Shown: in pieces, positions 1 through 64,000 of the stretch | Numbering within the stretch: the first letter of the stretch is position 1 | How the letters are laid out: each line of letters starts with the position of its first letter | NCBI RefSeq assembly: GCF_032854445.1 | Contig: NC_088306.1 | Location: 18,323,764-18,387,763, forward strand | Length of the DNA: 64,000 nucleotides | Source of the DNA: Liolophura sinensis | Taxonomy: Eukaryota > Mollusca > Polyplacophora > Chitonida > Chitonidae | Reading direction: 5' to 3' | Notes under the pieces: model-generated | What the model saw: only the letters and a program-made list of their open reading frames with translations | Told to the model about the DNA's origin: nothing | The model's database searches: none | Program-made: the position numbers and the translations under genes

Positions 1-50
1 GACTCGGGGGTCACCATTAGAATTTCCCTGTAGTTTATGTGGTTTATATG

Positions 51-370
51 TTAAAGGCAAAGAAAACACCAACCTGAAGTATATATCAGATGAAAAGCCA
101 TTAAACACTCTCCACAAAAATAGCTGGATTTCTTTTTACAACCCAGTAAAATACCTTTGAAACTTTGAATTGTATGGTGGCCTTTACTGACTTTCACATG
201 TGTATTGGGACCAATGTCATCAAATCGGGGGTTTTTAATCGGGTTTCGGCCACTTCACATACATACACTATTAGATATTATCATTTTAAATCTTAAATCT
301 ATTTTGCGGAATGGACATTGAAAGGAACTATTTCAGGTGACGGTTAAACATGGTTTAAGTGTATAGTCAG
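51..370 (+). mobile_element. Partial copy of TIR element C (MITE-like)
   Basis: It starts with TTAAAGGCAAAGAAAACACC and shares its left end, the CTCTCCACAAAAATA block and the CAACCCAGTAAAAT block with the complete element at 37,916-38,398. The right inverted repeat is not visible, so this copy is truncated or diverged. Confidence 0.55.
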
Positions 371-390
371 TGTGTAACATCCGTAAGACA

Positions 391-553
391 TTATTTATTT
401 GTTTATTCGATTGATATTTTTTTTTTTTTTTTTTTTTATGGCATACTCAAGAATATTTAAGTTCTGCGATGGCAGCCAGCATTATGGTGGGAGGAAATCT
501 GGCAAAGCCCCAGGGGGAAACCCATGACCATCTGCAGGTTGCTGCCAGACCTA
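391..553 (-). mobile_element. V-SINE fragment (core and tail)
   Basis: On the plus strand the tail (ATTT repeats) precedes ATACTCAAGAATATTTAAG and the core CATTATGGTGGGAGGAAA. The tRNA-like head is missing. A long poly(T) run interrupts the tail. Confidence 0.75.
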
Positions 554-3332
554 CCCCTATACTCTCCTTTAGACTTTAACATGCATTTATATTATCAAAA
601 GTAACAACATGACATTAAACAGATTAGTGGCCCTACACTACAGTAACATCAACATGTGGTCAGGTGTTAATAATACTTTCAGTCCCAAAAAGTGGATATG
701 TCGAACCAGAAATATCGTGACTGAAAAATCCTCAAGAATTTTCAGCATTAACAACATGTACCTGAAATTCAAGTGAGCCTAGATTACTGTAGAACTGTAC
801 TTGTAGTAGATGTAAGCGCATGAAAGTCTGGTACCCTTACATCTATATGTAATCGTCTTGTTATTTTTTAATCTTCTTAGAATGAGCTGTCGTATCTCTG
901 TGTTATTTTCGGTCTGTTGAGGATTGTTCCAGATTCTCTGGTGGCAGGAGATAATATCGTAATGGATGTAACTGAACCCCACGCAGCCAATGCGGACTTG
1001 TTATTTTTTCTCCTCGCCTTTGCCTTTAGATTGCTAATGGTTGTGGTTGATGTTACATGCTCCCAGAGTGGCAGCCTCTTCCTTCAGAGTCCACTCCGCT
1101 TTTTTTTTTATTGCACTGTTGATACTGTCTTTGTGATCAGTCCCATTTATAGGTGCAGCCCTGCAGCTGACCCCAACCTCGTGTCTTGATTGACACTTTT
1201 AAAATAGACTCACAGAATCAAAATTGCTAATCTATTCATCAAACTCTAAAGAAGTATTGGCTTGAGATGCCTTCAGCACAAAGCAGCAGGCTCACACGCT
1301 ATTTCTTTTTTGTTTTGTTTCTGTATTTTTTTTTTTTTTTTTTTGGTAAGACCCTGGCATCACACTATCCCATGATATTTAATCAATATTTTGTTCGGAA
1401 AATGTTATTCAAGAATTGATTCCAGAAGATTTGATTTCTAAGAGCTAATGCTGTTTAGTTTCGCATTTATTTTCCAGATAGTATTTGTGCTCGGCTTATA
1501 CGTGTCTGATTTATCGAGTTCTTATTCTAACTGAAGATCCGTCCTTATGAAAGGATGCCCATTTTAGCATTTGCTGATTAGGGCAGACAGCAATTTCCTC
1601 AAAGTTTGTGCATATTTTTTTTGTTGTTGTTCAACTATGTTCTGTGTTGAAAAACACCTCGAAAATTTTGTCGCCCAATGTATAAGCTCACAAAGCCTGT
1701 AATTTTCTACATTACAAGATTATTTTTGAAGTCGACGTTGATGCAGAGGATTTTAAATTGTGCAAGACATATTTTTTTTTTGTCATGATATTGATGTTCT
1801 GCACAGGTTTATCTTTATTAACTTGCTACTACTTTAAATTTCTTTTTATAGCTTTATTCTGTCACGTTCTTTTCATATACAGCGAGATGTACTTCACACA
1901 TTTTGATGAAATATTATACGTTATATTGATGGCATACATGCATCTTTGCATGTATGTTTTCTTACCTTTGCAATTGTTACTTTATAGTTTGTTCATGGAA
2001 ACTCGACGAATGGAAGATTAGATTTTGTCAATTTAGCGAAACTGTTTCTCAGAGTATAACTACTACTAAATCCAGATTTACGAACAAAAAAAAAAAACAC
2101 CTAAGCTAACTGCACACGGCTTCGGTTCGCTTCAGCAACTCAATTGATTGCTTTTCGATGAAAAACAATACCACTCCTTGACCCCGAAAGCACCTGCCTA
2201 TAAATAGAACTGTCCATTATGAGATTTGTTTTCAGTGTCCTCCTGCCAGGCACTGTCCTTCGTCAGCCTTTACACAGATTTCTTATTGTGGGAAAGCTTA
2301 GAAAGGTCAGCCTTCAAGGCGTCCATTTAACAAACCTTTTGTTTCAGGATTTTAAGTATCTTGGACTTTGCAATGCGAGCCATTCTGTGGCCAGTGGCTT
2401 TTTCTGCTCCTTTGAAGCGTCTTTAGTTCTTAAGTTTTATGCATGTTATTGTGATGGAGCTTCTCCTTGCAATGGAACTGTTGCCGGAGTTTTATGTGGA
2501 TTAGGTTTGTTACAATGTTTAGGTTGATAGCTTAGAGTACACTTACCTTTTTTAGGGTTTGTTTTTTTTGCAAACGTGATGTTAACCAAGGTTTCATATC
2601 CTCTCTGTATTTTGTTTTAAAGAGATTGGTTTGTTGGTTTTGTGCAGTGGGTTTGACATTGCCTTCAGCATAGCACAGCAGCTCTGATAGCAGGCTAGCT
2701 CCCACACCAGTATGGTCATTATTGCTTGTAGTGCTGCCTCAATGAAACACTATGCAGAAGACACTAGACAGGATTTTCTGCATAGCCACAATATGCATGT
2801 ACTTAAACCCCCTCTGAATCTTCTCACCTCTTTTCCATTTAAGCGCAGTGTTCTTGATCTTATTGACCAGGAGCTTTAGAATTCCTCTGAAAAAATTATG
2901 CACTTTTTATTTTTAGGATTGAAAAAAAGAAATGAAATTCCAAAAGTTGATTTTATGTGTACACGGCATAATAGGGATATGGTGGCAGATATCAACTACG
3001 ATGAAATGATATGTCTGGTGTTTCATTTACATTATGGGGGTTGGTTTTTATAGGTGGAAGAAGTCTGGCAGAACCTCTGCACTTAAAGGACCAGACAACA
3101 TTTGGCTAAAACACATTTCATTCGAAAGCAGGATAGTCAAGCTTTTGAAAAAGTATCATACTTTATTATTTTAGTGAGATTTCACCAAATAACATGTAGG
3201 ACAAAATCACATTACCGTACAAATGACTGGCATGAATTGATTTCTTAATCAAGCATGTTGCTGTCAGATTGTACGACCTAAGCTGTGACGTAGCCTTTAC
3301 CCATTCACTCCATGAAGTGACATATGATAACG

Positions 3333-3475
3333 AAGGGTAAGCAGCAACCTGCGGATGGTCGTGGGTTTTCCCCAGGTTCTGCTCGGCTTCCACCCACCAT
3401 AATTCTGGCCGCTGTCATATAAGTGAAATATTCTTGAATACGGCGTGAAACACCAATCAAATAAATAAAATAAAT
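3333..3475 (+). mobile_element. V-SINE, 5'-truncated
   Basis: The core (GCAACCTGCGGATGGTCGTG, CCACCATAATTCTGG) is followed by GTGAAATATTCTTGAATACG and the tail CACCAATCAAATAAATAAA. The head is absent, the usual 5' truncation for a LINE-mobilised SINE. Confidence 0.8.
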
Positions 3476-6007
3476 GATAACACAGAACTACTACGTAAGA
3501 CATTATTTCGAGATTGTTTACAAAGATTTATTTATGTGTAGCCGATGGGCCATTTCACAAAGTGTTGTGGGCCAGGTTTGTATCATTTACGGACCACCAC
3601 AGATGTAAACTCAGTTGATAGACAGCAGCCTACCATCTCTGCCCAAGCCGCATCCATCTCCCTAGTAGACCTTAGGCCTACTTAGACAAAAACATAGCAT
3701 TTGTAGTCAGCATGCAGTTGCTTTAAATAACAAATATCGGATTCCGTGAAAAATTTATTTTCCCAAAGTATGGGAATTAGAAGAAGGCATCTCATCGGAC
3801 AATGCTTAAAATTAATTAAATCTTGTGATATAATTTTTTTCTCTGAATTTATTACAACTGAAGAACTTAAAATTGGCCCTTTGTCTTTCTCGTGTACAAA
3901 GGATGTTTTTTTTTCTGTTTTCTTTTATAAAATACAGTAAAATTCTTAAAACGCCATGTTTAAGCCGAGATGCTTTCTCTCATAACTAGATGTATGTCAG
4001 CACTGCTTTCATCTTAGAAACCACCACTACAAAATTGAAGCATAAAATCCAAGAAAACTTGTTACATCTGGAAACAGTTACAAAACAGTGTCCTCCCTGC
4101 TTTCTGGTAGAAGTGGGATCTGTTTTCTGTTATGCTCTCCACATGTGCGCCCTGTTTCTCGAGTGACAATGGATGAACATGAAGAAAAACTTTCGTACGA
4201 GTCTAGTAATATGGTTAACTCCAGGAAGACCAGCGATCAGAATCTGCTGCCACCAGAGAATGGCATGTGATTTAAAGTGACACTGTATATTAGTCTGTGG
4301 TATGGAGGCCTTTGTCTAAGACTGATGAGGTTAGACAGGCTGATTCGGGCTGGTCAGTCCAGCTCTGTCTGAAATTAGGAAATCTGTTTGTCCAATTCGC
4401 CCTCTAAAGGCCAGGTTATTGGGCAGTGTTAAAGCACCCTAATTTCCTGTGACTCCTAACTGGAATGTTCCAGCTGGTCCGGCTGAATCCAGGCTGAAAT
4501 CAATGCTGTTCCTTCCCTTTCCCTCTCTCCCTCTCTCTCTCTCTCTATTCCTATCCACCGAATTTACCCAATATTCAATCCAGATACTCTCGTCTCTCCT
4601 TCAGTGTTTCATGCCAGATTCCTGTGTCGTACAATTACCACCAGATTTCGTGCACAGTTCATTTACAGAAGACTTACTCAGCCTCTCGTGTCAATTGTCC
4701 AAACAGTGTAATTGGCTGCCTCTAGGGTTTCTCTCTTAACTTGCCTGTTTTCTGCCATTCTGGCCTTGCTCTTTGTGAAGAGTTCCTCACTTGGACTTGC
4801 AGATTTAATATCTGCCATATCTGAGTCAATTTATATGAAGCTGTTTGTCAGCTGAGTGATCGATCGATCAGTCATGTAGTTTGTCTGGCCTAGATCTAAG
4901 CCAATTTACTAATAAACTGAGCAGTCATTAGATCGTTCAATCACTAGTCACATTTAAACCATCTGTCAGTCAAGTCAATAAGGATTATAAATCTGCATGA
5001 CAAATTCAGAGATATCTTTTGCATTAACATGGCATTAAATCATAGAGGAGTAAACTCTTTGTTTGTATCAGGTTATTCAGTCAGTTATTTTTAAGATACA
5101 GATTCTGTAATAAACTACTCAAACAGAAATGTCCAGAAACGATTAAAAACCAATTTTTAAACTTGTTAATGATAAGAAATGAGCTTCTCGCTTTTGTGGC
5201 TTTGAAATCTGCTTTTTGCATAGAATTCTTGTAATCAATCAATTGTGTGCAAAGTTGTCAGACTTTCTGTAAGAATTAGCACTGGTTGATGAGCTCATTG
5301 AACTGATAGTTCCCTGTGCTAACATTGATAAAGATTGTCCCTGATTCAAGCAGCATGAGAGCAAAGCCATATTGATCGTAAAGGTCTCCAGTTGTTCCTG
5401 AGAGAATTCCAATGCAGTCTGCCTTAAGAGCTAAGTTTGGTAAATAGTTCTTGTACCTCTTATGTAGCGAAGAAGACTGAACACTTTGGAGATTGAAGGA
5501 GAGGAACAGAGGGACAAGATGTAATTGTAATAGTTTCCCATAAAATGCCAATACCAGATAATTAAGCAAAAGCAGGTACAAAACAAAAAGAAACGGGGAA
5601 TGTCGAAGAGCTAAATGAAACCTGCACACAATTGGATTGAGAATGAAAGCACAGTTGCTGTGGATTCAGTCTGGTGACTTGACATCAAAGCTTTTAATGA
5701 TAGGCGTTCTTGTTTACAAATCTACACCACTACAGGTTCTCTGATTGCTTTTGAACATATTTTTTGTTCGCAATGCCCTTTTTAAATATTTGTTTGTGAA
5801 TCTTATCTGACCCATATATCTTTGATCATGAAAAAGCAAGCCTGTCTATATTCATCATCTGCTCCATGTTGCTTCCAGAGGAATTACTGTTTTCACACTC
5901 CTTACATCTATCCAGAAATTTCTGAAGGTAGAAGGTTTTGTGGATACCTCACTTACTACTTCTTGGTTTCCAGAAAAAGTTATGTGGGTGCCCATGCTTT
6001 TCCAGAA

Positions 6008-6605
6008 AAGCTACCATGAAACACCTCATCTAGGGCATATATAAATGGCTTTCTGGAGAAGCTACCATGGACAGCTCATGTAGAACATATATAATTGCTT
6101 CTGGAGAAGCTACCATGAACAGCTCATGTAGAACATATACAAATGCCTTCTGGAGAAGCTTACCATGAACACCTCATCTAGGATATATATAAATGCCTTC
6201 TGGAGAAGCTACCATGAACACCTCATCTAGGGCATATATAAATGGCTTCTGGAGAAGGTATCATGAACAGCTCATGTAGAACATATATAAATGCCTTCTG
6301 GAGAAGCTACCATGAACACCTCATCTAGGACATATAAATGCCTTCTGGAGAAGCTACCATGAACACCTCATGTAGAACATATATAAATGCCTTCTGGAGA
6401 AGCTACCATGAACACCTCATCTAGAACATGTATACACGGCTTCTGGAGAAGCTACCATGAACACCTCATCTAGGGCATGTATACATGGCTTCTGGACAAG
6501 CTGCAATGAACACCTCATCTAGGGCATGTATACATGCTTCTGGACAAGCCTACCATGAACACCTCATCTAGGACATGTATACATGGCTTCTGGAGAAGCT
6601 ACCAA
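6008..6605. repeat. Minisatellite, about 49-bp unit, 12-13 copies
   Basis: The unit contains GGAGAAGCTACCATGAACAC, CTCATCTAGG, and CATATATAAATGGCTTCT. Copies drift from left to right, with CATATATAAATG giving way to CATGTATACATGG. It sits in the intron upstream of the first visible FARP exon. Confidence 0.9.
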
Positions 6606-7695
6606 AGACACGCCATTCACAACATCTACACATGGCTTCTAAAGAAGCTGAGATCAATTTGCGGAACATGATCCACAATGCTCCAAATCCACATCGGTTG
6701 ATGACAGTCCGCATTGCTTCAGGAAGCAGTATCTGGGCCCAGTATAATAAGGCATTGTTGGGCACTGGTTTTAATTCATTGCTTCCCGTGATCACTGCTA
6801 AAGGTTAAACAAGTCTAAGGGGAAATGAATTCCGTCTGTGAGTTAATCAGTAGTAAATCTGATAACTCTATTCACCAATATTCCTGGGTGGCGAACAGAG
6901 CTGATCCTATGTTTTACTGCCTGACGAGCGACTTCTGTATCCCTCTTTAATCTGGTTGGATGAAAACCAGGGTTACCAGGCCCATTTCTTATGTTAATGA
7001 ACAGGGGCTTAAGCTTTCTGTGTTTACTAGAAAAAAAAGCAATAAACTCTAGATGCAGTAGGCTTGGCTTGGTTTCCAAAAAAGTTGTCTGTTTGCTGGA
7101 AGCGTTTTTTAGGCTGAAGAAGAGAAGAAAAAAACAAGTATATTGTACATGGATGCAAGAAATGTTACATGCTCAAGAATGTCCCCCAAGTGCCAATTCC
7201 ACAATGCAAGTTTTGACTTTTGTGACAATTTGATACAAACACTTCTTTTTTGTACCATTTTGGTTAATGTTTTAACAGAGTTCTGCGAACACAGATCAGT
7301 CATAGCTCAATTTTTTTTTTTTTTTTTGTTGAATTTTTGTCCTCTATTAGATTTTAAAACATCAAACGCTGGCCCCTGTTTGGTAAACTTCTGAAAATGG
7401 AAAACTTTTGCATAAAATTTGAGAAAATAATACATGCCACACAAAAGCATTAAAGTATATAGCTGTACAAAGTTGATCATTACAGGAAGGGAAAATCTCA
7501 ATAATGGTCAACTTTTGGGGCGTGAGAAGGTTGAGAAAGCATGATAATTTTGGCTACAGTTTTATCACTGAAAATCCTGAATGTTTTGAATGAATTAGAC
7601 TTTCTAACTGGACCCATCTGTGCAGATAAACATTGATGAGTCAGAATGTTTATGTAATGTTAAAATAATGTAGAATTTTAATTTTTGTTTTTCAG

Positions 7696-7897
7696 AATCG
7701 CCGGCAGATATACGACATGTTGGCACGTCTTCTGGAGGATTCAAAATGTCCGACCGTAAGTTTTCCGCACCCGTTCTGGGAACAACGGCCGCTCAAGCCC
7801 AGGCGTTTGAGCAGCACATAGCCCGCTGTGATGAAGTAGAAAATATTCCAGAAGTTGTGGAAGACACAGAAGAAATCCTACCTCCCCCTATGCACAG
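7696..7897 (+). CDS. FARP1: FARP exon: FERM-to-DH linker
   Basis: Acceptor TTTTTCAG, donor GTAAGG. It starts by completing a split codon with two bases and ends two bases into the next. It encodes a serine- and acid-rich linker (VVEDTEEILPPPMHR at its end). The exon was assigned by phase and position; the linker is poorly conserved. Confidence 0.8.
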
Positions 7898-10800
7898 GTA
7901 AGGAAATGTCAACGCCTTCAGTGCTTCGTTGACATGAGTTGTTGTGCATTGACATGAGCTGTTGTGCGTTCCCATGGACTATGAGATTCCACTGCCTTCA
8001 GTATGAAGTTCACACTCCCATGGGTATTATAGACTTACACTGTACAACATAGAGAGCAAAACCAAAGCAGTGACCACAGTTCAAAAATTTGTCATATACT
8101 TGCCTTTGGCCAGGGGGTTTGATTGCTATCAGTTTTCCTGCCAGATTTCAATAGTAGCCATTTTGTTTCTTCCAAATGTAGGCCTAAGTATAAAGTGCCG
8201 TCAAACAGGAGACGCAAATAAAAAACTGCAAAACTTTATAACCAATGTAAGTGTCAAGATAACATGTATTTTTTATTCTGCAGTCCTTGCGAGATCAATT
8301 TTTGGTCCATGACTTCTACATATCCATTGCATTCAGGATTTCAAGGTTCATTAGTTCATGTTTTGATTCCTAATGTTGACTATCATTCTAAATTTAAAAC
8401 ACAGTAATTGAGCTAAAAATTCACCGCGCTAAGAGCTTTTATAAAAGCATTAGAAAAGTCATGAAATATTACTTTTGATCCTGTGACTTTCATTTTTCCA
8501 TGAAGATATCATCCTACCCTTCGAAAAGACTCAAAAACATAACTCTGAGGACAGTAAAACGCTTGGAGTCAGGCAAAATAAGTAAGTTTTAAATTAAATT
8601 TTTAAATAAATTTTACATCTAATATTATAATGTAATGAAACTTTCCATGTCGTCTTTTTGCTTTTGCAGGAAGATGCGGAATCATAGTACAGGAAATGCC
8701 TCATTGTCACCTACGAGGGAGTCTGATGATGATCTGCCACCCCCACCACCCCCGCCCCCAATCTGTGACGAGGACTTACCCGGCACACCTGTAGATTCAC
8801 CCTACCTGTCGTACCTGGGCCGCAGTGTGGCAAGTAACAAGACCCCTTCCAGTAACATGTCCACAAAGACGGAGGACTCTGAGGATGATCCTAAGCGCAA
8901 ACTTAAGGTACACATGACTTGATTCCAAATTTCCGTAAGAAATTCTGACCTAGAAGAACTAGAATTGAGCTCTAAACGGAAGTCTGTAATGTTAATAGAT
9001 GCATTTGAAGGACCCTATGCTTTTATTTATCTACCTCATGATGCGTTTGTTCTACTCGTGCGTAGCTATGCACCACTCGAAAGCACTATCTGGCTTATTG
9101 GACGCAGGCACAGTGTCCATGTCAAACAATTGCTGATTAATTGCTGATAGCAGATTGCATTGTATATTGTTCATACTTTAAAAGGGCTTGTATTTTGGTT
9201 GCAGAATGCAACTTTCACCACTGTAAGGGAATGATTGTCGTCTTAGTAGGTCTAGGCACCTTGTCACATCCCGAGTATTATCAGCTCAAAGCCAAAAAAA
9301 CAATTAACTTTACATTTACATACTGAGACTTAGTTTAATACAGTGTTGAATTTGTGAAAAGAGTGCAAATATAATGTGTTTTATAGATGACTCTTAAATC
9401 AGTACAGATGGTTTCAGTGGTTGCAAAAAATTAACTATTTATACCGTCAAATATTTTGTAAAGGCTCCCCTATTGGAAACTGTAATGGCATTTGTGGGGT
9501 GATCTTTTATAGATCCCGAGTTGTCCTCTATCATTACTGCTGTGAGTCTTCTGGTATTCCACTTACAATCTGTAGTTGGCTGCTCGCTCACAGCAGGAAC
9601 ACAGAGATTACTGCAAATTTAGATCTAAAAAAGTAAAAATGGAAGGCTGCTATTGGAGATCACTGCCAGCAATTGTCTGATTTTTTCTTCTATCACAAAC
9701 CAAAAATAGAATTGTTTTCATCTCTTTTAACCAGTTTTAAAACTGCATCAATTTCTAATTCTTTTTTTTTTCTTGTCAGAGCTCTTTTTTTTTCCCTCAT
9801 TTATTTCAGGCTTTGCAGTTTTTGTTACTGCTTTGATTTTGTTTTGTTTTGTTTTGTTTTTTCATTTTGAAGATGTTTTATTTTAAAATTGGTAAAGTTA
9901 ATGCTATGGATGGTCACAAAGCTGGAGATTATAAAACTTTTAACTTTTTCAGTAATGACCATTTACTGTTGTGTACAAAACCAGTGTTGCTAGGTCTTTA
10001 AATTTTGTCATGTTAGTGATTATGTGCAGTGCTTTCCTGCAGTATCTATTTGGGTTTCCTGCGGTACCTACTTGGGGTTCCTGCAGTATCTACTTGGGTT
10101 TCCTGCAGGATCTTCTTGGGTTTCCTGCAGTATCTACTTGATTTCCTGCAGGATCTTCTTGGGTTTCCTGCAGGATCTACTTAGGTTTCCTTCAGGATAA
10201 ATTTGGGTTTGTTCCAGGATCTACCTGGGTTTCCTCCATCAGTATATCTGTAGACTTCTTTTAGATGGCCTCTATGTGGAAAGATATGAAAGCAACCTGC
10301 GGATGATCATGGGTCTGTCCGCACCACTATGGTGGCCATCATTATATAAGTGAAAATATTCTTGAGAATGACCTAAAACACCGATCAGATAAATCAACGA
10401 ACTTCTGTTAGATGTGGACGCTTGTTGACAGAGTGGTTAAAAGTGTTTAACTTGAGACAGTGTTTTTCGTCCGATTCCAAGTTACACGGGATTAGCAAAA
10501 ATTCGTTACTGCAATAATTGTCACTGTCGTCAATGACAAAACACAAATGGAGGTAGAGTCGCATTGTTTATGATGCATGTCTTATTGTTGTCCTCCTTCA
10601 GCGCACACCAATGGACAGGTCGTATTTCATTGCCAAGGAATTGCTGATGACAGAGAGAACGTACAAAAAAGACATGGAGGTGCTAACAGTGGTATGTACT
10701 GATAAGTTTTAAACTTCATTTCTGATGTAACCCTGCCATATGTACGTGTGTTCTTCCCATTCTGTCGTTTTCGAGTAAGCTGGCCCTTAAGATAAAATAT

Positions 10801-13800
10801 TTGCTTTCTCGCAAACCCTTAAATGATTAAATGCATTATCACCATTTTACATTTCTTGAGTTAGCTGGCATGAAAAGTTCAATGATTTCCTCCAGTATTA
10901 CTTCAAGCTGCCTATTTTATATCTCTCGTGAATGTGGCAAAATAAAATGCTGAAATATTCCGTCAAAATGAAGCTTTTGTGTTTCCGAAGATACTCCACT
11001 TGCGTAGTGCTGTATTTCACTGAAGTTTGGCATGTAAAAATGAACTTTAAGAGACTCATAAAGGCCTTGTTAATGTTATTGTATGTTAAATGTGATGACG
11101 ACACGGCATTTTGAGTATTCCTGGTCCAAAGACGTCTAATAAATTGGAATTAACCTGTTTATCGAATTCTGCATAAGCCATAGTGCTAAAGTACGTCTAA
11201 TTTACGACTATTTGAGCATTTACGTAAACAGTTAAAATAAAATCCTAAGTGAGGTAACCTGAATAGAGGCCATATTTTACCAGTTATGTGTGACCATTCA
11301 CCAGCTATCACTCTGTTATCGCTGCTCTGGTTTTACTGTCTATGGGGTATGTTTGGAATTATATTGAAATGATACTTTTGTTGTGTTGGATGAGAAATTA
11401 ATCAAATTTCAAATCAAAAAGAACCTCTCTTAAGTGGTTCAATAAGGTGGATGAAGCATTCAGATTCAAGCAACTGTGAAAAATGCTAAACTGTAGATGA
11501 AATGCTGTATGTGAAACTTAGCTGTGGATCTACTGGACCTCACTTCACTTTAGTGCCAAATTCTAGGTCGCTTCAATTGTAAGGAGTCAGGTCTCTGTGG
11601 TGTCAGATATGCTGGCTTGCAAACAAAATTGAATATCCATTTAACAGTATTCAAGAAATTTTACCAAAACGTGAACATGTGGGATGAGATATTTACATTG
11701 TTGGTCAAAAGAGATATTGTACAAGTAAATACTTCCCAGTTTATTTTATTTTAATATGGCACTAAACACCATTCAAACAGAGTCTATCTGTCTGTCGATC
11801 CGTCTGTTCTATCTGTCTGTCCATCTGTCTGTCCCTCCGTCTGTCCCTTCATCTGTGTGTCCCTCCGTCTGTCCATCCGCCTGTCCCCCCGTCTGCCCGT
11901 CCGTCTGTCCATCCGCCTGTCCCTCTGTCTGCTCCATCTGTCTGTCCATCCACCTGTCCATCCACCTGTCCCTCCGTCTGTCCATCTGCCTGTCCCTCCA
12001 TCTGTCCATCCTCCTGTCCATTCGCCTGTCCCTCCGTCTGTCCATCCGCCTATCCCTCCATCTGTTCATCTGTCTGTCCCTTCAACTGTCCCTTCATTCG
12101 TCTGTCCATCCGCCTGTATTTCCGTCTGTCCATTCCCCTGTCCCTCCGTCTGTCCCTCCATCTGTCCATCCGCCTGTCCCTCCATCTGTCCATCCGTCTG
12201 TCCCTCCGTCTGTCCCTCCGTCTGTCCATGTGATGGATTCAATTCGGTTTTTATAAACTTCTATGACTGTCACTTCTTGTTTTAAAGCCAGTGTTTGCAC
12301 ATTTAGCATGAAGCTATGAATGTGATTGTTTGATTTAATTTATAGCATTTCCGGCATGCCGTCACCGGGGACGACCTGATGCCGCGGTATTTGGCTCACT
12401 TGTTGTTTTCTCTCACGGAGCCAATCTACGAATACCACTGTAACCTGCTGAAAGACATTGACGCCAGGGTATCCATGTGGTGAGTGTCCATTGTTACAAG
12501 ATCTCACGGTAGTTGAAATTCCTTATTCCACACTAGAGCATGTACATAGTATGGTGGAAGTTAGGTATTCCCACAGGATCTCTGCTGTTTTTTTTTTAAT
12601 TATCGTTTCTTTGCTTGTAGGATGTTTCTTTGTTGTTGTTTTTTTTTGTTGGGGGGTGGGGGGGGGGTCTTTTTTCCTTTTTATTTTCCTTTTTTGTCGC
12701 TGAGTGGAGGTGAAAAATATGAAACCACCCACATACATGGACATAATAACTCCTTGTACAACATATTCCAACAATTCTGAGACCCACCAACAGGGCTCGA
12801 GAGATGGATGCATCTGCATCTAAAAAAAAACCTCATATTTCCTGTTGGCTCCAAAACAAGGTAACAAATTTGTAAGGATTGTGATACATTTTATTCCTAA
12901 TAGATTTGGATTAATTTTTATTACTGTTCATATGCTCAATTTAACCTAAAGTTTCAACTCTAAGAACATTTGAATGAGTGCCAACACTTTAGTCCTTCTG
13001 ATAGGAAATGATCAAACTTTACAAGTCCTGTAAGGCGAATGAATCAGTCAGAATGACGGAAAACGTGTGAATTGAAAAAGATTAACTTAAAGAAGAAGAA
13101 AACACAAAGTGATGAAAATATTGAAATAAACAGCATGACAAGTTATTTGTAAATATGATCTTCAATATTTTTGGCAATTTTTGCATTCAGGAGAGATGGG
13201 TATTTGAAAATATTTTTGTATCATAGGTATTTGGTATATATCATCTTTGCATTGTAAATACCCATCATACAAAAATTATTTTCAAATGTCTTTCTCATTA
13301 AAGAAAGATCGCAAAAAAATATTTAATACCATGTATATAACTAACTTTTCAAATTTCTCATCTGAACTTCATGTAATTTTCATGTTTTCTGCACCTTTCA
13401 GGGTAAATTCAGTGCTTGATTCTTTTTAATACCACTCATTCATTAAATATTTATAACTTTTGTGAGACATTCTTGTTACTGTGTCTTTTCAGGGAAGGAA
13501 AATCCAATGCTCATTTAAATGGTGATTGTCAAAGGATTGGAGACATTCTCCTCAAATTCACACAAAATCTGGAGGTATGTTTCTCCCCCCGCCCCCTCTC
13601 TCCCTCAGACTTCTTTCTTTTACTTTTGCTCCTCAGGGGGGTTGGGTGGTTATGCAGCTAAAACATTGTTCAGGGCGGAGTTAAGAAGCTGCTGCTGAGG
13701 TCTCAGGCTCCTATCAAGATCTGGGATGGTTTACTGTTGTTTATTAAAAGAAAACAGTGGCTGTGTTTTTCTCTGGCCATGAGTGGGTGGGAAGGTCCAC

Positions 13801-16800
13801 CAGCAGCCTGCGGATGGTCATGGTTTCCCCCCGGGATCTGTTTGGTTTCCTCCCACCATAACGCTGACTGCAGTCGTATAAGTGAAATATTCTTGAGTAT
13901 GGCATAAAACACCAAACAAATAAATGAAGCATTTTGTTCCAAGAATGCATGGTTATTACTTGGTTGTGATCGAAAAGTAATAAATAACCTTTTTCTCCAC
14001 AACAGAGGCATTAATAAAGGCAAAAGATTGTCATTATATATTACTTTTGGTGCTTACATTTTTCCGGTAGGATATCACCCTACCTTCCAATCACACGCTA
14101 AAATGCCTTTCTAAGAACAGTACTGCTCATAGTATTCAGTGCAGTGTTTTATGTGATATTTTGTACCTGTCTGTTTTTTTCTTGTAGATGTACAGAAGTT
14201 ACCTCTACCGTCAAGAGGAGGTTATCACCGAATTAGATCAGGCGTGTAAGAAGAGCAAAAAATTTGAGGCGGCATATAAAAAGTTTGAGGGGCAGAAAGT
14301 TTGTTACCTCCCTTTGAACACGTTCCTGTTGAAACCTGGACAGCGGTTGCTACATTACAAGCTTTTGTTGGAACGTAAGTTAAACATCTTTCATGAGAAT
14401 GTACATGGTTGGGGCATCTGCGGTGTACCCTGGGCACTGCCCAGTTTCCTCCCACCATAATGCTGGTCACTGTTGTATAAGTGAAATATTCATGAATACA
14501 GCATAAAACACCAATCACATAAATAAATAAAGTGAGTGAGTGAGTGCTTGGGGGTTTAACGTCGTACTCAACAATTTTTCAGCCATATGACGACGAAGGA
14601 ATCATTAGGGTGCATGTACGTGTGATGTGCCTCCTTGTTGCAGGACGGATTTCCACCGCTCTTTTATTTAGTGCTGCTTCACTGAGATGACTTACCGAAG
14701 GCAAGTAAGCCGCCCCGCCCGAGCCATTATACTGATACGGGTCAACCGGTCGTTGCACTATCCCCTTCATGCTGAACGCCAAGCGAGGAAGTTACAACTT
14801 CCTCTTTTAAAGTCTTAGGTGTGACTCGATCAAGGATTGATCCTGGATTTACCGGTCCCGAAGCAGGGGCTCTACCAACTGTGCTATCCGGGCCGGTCAT
14901 AAATAAATAAAACGTACATATAAGTTTATTAGATTGTAAATTTGCCATCTTTTATTCATGATGTAAGTTTACAAGTTTCTATTAGAACATAACATCATAA
15001 GCTTTTATTGTAACTTATGTTGACCAACTTTTACTTAAAGTGCAAATTTATAAATCATGTAGGACTAGAATCTTTTGCTAATATTTATGTTTATAGGAAG
15101 CTTTTAGGAGAAGTTCATGTGTCTCTTGGGCCATAGTGCATCAGTTCTTTTAAAAGAGTTTTCGTCTCCCACCTTTGGATTGTCGTGGGTTTCCCCCAGG
15201 CCCAGCTGGGCTTCCATAATGCCGGCCACCATCATAGAAGTGAAATATTTTTGCGTACAGCGTAAAACGCCAGTGAAATAAAAAAAAATTTTCAAAGGGT
15301 CCAGGGAGATAGAACATATTCTGATGTGTAGTTTAATTTAAACAGGCCATAGGGGAGATTTTAGGACTAAAATTATATAGGGCAAGTCCAATCAAAGTTT
15401 TCAAAGTAAAGTTCCTTAGATTTGTATAGCAGGTCACATTACAAATTTATAAACTTCAGACTTCTTTTAACGATTTGAGAAGTACAGGTACAAGTCTGTT
15501 GTTTATTGAAATAATTTGATCATGTCTCTAAAATAGCCTCTTTAAGATTAGTGTTGTCGATTTACTTTGATCCATAAATCCATGTGATATTTTCTGCATA
15601 CATCTGGTTAAATAAAGTTCAAATTGACTGACTTCTGGGATCAGAAACTTGGAAATTCCTGTTTCAATATTGTTTCAAGATTACTAGCTTTTATTTGCAT
15701 TGCAGCTTAAAAGTTCACAAGATATTGTCTGCATACATCCTGTTTCTGTTCTCAGGCCTTGTGAAACATTACCAGTCGGATCATGTGGATGTCCAGGACA
15801 GCAGAGGTAAGGAAAACACTCTACATGGTTAATTCTTGTTTCAGGCTCCCTGAGGTTGCTGGTTCAAATCCAGCCCTTGCTAGCTCAACGGTGGCTTTTA
15901 AGTTAGGAAGTAGTCGCCTTTGTGACAGAGGTGGTTAACATACCAGTAAGGCGTAATGACCTAGGAGCCTCTCATCAATGCGATCCCTGTGAGTTCAAGT
16001 CCAGCTCATGCTGGCGCCCTTTCTGGCTGTACATGGGAAGGTCTCTGAGCAACCTGTAGATGGTCGTGGGGTTTCCCTGGGCTTTGACCAGTTTCCTCCC
16101 ACCATAATGCTGGCCGCAATAATATAAGTGAAGTATTTTTGAGTATGGCGAGAAACGCCAATCAAATAAATAAATAAGTCAGGAAGTCGATCAGACATTT
16201 AACTCCAGTCTTCCCCTGTCATGAGGTATAGTGTTCAAAATAATTAATTAAATTGATTTTTTTTGAACATTCAGTGCTTGCAAATTACAGATTTCAAATT
16301 GTCATTGTAATAAGAAAATTAAAGATGTTTGTAACCAAACGAAGTATATTTTTTGTAATTTGGCGCAACAAAGGTGCAATGTACAACCAAGGTATAATGT
16401 ACAACCAGTGGAATGTATAACCAGGGTGGAAGGTACAGCTAGTGGAATGTACAGCCAAGGTATGATGTTCAACCAGTGGAGTGTTTAACCAAGGTGGAGT
16501 GTACAACCATGGCATAATGTATAAGCAAGGTGGAATGTACAACCAAGGTATAATGTACAACCAGTGGAATGTACAGCCAAAGTGGAAATATACAACCAAG
16601 ATGGAATGTAAAACGGAGGTGGATTGTACAACCAGTGGAATGTATAACCAAGGTGGAATGTACAATATTGAAATGTATAACCAAGGTATAATGTACAACC
16701 AGTGGAATGTACAATCAAGGTATAATGTACAACCTGTGGAATGTATAACCAAGGTGGAATGTACAACCAAGGTATGTTGTACAACCAGTAGAATGTACAG

Positions 16801-19800
16801 CCAAAGTGGAAACATACAACCAAGATGGGATGTAAAACCAAGGTGGAATGTACAGCCAAGGTGCATTGTACAGCCAAGGTGCAATGAACAGCGAGTGCAA
16901 TGTACAGCCAAGGTGGAATGTACAACCAAGGTTGAATGTACAACCAGTGATATGTATAACCAAGGTGGTATATACAACCAATGCGGAATAATTTACATTT
17001 CCTCATGTAGCAGGCTTAAATGTGACTATAGAGACATTTACACCCATCATCCAGTCTCAAAGAAGCTTAGCTTCTCTGATCAAAGGTGTTGGCTGGGAAG
17101 GCTTGGTAAGAAAATTATATCATGAAAAATGCATGAGAACAAAAGTACTGGTTGGAGTAGGATCGTCCATCTCTCCCTGGGCTAAACCTGTAAACATTGA
17201 TCGCAATTTAGTGGAGGACCTAAAGAGAGGCTGCGGACTTGAAAGTTCAGACGTTATGTTGCGGAACGAGAGCTAAATAAGCTGCTGGACTATAAATAGT
17301 TGATTACTAAGATTATCTTGAGCGTGGCCTGGCCGTCAGATCCGTGTACCATTATTAAGTGTGTCAGAGTAAAGAGAAGTTATGACTGCATAGATGTAGG
17401 GGGTTAACACTAGTTGTGAACGACAGGGGAGTAACGGGGTGGGGGGCTACTACCAAACCACAGCCACTACTATCAGCCGTTTTACCCTACGGTACTTCAA
17501 CTACACATTGGACGTACAGAATTTAAAGTGCAACTGACACGGTTTTTAGGATACTGAAAATAAAAAAAATACATTATTGGATAAAATTAAGGTAACAATT
17601 AAGCATACATATTGTTTTTGCTTTAAATGAACTTTTAGTAATGGGTTTATTTTGTTAAAAGTTGACTTTTGCCACTCCACAAGCGATCGACTGATGGTGT
17701 TAGTCCTAGACATCCTGGGATCATAAAGTCATGTGGTCAGATTAAAAACATAAAACACTTGTAACTCACACATATATGAACTGAGACGAGCATTAAGGAA
17801 AAGTGTTACCACTTGCCATCCTGTTCCCTTTGGTTTCTTTGTTAAAACCTCAATATAGTCTGTCATTTGGGTGGCAAAGAGCTAAATGCCATTACAGTGA
17901 CGGAAATGTTAAGTACACCGAAAAAGTTTAAAAAACATTTTTAAAGGGATATAGAATCAATTTTGATTGATTGGTATAAGAGATTGGCTATGTGTAGGCT
18001 GTTAAGCAGAATTTTAGGTATAGCAGGGTTATTCAAGCATGACCCTGGCTGCATGGTTTAACCCAGAAAATCCTATCTCTGCTGTCAGTCAATCAGCTTT
18101 GATTCTGCATCCTCTTAAGGCCCCACTCTTTGTTGACATCAGCCTTAAAAAATGCTGTATAGATATTTTCATTTTCAAGCATATAATATTATTTTGGACA
18201 TAACAAAAACATAGACATGCTACAGTACTCATGGTTCCACAGCAGTTAAGGAGATTTTGTCATCTTAACTCCTGCCAAATATTACCGACTGTTTGTTTCT
18301 GTATGCAAATGTGTTTTTTCTTGTCTTCCCCTTGATTAGGAGGAGTTGGTCTTTTTTTATTGGGACATTATACTCTGTGAACAGTATATTCATTCGACTT
18401 TGTATTTTCACTTTACCCAGTATTTTGACTTGGCCCAGTGATTTCACTTTGGCCAGTATATATTCATGCCAGTGTTTCCACTCATTACAGTATTTTGACT
18501 TGGCCCAGTAATTTCACTATTGCCAGTATATTTTCGTGCCAGTGTTTCCACTTATTACAGTGTTTCCATTCATTACAGTGTTTCCATTCATTACAGTAAT
18601 TTCACTATGGCCAGTAATTTTTCGTGCCAGTGTTTCCACTCATTGCAGTATTTTCACTTGGGTCATTATTTGCACTCTGAGCTGTGTATTCATCATGTCC
18701 ATTATTTTCACTGAAAGTGTTTTCATTGATCCCCTTCATCCTTTTTTGAGATTGCGTCATACTAATGGGGCTATTGTCTAATGATAATTTCGTTTCTTTC
18801 AGCTGCTCTCGCCAAACTGATGGAAGTCACATCAGCCTTCAGTGAATCCATGCGAAAAGTGGTCAGTTAAGTTTTTTCTTGTATCTGTTAATAACACAGA
18901 TGTCTCAAATGAACCATATCTAGGCTCAGGGAACAACACAGCTACAGATTTGATCTTAACTCGTGGACTTTGCTCTTTATCTACGATTTGACCTAATTTC
19001 CATCATTTTCAAATTTTGGAAACATGGCTGCCGTACTTTCCCCAGGGAGAAATTATGGTATCTGAATAGAGTGACATGACAACTAGCGTTTGAATGTGTC
19101 GAAACTTTCATAAATTTAGCATTGTGTACTGTTTTGAAGTCATGACTAAGCCTGTGCTAACTGTACAAGTAAGTCAGCTTGGAGATCCCCTAATGCTTTT
19201 ACGTTTTTTATTTGAATTTCAAGTAGATGAAAGTAAAATGAACAAATCTAAGAGCGAAATGTTTTTCAGCAAGGTAACAAACATGTTTTTACCTGCAATC
19301 TTATATCTTTCAATATGCCTGTGGTATGGGAAATAACTCCTGTAAGTGAATGACTGTAGAAAGTTGTTTCCCTTGAATAATGGTGTTGTCAATGTTGCAA
19401 ATGCCTCAATGTTGCAAAAACACCCTCAATCTTTAAGAGGTCCTTTTTTTTAACTGGTTCAAGTGTGGCATTGTGACAAAAGAGGAGATTTTGAAGAGTA
19501 TAGGGAGTATAGATATACTGATATAAAGGAATATTTTACCCCTACATACTGTAATCCTTCAACCTTTTCGCATGTGTGCAAACTGTTACTTCAAGAACAT
19601 TTTGAAGACATTAATTCTTTGTAGACCCTAAAAAAAAATTTTTTTTTTTGTGAAACCCTGAAATTGGCCAGTCCAAACAATGTAGTTTTGTCTCCGAAAT
19701 CCAATTAAAAATATGCATAAATTGCACTAATAGTTGCCCTTTCATATGCGAAAAGGTTGAGGAAGTAGTATAGATGTGTTTTGCATCTGAAAGCTATCTT

Positions 19801-22800
19801 CGTAAAATAACATGTAAGGAAGATTAATACAGTGTAGGTATTTTGAACATGCTTACTTATTGCAGAGCATAATTTGTCTGGCAGGGATGTTTTCACATAT
19901 GTCAAATTTATTTTGTTCATTTTTTTCCCCCAGGATAATTTACAAAAATTGGTGGAGCTGCAGCGAGATTTGGTTGGCATTGATTCCATTGTTTCTATTG
20001 GCAGGGTAAGATATTTACTTGTGCTTAAACTTTTCCTTGGATTCTGATTTTCCATTACCTCGGAATCAGTTCAAAAACTTGAAAGTTTTGAATATGTCTG
20101 ACTGAAAGATGTTTCAATTCGTTTCAGGAGTTTCTGAGGGAAGGATGTTTACAAAAATTCTCTAAAAAAGGTTATCAACAGAGAATGTTTTTCTTGGTAA
20201 GTATCAACTGTAGAATTTAGTAAATCTCAACTACCCTAGTTTCGTGGACACCTGGTGTGCTGTTTTTTAACCAATAGAAATGAACCAGGCATTTCAGGTA
20301 CCAGTGTTGGTATTTGGTATTACAGACACTGTAATTTTTTAACCTTCTTGCATGTTTGCAAGGTATTTACTCAAGCATATTCTGACCCCATCAGTCTGTG
20401 TTGACGGATAAAATTATACTTTTGATAAAGCCCTCTAACTGTCTGATACAGGCATAGTTTTTACTCCAAAATCAAAGTAAAAATGTCCATAAATTGCACT
20501 GAAAGTTGCTCTTTCGTATGAGAAAAGGTTGAATTAACATAGTATGAACCATTATACTGTAAGTCTTCAGCCTCTAAAGCACTTTTTTCAGTGGAATTCC
20601 TGCATACAGTTATTCTGAAAATGGTGCTAAAAATGATTTGTTTGTGTCAGTAAAGATTGCGGCTTCGTAAAACTGTGTAAGTTATTTGTCTACACCCAGT
20701 TTCAAAATATGGGTTGCAGAGGCGGTTGAAAAAGTTGAAAAATTAGGGTATTTCAGTATCTTGATAACAAGAAATATAAATTGATATCATGGTTATTATG
20801 AACAGGTGTATTTCAGTTTGCATACCTCAACAAGTATATTTTGAGGTCATTGCAAGTCTCAATTTTATATGCATTATGTATATTTTGGTATCTTGACACA
20901 TCTCAGCAGGTATAGTTTATTGTTTTTACAAGTCTCAAAAAATATACTTTATATTTTCACAAGTTTCAACAGGTATATTTTGATGTGTTGGTATGTGTAT
21001 GTGTATTTTTTGGTGTTATTGTTAGTATCAACAGGTATATTTTGCTAGAAAATTTGAATTGACATCTGGCAGTAACACATAATTGTACCTGTATCTTAAC
21101 ATTTCATTCGATGTTCTTTAAGAAACTGTACAGATATGTATATTGGATCAGATATTGAGTTATCTTATCGCTCTGTGGTAGTTAAGTGTAGGTTTTAATT
21201 AACACATCGTGATAATGATCTTTGCAGCTTTTGAATGTTCGACAGGCTTCCTAAAACATGTTGCATTTTTCTCCGCAGTTCTCTGACATGCTAGTCTATA
21301 CAAGTCGGACGGCCACTCCTCTGCTACAGTTCAAAGTTCATGGCCAGCTCCCGCTAAGAGGCATGATTGTAAGTATGAATCTCTCCCTCATTATGACCGG
21401 CCTGGATAGCACAGTTGGTAGAGCGTCCACCTGTTGTTGGTGGATGAATCTGCCTACAAATCTGAAAATTTGTTGAGCACGACGTTAAATCCCAAGCAAG
21501 CACTCACACCAGTCGCGTTGTATGAAGTTTGGGAACTACTGATAGCCTGTGATGTATATAATACAGGGACGGACATGGTGTGATGCTGGATGTTAACCAG
21601 GTCAACACAGTGTCATGGTTTTCACTGAATAATTGCAAATTTCCGAGTGCAAAAAGGTTTCCCTACTGAGACTAGGGAAAGTATGTGCAAATTTGGGCAA
21701 CACCAATATTGTGAAAACTTTAGGAAACACATTCGTGACTGAGGCGTTTTGAAGCACAGGTTGTAATCAAGCTTGTTATAATGATAAAAAAGGTGTATCA
21801 GTACACTAAGGTTGTGGTAAATTTAGTACCTTTCAATTAGAAACCACACGACCATGCCCCTGCCCTTATGGAGAACCTATCTGTCACGACTTTGAAAAGT
21901 AGACTCTGGAAATTTGCAACCAACCTGCAGATGCACGTGGATTTTCTCCGGGCACCCGGTTTCATCCCACCATAATGCTGGCAGCTGTGTTATTTGTGAA
22001 ATATTCTTGAGTACGGAGTAAAACACCAGTCAAATAAATAAATAACTAGAATAAACAAATAACTAGAATAAATAACTAGAAAAGAAGTCATTTAATCTGT
22101 ACTTTAAATCTTTAGCCATGATATAGGCTTGTATTGGTTACATTTGTAACAGTGCGACCTGGAAATCAGTTCCTTCAATTCGTTTTTTTTTTTCCCTCAG
22201 GTGGACGAGACAGACAATTTCAAAATGGCTGTTGAAAATAGTTTTACAATTTATGGTGGGAACAGATGTTTACTTGTGGCTGCCAGGTAAGTTTGGCTAC
22301 AAGAATATAATCATCTTGATCAAGGATTAAACATTCTAGAAAAAAGCAAAGATAAAATGCATGCTTTGTGGCTTTTTACGCACCTGCAGAAATACAGTGT
22401 TAGACGTCCAGGTAAACAAACAAATTCAATTTTACATCTTCAGTTCCTTGAATATCTATGTTATATACTTTGATGTTTGTGCGAAACAAACAATTACATG
22501 GATTAGCTTCGTCTGAATATATTTCTTCCACAGGATCAATTTTTATTATTATTATTTTTTTAAATTATTATTATTATTTTTTATTATTATTATTTAGTAC
22601 CCCTGAGGAGAAGGATAAATGGATTGAAGATCTGAATGAGGCCGTTCAGATCGCCAAATCCAAGTCAGATGACAAGCTACAGTACGCCAGTCTCAAGTCC
22701 AGTGCCAGTAAGTACCATGGAAGACTATCTATGCGCAGTAAACATTTTTGTTTGGTAAGTTATATCTCTGAACATGCAAAACTGCACTTATTATTATGCA

Positions 22801-25800
22801 ATACAATAAGATAGATTGAATTTCTGACATTTTATTAGCTCGTTCTGGCCGGAGCAAGAGTTGACTCAAGAGTCCGGCTGAATTTGAATGAGTAATGGAT
22901 TCTATGTAGTTTTGAAGATTATTGTTAGAAAAGGTATCAAATAAACAAAAGATAATAGCAACAAAACCATTATCCTATTTACTTTTATTTCCGATCATTT
23001 TAAAGAAGCATAATTTTGCAGAAAGGGAAATTGAGAGCAAAAATAGAATAAAAAATTGAGAGTAAAACGTGTACTGTTTACAAGATTACCTCTGACCATG
23101 GAGTATAAATTAACTGATTCTGTCCATGATTTGATGTGTTGAGGAATAACTTGTTTTCGTTTGGGTTATCCTGGTCAAGGCTCGTCGGAGAATGTAGACG
23201 GGATAGACGGTCATGAGGAGAGCAACCACTCACCCTCCACACCGGAGAAGCAGATCCAGCATCGGGCCAACACCACTATGCATGTTTGCTGGCACCGCAA
23301 CACCAGCGTCAGCATGAGGGATCACGAACGCGCCATCAAGGTGAGGCACAGGTGCACTGGTCACCTGTGTGTGGAGTGTGGCAGGAGACAAATCTCAATG
23401 CGGACAGTTACAACGTTCATGTCAATCTGGGACGCTGTTGACTCATGTTACCATAAAGGAAGTAATCTGCAGTTGTCTCCACAACCAGTGAGGCCCTGTG
23501 GCCGAGGTGGATATTGTGCCAGCATGGTGCAATAACCAATAGGAGCCTCTCACCAACAAAGTTGCTGTGAGCTCAAGTCCAACTCATGCTGACTTCCTCT
23601 CTGGCAAATATAGGGGAAGCTTTGTCAGCAATCTGTAGACGGTTGGGGGTTTTCTCTGCTCAGTTTCCTCCCACACTGATGGTTTCATAAGTCAAATATT
23701 CCTGAGTACAGCATCAGATAAATACAATGGCAGATCTCCCCCCCACTATTCATCCAGTGGACTTCTCTCTTGTCGGTTGTATTGCTGAGCACCCAAGAAA
23801 GTGTAGTGCCAAGTATTCAGGTAATTGTGCATGTGTTTGCAAATTAACTGATAATGACACCAGACAGGACACTGTACTTGGATAACCAAGGGATTGCACT
23901 CCTCACAACCAGTTGGCCCTTAACCACTGTAGTCCTGTGTTTGAATTCACCTTGCTGTTACAGCCGTGGTTTTACGTCAGGTTTGTTATGCACCTGAGAA
24001 AAAATGCGGTTTGCTCTGGGCAGTTTGGTTTCCCCCGTTGATAAATTTGACTGCTGTGATGTGATATAAATGATAAATTCTTCAGTCTTGTATAGACACC
24101 GATCAAATAAATAATTAAATCGTTGCTAATTAAACTTATCAGCCAGCTATGGTGCATATATTAATCACAGATGTACGAATATTCAAATGTGCTCCTGTTT
24201 TTTTTTGTCATTTCAGAACCAGCTGAGTGGATACTTGTTAAGGAAGTTCAAAAATAGCAATGGCTGGCAGAAGCTCTGGGTTGTTTTTACGAATTTTTGT
24301 CTGTTCTTCTACAAAACATACCAGGTGAGTGGATGAACGATTGTTACCTACAGGAAACAGACATATTATTCATTGATTTTCAGTGTGCCAAAATGTGAAG
24401 TATATTTCTTTAGTGTGTAATGCTCCATTCAGACATATGTTTTGTGATTCATACATGTTAAAAGTAAATATTACTCCGAAGAAAAGCTTTTCAGTGTGAT
24501 TCTGCTTAAATTTTAAAGACATCTTAAATATTAAATTCCACGAATGGTCGTAGTTTTCCTCAGGCCTGTGCCTGGTTTCCCCCCACCATAATGCTGACCA
24601 CCGTCATATAAGTGAAATATCCTTGTGAGTGAGGGAGTGCTTGGGGTTTAACGTCGTACTCAACAATTAAATATCCTTGTGTACAGCGTAAAACTTCAAT
24701 CAAATAAATAAATAAATATTCAATGAGCGTATAGTTAACTTATTTAGTGGAGCTTTTGATGAAATGAAAGGAGTAAAACAAGGTCCTGTGGATAACTCTT
24801 TGATACGTAGACATTTGACATATGTCACAAGTCTGAGGAACAACAGGCACTGCATGAAGATGGTTTAATAGAACATTAATTTAGAATGTAATGTGCAATT
24901 CCTGATAATACGTAAAGTAAAGAATGTTTTTTAATTAAAATTCTTTATTGCTTTAAAATTGCCAAAAGTATAGTTACGATAATTGAGCCGTTTTAATTTT
25001 AGTACCTGAACAGTAGTCAAGGTGTGTTGTTGTTTTTTTTTTCTTGTAGGATGACTATCCATTGGCCAGTCTACCACTGCTGGGTTACGCCGTCAGCACG
25101 CCTGACGATGAAGATGGCATCCACAAAGACAACGTGTACAAGTTACAGTTTAAAAATCATGTCTATTTCTTCAGAGCCGATAGTCAGTACACCTTTGAGA
25201 GGTGAGGAAAGAAGAGCTGTTCAGACAGTCATCATGTATAGTGTTACTGGGTGGTGTGTAGTGTCTGGTGTCTTTGACATGACACTTCAGTGATGGCAGC
25301 ACCTTGGAGGCATGGACTCTTCCTGCCACAAGAATACACAGTATATGTACATGCACCTAATGACTCCTCATCGTCATATGACTGAAAAATTGTGAAGTAC
25401 GACGTTAAACCCCAAGCGTACGTACATACATACATACATACATACATACATACATACATAAAACTCCAGTCATAAATTGCAAGAGCTTAAAAAGTCAAAC
25501 TCAAAACAGGTCTCAAATTGTGGTTGTAACATTGTTCTTGGGTAAAGAATTGGTGTATAAATTTTATACTGTCCAGAGCAAAACATTTAAAGCAGTGTAT
25601 GAATTTTTAGCAAAAGTTTTGGAGATGTTTGATAAATCTGGGCCTGGAGCTTGTTTTTAACTCTGTAAAACCCTTATTCCTCAAATGTATAAATTTCTTA
25701 AAACACACCTCTGTCTGTAAATTAGGCATTGTGTATAGTCTGCAGAAATAGCCTTACCTGTTGTCTGTAAACTAGGCAATGTGTATGGTCTGCAGAAGTA

Positions 25801-26511
25801 GCCTTAGCTGTTTGTCTGTAAACTAGGCAATGTGTATAGTCTGCAGAAGTAGCTTTAGCTGTTGGTCTGTAAACTAGGCAATGTGTATGCTCTGCAGAAA
25901 TAGCCTTAGCTGTTGGTCTGTAAACTAGGCAATGTGTACGTTCTGCAGAAGTAGCCTTAGCTGTTTGTCTGTAAACCAGGCAATATGTATGGTCTGCAGA
26001 AGTAGCCTTAGCTGTTTGTCTGTAAACTAGGCAATGTGTATTGTCTGCAGAAGTAGCCTTACCTGTTGTCTGTAAACTAGGCAATGTGTATGCTCTGCAG
26101 AAGTAGCGTTAGCTGTTTGTCTGTAAACCAGCCAATGTGTATGCTCTGCAGAAATAGCCTATGCTGTTGGTCTGTAAACTAGGCAATGTGTATGGTCTGC
26201 AGAAGTAGCCTCAGCTGTTGGTCTGTAAACTAGGCAATCTGTATGGTCTGCAGAAGTAGCCTTAGCTGTTTGTCTGTAAACTAGGCAATGTGTATGGTCT
26301 GCAGAAGTAGCCTTAGCTGTTTGTCTGTAAACCAGGCAATGTGTATGGTCTGCAGAAGTAGTCTTACATGTAGCTGTTTATCAGTGCCGAAGTTTTAATT
26401 TTCAAATTCTTGTTACCTTGCAGGTGGGTAGAAGTGATCAACAGTGCTACGAGTAGTGCACGACGTTTACGATTGTTCAGTCGGCTAGAAAGTGAGCACC
26501 ATCAGGCGTGA
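7696..26511 (+). CDS. FARP1: FARP1/2-type FERM-RhoGEF-PH protein, 3' seventeen exons (partial gene)
   Basis: Rho-family guanine nucleotide exchange factor of the FARP family, which links membrane receptors such as semaphorin/plexin signalling to Rac, Cdc42 or Rho and the cortical actin cytoskeleton (family knowledge). Exons: 7696-7897, 8670-8907, 10602-10691, 12346-12479, 13493-13574, 14188-14374, 15756-15806, 18803-18861, 19934-20005, 20128-20196, 21279-21368, 22201-22286, 22598-22707, 23180-23340, 24217-24324, 25050-25201, 26424-26511. Phases agree across every junction, giving about 658 residues. In this fragment the linker is at about 1-146, DH at about 153-345, PH1 at about 371-487, the inter-PH linker to about 543, PH2 at about 545-641, then a short tail and TGA. 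Vertebrate FARP1 is about 1,045 aa, so the FERM and FA domains (~400 aa) lie upstream. PH2 wording (DDYPLASLPLLGY, GIHKDNVYKLQFK) resembles FARP1 more than FARP2. Confidence 0.95.
8670..8907 (+). CDS. FARP1: FARP exon: proline-rich, acidic linker
   Basis: Acceptor TTTTGCAG, donor GTACAC. It encodes a run of eight prolines between acidic stretches (ESDDDLPPPP...), then DSPYLSYLGR and TEDSEDDPKRK. The proline run could bind SH3 or EVH1 domains (inference). It ends in phase 0. Confidence 0.85.
10040..10250. repeat. Minisatellite, 22-bp unit, about 9 copies
   Basis: The unit reads approximately TATCTACTTGGGTTTCCTGC plus AG. Each copy ends in a TTTCCTGCAG-like motif that resembles a 3' splice site on the coding strand of FARP. 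It lies about 350 bp upstream of the real acceptor at 10,601. Confidence 0.9.
10291..10396 (+). mobile_element. V-SINE, 5'-truncated
   Basis: AGCAACCTGCGGATGATCAT, then GTGAAAATATTCTTGAGAAT and CACCGATCAGATAAATCAA. The core has a deletion relative to other copies. Confidence 0.7.
10602..10691 (+). CDS. FARP1: FARP exon: start of the DH (RhoGEF) domain
   Basis: Thirty codons in phase 0. The residues RTPMDRSYFIAKELL then TERTYKKDMEVLTV match conserved region 1 of FARP DH domains, the helix that contacts the GTPase switch. Acceptor CTCCTTCAG, donor GTATGT. Confidence 0.95.
11783..12230. repeat. Pyrimidine-rich 12-bp minisatellite (~450 bp)
   Basis: Variants of TCTGTCCATCCG and CCTGTCCCTCCG are repeated about 37 times. 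The plus strand is almost purely C/T/G with hardly any A, so open frames run through both strands. It lies in the FARP intron just before the exon at 12,346. Confidence 0.95.
12346..12479 (+). CDS. FARP1: FARP exon: DH domain
   Basis: It continues directly from ...EVLTV with HFRHAVTGDDLMPRYL, then LTEPIYEYHCNLLKDI, as in vertebrate FARP (WFRSAV...DPIYEFH). It ends two bases into a Trp codon, with donor GTGAGT. Confidence 0.95.
13038..13088 (+). repeat. Dispersed repeat D, diverged copy
   Basis: GAATGAATCAGTCAGAATGA, then GAAAACGTGTGAATTGAAAA. It is related to blocks at 30,730-30,791, 35,981-36,040 and 41,660-41,732. Confidence 0.45.
13493..13574 (+). CDS. FARP1: FARP exon: DH domain
   Basis: It completes Trp and encodes EGKSNAHLNGDCQRIGDILL and then KFTQNLE, matching the FARP WEG...HQRIGDILL segment. 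Acceptor TCTTTTCAG, donor GTATGT. Phase 0 at the end. Confidence 0.93.
13771..13926 (+). mobile_element. V-SINE, 5'-truncated
   Basis: CAGCCTGCGGATGGTCATGG, CCTCCCACCATAACGCTG, GTGAAATATTCTTGAGTATG and the tail AAACAAATAAATGA. The head is missing. Confidence 0.8.
14188..14374 (+). CDS. FARP1: FARP exon: DH conserved region 3
   Basis: It encodes MYRSYLYRQEEVITEL, then KVCYLPLNTFLLKPGQRLLH. The LLKPxQRLLxYxLLL block is the signature of the long DH helix that forms the exchange surface. Acceptor TTCTTGTAG, donor GTAAGT. Confidence 0.96.
14400..14531 (+). mobile_element. V-SINE, 5'-truncated, hit by a second SINE in its tail
   Basis: The core CAGTTTCCTCCCACCATAAT and GTGAAATATTCATGAATACA end in CATAAATAAATAAA. 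A second-family SINE begins at the next base, and the tail sequence is duplicated on its far side. Confidence 0.85.
14532..14897 (-). mobile_element. Second-family tRNA-derived SINE, full length, with 14-bp TSD
   Basis: Read on the minus strand it begins GACCGGCCCGGATAGCACAG with A-box-like AGCACAGTTGGTAGAGC, has a B-box-like GATCAATCC region, and ends GACGTTAAACCCCCAAGCAC plus (TCAC)n. It is flanked by CATAAATAAATAAA at 14,518-14,531 and 14,898-14,911, a target-site duplication that dates the insertion after the V-SINE it split. It has no LINE or V-SINE core. Confidence 0.88.
15161..15288 (+). mobile_element. V-SINE, 5'-truncated
   Basis: GTCGTGGGTTTCCCCCAGG, TCCATAATGCCGGCCACCAT, GTGAAATATTTTTGCGTACA and the tail CAGTGAAATAAA. 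The core has a small deletion. Confidence 0.75.
15756..15806 (+). CDS. FARP1: FARP exon: DH domain (51 nt)
   Basis: A small exon that completes Arg and encodes LVKHYQSDHVDVQDSR, parallel to the LC(K/G)HY segment of vertebrate FARP. Acceptor TTCTCAG, donor GTAAGG. Confidence 0.9.
15917..16178 (+). mobile_element. V-SINE, near full length
   Basis: A degraded head (GAGGTGGTTAACATACCAGT; B box GTGAGTTCAAGTCC), then CAGCTCATGCTGG, the V-like core CAGTTTCCTCCCACCATAAT and the tail AATCAAATAAATAAATAA. The order of head, core and tail is the reference for the truncated copies in this window. Confidence 0.88.
16370..16990. repeat. Minisatellite, 18-bp unit, about 34 copies
   Basis: The unit is GTACAACCAAGGTGGAAT with variants (CAACCAGTGGAATGTAC). 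The 18-bp period is six codons, so most copies keep frame and long open frames run on both strands (for example repeats of MYNQGG on plus and of HSTLV-like residues on minus). It lies in a FARP intron with no splice context or start, so it is not called as a gene. Confidence 0.93.
18405..18715. repeat. Degenerate tandem repeat (~17-bp motif)
   Basis: Variants of CAGTATTTTCACTTTGGC and CAGTGTTTCCACTCATTA alternate irregularly. It ends about 90 bp before the FARP acceptor at 18,802. Confidence 0.75.
18803..18861 (+). CDS. FARP1: FARP exon: end of the DH domain
   Basis: It encodes AALAKLMEVTSAFSESMRKV in phase 1 to phase 0. The donor is GTCAGT, weaker than its neighbours. The reading continues smoothly into DNLQKL in the next exon. 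Confidence 0.88.
19547..19770 (+). mobile_element. MITE-like element family A, copy 1
   Basis: It has inverted ends: TACTGTAATCCTTCAACC...TTTTCGCATG at the left and CATATGCGAAAAGGTTGAGG at the right. Internal blocks (TGTAGTTTTGTCTCC, GCATAAATTGCACT) are shared with the other five copies. There is no coding capacity. Confidence 0.85.
19934..20005 (+). CDS. FARP1: FARP exon: DH-PH1 junction
   Basis: Twenty-four codons: DNLQKLVELQRDLVGIDS then IVSIGR. LQKLxELQRDLVGI is nearly identical to vertebrate FARP1. Acceptor TCCCCCAG, donor GTAAGA. Confidence 0.95.
20128..20196 (+). CDS. FARP1: FARP exon: first strands of PH1
   Basis: It encodes EFLREGCLQKFSKKG and QQRMFFL, the first beta strands of the first PH domain. 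Acceptor TTTCAG, donor GTAAGT. Confidence 0.95.
20324..20546 (+). mobile_element. MITE-like element family A, copy 2
   Basis: A diverged copy: CACTGTAATTTTTTAACCTT at the left, GTATGAGAAAAGGTTGAAT at the right, with internal ATAAAATTATACTTTTGATA. A family B element follows within about 15 bp. Confidence 0.75.
20562..20750 (+). mobile_element. MITE-like element family B, copy 1
   Basis: It starts CTGTAAGTCTTCAGCCTC and ends GGTTGAAAAAGTTGAAAAAT. Internal blocks CAGTGGAATTCCTGCATA and GATTTGTTTGTGTCA recur at 41,949-42,176. The outer ends resemble those of family A, so the two may share a transposase. Confidence 0.6.
21279..21368 (+). CDS. FARP1: FARP exon: PH1
   Basis: Thirty codons with FSDMLVYTSRT and FKVHGQLPLRGMI, matching PH1 beta strands (FLF-SDMLLYTS...GxLPLxGM). 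A shortened tRNA-derived SINE begins only 27 bp past its donor. Confidence 0.95.
21396..21508 (+). mobile_element. Second-family SINE, internally deleted
   Basis: Head ACCGGCCTGGATAGCACAG and TTGGTAGAGCG join almost directly to the tail TTGAGCACGACGTTAAATCC and CAAGCACTCACAC; the middle of the element is gone. It starts 27 bp past a FARP donor. Confidence 0.8.
21916..22047 (+). mobile_element. V-SINE, 5'-truncated
   Basis: CAACCTGCAGATGCACGTGG, TCATCCCACCATAATGCTGG, GTGAAATATTCTTGAGTACG and the tail CAAATAAATAAATAA. Confidence 0.8.
22201..22286 (+). CDS. FARP1: FARP exon: PH1
   Basis: It encodes VDETDNFKMAVENSFTIYGG and NRCLLVAAS (the last Ser completed by the next exon). Acceptor TTTCCCTCAG, donor GTAAGT. 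Confidence 0.93.
22598..22707 (+). CDS. FARP1: FARP exon: C-terminal helix of PH1
   Basis: It encodes TPEEKDKWIEDLNEAVQIAK. The Trp in EKDKW is the invariant Trp of PH C-terminal helices. An ATT-repeat tract makes up the acceptor region. Confidence 0.94.
23180..23340 (+). CDS. FARP1: FARP exon: inter-PH linker
   Basis: After an acidic, serine-rich start it encodes HRANTTMHVCWHRNTSVSM, almost identical to vertebrate FARP1. The acceptor is an AAG preceded by a weak pyrimidine tract, so the 5' boundary is less certain than the phase fit suggests. Donor GTGAGG. Confidence 0.9.
23490..23726 (+). mobile_element. V-SINE, near full length, diverged
   Basis: The head GAGGCCCTGTGGCCGAGGTG, B-box-like GTGAGCTCAAGTCC, CAACTCATGCTG, core CAGTTTCCTCCCACACTGAT and a worn tail. 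Confidence 0.75.
23975..24118 (+). mobile_element. Old SINE tail, probably V-SINE
   Basis: GCTCTGGGCAGTTTGGTTTC with CACCGATCAAATAAATAA at the end resembles a decayed V-SINE core and tail. A B-box-like TTTGAATTCACC lies just upstream. Confidence 0.5.
24217..24324 (+). CDS. FARP1: FARP exon: first half of PH2
   Basis: Thirty-six codons: NQLSGYLLRKFKNSNGWQKL then WVVFTNFCLFFYKTYQ. This is the most strongly conserved FARP block in the window. Acceptor CATTTCAG, donor GTGAGT. Confidence 0.97.
24538..24718 (+). mobile_element. V-SINE, truncated, carrying a nested 41-bp SINE fragment
   Basis: CGAATGGTCGTAGTTTTCCT, CCCCCCACCATAATGCTGA, then the tail region is split at AAATATCCTTGTG, which is repeated on both sides of a 41-bp insert, before GTACAGCGTAAAAC and AATAAATAAATAAAT. 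Confidence 0.88.
24628..24668 (-). mobile_element. 5'-truncated second-family SINE (41 bp) nested in a V-SINE
   Basis: Only the 3' end of the second SINE family is present (minus-strand reading TTGAGTACGACGTTAAACC then CCAAGCACTCCCTCACT). It is flanked by perfect 13-bp duplications AAATATCCTTGTG at 24,615-24,627 and 24,669-24,681. Confidence 0.88.
25050..25201 (+). CDS. FARP1: FARP exon: second half of PH2
   Basis: It encodes DDYPLASLPLLGYAVSTP, GIHKDNVYKLQFKNHVYFF and DSQYTFE, all matching FARP1. Acceptor TTCTTGTAG, donor GTGAGG. A SINE tail with an ACAT repeat begins about 40 bp downstream. Confidence 0.97.
25244..25460 (+). mobile_element. SINE with second-family tail and ACAT repeat
   Basis: GTGTCTGGTGTCTTTGACAT, CCTCATCGTCATATGACTG and GTACGACGTTAAACCCCAAG lead into a (CATA)n tail to 25,460. 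It shares its body with the copy at 46,281-46,645. Confidence 0.8.
25717..26372. repeat. Minisatellite, 51-bp unit, about 12.5 copies
   Basis: The unit holds GTCTGTAAACTAGGCAATGT and CTGCAGAAGTAGCCTTAGC. Its 51-bp period is 17 codons, so a minus-strand frame stays open. It ends about 50 bp before the acceptor of the last FARP exon. Confidence 0.94.
26424..26511 (+). CDS. FARP1: FARP last coding exon
   Basis: It encodes RWVEVINSATSSARRL (the PH2 C-terminal helix with its invariant Trp), then RLFSRLESEHHQA and a TGA at 26,509-26,511. The C-terminal tail after PH2 is shorter than in vertebrate FARP1. Confidence 0.96.
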
Positions 26512-26744
26512 AGTTGCCATGGAAACATTCATTATAGAGTCATGTTATCTACCTGCGATAAGTCAAAGCAATAAGACACCTGTGTGGAGGAACGGAGCGA
26601 CAGGGGGACAGACAGATGTGATGGTGTGTTGAGTCCTGGATCCCTGTGTCCCAGCTTGGACCTGAACTGCACTTGTCCGTCTGTTTTTTTACAGGAAAAA
26701 ATTAATGTTTGTCTAATAGCGTATGCCAGGAAGTGATACTGTAC

Positions 26745-27065
26745 TCATTTGTACCAATGTGTTTTTTACTGGAAATGACATTGGAAACTGGATATGTACC
26801 AGACTGAAAGCCTGTAAAATGTGTACCATACTGCCTGAAAAATGTGTACTGTACTGTCAGGAAGAATGAGTAGTGTACTGTCAGGAAGAATGAGTACCAC
26901 ACTGCCAAGAAATACAGAAAGTCAAAAAATGTGTCAGGATCCAAAATGTGTACCACACTGCATAGGAAATGTACACCACTGTGACCAGGCTCTCAGGATC
27001 CAGAATGTGAACCGGACTACCTGCAAAATATGTACCAGAATGCAGCAGGAATATGTACCAGGCTT
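26745..27065 (+). repeat. Degenerate tandem repeat in the 3' UTR
   Basis: Loose repeats of AAAATGTGTACCATACTGCC with variants (GAATGAGTACCACACTGCC). No regular period. Confidence 0.6.
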
Positions 27066-28042
27066 CTAGAAAAGTGAACTGCCAAAAAAGTGAGCATCAG
27101 GAGCTCTGAGAATTTGTTAAACTCCTTGTCCTTTCCTATCCCTTTCTACCACATCAAAAAAACAAAAAAAAAACAACAAAATGTAGTCTGTATATACTGG
27201 TGAGCTGTGAGACTTCAGTACATACTTTGTGCTGTAGAAATCTGGTTCAATTGACTTCATGTGAAGTCTAGGATACAAGAAACCAGCTATATACCAAACT
27301 AATAAGAATATGTAGCTTTTAACTTCAGGGGGAATTCATTTCTCATAATGCTCACATTTTCTGCCATTTTTATTTCCATTTCTCTGACACAAAGTTTTCA
27401 AATGTGTGTGAATAAAAGAAGAATGAGTTATGATTGAGTTCATAATATTCTTAAAGTATTGGTTTTTTCTCAATTTGAGTTTGGATTTTTTGTCCGATTC
27501 AGTAGACATCATCATACATCATGAGGAAATTACCATTACAGTTTCACTTGTCAACACTGGCATTGTTTACTCCTAGCCACTTCATTAAAGCCAAATTGGA
27601 GTAATAACTTGAATATCAGTAAATTTTTAGATTTTTGATACATTTTTGTTAGATTTACTTGCTTCTCTTGATAAAGATCTTGAAGCTGCGTTCACTTCAG
27701 TTTTGCGGAAGCTTGACTGCTCTGTATGTTACAAGAATGTGGACAGGGTTTTCATAAAATGATCAGATCTGTTTGGCATAAACATTGCTGTCTGTTTTGG
27801 TGCTAGATGTAATTACCAGTGCCACATGCCATTGTCTTCATTCAGTCAATCCCAAGGTGATTTCAAGGTCATGGACTTTATGGTTAGTGGTGCCAAAGAA
27901 ACATGCCCCTACTGTACAGCACAAATCTGTCACGGTTATTCGTTGCCAGTGTGTTGTTGATCGATGTCATACCAGGGTCTTTTGTTTATGGAATAGGTTT
28001 CTAAGTCTTACTTTCTTCAAGGTTCTTGAGCTTTTCGTGTTA

Positions 28043-28115
28043 CAGTGTGTTACGCTTTTGGTTTCAGAGTTTGTTACACTTTTGGTTTCAGAGTTTGTTA
28101 CACTTTTGGTTGGTC
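28043..28115 (+). repeat. Tandem triplication, 25-bp unit
   Basis: Three adjacent copies of GTTACACTTTTGGTTTCAGA plus GTTT, in the probable FARP 3' UTR. Confidence 0.8.
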
Positions 28116-28775
28116 TGGTTACACAATTGCTTCTGGTACTGCTAGTTTGAACTGTATTCTTGTGATTATCATTGAATATAGTCACTGTTGGTTTGTGTCC
28201 TGGTTTATATGCAAGGAATTCAAATGTGGATCCAAAGGGGTTTTTTTTTGTTTTAAAGTTTTTGGAAGCATTCATGTCTCAGTTAAAACATTGATGAAAA
28301 TACCCCAGCATCCATTTCTTTCAGATTATTTTTGATTTAGTAGTAACTGATACTGTACTGTAGTAAATTTCTGTTTCGATATTACTTTCGTTCCTGAAAG
28401 AAATGAGATGAACATGTGTATTTTTGTCCCAGAATTCAGTTTGTGCAGGTGTTTACTGCTTATGTGGGTCACATCTGTGACCTTTGTGCTTTAGAGTCTG
28501 ACCGTTGTTCTTCCCGTTCTTTACTACCCTTCCCAAAAAGCCAACTGCTTCAAACGGTAACGTGTATGTCTTCCAAATTGTTGTGGCAAACATGAACTAG
28601 TAGCCTAAACCTCAGATGCAGGGCTACTTCATGTGTTTCACCATATTCATTGTGATGGTTTTATGTTGGCTGTTGTAATATGTAGGTAATTTTTTTTTGT
28701 TTTTTGTTTGACTTATGTTTGGGTCAAGGTGACTTTGACACAAAGTGAAATAAGCACAGGTAGATTTGAATAGGA

Positions 28776-29272
28776 CCAAGATGATGAATCAGGTGTTCTG
28801 GTGAATCATTCTGATGAATCAAGTATTCTGGTGAATCCAGGTGTTCTGGTGAATCATTCTGATGAATCCAGGTGTTCTGGTGAATCATTCTGATGAATCA
28901 GGTGTTCTGGTGAATCATTCTGATGAATCCAGGTGTTCTGGTGAATCCAAGTGTTCTGGTGAATCATTCTGATGAATCCACGTGTTCTGGTGAATCATTC
29001 TGATGAATCAGGTGTTCTGGTGAATCCAGGTGTTCTGGTGAATCATTCTGATGAATCCAGGTGTTCTGGTGAATCATTCTGATGAATCCACGTGTTCTGG
29101 TGAATCATTCTGATGAATCAGGTGTTCTGGTGAATCATTCTGATGAATCAGGTGTTCTGGTGAATTATTCTGATGAATCAGGTGTTCTGGTGAATCCAGG
29201 TGTTCTGGTGAATCATTCTGATGAATCAGGTGTTCTGGTGAATCAGGTGAATCAGATGAATCAGTTGTTCTG
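28776..29272 (+). repeat. Minisatellite, 30-bp unit with 15-bp half units, about 16 copies
   Basis: The unit holds GATGAATCAGGTGTTCTGGT followed by GAATCATTCT. Half units are dropped in some copies. The 30-bp period keeps frames open on both strands (for example DESGVLVNHS repeats). It lies in the probable 3' UTR of FARP. Confidence 0.94.
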
Positions 29273-30729
29273 AAGAAGTTGACATGGTGTTTTGACATTA
29301 AAGACACTTGTCTTCATGAACACCTACTTTACACAATATGTAGTATACTACATTACAGCAAAAGTATTCATTAATTATGATTGCATCCATTTAATGTGTA
29401 TGGGTGATGTACAGTTGTATTTTTTCAATTACTTACTGGCCTGTACATGAGTTTGCCATGCATGAATTTTGTCATTTTATTTTCAGCTTCTGTGTCCGTA
29501 TAATTATGCACAATAAGTTTCATTGTTTTGGCTTTTAAGCAGTTCCATGTTTGTGTGTGTTTTTTTATTATATACTTGTGTACCAGACCTGTGTATCAGT
29601 ACAGATTCTCTTAGTACAAGCGGTTTGAGGTCTGCATTGTAACATTCATTCCTATTGGTTCAGTTTGGACCAATGAGATTGTGGGTTTTTTTTTTTTTAA
29701 CATTATCCTATCAGATTTGATGTTACTACATGTAAATGTTTTTTGGATTGCTTTCAAACGTTTCAGTAAGTTTAAACTTAACTGACAGACATTTTAATCT
29801 TGTTTTGCATTTTTCTCAGCAATGTATAAGTTGTGTTTTAATGTGTGTTAGTGATTTCTTACATTTCCGCTAGCATTTTGTTTTACCTATCCAATTGTTC
29901 TATCGTGTTTTAAGAATTGTTATTTTGTGATAACAACATTTTAGAGGAAAATATGAAATTACAAGTTAACTTTCCGTCGCATTTATACATGGAGACCATG
30001 TCCCCATCATCGACTGATGCTAATTTTCATTTTTGTTGAGGAATCAGTTTCAAAAATTTTATCTTCTATAGGTCTTATCTTTTATCATACTGCCTTCATT
30101 GTACTGTAAAAATAGAATTTGTTTGTACATCTGATTAAGTGTATGTCTTACAGAGAGAGCAATTAAGTTACAGTGGGTCTTTGTTTTTTTTTTTGGTGTT
30201 TTGCCTTATTTCCCTCTTAGCAAATGTGATACTTAAACTGTCACTCATCAGCGTTTGTTTGACTCTTGTTTTTTGCTTTTTTCAGTGTAAAGTGACTTAA
30301 GCTTGTAATGTTATGCTGCTTACATATATGTTGAAAGTTGATATGTTCTCTAGAAAACTGTAGAAGGAAATATTGTTCAGACAAGTTTTTTCTCTACACC
30401 CATCCAAGTATAATGGACTGAATTTCCAGTAATATGTTTTGTCTGCATGTATGGAAGCAACCATTTCTTCAAATGGGGGTGCTTGGACTATAACTTGGAT
30501 CATGAAAAGTGTGTTCTTTGCAAACGTCTACATCTATCAACAAATAAAGACACAAGGGGAAGCAGAATAAAAACTACTGTATTTTGCCTAATATTGGTAT
30601 GTACTTTGAGAAGCACATACAAAGCCGTAAAGTGAAACATTTTATGCCAACACGTTAAGTTTGTGTGAAAAGGAATTAATCAAACTTTATTTTAAAAATC
30701 TTAGGAGTTCCTGTAAGTTGGACGAAAAA

Positions 30730-30791
30730 TGATCAGAATCAAGAAAACTGTGTCACTTAAGAAACACTAAATTTTAGGTGAAATACGGTAG
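30730..30791 (+). repeat. Dispersed repeat D, copy in the 3' UTR
   Basis: GATCAGAATCAAGAAAACTG, TGTCACTTAAGAAACACT and ATTTTAGGTGAAATACGGTA. The same order of blocks is found at 35,981 and 41,660. Confidence 0.55.
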
Positions 30792-31149
30792 TCAATTGTG
30801 ACAGTTGATTTTGTGGGATTTTGACAGTTTGCACTATAATTACTCTAGGATTTTTTAACTGGAATCTGTGAGACATGATATTGCACATGGCTCTCAACTT
30901 GTACACCTATTTATCCCTGTATTTAAATTTGACTTGTTCTCTTTAGCTCAAAGAATGTTGCATTTTAGCCTGATGCTCAGTATAAGCTGTTCAGGAGTTC
31001 CTTTATGTATTATGTAACTGTTTGATTATGGCTCATTTGAGTTGCTTTTTGTGTTGCAGAGCTTTTATTATCTGGATTTGGATCAGAGGTTATCGAGTAT
31101 TATAAAATCTGTCTGTTCCTGGGAAAAAAAATTGATTTTGCTGCACTGG

Positions 31150-31260
31150 GATCAGCTTGATATGCTTGGTATTTCAGCTTGATATGCCTATTATTTCAGC
31201 TTGATATGCCTATTATTTCAGCTTGATATGCCCATTATTTCAGCTTGATATGCTTGTATT
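31150..31260 (+). repeat. Tandem repeat, about 22-bp unit, 5 copies
   Basis: Copies of TTCAGCTTGATATGCCTATT. In the probable FARP 3' UTR. Confidence 0.85.
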
Positions 31261-32027
31261 CAGCTTTTCATCATCTAGTAAGGCTTTTAGCTGCATGTAT
31301 ATCCAACTTTCACAGACTTTTATTTTTGGTTTTATATTTTGTATGCACAGTGAAAATTTAAAACCTGTTAGATTTTGGTTTTGCATTGTTTTGAAAGTTT
31401 CAAATGGAAAGCTTTTACATTTCTTATCTAGCTTGAGGAGAGATCATTTCATTCCATGAAGTTTTCAGAGAAATTTGCATTTTAGTTGGTTTGGAGATCA
31501 GATTTGTGTGCATTGAAATCTAAAAGATAATCCCAAATAAAATTTAAATATTTAAATCAGAAGTTCAATAACTTACATGTAGTTAAATTAGGAAACAACG
31601 AACTAATTACACTGAGGGAGGGGTAATATGATTTCATTCAAAATTCATTCAAATATGACTTGTTATGCAGGTCTTTTGTGTTTTAACTGCTGCATTCAGT
31701 TGCATGAAATTGAATTTACTTTCATAATGGGCCCAACATGTGTCCATATGGAAAGGTGAGTGATGTGTGAAGATGCCTGATGACAAGAAATCAGTGATTA
31801 CACGCCACACATAATTGAGATTCAAATCATGTTTTGTTTCTTATTTTTTGTTTTCATGTTTAAGGATGAACCCTTTTTTTTGTGAGCACATTGGAAGTGT
31901 CCATTTTAATCAGTCATCACTCATTCATGCCTGAAGCCACGCCCCCCCATTACCACTGGGATCTTGTTGCATTTTCTGTTGGCTAATGATATATCACTGT
32001 TTGTAAAGCCACAGATAATATACAAAA

Positions 32028-32095
32028 AATATATATATATATACAATATATATATATATATGTATACATACATATATATATAAATATACATGTAT
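32028..32095. repeat. AT/ATAC microsatellite
   Basis: Runs of ATATAT broken by ACAA, GTATACATAC and AAATATAC. It lies about 55 bp before the candidate FARP poly(A) signal. Confidence 0.9.
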
Positions 32096-32148
32096 CCCAG
32101 TGTATAGTTCATTGTTACTTACACCCCAGTTACAGCCCAGGCATGTAC

Positions 32149-32182
32149 AATAAAACTGGTGGCTTGTCTTTAATGAAATAAA
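32149..32182 (+). promoter_or_regulatory. FARP1: Candidate poly(A) signals of FARP
   Basis: AATAAA occurs at 32,149-32,154 and again at 32,177-32,182. The second is followed by TTTGTGTTCTGTGTTTAC, a plausible GU-rich downstream element. This is the best-formed poly(A) site after the stop codon. Confidence 0.5.
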
Positions 32183-32329
32183 ATTTGTGTTCTGTGTTTA
32201 CTTTTGATCAGATTTATGTACATGTATTTGATATGTGTTTAAGCAGTACTCTAGAATATTTCACTTGTATGATGCGGGCAGTTTATATTAATATTTTATT
32301 TATTTTAATAAAATGCATCAAATGGTACT

Positions 32330-32470
32330 GACTATGTGGGGCCTCCTCTGCCTGCACACTAGTGAGGTCACAGGTTCAAATCCATCTTGGGGCCAGATCG
32401 TGGCTGAGTGGTTAAGGAGCCTGCCTTTTAATGACTAGGTTACATAAGATGTGGGTCGAGTCCCATTCTA
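32330..32470 (+). mobile_element. tRNA-like SINE head fragments
   Basis: GAGGTCACAGGTTCAAATCC (B-box-like) is followed by TCGTGGCTGAGTGGTTAAGG (A-box-like), GCCTGCC, and GTGGGTCGAGTCCC (a second B box). The folds and spacing are not those of a functional tRNA. A V-SINE tail scrap (GAATATTTCACTTGTATGAT) lies at 32,255-32,275. Confidence 0.5.
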
Positions 32471-32739
32471 GGACAGATAAGTTTCTAGATTTACATTATT
32501 CATTTTGCCCACGACTGTAGTGGCAATATGTCAGGGAGTTGCACTCTTGTGTGTTCTTGCATGAATTTCTCCATGTACCTTCCTCATGTCCTAAGTTAGT
32601 CTTCCAGTAACTTTGCCAAAGGTGAGTGGTTTTTCTCTTGAACTCTGGTTTTGTCCACCCATAAAACTGGCTACCAAAGATTCTTGAGACTAACCATGAA
32701 TTAAATGAAATCAAGCTCCTGCATGTGTCTTGTTTCAGC

Positions 32740-34255
32740 GAGGTTACTAGTTTGAATCAGCGACTTGCATGTTTGTCAGGGACAACGAGGTTACCAGTTT
32801 GAATCCAGCAACTGCAAGTTTGTCAGGGACAATAAGGTTACCAGTTTGGATCCAGCGACTGCATGTTTGTCAGGGACAACAAGGTTACCTGTTTGAATCC
32901 AGCGACTGCATGTTTGTCAGGGACAGCGAGGTTACTAGTTTGAATCCAGTGACTGCATGTTTGTCAGGGACAGCGAGGTTACTAGTTTGAATCCAGCGAC
33001 TGCATGTTTGTCAGGGACAGCGAGGTTACCAGTTTGAATCCAGCAACTGCATGTTTGTCAGGGACAGCGAGGTTACTAGTTTGAATCCAGCGACTGCATG
33101 TTTGTCAAGGACAACAAGGTTACCAGTTTGAATCCAGCGACTGCTTGTTTGTCAGGGACTATGAGGTTACCAGTTTGGATCCAATGACTGCATGTTTGTC
33201 AGGGACAACAAGGTTACCTGTTTGAATCCAGGGACAATGAGGTCATAAGCTGGAAGCTAGCGACTACTTGTTTGTCTATTACAATGAGGTTACCCGTTTG
33301 AATACAGCACTTCTGGTTTGTCAGTTACAGTGAGGTTAAAAGTTGGATCCTAGCGACAGCTTGTTTGTCTGTTACAATGATGTTAGCAGATTGAATCCAG
33401 CACCTTCTGGTTTGTCAGTTACGATGAGGTTATAAGCTGGAAGCTAGCGACTGCTTGTTTGTCTATTACGATGAGGTTAGCAGGTTGAATCCAGCTTCTT
33501 CTGGTTTGTCTGTTACGAGGTTACAAGTTGGAACCTAGTAACTGCTTGTTTGTCTAGTACAATGAGGTTAGCAGGTTGAATCCAGCACTTCTGGTTTGTC
33601 AGTTACAGTGAGGTTACAAGTTGGATCCTAGCGACAGCTTGTTTGTCTGTTACAATGATGTTAGCTGTTTGAATCCAGCACCTTCTGGTTTGTCAGTTAC
33701 AATGAGGTTATAAGCTGGAACCTAGCAACTGCTTGTTTGTCTGTTACAATGATGTTAGCCGTTTGAATCCAGCACTTCTGGTTTGTCAGTTACAGTGAGG
33801 TTACAAGTTGGAACCTAGTGACTGCTTGTTTGTCTAGTACAATGAGGTTAGCAGGTTGAATCCAGCACTTCTGGTTACATTGAGGTTACAAGCTAGATCC
33901 TAGTGACGGCTTGTTTGTCGGTTACAATGAGGTTAGCAGTTTGAATCCAGCACCTTCTGGTTTGTCAGTTACAATGAGGTTATAAGCTGGAACCTAGCGA
34001 CTGCTTGTTTGTCTGTTACAATGATGTTAGCAGTTTGAATCCAGCACCTTCTGGTTTGTCTGTTACAATGAGGTTACAAGGTGGAACCTAGCAACGGCTT
34101 GTTTGTCTGTTACAATAAGGTTAGCAGTTTGAATCCAGCACTTCTGGTTTGTCTGTTACAATGAGGTTACAAGTTGGAACCTAGCGACAGCTTCTTTGTC
34201 TATTACAATGAGGTTAGCAGTTTGAATCCAACTCCTTCTGGATTGTCTATTACTG
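32740..34255. repeat. Two-tier minisatellite: ~47-bp monomers, then ~94-bp dimers
   Basis: From 32,740 to about 33,245 a ~47-bp unit repeats (GTTTGTCAGGGACAACGAGG, TTACCAGTTTGAATCCAGC, GACTGCAT). From there to 34,255 two diverged versions alternate (AGGTTAGCAGTTTGAATCCA / GCACTTCTGG and AGGTTACAAGTTGGAACCTA / GCGACTGCTT) as a ~94-bp dimer. Each unit has a B-box-like GTTTGAATCC or GTTGGAACC core. Confidence 0.93.
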
Positions 34256-34696
34256 GGACAAACACCTTTCAAAAAAAACTTTTTTTTCTTAAAAATCAGC
34301 TCCAAAGTAAATTTGAGCTGTTATAGAGCCGGTACTATAAATCACAGTTCAATTTGAAAAGTATCGTTTTGTAGAGCAAAGATGGAAGTTTATTTCTATA
34401 TAAGTTTCGTTTCTTTAACACCAGCGGTATTCTGTTCGCACATTTACAAATATATGCAATCTTGGACATTTCCACTTAAGATTGTAAATTGTGGCAAAAC
34501 TGTAAAAGACCTATTGACACATTGACAGGTGTTTTAGTTCAAACTACACCAAGCAGCATACTTTTGACGTTCAAATTCAAAAATTACTTGTCACGTGACT
34601 ACATATGCAAATAGGAGAACTTTTACAATTCTTTTACATATACATGTATGCCCAAGTTTTGCAAACTTTATTTGGCGACTCCTGTTCTGTATACCC

Positions 34697-35026
34697 CTCC
34701 GAGTTGGGGGCGGTAGTTCCAAGGTCAATCCTAGGTCGTGTTAAAAGAGGAAGTTGTTACGTCCTTGCTTGGCGTTCAGCATGAAGGGGATGGTGCAACG
34801 AGTGATTGACCCGTATCAGTATAATGGCTTGTGCGGGGCAGCTTAGTTGCCTTCAGAACGACGTCTCGGTGAAGCAGCACTAAATACAAGCTGAGGAAAT
34901 CCCTCCTGCAACAAGGAGGCACATGACATGCACTCTCAGGACTCCTTCCTCGTCATATGACTGGGTAAGGCTTAGGCTAAGGCCCTAAATTGTTAAGTAA
35001 GATGTTAAACCCCAAGCACTCACTCA
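34697..35026 (+). mobile_element. Second-family SINE, near full length
   Basis: GTTCCAAGGTCAATCCTAGG (B-box region), GTGTTAAAAGAGGAAGTTGT, GCGTTCAGCATGAAGGGGAT, CCTCCTGCAACAAGGAGGCA and the tail GATGTTAAACCCCAAGCACT, then CACTCA. It is the inverse orientation of the copy at 14,532. Confidence 0.88.
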
Positions 35027-35500
35027 ATCTGCACATTAAATTTTAGCTTGCACAAATTGGCCATTCTGGAGAAGAAGACGTTTAAACGATTTAGGCACGT
35101 CACAATATGGTCAAAAAATTAAGTCATGCTAAAAGTTAAATCTTGTGCAGAAAAGTCTTCCCATGTATTTTAACCATGATAAAGTTTTCCTACCTCTGTA
35201 GTATTTGTGGTTTTCATACAGTTACAAAAAGTGAGGCGTGAGAAAAAGAACAATAATAATTCGTATGATATCAATAGGCTTTCCAAGCTTTTAGCTTGTA
35301 CGCCTAATCAATAAAATAAAAAATCTAATTGCTGTTGTGCAAATCGTGAAGCCTGGTGATGACATAAATCAGTCAGAATCCTGGTTTCAATGGTGGACAT
35401 TTTCCTACAGATTGCTGATTCAGGTCTAACTTGAACTGACCTTTGTGCTCATTTACCAGACTCTCCCAAAATCACCATCACAAAGTCAGGAATATTCATG

Positions 35501-35763
35501 TATTATTTATCTGATTGGTGTTTTATGGTATACTCAAGAATATTTCGCTGATACAATGGTGGTCCGCATTATTGTGGTAGGAAACTGGACAGAGTCTGGG
35601 GGAAACCCAGGACCATCTGCAGGTTGCTGGCAGACCTTCCCACGTACAGAGGAAAAGGAAGCCAGCATGAGCTGGACTTAAATTCACAGCTACCACATTA
35701 GTCGGAGGCTCCTGGGTCATTGCAACATGCTGGCACACGAACCACCTTGGCCACGCAGGCCCC
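35501..35763 (-). mobile_element. V-SINE, near full length
   Basis: On the plus strand: tail ATTATTTATCTGATTGGTGT, ACTCAAGAATATTTCGCTG, core, GCCAGCATGAGCTGGACTT, then the head (CACCTTGGCCACGCAGGCCC). Confidence 0.88.
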
Positions 35764-35980
35764 TAAAATTCAAGAATAAAAATGGAGTAAACATCTTGGG
35801 TATGAATTATTTTAGGCAAGGGCAAGTTACCCGTACACAAACGATTGCTGACCTGACTTTCCATAATACAAAAATATGGTACTATGGTATTAAATGACAC
35901 TGTGGTATATGAAGAATTAAATATACTTCACAAAAAAAAAGCGCTCACGAGAGGCACTACTAGGTGAACATGTACAACTT

Positions 35981-36040
35981 AATCAGAATCAAGGAGAACG
36001 TGTCGGTTAAAAAAGGTTAAATTTAAGGTGACAAACAGGA
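35981..36040 (+). repeat. Dispersed repeat D copy
   Basis: AATCAGAATCAAGGAGAACG, TGTCGGTTAAAAAAGG, TTAAATTTAAGGTGAC. Confidence 0.5.
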
Positions 36041-36539
36041 GAGTTCTTTTTTTTTAAAGATTTAATTAGCAATAAATCAGTGGGAACTGTACAGAGGGGC
36101 TACCAGATCTGACTGGAGAAACCCGTTACTTGTAGTTCCACCCACAGATGGATGGTTATGTATTAGTTTGGCACTGCAAACCGAGTCACTACTTCTTACA
36201 CAAAAGCTCATTGACACAAATGCATAGTAGCAACTTTCATTCTCTTTCACTTTGAACTGTTACAAAAAAAAACACCATTATTAATATCAAATGAGAAATA
36301 CTGGCAAACTATACTGGTAGACTTGATATTTAAACATTGACTTTCAGTAACATCAATCAATCTGTGCCTTCAAACTTGTGAAAAAGTATATAAGCAAATG
36401 AATATAAATCTGCTTAATGGAAAAGGCCTCTAAAAATCAAAGCAGCCATAACTAAGTAGACAACTTCAAACTAAGTATAAATATACTTTCATTTCTTTTT
36501 TTAAATTTTTGTGAAAGGTGCTCAAACAGTTGAATTCTA

Positions 36540-36764
36540 AGGTGGGCTTTATGGGCCATACTATCAGAGGTTAGGAACTCTGACATCACACGGAGTTTAC
36601 CCAACTCTAATCACCACACTGAATATATGAATAACTCGATTTACCCATGTGTGAAAGTTTACTGAAATAATATTCCCAAAAATTCCTTCCTACTGGTGAA
36701 CACAGGAAAAAACTGTGACGTCACAGTTCCTGGATACCGTCAGTATGGCTCATAAAGCCCACCA
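36540..36764. mobile_element. MITE-like element D with 22-bp inverted ends and TA flanks
   Basis: The left end AGGTGGGCTTTATGGGCCAT is matched at the right end by the complement of ATGGCTCATAAAGCCCACCA. TA lies immediately outside each end (36,538-36,539 and 36,765-36,766), the target duplication of Tc1/mariner-type elements. There is no open frame inside. Confidence 0.8.
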
Positions 36765-37629
36765 TAGTTTTCAAATATTTGAATGCCTTTCAACACTTCT
36801 CAATAAAATTTGAAAAAATAAAGGAAAGTATTTTTACGCATACTTTTCAGTTGTCTTTATGATGAGCCTTATTTAACATTTTACCTTTCTTTTACTTTAA
36901 AAAGATTACAGATATGAGCAATATCGGTATGTAAAATGCTACAGGAATCAATGAATCATTTCACAAAATACACCAAAAACAGAATGTCAAAACTGATAGG
37001 GGAGTTCTGAGTTCGAACTCTTAATCGCTAAAGGTAATAAAAAAATCCTATTGTTGATCTGTCAGAAATGTTAAACAATTATTTTTGACTACATTTATGT
37101 AAGAGTAAATGGAAAACAATTTATGTACGAGTAGACAACCAATGAAGAAAATTGAAAAGCTGAGCATTTGTGAACTTTAAGAAATTCCTGGAGGAATAAA
37201 TAAATCGGCCCATTTCACGTCAAAATTGTACAGCATATTGTCAGAAAAGCGTTGTTAACAGGAAATAAATGTTTCAGCGATAAATGCTACCAATTTGTTA
37301 AAATTCTTGTCCAGTTTTCTGTGCGACTGTCTCTTAACCACCTCACTTGAACAAGCTTAAAGGTTTCACGTCAGGCCCCATGTTAAAAGATAGGATGTCT
37401 AAAATTAAACTGGTGGACTAGCGAGCCGGCAGACAGGACAACTAACTTAAATTGCTTAGTTGCAGCCAAAAACATATTCTGTATGCCGATTTACAATGTT
37501 CATGTAGTCTCTAAGTCTCCAATCTAATCTAAGGTACAACGTTGATGACTTCAGGGAGACTTATGTGAGCAAATACTAGAAGTGTGATGATAATACTAAA
37601 AAACATTGTATGTCTTAACAATTTACAGT

Positions 37630-37830
37630 TACCACACTGATTAATGTATGTCAATTACACAGTAGTCTACAAATTTAGATACCACACTGATTAATGTATA
37701 TCAATTACACAGTAGTCTATAAATTTACAGATACCACAGATTACTGTATATCAAAAGACTGTAAAGTCTTCGAATTTACCGACACCTCTTTGATTACTTT
37801 ATATCAATCACACAGTAGTCAAAGTACAAA
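37630..37830. repeat. Tandem repeat, ~60-bp unit, about 3 copies
   Basis: Copies share ACCACACTGATTAATGTATA, TCAATTACACAGTAGTC and AAATTTACAGATA, with decay toward the right. Confidence 0.8.
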
Positions 37831-37915
37831 TTTACAGATATTATATGCCTTGGATGACTTGATTGTAGTCTACCAACTTTACATATGACTGTCAACTACA
37901 CATGTATGGCTCTCA

Positions 37916-38398
37916 TATTAAAGGCAAAGAAAACACTAACATGAAGTATATGTCAGAAGAAATCACGTTAAAAACTCTCCACAAAAATAATTCGATTTAT
38001 TTTTTGTTCGAATTTTTTTCAACCCAGAAAAATGCATTTCAAACTTTGGATTCTAGGGATGACTTATTGAGTGACCATATTCGGCCCAGTGACATCACAT
38101 CAGGTTTTTGCCACTTAACCCGCATAAATCGCTTGATTTCATCATTTTAAACGCATATACATGTTGATCTGCACTCGCCAAATGGATCATGAAACAAACT
38201 GTTTCAAGGGAAAAATACGGACGTGATGTCAACGATACTCTTTGGGTCATTACAGACCACCATAGACTTTCATGTTTTAAAACCATTTTGCTCGGTTGGA
38301 AAAATTCTAAAGAAATAATTGGAATCATTTTCATGGACAGTGTTTAATGGTGTTTCACCCGATATACACTTCATTTTAGTGTTTTCTTTGCCTTTGAA
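37916..38398. mobile_element. TIR element C (MITE-like), ~480 bp, complete
   Basis: The left end AAAGGCAAAGAAAACACTAA then ATGAAGTATAT is mirrored at the right by ATATACACTTCATTTTAGTG then TTTTCTTTGCCTTT. A related left half lies at 51-370. No coding capacity. Confidence 0.82.
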
Positions 38399-38908
38399 TG
38401 ACAACAAAATTCATCTACATCCACAAATTTGTAGCTGAAACAGTGATGTGCACTACAAACCTAACATTTCCAATTGATCTTTTTTTTATATCAATCAACA
38501 AGAGTTCAAGTAAACAAAACATATGTATGTGTATGTATGTATCCACCAAAAATTAAAACTCTTCGTGGAAAACAATTGGAGATATATCCTGAACACGAAT
38601 ACGGACAGACAGACGGACAAAATTGCTATAACATAATACACACCTACCTAATGGCAGGAGTGTATCAAAAAAATACCATCAAAACACTCAAAGCATAATT
38701 ATAATAAATGCAAAGATAAAGCCAGCGAAATAGTAGAGTAACATTGAAACAACTTCCAAACTTATTACATGATTAATAGTGGAAATACAAACGAATCTGA
38801 AGTTCAGTAAATAAACCAGTGGTACAAGTGTTTAACTTATGTCAGAGTGGGTTTCACTGTTCAAGGCCAGACATCCAGGCACTTGCTGTTGTACTCAATC
38901 TGACAAGC

Positions 38909-38914
38909 TTTATT
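38909..38914 (-). promoter_or_regulatory. TMEM254: Candidate poly(A) signal of TMEM254
   Basis: TTTATT on the plus strand reads AATAAA on the gene strand, about 1.2 kb past the stop. Other AATAAA motifs exist closer in (for example near 38,997), so the site is tentative. Confidence 0.35.
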
Positions 38915-39265
38915 CATGAGGACACAGCAGCGAAAACTTTATCTAAATAAGATGGGAGATTATGAATGTACAAATCTCTCAGGTTCAAAACCAGGTTTTA
39001 TTGATGTTTACAATTTACTTATGCTTTATCTAACATGTTATAATTTCTGGTTATTATCAACCATATTTCTAGGAATATTACCCCATGTTCTTCATTTCCT
39101 TTTATGTTCCATTGTTATCGTTATCTTCTTGTTGCTGCCTCATATCAGCAAAGCGTCTGGATGTGCACAGTCTTGAGATGAAGACATTATTTAACTATAA
39201 ATATCATATGTTACATTTCTTCTCCAAATTATGTAATGATATGGCAATAGCTCTAAATGATCACA

Positions 39266-39267
<2 letters not shown>

Positions 39268-39334
<67 letters not shown>
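39268..39334. repeat. (TA)n microsatellite, about 33 units
   Basis: An uninterrupted TA run in the 3' flank or 3' UTR of TMEM254. Confidence 0.98.
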
Positions 39335-39339
<5 letters not shown>

Positions 39340-40148
39340 CCTATGATGATTTGTATTTACACACTCCCTATAGCAAACGCCAAGTCTGAGGGGCTTTCTA
39401 AAATCCTTGCAAGTATTTAATACCATTCCAAGAGATTTAATGTTCCTATTTCTCTTTGCACCCCCAGTCACAAGTACATGTATACATCTGAATAAGAATC
39501 AAACTCTGCTGTGAATACAAATACTAGATCAGTTGCAATAAACTGTACGGTAAATGTATTGTTTGAAAATACAAATCCTGAAATTGCAAATCTCTCAGAA
39601 AGAAAGGATTAAAGGTTTAGCAAACATTTCACAAAGATACACATCTGGTGAGAATTTCACACAAACATGGTGTGATCCCTGGGAAATCCCTCTTGGACCC
39701 TTGCCAAAGGGGGATAACTCAATGATGTTGTTCAATAATTCATCTTACGCAATTCTCTCACTACTATATGTTATATGCTCAGTTCACTATATTACATGAT
39801 TTTACTCTGGGATTACAAAGAGAGACTTACATGTACATCAACATGGAAATACACATTCAAAATTCAGGCAGAAGGGTGAAAAATGCAAACAGAATTTTGC
39901 CCAAATTGACACCACCATGATCTTTTTCATGAATTAATAATTTCGACATGAAAAAAACAAAAAAACAGTTCAATACACTGGGATTTCTTCTGTCACGTAT
40001 TCAAACTTAAAACACCAAAACACAAATCTGTCCATAAACATCATCAGTACTGTGCATGTGAACATCTTTTAAATTACAAAATTTCCAATTTCAAGATTTA
40101 GCTGGTACAAATTTTATACAAACTGTGAAAACAAAACAGTCGCAAAAG

Positions 40149-40281
40149 TTATTTTGCCTTTGCACTGCCCGGAATAAAAGCTATTTTCTTCTGTGAAACC
40201 AGTCGAATCATTGAAGCAAAACCGAACAGCAAAGTTTGGACGGTCCATTTTAGCGTTGTCATGGTTTCCATCCTCCTGCTC
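40149..40281 (-). CDS. TMEM254: TMEM254 exon 4 (last)
   Basis: Acceptor TGCGTTTTCAG. It encodes RSRRMETMTTLKWTVQTLLF, GFASMIRLVSQKK and the tail to TAA. It matches the family's LLWFLQTFFFGIASLTIL. Confidence 0.9.
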
Positions 40282-43200
40282 CTGAAAACGCAAAACTGAC
40301 TCAATAAATCCCAAAACTGTTCATTCTGTCCAGAGGACTCCTTTCACTTCTGTTTTTGATCTCTTTGTTCATTTGATTGTTGTTAAACGCTACATAGTGT
40401 ATTCATTTGCGCCTCTGTGGGGTATCATACACATTATCTGCTGTCCTGTTGAGCAAATATTGTACACATGGTTAGGTCGATCATGCATATGGGGTTGTGA
40501 TATGATGATATGGTGGAGATAGCAAGTGGACAATATGGGCGTCCATAGCTGTGTACACAGAAGTAATACATTACCTGCAAATTCTGAAGGCTATCACAGC
40601 TTCTAGGGCATGTAAACTCCAAGCTGCTATAAACCTGGAAAGAGAATAAAATGGAAAGAGAACAAAATTGCATGAGTGTACCAAATAGAAATAACAGGAC
40701 AATTTCTGGTGAGGACAATTTAGTTTCCTTGGGTGATCGCATTATGTTTTTGGTTTGAAGATGACTAACTTAACTCTTTAACCTTTTCGCATATGAAAGA
40801 GAAACTTTCAAAGCAATTTATCCACATTTATAAATTGATTTTGGAGACAAACTACATTGGCTGGATTGGTCATTTTCAAGCTTCACAAAAAGTATATTTT
40901 TATCAATCTGCACAGAATAATGCCTTTAGAATATGCGTGAATAAACACCTTGCAAACATGCGAATAGGTTGAAGAATTACTGTAATCAACATGAACGAAA
41001 AGGGCACTGCACTTCACGTTGACGTCCTGTGTACTCTGAGAAAATCCTAATCACCTTCACTGTCAATAATCTTCTACGTCCATGTGTCCTGACTGACTGA
41101 TTGATAGATTGACTGATTTGGGTTCAATGCTGAATATTTCACTTTTACATGTCACATGCAAGATTTCATCCTCAGCAGGAAAAAACAGTTAGGCAGGGGA
41201 ATTTTGAAAATTCCTTGCCTGCTTGAATGACTGAAAGACAAGCAACCTGATTGCTTGATATTTGGTTTACACTGAACATAAAAACTCTACGAGTACTGAA
41301 TTTCACCTAAAGTTCGGTACTGTAATTCTTCAACCTTTCCGCATGTATGCAAGGTGTTTATTCAATCATATTCTAAAACATTATTCTGTGCACTCTGATA
41401 AAATTATACTTTTTATGAATCTCCAAAAATGGTTAATCCAACCAATGCAGTTTTGTCTCCAAAATCTAATAATAGACGTGCATTTCTTGCGCTGAAAGTT
41501 GCTCTTTCATATGCGAAACAGTTGAGGAACCAGGGTATGTAAAAATGCCATTTTAGAAGAACAATAAGGTATTAAATCTACTTCTGATGCCAACCCTTAA
41601 TTTTTTCTGATAACAATTTATTCAAAATTATGCAAAGTTTACTAAAAACTGCAAGGAGGATGAATCAATCAGAATTGAGCAAAATGTGTCACCTGAAAAA
41701 TGTTAAACTTTTAGGTAAAAATACAGTAATTATTTTGTCATGAATCATTCATTTATGATTAATAAACAGTAAACTGTATTTTTTTATTTTCATTTCAAAA
41801 CATGAATATATACATTCTGCCCAAAAAATTCATACTGTGTTTGATCAGCATTGTCACAATCTAAGCAAGTTTACTTTGTAACAACTTTAAAATAATGACA
41901 TTTCAAGACCAATGTGTTGTACTCTTCTGTAGACAAGCATAAATTTGTGAATACTGCAAATTTTCAACTTTTCAACCACTAAAGCAATTTTTTTAGTGGA
42001 ATTTAGGCATATAATTATTATGAAAATGACGCAAAAAAAAAAAAATGATTTTGTTGTCATACGTGTGTCATCAAAGATGTTAACTTCACAAAAATGTGCA
42101 AATTATTTCTTTACACCTCATAGTTCTCTCAGGATGTTTTGAAACACTGGTTGCACCCGGCAGTTAAAACAGTGGATGAATCTGGGGATAAGACTTACAA
42201 ATAACTGATGCACTTTGGGTAGGTCACACCTACATATGTCCCAAACTGGCCCACTGGTCCTAAATACCTGGGAATGTATGTTGGAAAGAAACGTGACATC
42301 TGTAAATAAACAAGAAAAAAATCTCGTAACACAAAGATTATCTGCTGCATAATTCAATATTCATGATGCACACAAGTATGAGTACAGTGTCTTATATTCA
42401 GTTGCAATTCTACGGTCTGATCATTAATTATGATCTATAAGGTGCTTTAGTATACTGAACAAAAATATAAACCCAACCTTTTTGTTTTGGCAATATTTCA
42501 CAAGGTAATGCTGTGATTATTGTCAGCATAGTACTGAGGGGTGGCCAACAGCAAAACCCTGTATCAGCGTACATTCTAGTCTCCAAAACCAAAGTGTTGT
42601 CGATTTCAAGACTATTCACAATTTTAACACGTTTTGACAGGTATGGCCCTATCTGTTGTATTCAGTGATATCCGAAGTCTTCCCTGGCATGCCTTACCCT
42701 CAGGTGTACTAAAGTCACACGTACAGTACAACTTGTAAAAAGGCACAATGCCTAAAAAATCAACGAGAGCGTGCCATCATGCTCAATGTTGGAACGACCC
42801 TCAGAGCCAGAACCCTTAATGTTAATGTGTCAATGATTAGTCATCTCAGCAGACATAATGAAGCATTTGGCACGACAGCTAATCGCCCACATGCCCGCCG
42901 ACTGCGGGTAATGACCCCCGACAAAGACCACCACATTCGCCTCCTTCAGCTCCGCGACTGTTTCAGGCCAGTCACTGCCACAGCTTATGAAACAGTCGGA
43001 CTTTCCGCTGAATTTCCGCTCAAACGTTTCGGATTCGCCACAGAGAAGCAAATTTGTGAGCCTGTAGGCCACCCCAGGGTATACACCTTACCCCTGTGTG
43101 ACACCAGAGCCAGCACAACTTATCTTAACAGCCATGTTCGTTGGCCTTTGGCACGATGGCGGCGTGTTATGTTTTCAGATGAATCCTGTTTTCAGCTACA

Positions 43201-45181
43201 CAGAACCAATGAGAGGCAGCCAGTTTGGCTGTGATTTGGCAAGCGCTATGCCAATGCCACCGTTGTGTGTACGGGGCAATACGGTGATGATGGGGTACTT
43301 GGGTGGGTGGAGATAAGTCATGGCCATCGCACTCAACTTTCATTTCATCGACCGTAACTTGAATGCAATAAGATACTGTGATGAAATCCTGCACCCAATA
43401 GTCGTCCCATTTGTTTGGCACCATGGGGTGACATTTCAGCACGACAATGCCTGTCCCCATGTGGCTGCTGTTTGCAGAGCAATTCTACAGGCCGAAATCA
43501 CTGAAGTGCTCAACTGGCCAGGGTATCTGTCCCCAACTGAAGACCTGTGGAATATCCTTGACTGGCGTGTTTGTTGGTGACTTCCAATTCAGGGTAACAT
43601 CGTGGAGTTCCCCTCACGCTGGAGTGGGAAAACATTTTGCAAGTCGCAAATGACCATCTCATCAGGTCTATGTGTCGACAATGTGTAACAGTGCAACAGG
43701 CAAACAGCAGACATACTTGGTACTGAAGTGTTGAATTTCCCAAAATGACCCCACCCTGTTTCTCAAACTGACCCCACCCTTGTTTCCTAACTTAGCGTTA
43801 CCATCAGTCATACGTTTCCATCAGTTATGGAAATGCATTGCTACGAGTCCATTTTATGCCCCCCTAATAAACAGTATTGAAAGAAAATTGATAACGCAGT
43901 TAATTTTATCAAAATATTGGGTGTTGCGTTTATGTTTTTGTTCGGTACATTTTACTATATTACCCTACTTGATGCCTTTGTGCAAAAGCAGGTAATTTAT
44001 GCATATAACAGTTCTAATAACAGTACAATGTTGGCATCCAAAATCCTAATCACAAACCAAAGATAGCTGCTATGTGACATCTCTTAATTTGAGCAACACG
44101 AAATGAGGGTAATGTCTGAAAATGTATTTATTTGGTGAATTTGTGTGGTTGCCATGGATCATTTTTGGTTCGGTAAAATTCTGAACAAGTTAGTTGAATT
44201 TGGGGGCCACACGGTGTACATCGTGGCTAGGGAAGTTTTAATGCATGTGTGAAGACATGTTATATGTTCCTTACCATCATTCTGTATTCCACCATAACTC
44301 TACCAACACTTTGTGCTGCTAATTTAAGAGTTTTACACCACACCCCAACTAAACCCAAACACTACTTAAAAGTCTCAGTGAATTGAACTCTTTTCTTTGC
44401 AACAAATCTGGTAGCCATTTTATTCATTCATATTAAAATGTAGTTTTTAGGGTCATTTTCGATGCAAAATCTGACAGTAAATATCATACGTGGCAATTCA
44501 CAGTGTTTTCTGGATCAACTAGCGGGACTACATGTATGTGCCAGTGCTTTGACCAGGTGAAAATCAGATTTCTTGCGTTTCTCTGCGGAACGTTTATTAA
44601 AAAATGAGGATCACAAATCAATGGCATTTTAGTCTCAAGTATCTTGCTTTATTTTATTTACCCTTCCCCTACCTCAACAAGCTAAACTTCCACCCTCCTT
44701 TTTCTTTTTATTCTGACATTGGGGCCTCCGTGGTTCAGTTGGTTAGCGCGCTAGCACTGCATAATGTCCCAGAAGCCTCTCACCAATGCAGTCGCTGTGA
44801 GTTCAAGTCCAGCTCTTGCTGAAATATTCTTGAGTACGGCGTAAAACACCAATTAAATAAATAAATATTTCGACGTTTACCTGGTTAGCTGGCTCGTCTG
44901 ATTAAAACAAAAAAAGGCATCAACGTTCAAATCCCCACACCTTTGTTCCCAAAGAATACAATCACTAGAACTTCAATCTGAGGCTCTGATCAGGGCAAAT
45001 GCTACCAATTCTGTTGTAAGTAAAGAGTTAACCACGAAAACGAAAACTGAGCCCTAGATAATGATAATCCTTTATCGATGCAGCGCTACTATACCGTGAG
45101 CAACCACATCCCAAAGGAGATAGACACCACCCAGAATGGATGCGGGTAGCGGAAATACGCCTTGTCTTTCATTTCACTCAT
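40149..45181 (-). CDS. TMEM254: TMEM254 small multi-pass membrane protein (complete)
   Basis: Small membrane protein of the TMEM254 family; no biochemical role is established. Exons in gene order: 45181-45095, 42299-42199, 40634-40575, 40281-40149, joined in consistent phase to 126 residues plus TAA; human TMEM254 is 123 aa. The product starts MSEMKDKAYFRYPHPFWVVS, with a first hydrophobic helix (FWVVSISFGMWLLT). Then come FFPTYIPRYLGPVGQFGTYV (the family's P-x-x-IPY-x-LGPLG motif), a second helix (FIAAWSLHALEAVIAF) and a third (TVQTLLFGFASMIRLV) before a basic tail (KKIAFIPGSAKAK). The order hydrophobic-LGPxG-hydrophobic-LQTxxFGxAS matches the family throughout. The start has a good context (GCTACCATGA). 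Intron 1 holds a dead Tc1-like element and a SINE. The short exons make the gene easy to miss. Confidence 0.9.
40575..40634 (-). CDS. TMEM254: TMEM254 exon 3
   Basis: Sixty nucleotides with acceptor CTCTTTCCAG and donor GTAATG. It encodes FIAAWSLHALEAVIAFRIC, the second membrane helix, matching the family's AWLIHVGESLYAI segment. Confidence 0.88.
40771..40984 (-). mobile_element. MITE-like element family A, copy 3
   Basis: Inverted orientation: AACCTTTTCGCATATGAAAG at the left and GCGAATAGGTTGAAGAATTA then CTGTA at the right. It sits in a TMEM254 intron, opposite to copy 4 about 340 bp away. Confidence 0.85.
41319..41534 (+). mobile_element. MITE-like element family A, copy 4
   Basis: CTGTAATTCTTCAACCTTTC and CGCATGTATGCAAGGTG at the left, CATATGCGAAACAGTTGAGG at the right, with the shared TGCAGTTTTGTCTCC block. 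Confidence 0.85.
41660..41732 (+). repeat. Dispersed repeat D copy
   Basis: GGATGAATCAATCAGAATTG, AAAATGTGTCACCTGAAAAA, TGTTAAACTTTTAGG. Confidence 0.55.
41949..42176 (+). mobile_element. MITE-like element family B, copy 2
   Basis: It shares TAGTGGAATTTAGGCATA, ATTATTATGAAAATG and GATTTTGTTGTCATACG with the copy at 20,562-20,750. Its right part runs to within about 25 bp of TMEM254 exon 2. Confidence 0.55.
42199..42299 (-). CDS. TMEM254: TMEM254 exon 2
   Basis: Acceptor TTTATTTACAG, donor GTAAGT; 101 nt. It encodes SRFFPTYIPRYLGPVGQFG and then TYVGVTYPKCISY. An internal CAG at 42,273-42,275 gives a shorter but out-of-family alternative. Confidence 0.88.
42453..43948 (+). mobile_element. Tc1-like DNA transposon, defective
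   Basis: The left inverted repeat TACTGAACAAAAATATAAAC is matched at the right by the complement of GTTTATGTTTTTGTTCGGTA. The total of about 1.5 kb is normal for Tc1 elements. TA precedes the left end; the right flank is CA, a mutated TA. The body contains a broken transposase. It lies in intron 1 of TMEM254 in the opposite orientation. Confidence 0.9.
42779..43660 (+). pseudogene. Tc1-like transposase pseudogene
   Basis: Segments of a Tc1-family DDE transposase remain in different frames: a helix-turn-helix-like N-terminal part, then RRVMFSDESCFQLHR (first catalytic Asp), FHFIDRNLNAIRYCDEIL, VTFQHDNACPHVA (second Asp) and YLSPTEDLWNILD (the Glu). Frameshifts occur before 43,100, between 43,230 and 43,320, and after 43,560, and there are stops, so no full-length protein can be made. 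Confidence 0.88.
44721..44867 (+). mobile_element. V-SINE head joined directly to its tail (core deleted)
   Basis: An excellent head (GGGCCTCCGTGGTTCAGTTG, GTTAGCGCGCTAGC; B box GTGAGTTCAAGTCC, CAGCTCTTGCTG) passes straight into AAATATTCTTGAGTACGGCG and the tail AATTAAATAAATAAAT. The ~115-bp V-like core is missing. Confidence 0.85.
45095..45181 (-). CDS. TMEM254: TMEM254 exon 1
   Basis: Twenty-nine codons from ATG at 45,181 with donor GTATAG, ending in phase 0. It encodes the N-terminus and first membrane helix. Confidence 0.88.
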
Positions 45182-45870
45182 GGTAGCAAATCGTAAGATG
45201 TCTCTTCACCAACAAATTTGACTGTTTATATTCCCTAAGAAGCATTGGTCGTTCGAAACCTATGCTGACCAGCGAAGCGATGACAATTTCTCCTCCAACA
45301 CGGGAGAGTTCTCACAATGACAGACAATGAGATGTTGAAGACTGACTAATGACGTTGTAGGTTCGAATCCAGTCTCTGCTATTTCGGCTTCAACCTTACA
45401 CTGGATTGTGTATCTAATTTCCAACAAGAAACCAATTTAAACTAGAACCTGGATGTCCGAAATATCCCCTTACATCTGCCAACATTTCCAAAAATAATGG
45501 AAAGAAAATGTAGCAATCAGAAGAGAATCAAGTGTACATGAGAATCCATTATTGCACTAAGTACCTGAACGGGAGTATTTATGAAAATATATACCTAAGT
45601 GTAATTAAACTTATGTATGCACAAGTTTCGATTATAGGGATGATGTGTGCTAAGTTTCATGGACATAGGTTCTTTACTTCAGGAAGACATGCATGGGCAA
45701 AATCTGAATACACAAAATCAGATTGCCATTGAACTTAAGCATGCACAAGTACAAATGATAGGCAAGATGTATGGTAAGTTTCATCAAAATCGGCACAGTA
45801 ATTGGGGCTACAGAAGAGATGTATGTCACCATATTAAATGCGCTTGGCGTAATGCTGCGACTGCTTTGTA

Positions 45871-46115
45871 TTTGTTTATTTGATTGGTGTTTGTTCATTT
45901 GATTGATGTTTGTTTATTTGATTGGTGTTTTATGCCACACTCAAGTATACTCCATTTATATGACGGCGATCAGCGTAATGGTGGGAGAGCAGAGCTCCAT
46001 AGAAACCTGCGACCATCAGAGCTGAACTTGAACTCACAGGTGACTGCATTGGTGTGCGGCTCAATGGTCATTGTGCCTTGTTGGCACACTGACCTCCTCG
46101 GCCACAGGGGTCCCC
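45871..46115 (-). mobile_element. V-SINE, near full length, with a triplicated tail
   Basis: TTTATTTGATTGGTGTTTG is repeated three times at the left, followed by the core (AATGGTGGGAGAGCAGAGC), GAACTTGAACTCACAGG and the head (CTCCTCGGCCACAGGGGTC). Confidence 0.82.
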
Positions 46116-46280
46116 CACATCGAATCAAGAAATAAATAATACTGTAATAATACAATTGTTGAATTTACACAGGTCTGATTGGTGAATTCTGCACCCACTT
46201 ACAGAGTTTAAAGTATTAACATTCTTCAGCTGACAAGATTTGTAGTTACTGGATTAAAATATCAACTTCTTCGTCATGTA

Positions 46281-46645
46281 GGACTGCCTCAGTGGACTGA
46301 TGGTTAGTGTCCACCTCTAGGTCGGCAGACCTGGCAAACCCGGATCAGGTCACACCAATGACTCGAAAAATGGTAGTTGTTGTTGCCTCGCTTGGTGTTC
46401 AGCACTGAGAGGTCAGAGCAAGGAAACAAGACTGGTTAGCCCCATGTGAATGTTCCGTGACTTGGTGGGGTGTCATGTCTGGTGTCTTTGGCATGATACT
46501 TCAGTGCCGCCAGCACTTTGACAGCATGGACTTCCCCTGCCACAGGAAGACACAGTATATGTACACACACCTAATTACTCGTCATCGTCATATGACTGAA
46601 AAATTGTTAAGTATGACATTAAACCCAAGCATTCATTCAATCATT
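46281..46645 (+). mobile_element. tRNA-derived SINE with second-family tail, full length
   Basis: The head GACTGCCTCAGTGGACTGAT and GGTTAGTGTCC, the body GGTGTCATGTCTGGTGTCTT and CATGGACTTCCCCTGCCACA, and the tail CGTCATATGACTGAAAAATT then TTAAACCCAAGCATTCATTC. It has a different head and body from 14,532 but the same 3' end, as expected if both use one partner LINE. Confidence 0.82.
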
Positions 46646-46770
46646 CTTCATCATTCAGCGAGTAGATCAACAGAAAGTGCCCATTTAAAACTGAAGCTTT
46701 AACATTTATGTCAGCATTGCTCTTTGTGTATAACGGAGGAATCTGAATGAAACATGTCGTGGCTAGAGAC

Positions 46771-46989
46771 ACTGTAATTGCTCAACCTTTTCGCATGTTT
46801 GCAAGGTGTTACGCAAGCATATTCTGAAGGTGTCATTCTGTGTTCACTGATAAAATTATACCTTTTGCGATGCCGTGAAACTGGCCAATCCAGCCCGTGT
46901 AGTTTTGTCTCCAAACTCACATTAAAAATTTGCATAAATTCCACTGAATCTTGCTCTCTCATATGCGAAAAGGTTGAGGAATTAGGGTA
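46771..46989 (+). mobile_element. MITE-like element family A, copy 5
   Basis: CTGTAATTGCTCAACCTTTT and CGCATGTTTGCAAGGTG at the left, CATATGCGAAAAGGTTGAGG at the right, with the shared GTGTAGTTTTGTCTCC. Confidence 0.88.
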
Positions 46990-47148
46990 GAAGGTGTTTC
47001 GCCAGGCCACTGAAACTTGACATAGATATTCCACTGCACACATCACAGAAAACACACCAAAAATACAGGCTGTATAAGTTTATATCTACAGCATTTACAC
47101 GCATTTAGTGATGACAGAAAAACAATGGAAGATGAATGATGTGTTCAG

Positions 47149-47154
47149 TTTATT
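47149..47154 (-). promoter_or_regulatory. NCBP2: Candidate poly(A) signal of NCBP2
   Basis: TTTATT on plus (AATAAA on the gene strand), about 480 bp past the stop codon. The downstream context is not strongly GU-rich, so this is tentative. Confidence 0.3.
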
Positions 47155-47629
47155 CTGAAGTGTTAGGTGCACCAGTTTAGTGACCAGATGTTCCATCAGA
47201 CAGTGTTCTGTTTCCATCAGGAAGAGATCTAAGCCTGAACAGTCAATTCTTATTGTTGAGTCTTACCATTATCATAGGTTGAAAACTAAGGCTCAAAATT
47301 TAGAGCAAGAAAAATTTCCTCATGCAATTAGCATGCCCTACTACTAGCATCTCTGTAGGCTCAAAACGTTGAACAAGAAATGCCCCAAGGGAATCAGCAT
47401 GCGCCCAAAATTGCCTTTAGCTTAAACAGAGACTCAAAACATGAAGCAAACAAAATGTCCAGATGGGATTAGCCATTAGCCATGGCATCAAATTGTGAGG
47501 CTGCTTTATCAAGAGATCAACACCTGTAACCCATTTGCTTTTTTTACATTTTCTGGTATAAAACTGGTTGCAGTTGCAATTGGTCGAATGTTTGCTGTTG
47601 TCAATGTCATCAGCACAGGTGATGGTTCT

Positions 47630-47722
47630 CTATTCTCGAGGAGGCTGGCGTATTTTTGTAAGCAGAATTTTTCCGTAGCCCCCTCGTCCCTCGTCATAAT
47701 CTGTCCTATATTCATCCCGCAC
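47630..47722 (-). CDS. NCBP2: NCBP2 exon 4 (last)
   Basis: It encodes [18 protein letters not shown] and then [12 protein letters not shown] before TAG at 47,632-47,630. The residues after GYGK differ from, and are longer than, the vertebrate tail. Confidence 0.93.
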
Positions 47723-50700
47723 CTGGAGCAAAGAAACAAAATACATGTACGACAGATTATACACACTGGCTTAATTCACCATGAATCTTAATTCTAAGAA
47801 GATTAGGTCTAACGAATGATAAATGGAAAACTCCTTGAAAGAAAAAAAAAAAAGAAATCCACTCTGAAATGATGTGAACTTTAACAAAAAAAATTTTTAG
47901 ATGATATTTTGTCAGCGGGACACTGTTCATGATGGAGGCTGCCATATTTGAATGAAACACAAAATAATAATGTGGTTGGAAGTCCTAAGCTCTTCTGTGC
48001 CTGCAGTTTATATTGTACAGCCTTCAACAGAGTTTGCAGACTCCATGGCCGAGATGGTTAGCGTGCCAGATCAGCGCAATGATCTAGCAGCCTCTCACCA
48101 AGTTGTTCCATGCGATTTCAAGTCCAGCTCATGCTGGCTTACACTCAAGCCGTACATGGTAAGGTCATCCAGCAGCCGGCGTATGGTTGTGGGTTTCCCC
48201 CGGGCTTTGCTCGCCTTCCTCCCATCGAAATATTCTTCAGTAAGGTATAAAACACCAGTCAAATAAATAACTCAATAGAGCCCCATGCTCCACAGACGAC
48301 AACAGATATACTTATAGCCTCACCCTTGTGGTGTTCTACCAAAAAAATACATACACAAATAAGAATTTGCCAAAATCCCGCCCACAGCCTGCTCACCTGT
48401 CCTCCACTCTTCCCCCTACCATACTGCCTTCCTTCCTTGAAGCCTGCATCCCAATCTGTACGAATGATTCGGTCGTCCAATCGTGTGCCGTTAATGTAGC
48501 GCAGGGCATTAGCTGCATCTTCTCGGACGTAATATCTTGGGTCAAAGTTAAGGCTAGGCTGAAGGGTTAGTACAAATGACAAAAATGGAAGGTTTGGGGG
48601 ACACTCCATGATTGTTCTGCAGATATGTTTACATGATAAATCACAAATAAGTCAAGACCATCAGTTAACAAGTGCAACGAACATTCATCTCACCCGCATA
48701 CCCAGCTTAAACATGTTTAAGAACAAGAGGTGAAAATTACTAACCTCCACAACACATGATGACATCCACAAACCAAGATGACATCCACAAACCAAGATGA
48801 CCTCCACAGCACATGATGACCTCCACAAACCATGATGACATCCACAACAAGTGATAGTCTCCACAACAAATGACCTCCACATACCAAGATGACATCTACA
48901 AACATCATGATCTCCACAAACTAGGATGATTCCACAACACAAAATGATGACCTCGACAGCATGCCATGACCTCCAGAAAACCATGATGACATCCACAAAC
49001 CATGACATTAACATCACACAATGACATCCACCTCACACAATGACATCCACATCACACGATGACATTCATGACACAGGACGACCTCGACAACACATGATGA
49101 ACTCAACAACACATGATAACCTCCATTACACATGATGACCTCCACTACACCTGATATCACCCTCAAATTGAGTCTGACACAGATTTGCTGCCTTCCCAAT
49201 TGACCGATTTAACAGCCCTTTCAAACTACAAACAAAGGTATCTGCTCTATAACCAGGCTTTCAAGAACAAAGTTGTCCAAAAAATGCCTTGACAATTTGT
49301 ATACAGTGTTTGCATTTTCAGAAATATAACTATCAGTAAAAATTTCATACATTATGGTCAGCAAAATTATATCCTTAAATACAACTGCTTACATACAATT
49401 TTAAGTCTGTGTTACTCATGAGTAATCTATTCTCTCAACCTTTTCACACATTTCAGCCCCATTTATGCACATATTTAATTTGATTTTTGAGACAAAATTA
49501 CATTGGTTGGGTTGACCAATTTCAGGGCTTCACAAAAAGCATAGTTTTATTAGTCTACACAGAATAATGCCTTCAGAATATGTTTAAATCAACATCTTGC
49601 AAAAATGTGGAAAGGTTGAAGAATTACTGTACAATGACCTGCCACGCAGCCAGTGATGACAAAAAACATAAATCTGTTTAAATGGTTGCTTCCACAAAAG
49701 GATACTCCACAAAACAAAATCCACAAGGAGTCTTCTTCACTTTATCTAATCCCATGACAATTCGTTTGACATCGCCAGCTCGAGAGAACAACTCGTGAAT
49801 CTGTTCTTCTGTTGTATAAAATGACATGTTTCCCACATACAAAGTGCTGGTCTGTTGAAGTAGTCGTTCTTGATCTGTTCTGCTACCCTGAAAACAGAAA
49901 AAAAAAACGTGTTACATTGTGGCAAAACTGTTGAATGTAGTACCTCAAAATGGCTAGCAATCCATAATGAAAAAATTCCTGAAGGCTTTTGAATCTGAGG
50001 GTTGCAATTCACACTCCTGGTCTTCTGCCATGGGTTTGCAGGCTGTCACATTTGAGGCATGCCATCACATCCTGAAGTAAAACCTAGGTGTGCTAATAAT
50101 ACACATGCGGCACAAACAAAAATATTTAATTACTGAATTTAATTATGCAAACCAATCTACTTGTTCTGTACAAAGGATGTGATAATCGCACAGCTGCTCA
50201 AAACCAAAGATGAAGGCCTAAGTGTGATAATCACGCAGCTCCTCAAAAACAAAGATGAACGTCTAAGTATGATAATCACACAGCGCGCTGCACACAAACA
50301 AAAATGAAGGTGAGACAGGCAAGATTTGAGCAGCTTTTTTCCCCAGAGAAACAAGCAGAAGAAACATAACTGTGATGGATTTAACTCAGATTGGTATATA
50401 CATGTAATCACTGATATTTTACATCTGTTGAAATGTTTGAAGTCTATGAGCTCCAACGTTTACTCCGGCTCTCCGCCATTTATAGCCTCTTTGGCTAGCC
50501 TTTGGGAGTTGATGGAGATTCACAAACTGGCATGCGTCTGCGTCATACTTGACACAGATAACAACTTTTGATGACAACCAGCAGTTGATATCAGCAGGAT
50601 GCAGCGTGAGGCTGTCCGAATTTGTCTGGGTGGTCACAATAAAATGCTAAATAGGTAAGACAACTGCTTTCATGATACTGATAGCTAAACAGGGGTTGAT

Positions 50701-51318
50701 TCCAAAGTGCCACTTCTGACTCTTAACAATGCTTAGTTTTTCGTTCTGGAAGAAGAATTTTAGACAGTTTTGTCTTTAGCTAATGCAGATGAGAGTGACA
50801 ACATTTTAATTTCTGAAGCCGAAAACACAAGCTTTATCATCATATGCTTTTTTGACTTCAGCCAGAAATGACCTTGTGGAATTGGCCTTGGTACAGTACT
50901 TTTTTAAGCTAGTCTCGCTAACATTTTTGACAAAAAAAAACAAGGCGAAGAGAAATAATTTATTTATTTATTTGATTGGTGTTTTACGCCGTACTCAAGA
51001 ATATTTCACTTATACGATGGCAGTCAGCATTATGGTGGGTGAAAACCCACGACCATCCGCAGGTTGCTGCAAGACCTTCCCACTTAAGGCCGGAGAAGAA
51101 GCCAGCATGAGCTGGATTTGAACTCACAGCAACCGCACTGGTGAGAGACTCCTGGGTCAATGCGCTGAGAGAAAAGTACAAAGCGAGAAGTACATTATCG
51201 CAACTAGGTAATACTACATTTACTTCAAGAATATTACCTTAAAATGTTGGTCTCTGTAGGAGCTCAGCATCACTGACGTCGTCTCTGTGTGAAGAGGAAG
51301 TACGGGAACTTGAGCCAT
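47630..51318 (-). CDS. NCBP2: Nuclear cap-binding protein subunit 2 (CBP20), complete
   Basis: Small subunit of the nuclear cap-binding complex. With NCBP1 it binds the m7G cap of nascent RNA and supports splicing, 3' processing and export. Exons in gene order: 51318-51238, 49887-49706, 48535-48397, 47722-47630; phases agree, giving 164 residues (human 156). The RRM shows RNP2 LYVGNM and RNP1 CGFCFVEYY. The cap-stacking tyrosines are present at Tyr21 (SSYRDQHF) and Tyr44 (TLYVGN). The block [20 protein letters not shown], then [18 protein letters not shown], is near-identical to other animals, followed by [18 protein letters not shown]. The start context is good (GAGAATGG). Introns hold minisatellites, a V-SINE and MITE-like elements. 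Confidence 0.97.
48038..48270 (+). mobile_element. V-SINE, near full length
   Basis: The head CTCCATGGCCGAGATGGTTA, GCGTGCCAG; B box GCGATTTCAAGTCC; CAGCTCATGCTGG; core GTGGGTTTCCCCCGGGC; tail CAGTCAAATAAATAA. It lies in NCBP2 intron 3, antisense to the gene. Confidence 0.85.
48397..48535 (-). CDS. NCBP2: NCBP2 exon 3 (second half of the RRM)
   Basis: It encodes [20 protein letters not shown] then [19 protein letters not shown]. The acceptor ends CCCAAG, a weak AAG, but the phase and homology fix it. Donor GTGAGC. Confidence 0.97.
48745..49150. repeat. Minisatellite, ~18-bp unit, about 22 copies
   Basis: Variants of GATGACATCCACAACACA and GATGACCTCCACAAACCA. It lies in NCBP2 intron 2. Confidence 0.92.
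49423..49631 (-). mobile_element. MITE-like element family A, copy 6
   Basis: CTCAACCTTTTCACACATTT at the left and GGAAAGGTTGAAGAATTACT then GTA at the right, with GAGACAAAATTACATTGG inside. Inverted relative to copies 1, 2, 4 and 5. It ends 75 bp before NCBP2 exon 2. Confidence 0.82.
49706..49887 (-). CDS. NCBP2: NCBP2 exon 2 (first half of the RRM)
   Basis: It encodes [20 protein letters not shown] and [20 protein letters not shown] to CGFCFVE. Acceptor TTTTCAG, donor GTATCC, ending two bases into the Glu codon. Confidence 0.97.
50165..50305. repeat. Tandem repeat, ~48-bp unit, 3 copies
   Basis: GTGATAATCGCACAGCTGCT and AAAGATGAAGGCCTAA recur three times, in NCBP2 intron 1. Confidence 0.85.
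50698..50883. mobile_element. MITE-like element family E, copy 1
   Basis: The left end GATTCCAAAGTGCCACTTCT is mirrored by GCCAGAAATGACCTTGTGGA then ATT at the right. The internal CAATGCTTAGTTTTTCG and CATTTTAATTTCTGAAGCC recur at 57,473-57,680. Confidence 0.75.
50957..51168 (-). mobile_element. V-SINE, head partly missing
   Basis: TATTTATTTGATTGGTGTTT, ACTCAAGAATATTTCACTT, core, GCCAGCATGAGCTGGATTTG and part of the head. It ends about 70 bp before the donor of NCBP2 exon 1. Confidence 0.87.
51238..51318 (-). CDS. NCBP2: NCBP2 exon 1
   Basis: Twenty-seven codons from ATG at 51,318, ending [11 protein letters not shown] in phase 0 with donor GTAATA. The N-terminal 16 residues are lineage-specific, while YRDQHF is invariant in the family. 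Confidence 0.92.
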
Positions 51319-52337
51319 TCTCAGACCTGTTCAGAAAGCAATCAAAACAGATGGTGTTGTTGTTGTTGTTGTATTTGCAATTCTGACACTTTCGCGCTGT
51401 TCGGCGATTATACACCAAAAAGTAAGTTATTCCCGTTTTCTTTTTCAGGATGGAATTCCCTACATCAGATGCAATGGTGATTACTGCCTTCCTTTACTTA
51501 AACTTAAGTTATCACGGACTGCAGTTTTCATTTACCGCAACAACAACATGTTGAAGGAAGTTTGGGGGACAATTACCTTGTTCTCAGGACATGTTACGTG
51601 CAACCTAAACTAATGTAGCGCTAGTACTGAATACTTTCCGAGCGTGTCTCCAATAAGGCTGCAAAATTAGAAACATGACAATATCTAAAATAGATTTAAC
51701 TTTTAATTCATTTGAGGATTTCCTTCGCAAATTATTATTTACTTCTTAGCTAAATCAACAACAAAAAAAACATGGGAACAAGGTAGAAAAAAAGAGTTAC
51801 TTTAAAGGGAGAGAATGAAACGTCGAAACAGATATTCGTATCCGAGCCGTCAAGCGAAATCTGATGGACATTCAATCACTAATCGCAAGGCCGGGATGTT
51901 CTAGAATCATGGAGGTATAAATACCGCCATGGGCTGAATCAATGAAATCAGTATCCAGATAGTTTAGACTACCTTGCCGGTAATTAAGTCGTCGATCTAA
52001 TTCAACACTATGAATCTAATGCAGAATGAGACGCTCCATCTGTCCATATTTACTTACAATAGAAAATTATACACACTGCAAAACTTAAAGACCTAGAGTG
52101 AAGATGTTTGATAGAATAACCTTTTCACACCAGCGTTTGCAGCAATAACTTATTGACGTTTATTGAAATCGTCATCTAACACAAAGGCTATAACAAATAT
52201 TACACGGGGAGATATGTACTCGTCACATCCGATATATTGCTATCCAAGTAGCCTAAGGATAATTTACAAGGTCAAAATTCAAACCATCTCTCTTGTAAAG
52301 TCTGCGAGACAGGAAATCCCTTTTGGCCTTTCTACAA

Positions 52338-52409
<72 letters not shown>
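52338..52409. repeat. (TA)n followed by poly(T)
   Basis: About 20 TA units to 52,377, then about 32 T residues with no interruption. Confidence 0.98.
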
Positions 52410-54317
52410 CTGGCGCAGCATCATCATTTTTTTTTTAGTGAATGGGAAAGATCGGGCCTGCGAAGATCAATCTTTAACAATTTCTGCCTACTCATATTTA
52501 TACGAGTATAATTATAGGTCAGCCACAGGTGTATGGGGCACAATCTGCACAGGGGCGTAGGAAGCAATTTCAAAGTGGGGAGGCCAAGAGTCCCCAAAAA
52601 AATGATAAGGGTCCATGCAGGGGCCGCCACGGCCCTGGAAGCTCGAAAGGCGCTATATCGCCTTAGAGACGATTTGCCGTATCTTTGATATGCCAGTTTA
52701 GGTCTTATTGACTATTTGAGGCTGACTGAAAAAAAAAAATGAAATAGACGTTTAACTCAGTTGTTGACCCTTTTGACTGGAGAACCACGGGTCAACAAAG
52801 AACATTGTAACAATTTATCCAGAACTCAACATTAAATTTATGCATGCCGGAGAAAGGTTGGTGTAGATTGACTAATACAAGCATTTAACTCGTATGGAGG
52901 AGAATCGGTGGAAAGAAACATCCACCTTTTTACTACGCCTTGGTGGTAAACTTGCCGGCCTATTCGCGCTGGGTTCCTTTCGATTGGAATCAATGTCATT
53001 CACATGTATACATCCACTTTTTGATCAGGCCTATGGCTCAGAAAAAAAAGGCGTGCGTCTGATTTAGGGGAATTATCAGTAAACGCGCCAAAGTCGGTGG
53101 TTACAACGGTTACTTATCTTTTCTCCACCGATGAATCTTGCTACCCGTCCTAAGTGAAATGGTCTTGGAATGACGATAAACCATCATGAAATAAATAACT
53201 CAACACCGATGAGTGCATATATTGAACAAATATATTAATTATTCTGCTTTTTGGGGAGAAAAAAAAACTGCAACGTCATCGCCTTGAAACACGGTCAGTA
53301 AATTAGAAAAAAAAGATTGTTTGGAGACAAATGAGTCCACTTTTTTTGTCAAATTACACTGTGGGTGATTTGCCCTTCTATGGGAGAATTGTATATATTA
53401 ATATATGCTACTTCTATACGTGTACTGAAAGTTAAAACAAGCAAACCTACATAAACCTATGTAATTTTGGCATGTTATAAGTGTGGAAAAACAGGTATAT
53501 ATAACTTTGTGACACTATATCATATGATCTGGAAAAGCAAAATCTTTGAGAAATAATCAAAATTGACAACCTTACAACAGTTGCAGCCATGGTTGCATGG
53601 ATGCCGAAAATACTTGTTATTAAAAAAAAATACATTATTTGAGTACATGTGGCATGAACATTTGTACTTCAAAAATCGCCTACGCTAAGTAACTCTCATA
53701 AAAAAGAAAGGAAAACAATAAAATGAAATGTATGTCAAACTCTATGAAAAATGTCCAGATGGTTGTATTTATTTTAAAGTTGAACTCTTTATTCTTTATT
53801 TTGAATGAAAAAACACGTAGGCCCTATATTAATAGTAATATGCACTGGGAAATTGCAGTTTACTCTGTTTAGTTTAGCGAGAAAATATATTTGCAATAGT
53901 GTGATGTTTTATTCGGCGGAGGGGCCTGTTTTGTGTTGCAAATAATATAATTTCCGGAACCTGAAAAGTGAAGGGTGGGGGGGAGCAAAAAGGGCATGGC
54001 CCCTTGCTTCCTATTCCCTTTCTGTGCCTATCAGAATACCTATGCAATGTTGATATATGTTTTCCCTGAATGATGTCATTGCTGACAAATGCAAACAACT
54101 TAATGAACAACGAAACACCCCATTAGTGGGTGGCAACCTTTGTAAGTAATGGTACTGAAGAAGGTTTTGTTGCCTTTGATGTTGATGACCAGTTTTATTA
54201 GAGACCCATACAATTACTGATGAAATTTTGTTAATTAAGTCTTTGTGAGGAATAGTAGTATAGAGAATAGAGAAATCCCTAGTAGTGATGTCCTTATACG
54301 GTACATAATATTGTTAG

Positions 54318-54525
54318 TGGGTCTCCATGGCCGATGGGATTAGTACATCAGCACGAAGCAGTGACCCAGGTGTGAGTTCAAGTCCAGCTCATGCTGGCTT
54401 CCTCTCCAGCCATATGTGAGTTTTCCGCGGGCTCTGCCCAGTCTCTTCCCACTATAATGCTGGCCGCCGTCGTATAAGTGACATATTCTTGACTACGGCT
54501 TAAAACATCAATGAAATAAATAAAT
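54318..54525 (+). mobile_element. V-SINE, near full length
   Basis: GGTCTCCATGGCCGATGGGA, GTGAGTTCAAGTCC, CAGCTCATGCTGGCTTCCTC, core CTATAATGCTGGCCGCCGTC, tail AATGAAATAAATAAAT. Confidence 0.87.
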
Positions 54526-55421
54526 ATAATATTATTAGGAGCTTTGTCCGAATGCAGAGACAATAACATATTTTCTCTGAAGATCGTCAAGTATCTTTAG
54601 CACAGTATGATCCTTCAGAACTAGCTTGGCTGTCACATGACCATTGATATTAATATGGTGGATTGCATACACAAGCTTTTTCTTAAAAAGCCCAGGCCAC
54701 GTGTCAGGGACTGAAGGTTCTACTCTTTCCCATTTCGAGCAATTTTTTGCAAAATTTTCAAGCGTCAAAATGGCATTTTTCTTATTAGCTCTCATACAAA
54801 TGCTTCTCGGTTCTCTGTACTTCGCCCCCTACCCCTCACAAACAGACTTCCAAGATCATTGTTTATCTTAAGTTTACCAGTTATGACATGTTTGATGGAT
54901 GGTAAATAAAGTCTGACGATTCAGTCATACCAGTATCTACCAGAAGTATCAGGCATCTCAAAGTCTTTAACTGCTAAATTTAATATTTTTGAAGCCATTG
55001 GCTTAGTATGTATTGATAGGAAATGCTTGGAGCTCTGGTATGTTGAAATAATTCGCACAACATAGCGAACCACAGAATCAGTTCGTGGGATGCTGATTCA
55101 ATGAAGATCCCTATCAACTTTACTGTTGGAAACAGTCTATTTCTTTTTTTTTGCAGTTTAAAGTGTTCCGACGGGTTGAGAAAGTTAAAAATAGGATTTG
55201 TCTCGACATACACGGATCACGTGATGCAGAATGTGTAGACTGAGGTGGATGTTCTGTGGATGTAGCCAGTAACACCATGGGGGTGTGTATGCTGTTTTTT
55301 GTTAATTTGACAAACCTACCAGGTACCTGACAGTTATGTTAATTTCAATCAGCACCTCATTAAACTTCCTCCTACTAAAGCTACGCTGACTTCGTTGATA
55401 CATTTGAACAGTTGTGTTATG

Positions 55422-55553
55422 TTATTTATTTATTTGATTGGTGTTTTACGCCGTACTCAAGAATATTTCACTTACACGACGGCGGCCAGGATTATGGTGG
55501 GAGGAAACTGGGCACAGGAAACCCACGACCATCCGCAGACTGCTGACAGACTA
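55422..55553 (-). mobile_element. V-SINE, 5'-truncated
   Basis: TATTTATTTATTTGATTGGT, ACGCCGTACTCAAGAATATT, GGTGGGAGGAAACTGGGCAC, CCCACGACCATCCGCAGAC; the head is missing. Confidence 0.87.
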
Positions 55554-56151
55554 TGTTGTGATTGACTGGTTGTCACCGCCTTGGCCCCGGAAGCTTTGGT
55601 ATGCTTGACGGCTGGTCATTGCCCTGAATGGTTTTATAGGGTTTTTAGTTTTGACATAGATAGGTTAACAGTCCACACAGTGCAAATGTGGGTGCACGGG
55701 CCTACATTTTGTCGGTCACACTTAAATTGGCTCTAGTTAACTTTTGATTTATTTAATTTTATTTATTTATTTTTAACGATTTTCTTTTGCTGATGCAAAA
55801 GTGATACGGCCATGGCCGTACTACTTCTGGTGCCAATGTTCGATGATCATTAACTGCTTGATCCAGGAAATCATTGATGCTTTCCAAGAAATTGTAAACA
55901 ATATTTATATTAAGCAGAAGGCCACATCTGCCCTGGTCATTATAACTCCACCAATAAAGCTATGTGTTCGTTTATAACATTTAAAGAAAAGGTTTGTATG
56001 GTGGAGTATTTTTACTAAACCATCATTCGTTTCCTGATGTTCAGTACCACTTATGGAGGAAACGGGGCAAAAGCAACAGGAAACCAGGCATCTCTCCAGA
56101 CAAATTTCCTTATCTAATGTTAATTTAGAATTTGGGAGATCTAGATTTGAT

Positions 56152-56375
56152 TTATTTAGTTCATTGGTGTTTTAACCGTACCGGTACTCAAAAATATTTC
56201 ACTTATCCTATGGCTGCCGACATAATGGTGTGAGGAAACCAGGCACTGCCTATTGGAAAACCACGACCATCCGCAGATTGCTCGCAGACCATACCATGTA
56301 CGGCCGGAGAGGGAGCCAGCATGAGCGTGAATTCACAGCAAACCCATTGGTCAGTCTCCTGGGTCATTGCGTCTG
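56152..56375 (-). mobile_element. V-SINE, head truncated
   Basis: TTCATTGGTGTTTTAACCGT, ATATTTCACTTATCCTATGG, CCACGACCATCCGCAGATTG, GGAGCCAGCATGAGCGTGAA; it stops inside the head. Confidence 0.82.
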
Positions 56376-57044
56376 CATTTGACCACACAACTTCGTGGGT
56401 CCAGGGCTAGTCATCTTTGCGCAGAAACCTTCTGAGTGGTAAAGCAACGAAAGCTTTCCTGTTCAAACTCTCTAAGAACTGAACAGGAAACTAACCTTAA
56501 GTGCATGACGTGCTTCCCTTATTTACTCTTTATATACAAAGTACTTTGGGGGAGTAGGTTCTTTTGGAAACAGATCTTGTGATTACCAACTTCGAACACC
56601 CCTTCATGCGGTAAGGTTGTCCAAAGTGATACTTAAATTGCAATGCATCATGTTAAAGGCCAAATGTTCAAAGGTATATTCTTGCTGACAGGACACTTTC
56701 ATAAATGATGAACAGTAAATGTACTTGTTTACAACATATTTCAGTTTTCATCATTTAATTTTGTTCACGAACTTTATACATTTTGAACTGTATCCATGGA
56801 GATGGTCTACATGGTTCAAGTGACAGCCCGAAGAACTACTTCGAACTGGAAAATCCCGCATATAACAACTAAACCCAGTGTCCGATCGATATTTCCTAAC
56901 TGATCTGAGATACTTCCAGTCGCAAGGTTGTTCTGCACTCAACTGAATAAATCACAGAAAGTTATACTGGCCATGTAACTTTTGTATATCTGACAAGTAT
57001 TACATCTATAGTGGAAGGCAAGCCGTCTTCAGAAAACTTCATAT

Positions 57045-57305
57045 TTATTTATTTTGATTGGTGTTTTACGCCATACTCAAGAATATTTCACTAATATGAC
57101 GGCGGTCAGCATTATGGTGGGTGGAAACCGGGCAGAGCCCGGGGGAAACCCACGACCATTCGCAGGTTGCTGACAGACCTTCCCACTTACAGCCGGAAAG
57201 GAAGCCAGCATGAGCTGGACTTGAACTCACACCGACCGCATCGGTGAGAGACTCCTGGGTCATTACGCTGCGCTAGCGCACTAACCAACGGAGCCATGGA
57301 GGCCC
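57045..57305 (-). mobile_element. V-SINE, full length, 13-bp TSD
   Basis: The complete element from the ATTT tail to the head (ACCAACGGAGCCATGGAGGC). It is flanked by GAAAACTTCATAT at 57,032-57,044 and 57,306-57,318. The perfect duplication marks a fairly recent insertion. Confidence 0.92.
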
Positions 57306-57472
57306 GAAAACTTCATATAAGACCACATGAAAGATTTATTACTACCAATTAATGATCCCAAAACAATGAAAGAAGGGGAAACTTTCAAATTCATACAGTG
57401 CTACCTCAGTCCCAAGAGAATCCAAGTGGAAAGATTCACAAGATATGATGCATGCCCTTTGGAATAGGGGTA

Positions 57473-57680
57473 GATTCCACAAAGTCATTTCTGATTTAAG
57501 TCAAAATTTTAAAACATCTTCACAATGCTTAGGTTTTGGTTATGGAAGTTGAAATTTGGACACATTTGCCTTAAGATAACATTGATCAGATGGACAAAAT
57601 TTTCAGTTCTGAAACCGGAAAACGAGCTTTAAGATCGCATTTCAAATTCTGACTTAAGTCAGAAATGGCTTTGAATAATC
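57473..57680. mobile_element. MITE-like element family E, copy 2 (best inverted ends)
   Basis: The left end GATTCCACAAAGTCATTTCT then GATTTAAGTCA is mirrored by TGACTTAAGTCAGAAATGGC then TTTGAATAATC. It lies just beyond the likely poly(A) signal of NUFIP1. Confidence 0.82.
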
Positions 57681-57705
57681 TGGCCAGAGCTTTATATTTT
57701 ACCTG

Positions 57706-57711
57706 TTTATT
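57706..57711 (-). promoter_or_regulatory. NUFIP1: Candidate poly(A) signal of NUFIP1
   Basis: TTTATT on plus (AATAAA on the gene strand), 70 bp past the stop codon, giving a very short 3' UTR. Alternatives further downstream exist. Confidence 0.4.
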
Positions 57712-57780
57712 TATAAACACCACAGGTAAAACAGTTAAGTTGACTTTTAATTTGTATGACTTGGTGAGGACACTCCATCC

Positions 57781-57960
57781 TCACAATCCATCTTCCCAAA
57801 TTTCTTCATCAGCATCAGTGATGGCACTGAGTGGCTTCCCCTGTTGAGAACTCCCCTTTTTATCAATGTTTTTGGCGAGTTCGAAGAAATTGTTTTTAAC
57901 GATGTAACGCACACACTGCAGTATGACATTCCTTTCATGGCGAATTTCCGGTGCTAAAAG
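57781..57960 (-). CDS. NUFIP1: NUFIP1 last exon
   Basis: Acceptor TCTTTTTCCAG. It encodes LLAPEIRHERNVILQCVRYI and VKNNFFELAKNIDKKG to EEIWEDGL and TGA at 57,783-57,781. LLAPxIRHERNVILQCVRYI is the conserved NUFIP1 C-terminus. Confidence 0.95.
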   Translation of the reverse strand, partial: LLAPEIRHERNVILQCVRYIVKNNFFELAKNIDKKGSSQQGKPLSAITDADEEIWEDGL

Positions 57961-60900
57961 CTGGAAAAAGAAGTTGAAAAATGAAAATGAAAAATATCAA
58001 TAAATAAATCATTAGAATTTTAGAAAAAAAAATCTGTAGCTATCAAACCACAAGAAAAAATTTATGCAGAAACAGGTGGATTCACAGTGAAGCCAGAAAC
58101 AGGTGAATTCACAGTGAAGCCAGAAACAGGTGGATTAACAATGTAGCCAGAAAACAGGTGGATTAACAATGTAGCCAGAAACAGGTGGATTATCAATGTA
58201 GCCAGAAACAGGTGGATTATCAATGTAGCCAGAAACAGGTGAATTCACAGTGAAGCCAGAAAGATGTGGATTAACAATGTAGCCAGCGAACAGGTGGATT
58301 AACAATGTAGCCAGGAAACAGGTGGATTAACAATGTAGCCAGCGAACAGGTGGATTAACAATGTAGCCAGAAACAGGTGGATTATCAATGTAGCCAGAAA
58401 CAGGTGGATTATCAATGTAGCCAGAAACAGGTGAATTCACAGTGAAGCCAGAAACAGGTGGATTAACAATGTAGCCAGAAAACAGGTGGATTAACAATGT
58501 AGCCAGCGAACAGGTGGATTAACAATGTAGCCAGCGAACAGGTGGATTAACAATGTAGCCCGTGAACAGGTGGATTAACAATGTAGCCAGAAACAGGTGG
58601 ATTATCAATGTAGCCAGAAACAGGTGGATAACAATGTAGCCAGAAACAGGTGGATTAACAATGTAGCCAGAAAACAGGTGAATTAACAATGTAGCCAGAG
58701 AACAGGTGGATTATCAATGTAGCCAGAAAAAGATGGATTAACAATGTAGCCAGAAACAAATGAAAAACAAAATTTACATTCACAGAACACAATGCTAATC
58801 TATTTTTACACCTGTCTGAGATACATGCTGATTCCACAAAGCAGTTTTCTCTTTAGCCAAACTATAAAACTCAACTATAACCCAAACATCAGTGTTTCAG
58901 AATTCTAAACTGTGACAGGAATGTCTAAACTTATTGGGTACTCTGAATCTGGTTCAAACATAAATGCTTACATCTCATTTCAAAATCTGGCTTAACTCAA
59001 ATCAGCCATTGTAAAATCAGCCCTTTCTAATAATTACAATACCTGTACCTTTTCGAGCAGTGTGGACTTCTGCGAGCACTGGCTGTTATCTGTCTCATTT
59101 TGCTTTCCTTTACGGCCTCTCTTTCGCCTCTGACGTTTATGATTTCCTGCAGCTCTGTCTTGAGCATCTACGACATCATCGTCACTTCCAGGAGCTTTAT
59201 CTAAAAGTAGAATAAGGGAAACAAATCTATATTTATCTGGTGTTGAAATCCCTTGACTGAGGATCTAAAAGCTCGTCAACATGTCAGCACTACATGACTG
59301 ACTGATTGATCGATCAATTCACTTTTAACTCCATGATCGATCAGTTCACTATTAATGCCATGACTGATCAATTCATTATTAATGCCATGATCGATCGATT
59401 CACTATTAATGCCATGATCCATCATTTCACTTTTAATGCCATACTCAATACATTTATTTATTTCATTGGGTGTTTCATGCCGTACTCAAGAATATCACAC
59501 TAAACACCTGCACCCAGCCTTACAGTGGGAGAAAACTCCAGACCATGCGCAGGTTGTTGGAAGACCTTCCTATGTATGAGCAGAGAGGAGCAGACAGTAG
59601 ACAGGAAGCCAGCATGAGTTGGACTTAAACTTGGCTTGACCGCACAGGTGAGAGGCTCCTTAATCATTGGGCCGCGCTGGCATGCTAACCACTCCCTGGA
59701 ATGAGAATCTAGCAGCTTGTCCACACATCGACTTACCATTTTTTCTGGCAGTGTTACGAGTCCAGGCCTCTCACAAAATATATGACTGACTGACTGAATG
59801 ATTGGTTTTTAATGCAATAATAAAGTTTTTTTTACGCTTATATGATGGTAGTTGGATTTATATGTAAAATGAAGCAAACATCCACCCTGTACCCAATAAA
59901 ACTCTTTTTCTAAAGCTGGAGCCAAATCGGCTAGTGCTGGATTTGAACTCATGATTTCACTGGTCAACACCTGAAAGTCTGAACATAAACCATCAGAGCC
60001 AGCACACAATATAGTGTATGTAAATTTACATTTGCCTGTTAATGATGTCAAAGCTTGACATTTTCATCAAGTTCACACTTTAACCATCTGAGTCAGCACA
60101 CTATATAGTATGCATACAGTGTTTCCTTCATCTGTTGCTCGTGTTCTTCCTAATGTGGTGAAATATACCGTAAAAGATATCTTTGTGGTTGGCGTCCTTC
60201 CTCATGTGGTGTAATATACTGTAAAATACCTTTGTCTGTTGCTGGAGTCCTTCCAGATGTGACGTAATATATACTGTAAAGTTATCTTCATCTATTGCTT
60301 GTGTCCTTCCTGATGTGGTATACTGTAGAGTTACCTTCATCTGTTGCTTGTGTCCTTCTTCAAGGCACGTAATATAGTGTAAAGTTACCTTTGTCTGATG
60401 GTCGTGTCTTTCCTGATGTGGTGTAATATACTTTATAGTTCTATTAAGTTACCTTCGTCTGTTGCTTGTGTCCTTCCAAATGTGACGTAATATACTGTAG
60501 AGTTACCTTTGTCTGCTGCTGGCGTCCTTCCTGAGGTGCTGTCTTCTTCGTCATTTTCTGCATCGCTGCCGTATGAGCACATCAGACTGCCCAGACCACC
60601 AGCAGCTAAGGGGTTAGACTGGGTGCTGCTGATGGGTCTGTCTGCTCTCGTCACCTGTTCAGTTTTGTCTGCTTCCTCATCAGAGCCTGATGTGATCAAA
60701 ACCCATGTTAGCTTGATGTCATCAAAACTCATAATAGCTTCATAAAATGTGATCAAAGCTCTTCAGAGGCTGGCAAAATGTGATCAAGACCAATCTTAGC
60801 CTGATAAAATGTGATCAAAGCTCATTACAGCTTGACACAATTTATGATCAAAGATCTTGAGAGCCTGACAAAATATATGATCAAAATGCAAGTTAGCCCG

Positions 60901-63802
60901 ATGTCTACCTGTTAGCTCATGAGATGGGTAACTTTTGTCTCAAACGCCCTGACACACTGCGATGGCAAATGCATTTTCTATTCAATTGCTGCACGCTCAA
61001 AATTTTAGTCAAACCTAATGTCAGAGTCATCTTGGACTAGCTTGTAGCAGGCTTCTGCAAATCACCTTGCCCCTGCTCAGGACATACAGCTACATATAGC
61101 GCCGTAGGCTGTGTAATGTAAAGACCAGTTGTTTCAATCTTAGCACACGTTGGTAATGGAGAGAACAATAAATACATAACCATGGTGACAGCTCATCACT
61201 GTCTATTACACTCGTTTGAAATAACATTCCAAAGAGTGATAGGATCAAGTGGTAAAATGAACAGATATGATTTATTGTTGTAGTGAGATTTCAGCCAAAT
61301 TTGTAACTAGATCTACATGTGGAATGAAATAAGATCAAACACCTTGTATTGTGACAACAGCTGCATAACTGCCTTATTTACATAATTAAGATTTATCTAA
61401 TTAATTAGTTTATTTATTTGATCGGTGCTTTACGCCACACTCAAGAATATTTCACTTGTATGGTGGCAGCGTGTATCTAATTTAGTAAAAATAGTAGGAC
61501 TTTCGCAAATTTACTGTGCTAAGAAACTTGTAACTACCCGTCCTTACTTACCACCTGTTCCGTCCAGTAATAGAAGAGACAGGGGGTCTCCTGTGTGAAC
61601 TTCACTGGCTGTTGAATCTTCCGTCAACTGTTTCATGCCACTAGACTGGTAGCAAAACACAGAGAAAATACATGTGTCAATCAAAGCACACAGTAGATTG
61701 TTACTTCTTAATACTGTATTTGACAGATTAAAATGTTTTACCACAAACAGTAACTAATGTTAACAGCTTCTGCCATTCACTTTATTCTCACTTTAATTGT
61801 CTTTTCCTTTTTTCTTCCCTGTTTCTTTCAATGATTGAAAATACTTCCATACTCCTCACAGCACACATTTCAACGACTGTAAGTTTCAGATCCACTTCCA
61901 TACTCCTCACAGCACACATTTCAATGACTGTAAGTTTCAGATCCACTTCCATACTCCTCACAGCACACATTTCGACGACTGTAAGTTTCAGATCCACTTC
62001 CATACTCCTCACAGCACACTTTCAACGACTAAATTTTCAGCCCAACTTCCACACTCTTCATACCACAGTGTAACTAGATAATGCCACTTGTTCTAACTTC
62101 ACTGAGCGAATGGTTGAGTCTTGGTGACCAAAGGCAAATCAGTCACAATACCAGATATTATGAAGTTTTTTTTTTTTTTTTTTTTTTTTTGATTCGTGTT
62201 TTACGCCGTACTCAAGAATATTTCACTTATACGACGGCGGCCAGCATTATGGTGGGTGGAAACCGGGCAGAGCCCGGGGGAAACCCACGACCATCCGCAG
62301 GTTGCTGACAGACCTTCCCACTTACGGCCGGAGAGGAAGCCAGCATGAGCTGGACTTGAACTCACAGCGACCGCATTGGTGAGAGGCTTTTGGGTCATTA
62401 CGCTGCGCTAGCGCTTTAACCGACTGAGCCACGGAGGCCCCTATTATGAAGTTAACAATAAAGTTAAATCCTTTAGTACATCACTTACATGAACAGAAAC
62501 TTTTTGTTTCTTTGGACTTGTTGTTTGGTTTTCAGAGCTGTTGTCATGGAGCCTTTTCTGAGCATTGTGGGAAGGCATTATGTTGCGGGTGTCTTGAAAG
62601 TGATGATTCCCACAACCCCTTCCCCGACCTCGTCCAAAACCACGGTTGTGTTTTCCGAATTTTCTGCAAAAACCAAACAAAAGCAGTTTAGGAATGGCAT
62701 TTAGACAGAATATCGCTGAAGAATATCACAGTTGGAGAATGTTAAATAAGATGCAAAATTAAATCATGTCCAGAGAGACAGAAGGTACATGTACCACTTC
62801 CAAAATCCATTTTCTTCATTTTAGTTACAAACATTTTTTAGAAATGACAAGATATGGCCCTCTGATTATTTATTTTTTAATGTATTTGAATGTTTTGACT
62901 TCCACACTGACAGTCAGTTTTATGAGTGAAGGAAACAGGAGTATCTGGGTAAAGCAGTGAGAACTGACAATGTGATTCAGGAAGAAAGTTACAAAAACTT
63001 CCATTTATTCTCTGAAAGTCTGTATATTTACGAGGCCATGTTTATATTGTAGTAGATTTTTAGGTTGAGGTGATTTACAATACAAGTAAAAATCAGAGTA
63101 AAAAAGTTTACAAAAAGGCCCAGCAATATAGAAAATATTTTTCTTAGTCTTTGACTTGACACTAAGGCTGACTCAACATGAACTTACAAGTACATTTTAG
63201 AAATGCCTCGGATCCGCTGAACTTTGTGTGACTACAGCGAGTTACAACAATTTAACCTTGGACGACTTACCTCGGTTTATCTACCCTAAAACCTGAATGT
63301 GACTTGTGCAGTCAACACTCTAATTTACCTTACACTGTAGTTATTTCTTCACTTCATTTGATTGATGTTTTACGCCGTATTTATGAATATTTTCACTCAT
63401 GCGTCGGCGACCAGCATTATGGTAGCAGGTAACAAGGCAGAACCTAGGGGGAAACCCCACAACAAACCGCAGGTTGGGGGCAGACCTTCTCAAGTAGGAC
63501 CATAGCTGGCATTAGCATGAGACTAGAACTCACAGCGACTGCATTGCTCCTGGGTCATCATGCAGCACTAGCACACTAAGAACTATAAAACTGATTTTCA
63601 ACCCTCAGCACATCAAGGCTAATAGAATGTTTGTGGAATGCTTAGTGGTAAGTTGTACGCATGCCACAGACAATCAACATAAAGCTTGGATAATACAAAC
63701 TAATCTTACCCAAAAAACTTGTCCTGTAACACTTCTCCTCTGGCGATTTTCTCGGCTTTGTCAGCCTCTTTCTTAGCCACAGTTGCGGCTGTTGGGAAAT
63801 TC
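57781..63802 (-). CDS. NUFIP1: NUFIP1 (nuclear FMRP-interacting protein 1), last six exons
   Basis: Nuclear RNA-binding protein that helps assemble box C/D snoRNPs by bridging SNU13/15.5K and the R2TP machinery (family knowledge). Exons in gene order: 63802-63710, 62663-62489, 61645-61552, 60686-60507, 59200-59049, 57960-57781; phases agree, about 291 residues to TGA. The first exon holds the conserved NUFIP block NFPTAATVAKKEADKAEKIA then RGEVLQDKFFG. Then come an RGG-like stretch (GFGRGRGRGCG), an acidic serine-rich middle (GSDEEADK, GGLGSLMCSYGSDAENDEE), a basic stretch (HKRQRRKRGRKGKQ), and the C-terminal helix STLLEK-LLAPEIRHERNVILQ, then CVRYIVKNNFFELA. The zinc finger and N-terminus lie beyond the right edge. 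The exon at 60,507 is bracketed by unusual repeats. Confidence 0.93.
58070..58760. repeat. Minisatellite, 27-bp unit, about 25 copies
   Basis: The unit holds CAGGTGGATTAACAATGTAG then CCAGAAA, with variant types (TTATCAATG, TTCACAGTGAAG) recurring in blocks, which suggests block duplication. It lies in the last NUFIP1 intron. Confidence 0.95.
58830..59019. mobile_element. MITE-like element family E, copy 3
   Basis: GATTCCACAAAGCAGTTTTC at the left, and CAAATCAGCCATTGTAAAAT at the right, with CTTACATCTCATTTC-like interior. More diverged than copy 2. It ends 30 bp before the NUFIP1 exon at 59,049. Confidence 0.65.
59049..59200 (-). CDS. NUFIP1: NUFIP1 exon: basic segment
   Basis: Acceptor CTACTTTTAG, donor GTACAG. 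It encodes KAPGSDDDVVDAQDRAAG, NHKRQRRKRGRKGKQ and SQKSTLLEK. The Lys/Arg run could serve as a nuclear localisation signal (inference). Confidence 0.92.
59285..59452. repeat. Tandem repeat, 27-bp unit, 6 copies
   Basis: GATCGATCAATTCACTTTTA then ATGCCAT is repeated with variants. Confidence 0.9.
59452..59698 (-). mobile_element. V-SINE, near full length, diverged
   Basis: CATTTATTTATTTCATTGGG, GTACTCAAGAATATCACACT, GGAAGCCAGCATGAGTTGGA, then a worn head (GGCATGCTAACCACTCC). Confidence 0.82.
60128..60506 (-). repeat. Tandem repeat of an exon end plus 5' splice site (~55 bp, ~7 copies)
   Basis: On the gene strand each unit reads like the end of the adjacent exon (GGAAGGACACAAGCAACAGA then GAAG) followed by GTAACTTTACAGTATATTAC. 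Five intronic copies keep a GT at the donor position, and the two most distal in-register copies plus one other have lost it (ATAACT, ATATCT, GAAACA). Confidence 0.9.
60507..60686 (-). CDS. NUFIP1: NUFIP1 exon bracketed by splice-site repeats
   Basis: Acceptor CACATCAG, donor GTAACT, 180 nt. It encodes SDEEADKTEQVTRADRPISS, NPLAAGGLGSLMCSYGSDAE and TSGRTPAADK. LGSLMxSYGS is a NUFIP1 hallmark. Repeats on both sides reproduce its boundaries. Confidence 0.92.
60687..60905 (-). repeat. Degenerate tandem repeat containing acceptor-like motifs (~32 bp, ~7 copies)
   Basis: On the gene strand units read TTTGATCACATTTTRTCAGG then CT, matching the real acceptor region of the adjacent exon (TTTTGATCACATCAG then GCTCTG). 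Several copies end in CAG. Confidence 0.8.
61408..61471 (-). mobile_element. V-SINE tail fragment
   Basis: TTTATTTATTTGATCGGTGC, TACGCCACACTCAAGAATAT, TTCACTTGTATGGTGGCAG; only the last ~60 bp of the element remain. Confidence 0.8.
61552..61645 (-). CDS. NUFIP1: NUFIP1 exon: acidic/serine segment
   Basis: Acceptor TTTGCTACCAG. It encodes SSGMKQLTEDSTASEVHTGD then PLSLLLLDGTG. Two in-frame donors three bases apart (GTAAGT, giving the low end 61,552, and GTGGTA at 61,555) would differ by one Gly; the first is stronger. Confidence 0.85.
61840..62045. repeat. Minisatellite, 51-bp unit, 4 copies
   Basis: TTCCATACTCCTCACAGCAC, ACATTTCAACGACTGTAAG and TTTCAGATCCAC. Copies are nearly identical, so the array is young. 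Confidence 0.93.
62168..62441 (-). mobile_element. V-SINE, full length, youngest copy, 12-bp TSD
   Basis: It has a long poly(T) (poly(A) in element sense), an intact core (GGTGGGTGGAAACCGGGCAG, AGCCCGGGGGAAACCCACGA) and a near-perfect head (GCTAGCGCTTTAACCGACTG, AGCCACGGAGGCCCC). It is flanked by TATTATGAAGTT at 62,156-62,167 and 62,442-62,453. It lies in a NUFIP1 intron, sense to the gene, 35 bp from the donor of the exon at 62,489. Confidence 0.93.
62489..62663 (-). CDS. NUFIP1: NUFIP1 exon: Gly/Arg-rich segment
   Basis: Acceptor GTTTTGCAG, donor GTAAGT. KFGKHNRGFGRGRGRGCGNH then RLHDNSSENQTTSPKKQKV. The Arg-Gly repeats suggest RNA contact (inference). Confidence 0.9.
63354..63583 (-). mobile_element. 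V-SINE, diverged
   Basis: TTCATTTGATTGATGTTTTA, CGACCAGCATTATGGTAGCA, GGGGGAAACCCCACAACAAA, GAACTCACAGCGACTGCATT. Confidence 0.8.
63710..63802 (-). CDS. NUFIP1: NUFIP1 exon: conserved NUFIP block
   Basis: Acceptor TGACAG, donor GTAAGA, 93 nt. NFPTAATVAKKEADKAEKIA then RGEVLQDKFF matches the region that binds SNU13 in the human protein. Confidence 0.92.
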
Positions 63803-64000
63803 CTGTCAGCAAATGAAAAGTAGTTAGTTGTTCAGATTTTTGGGATTACCCCACATGACTATAAATTTCGTCCATGACTAGCCTCACTGTTTTTCCTGAT
63901 TCTGAAAGTGCGATTGATTTTAGAGAGGTGTTTTGAGGCTGGCTTGGAAAATGGGATGATATTCTACTGAAAAATTGTAAGCTATCACATTAAAAATAAT

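Follow-up and report, generated by a model that had tools for sequence, protein, structure and literature searches.

Tandem repeats that span exon–intron boundaries, at 5′ as well as 3′ splice sites, have been described in amphioxus as 'mirages'; RT-PCR suggests that splicing is undisturbed, and the repeats have been put forward as a source from which introns may arise (PMC3087553). Another report describes lancelet Adh, troponin C, and PGBD5 in much the same terms (PMC3902484), and repeats at the boundaries of human duplicated genes may cause novel introns, some of them by cryptic splice sites (PMC2812944). In this study, we identified arrays of this kind at an exon of a NUFIP1 gene, designated e4, in a 64-kb window, which is the whole stretch of DNA that was analysed. 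A repeat unit crosses the exon–intron boundary at both 60507 and 60686 (frame-inferred boundaries). The e4 arrays are a real structure of a known kind, in which both ends of one exon are affected. The coordinates are given in Table 1.

Table 1. Exon e4 of the NUFIP1 gene and its flanking repeats (positions in the window).
Feature	Position	Strand	Details
NUFIP1 exon e4	60507..60686	-	180 nt, phase 1-1 (symmetric); frame-inferred
e4 splice sites	acceptor AG 60687-60688, donor GT 60505-60506	-	frame-inferred, not from RNA
Donor-side array	60104..60542	-	8 copies, ~54-bp unit; TRF, repeat search, junction test
Possible e4 extension	60453..60506	-	54 nt, 18 codons, in frame, stop-free, to second AAG/GTAACT (translation)
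Distal donor copies	60229..60452	-	60388, 60334 (GTAACT), 60229 (GTATTT); use would hit array stop
Acceptor-side array	60684..60886	-	~7 copies, ~31-bp unit; TRF, repeat search, reading, junction test
Possible e4 upstream extension	60687..60737	-	51 nt, 17 codons, in frame, stop-free, from AAG acceptor copy

The amphioxus mirages (in Adh3, the globins BflGb6 and BflGb9, troponin C, and PGBD5) resemble the present arrays in that minisatellite-like copies span the boundary and many of them keep the AG or GT. Here, separate and unrelated arrays lie at both boundaries of one exon, the host gene is NUFIP1, and the host is probably not a lancelet. In PGBD5, too, both kinds of splice site carry repeats, of 60 and 108 bp, possibly on one exon. 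The units of about 54 and 31 bp found here compare with 10–72 bp in Adh3 and 150–160 bp in the globins. Human internal tandem repeats are recent, variable, and located in segmental duplications, whereas the donor-side array here looks old (PMC2812944). Among the literature matches listed (titles and abstract openings), none concerned a boundary-spanning array in NUFIP1 or in a mollusc. A minisatellite in an interferon-induced transcript, presumably that of human 6-16/IFI6, was reportedly found in 1995 to supply donor sites; there too, repeat units carry donor sites beside an exon, and the extra donors described here are candidates for such use.

The NUFIP1 gene lies on the minus strand at the window end. 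Six inferred exons lie within the window; together they form a single reading frame that stays open for 290 codons up to the stop, and e4 is in frame with both of its neighbours. At the C-terminus the product resembles the NUFIP1 chain 5l85_B (E 8.5e-9), and the Pfam NUFIP1 model gives a partial match that is cut by the window edge and falls below the cut-off of the model (E 0.047). The end of the next exon, e5 (about 59048-59037, minus strand), has two possible donors six bases apart, GTACAG and then GTATTG, the second of which would add two codons in frame.

Each donor-side unit begins with about 33 nt that match the end of e4, followed by the donor and some 21 nt of intron. TRF delimits the array at 60131-60542 (period 54, 7.6 copies, 71% matches), and a repeat search finds 8 copies of a 40-nt core at spacings of 51, 53, 56, 49, 54, 64, and 54, in agreement with a sequence-only reading that had seen the exon end plus donor repeated about seven times past e4. 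The interval given there, 60128..60506, covers the intronic part of the array; the repeat itself reaches about 33 nt into e4, to about 60540. When a 50-nt exon/donor query was aligned to the downstream flank, the match (score 69) spanned the junction and was equalled in 0 of 1000 shuffles. Chance is excluded as the source of the junction-spanning copies on this side. A profile built from the eight copies recovers them at E 4.2e-17 to 8.2e-11, a partly circular result, and it finds no further convincing copy of the unit anywhere in the 64 kb (next best hit, E 3.5).

GTAACT stands at 60506 (the donor of e4 itself), 60452, 60388, and 60334, and GTATTT at 60229, while the remaining copies read ATAACT, ATATCT, and GAAACA, all as read from the sequence beforehand. 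The nine bases AAG/GTAACT are identical in 4 of the 8 copies and GT is kept in 5 of 8, the copy of e4 being counted both times, so the duplicates partly retain splice signals. The four copies nearest e4 all keep the donor 9-mer, and the four distal ones are changed. All nine donor columns are invariant over these four copies, which 47 of 10000 column shuffles equal, a biased figure as the copies were chosen for GTAACT; nine invariant columns in a row, at whatever position, turn up in 1074 of 10000. Translation bears out the earlier statement that the first extra donor, 54 bases downstream without an intervening stop, would add 18 residues in frame and that reading on to the next donor meets a stop. 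Among the extra donor copies tested, only 60453 is productive. Extension to 60389, 60335, 60286, 60230, or 60126 runs into one common stop at index 84, which is codon 85 when the opening codon of e4 is taken as the first. Alternative e4 ends arising from the array are possible on this evidence.

Identity among seven aligned donor-side copies is 57–81% (47 nt, ungapped), compared with 81–100% in BflGb6. The e4 copy is 66–81% identical to the six other aligned copies (closest to the third copy, 81%, with the fifth at 79%), and a 96-nt stretch across copies one and two is 83% identical to copies three and four. The copy near 60177, which has an indel and is out of register, was left out of the identity and codon-position counts (7 of 8 copies used). 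Non-consensus cells number 8, 9, and 10 of 70 at the three codon positions, and no coding constraint is seen by codon position in these seven copies. An RNA fold masking the distal donors also finds no support, with a z score of 0.30 and 63 of 100 shuffles folding as well. Given copies of such low identity, with no bias by codon position and an ordinary RNA fold, we take neutral decay as the default, and the array as such is most likely under no selection. The divergence of the donor-side copies, as read in one haplotype, suggests little recent turnover. The retention of the donor 9-mer in all four nearest copies may speak against neutral decay, with the bias in the choice of copies noted above.

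The sequence-only reading did not include the second array, which lies at the e4 acceptor. Its unit is TTTGATCACATTTTATCAG/GCTCTGATGAG-like, in the register TTTGATCACATTTTATCAG/GCT...ATGAG-like, and its last copy comprises the real e4 acceptor and the first ~11 nt of e4. TRF calls cover 60684-60740, 60716-60874, and 60798-60885, and the junction test at the e4 acceptor (60686) gives a junction-spanning match reached in 0 of 1000 shuffles. AG is present at the register position in all six upstream copies. When these six were translated with the normal donor, only 60737 was open and the other five met stops. Homology between the donor-side and acceptor-side arrays was considered and rejected, as shuffled sequences match their score in 136 of 500 cases when the exon bases are included and in 146 of 500 without them. 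The middle of e4 was likewise rejected as a further diverged repeat (213 and 485 of 500 shuffles).

Splice-site strength was scored with a small weight matrix built from the few, inferred sites of this window alone; 1 of 20 donors and 1 of 23 acceptors were dropped for misplaced coordinates, and the U12-looking NCBP2 donor was excluded deliberately. On this matrix, the e4 donor ranks 15th–16th of 19 and the e4 acceptor 21st of 22, ahead only of the U12-looking acceptor, and among the six acceptor copies upstream, four score higher than that of e4 itself. As judged from these scores, e4 may be weakly defined. Because its sites rank low and some acceptor copies score better, e4 could well be alternatively spliced. 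Since the donor 9-mer is identical in four places, the sequence gives no reason to favour 60507.

To place the arrays in context, 44 inferred exon boundaries were tested, 15 from NUFIP1 and an NCBP2-like gene and 29 from a FARP-like gene, by aligning the 50-nt junction to the adjoining 500 nt of intron with 1000 shuffles. Matches to solved structures support the NCBP2 exons and the majority of the FARP-like ones, and the first three FARP-like exons (7696-10691, six boundaries) come from a reading of the sequence. Junction-spanning matches at ≤1/1000 shuffles occur only at the two ends of e4. An earlier scan of 43 boundaries with 300 shuffles, in which two coordinates were 1–2 bases off, had picked out these same two junctions. 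A donor near 22706, included in the 44, was judged misplaced, and the likelier donor at 22754 is not significant (127/1000). At the FARP-like acceptor 22598, the flank match exceeds all 1000 shuffles and lies within an intronic ATT repeat only, not across the junction; this acceptor is formed directly by the ATT-rich repeat (TTATTATTATTTAG) at 22540-22597 on the plus strand.

The window contains 27 arrays with a period of at least 10, which cover 12.2% of its length. By coverage, 5.4 of the 44 boundaries would be expected inside arrays. Of 3000 random 50-mers, 261 equal or exceed the score of the weaker e4 boundary and 204 that of the stronger one, which predicts 3.8 and 3.0 of 44, respectively. 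With two seen against these expectations, the arrays need not be drawn to boundaries in any special way, and a special tendency of arrays toward exon boundaries is unsupported. The chance that both arrays fall on one exon is about 2% (21 of 946 pairs) if placements are independent, which is suggestive at most.

Several other features were observed in the window. The NCBP2-like gene (49706 to 48535, minus strand) matches the solved structure 1h2t_Z at E 3.4e-57. One of its introns looks U12-type, with the donor GTATCCTTTT and, shortly before an AAG acceptor, the motif CCTTAAC, which we take to be a U12-type signal. The FARP1/2-like RhoGEF-PH-PH gene (7696-26513, plus strand) has several intronic minisatellites, one of which (25712-26371) ends about 50 nt before the last exon. 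SINE-like copies at 62440-62170 and 57310-57040 (minus strand) start with a tRNA-like head and have a GTACGGCGTAAAACACCAATC-like tail, after which come A/T-rich repeats; they presumably resemble molluscan SINEs, and searches for the tail gave no match. An open frame at 42713-43234 (plus strand) looks to us like the remains of a Tc1/mariner-type transposase. Neither Rfam families at the gathering score nor tRNA genes were found in the window.

We propose that e4 carries an old pair of boundary-spanning minisatellites of the mirage kind, one at each end and mostly idle, a reading to which we assign a probability of roughly 0.62. Short tandem duplications, by slippage or unequal exchange, would have happened to take in the exon boundary, and the exonic context would hold splicing mainly on 60507. 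The donor at 60453 would then yield no more than a minor isoform, lengthened by 18 residues, and the more distal donors, if used, early-stop transcripts that are probably degraded. The sequence-only reading had likewise supposed a minisatellite born from an exon–intron boundary. The unit is indeed the boundary and the e4 copy is a full member of the array; birth from the exon and capture from the intron both fit these facts. Under the reverse polarity, which we regard as possible though doubtful, an intronic minisatellite happened to include a donor, its first copy became the site of splicing, and the last ~11 codons of e4 (STSGRTPAADK) are captured repeat. The array edge about 33 nt inside e4, just past the acidic SYGSDAENDEED stretch, is in keeping with capture, as are the exon-like parts without codon-position bias and the density of minisatellites in the window; the sole direct counterpoint is that e4 is in frame on both sides with symmetric phase, which capture need not give.

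The array could also be a live donor cluster in which equal donors compete, 60453 giving a productive isoform longer by 18 residues and the distal donors decay-prone transcripts, so that array length tunes NUFIP1 output. The four identical 9-mers, all in the copies nearest e4 (with the same bias of choice), the single productive extra donor copy, and the weak e4 acceptor would suit such a cluster, which we nevertheless consider unlikely: GTAACT is lost in 4 of 8 copies and GT in 3 of 8, as plain decay would give, and amphioxus mirages reportedly leave splicing undisturbed (PMC3087553, PMC3902484). We would be surprised if the wider proposal proved correct, namely that e4, weakly defined and with duplicate acceptors and donors on either side, has several alternative spliced ends and that array copy number sets the balance between an isoform longer by 18 (or 17) residues and unproductive transcripts. 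A former coding repeat of 18-residue units, partly intronized once an internal GT served as donor, is very improbable. Its appeal is that the 54-nt length of the TRF unit is divisible by three and that the first extra copy is open in frame; against this, only 2 of 7 spacings equal 54 and 4 of 7 are not divisible by three, there is no third-position excess, and an open 54-mer is by our estimate not rare by chance. That copies of a dispersed repeat family lie here by chance is hardly credible even in so repeat-rich a window, the unit profile having found no other convincing copy within these 64 kb and the e4 end itself being a member of the array.

Judging from the sequence, 60507 is most likely the main donor, with 60453 minor or unused and the rest harmless, and the spare splice sites of both arrays probably do little. 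Boundary-spanning minisatellites have been proposed as raw material for new introns (PMC3087553), and should the host prove to be some other animal, the NUFIP1 arrays would be mirages outside the lancelets. With four identical donors in a row and both ends of e4 affected, the locus is a natural experiment in how the spliceosome chooses among equal sites.
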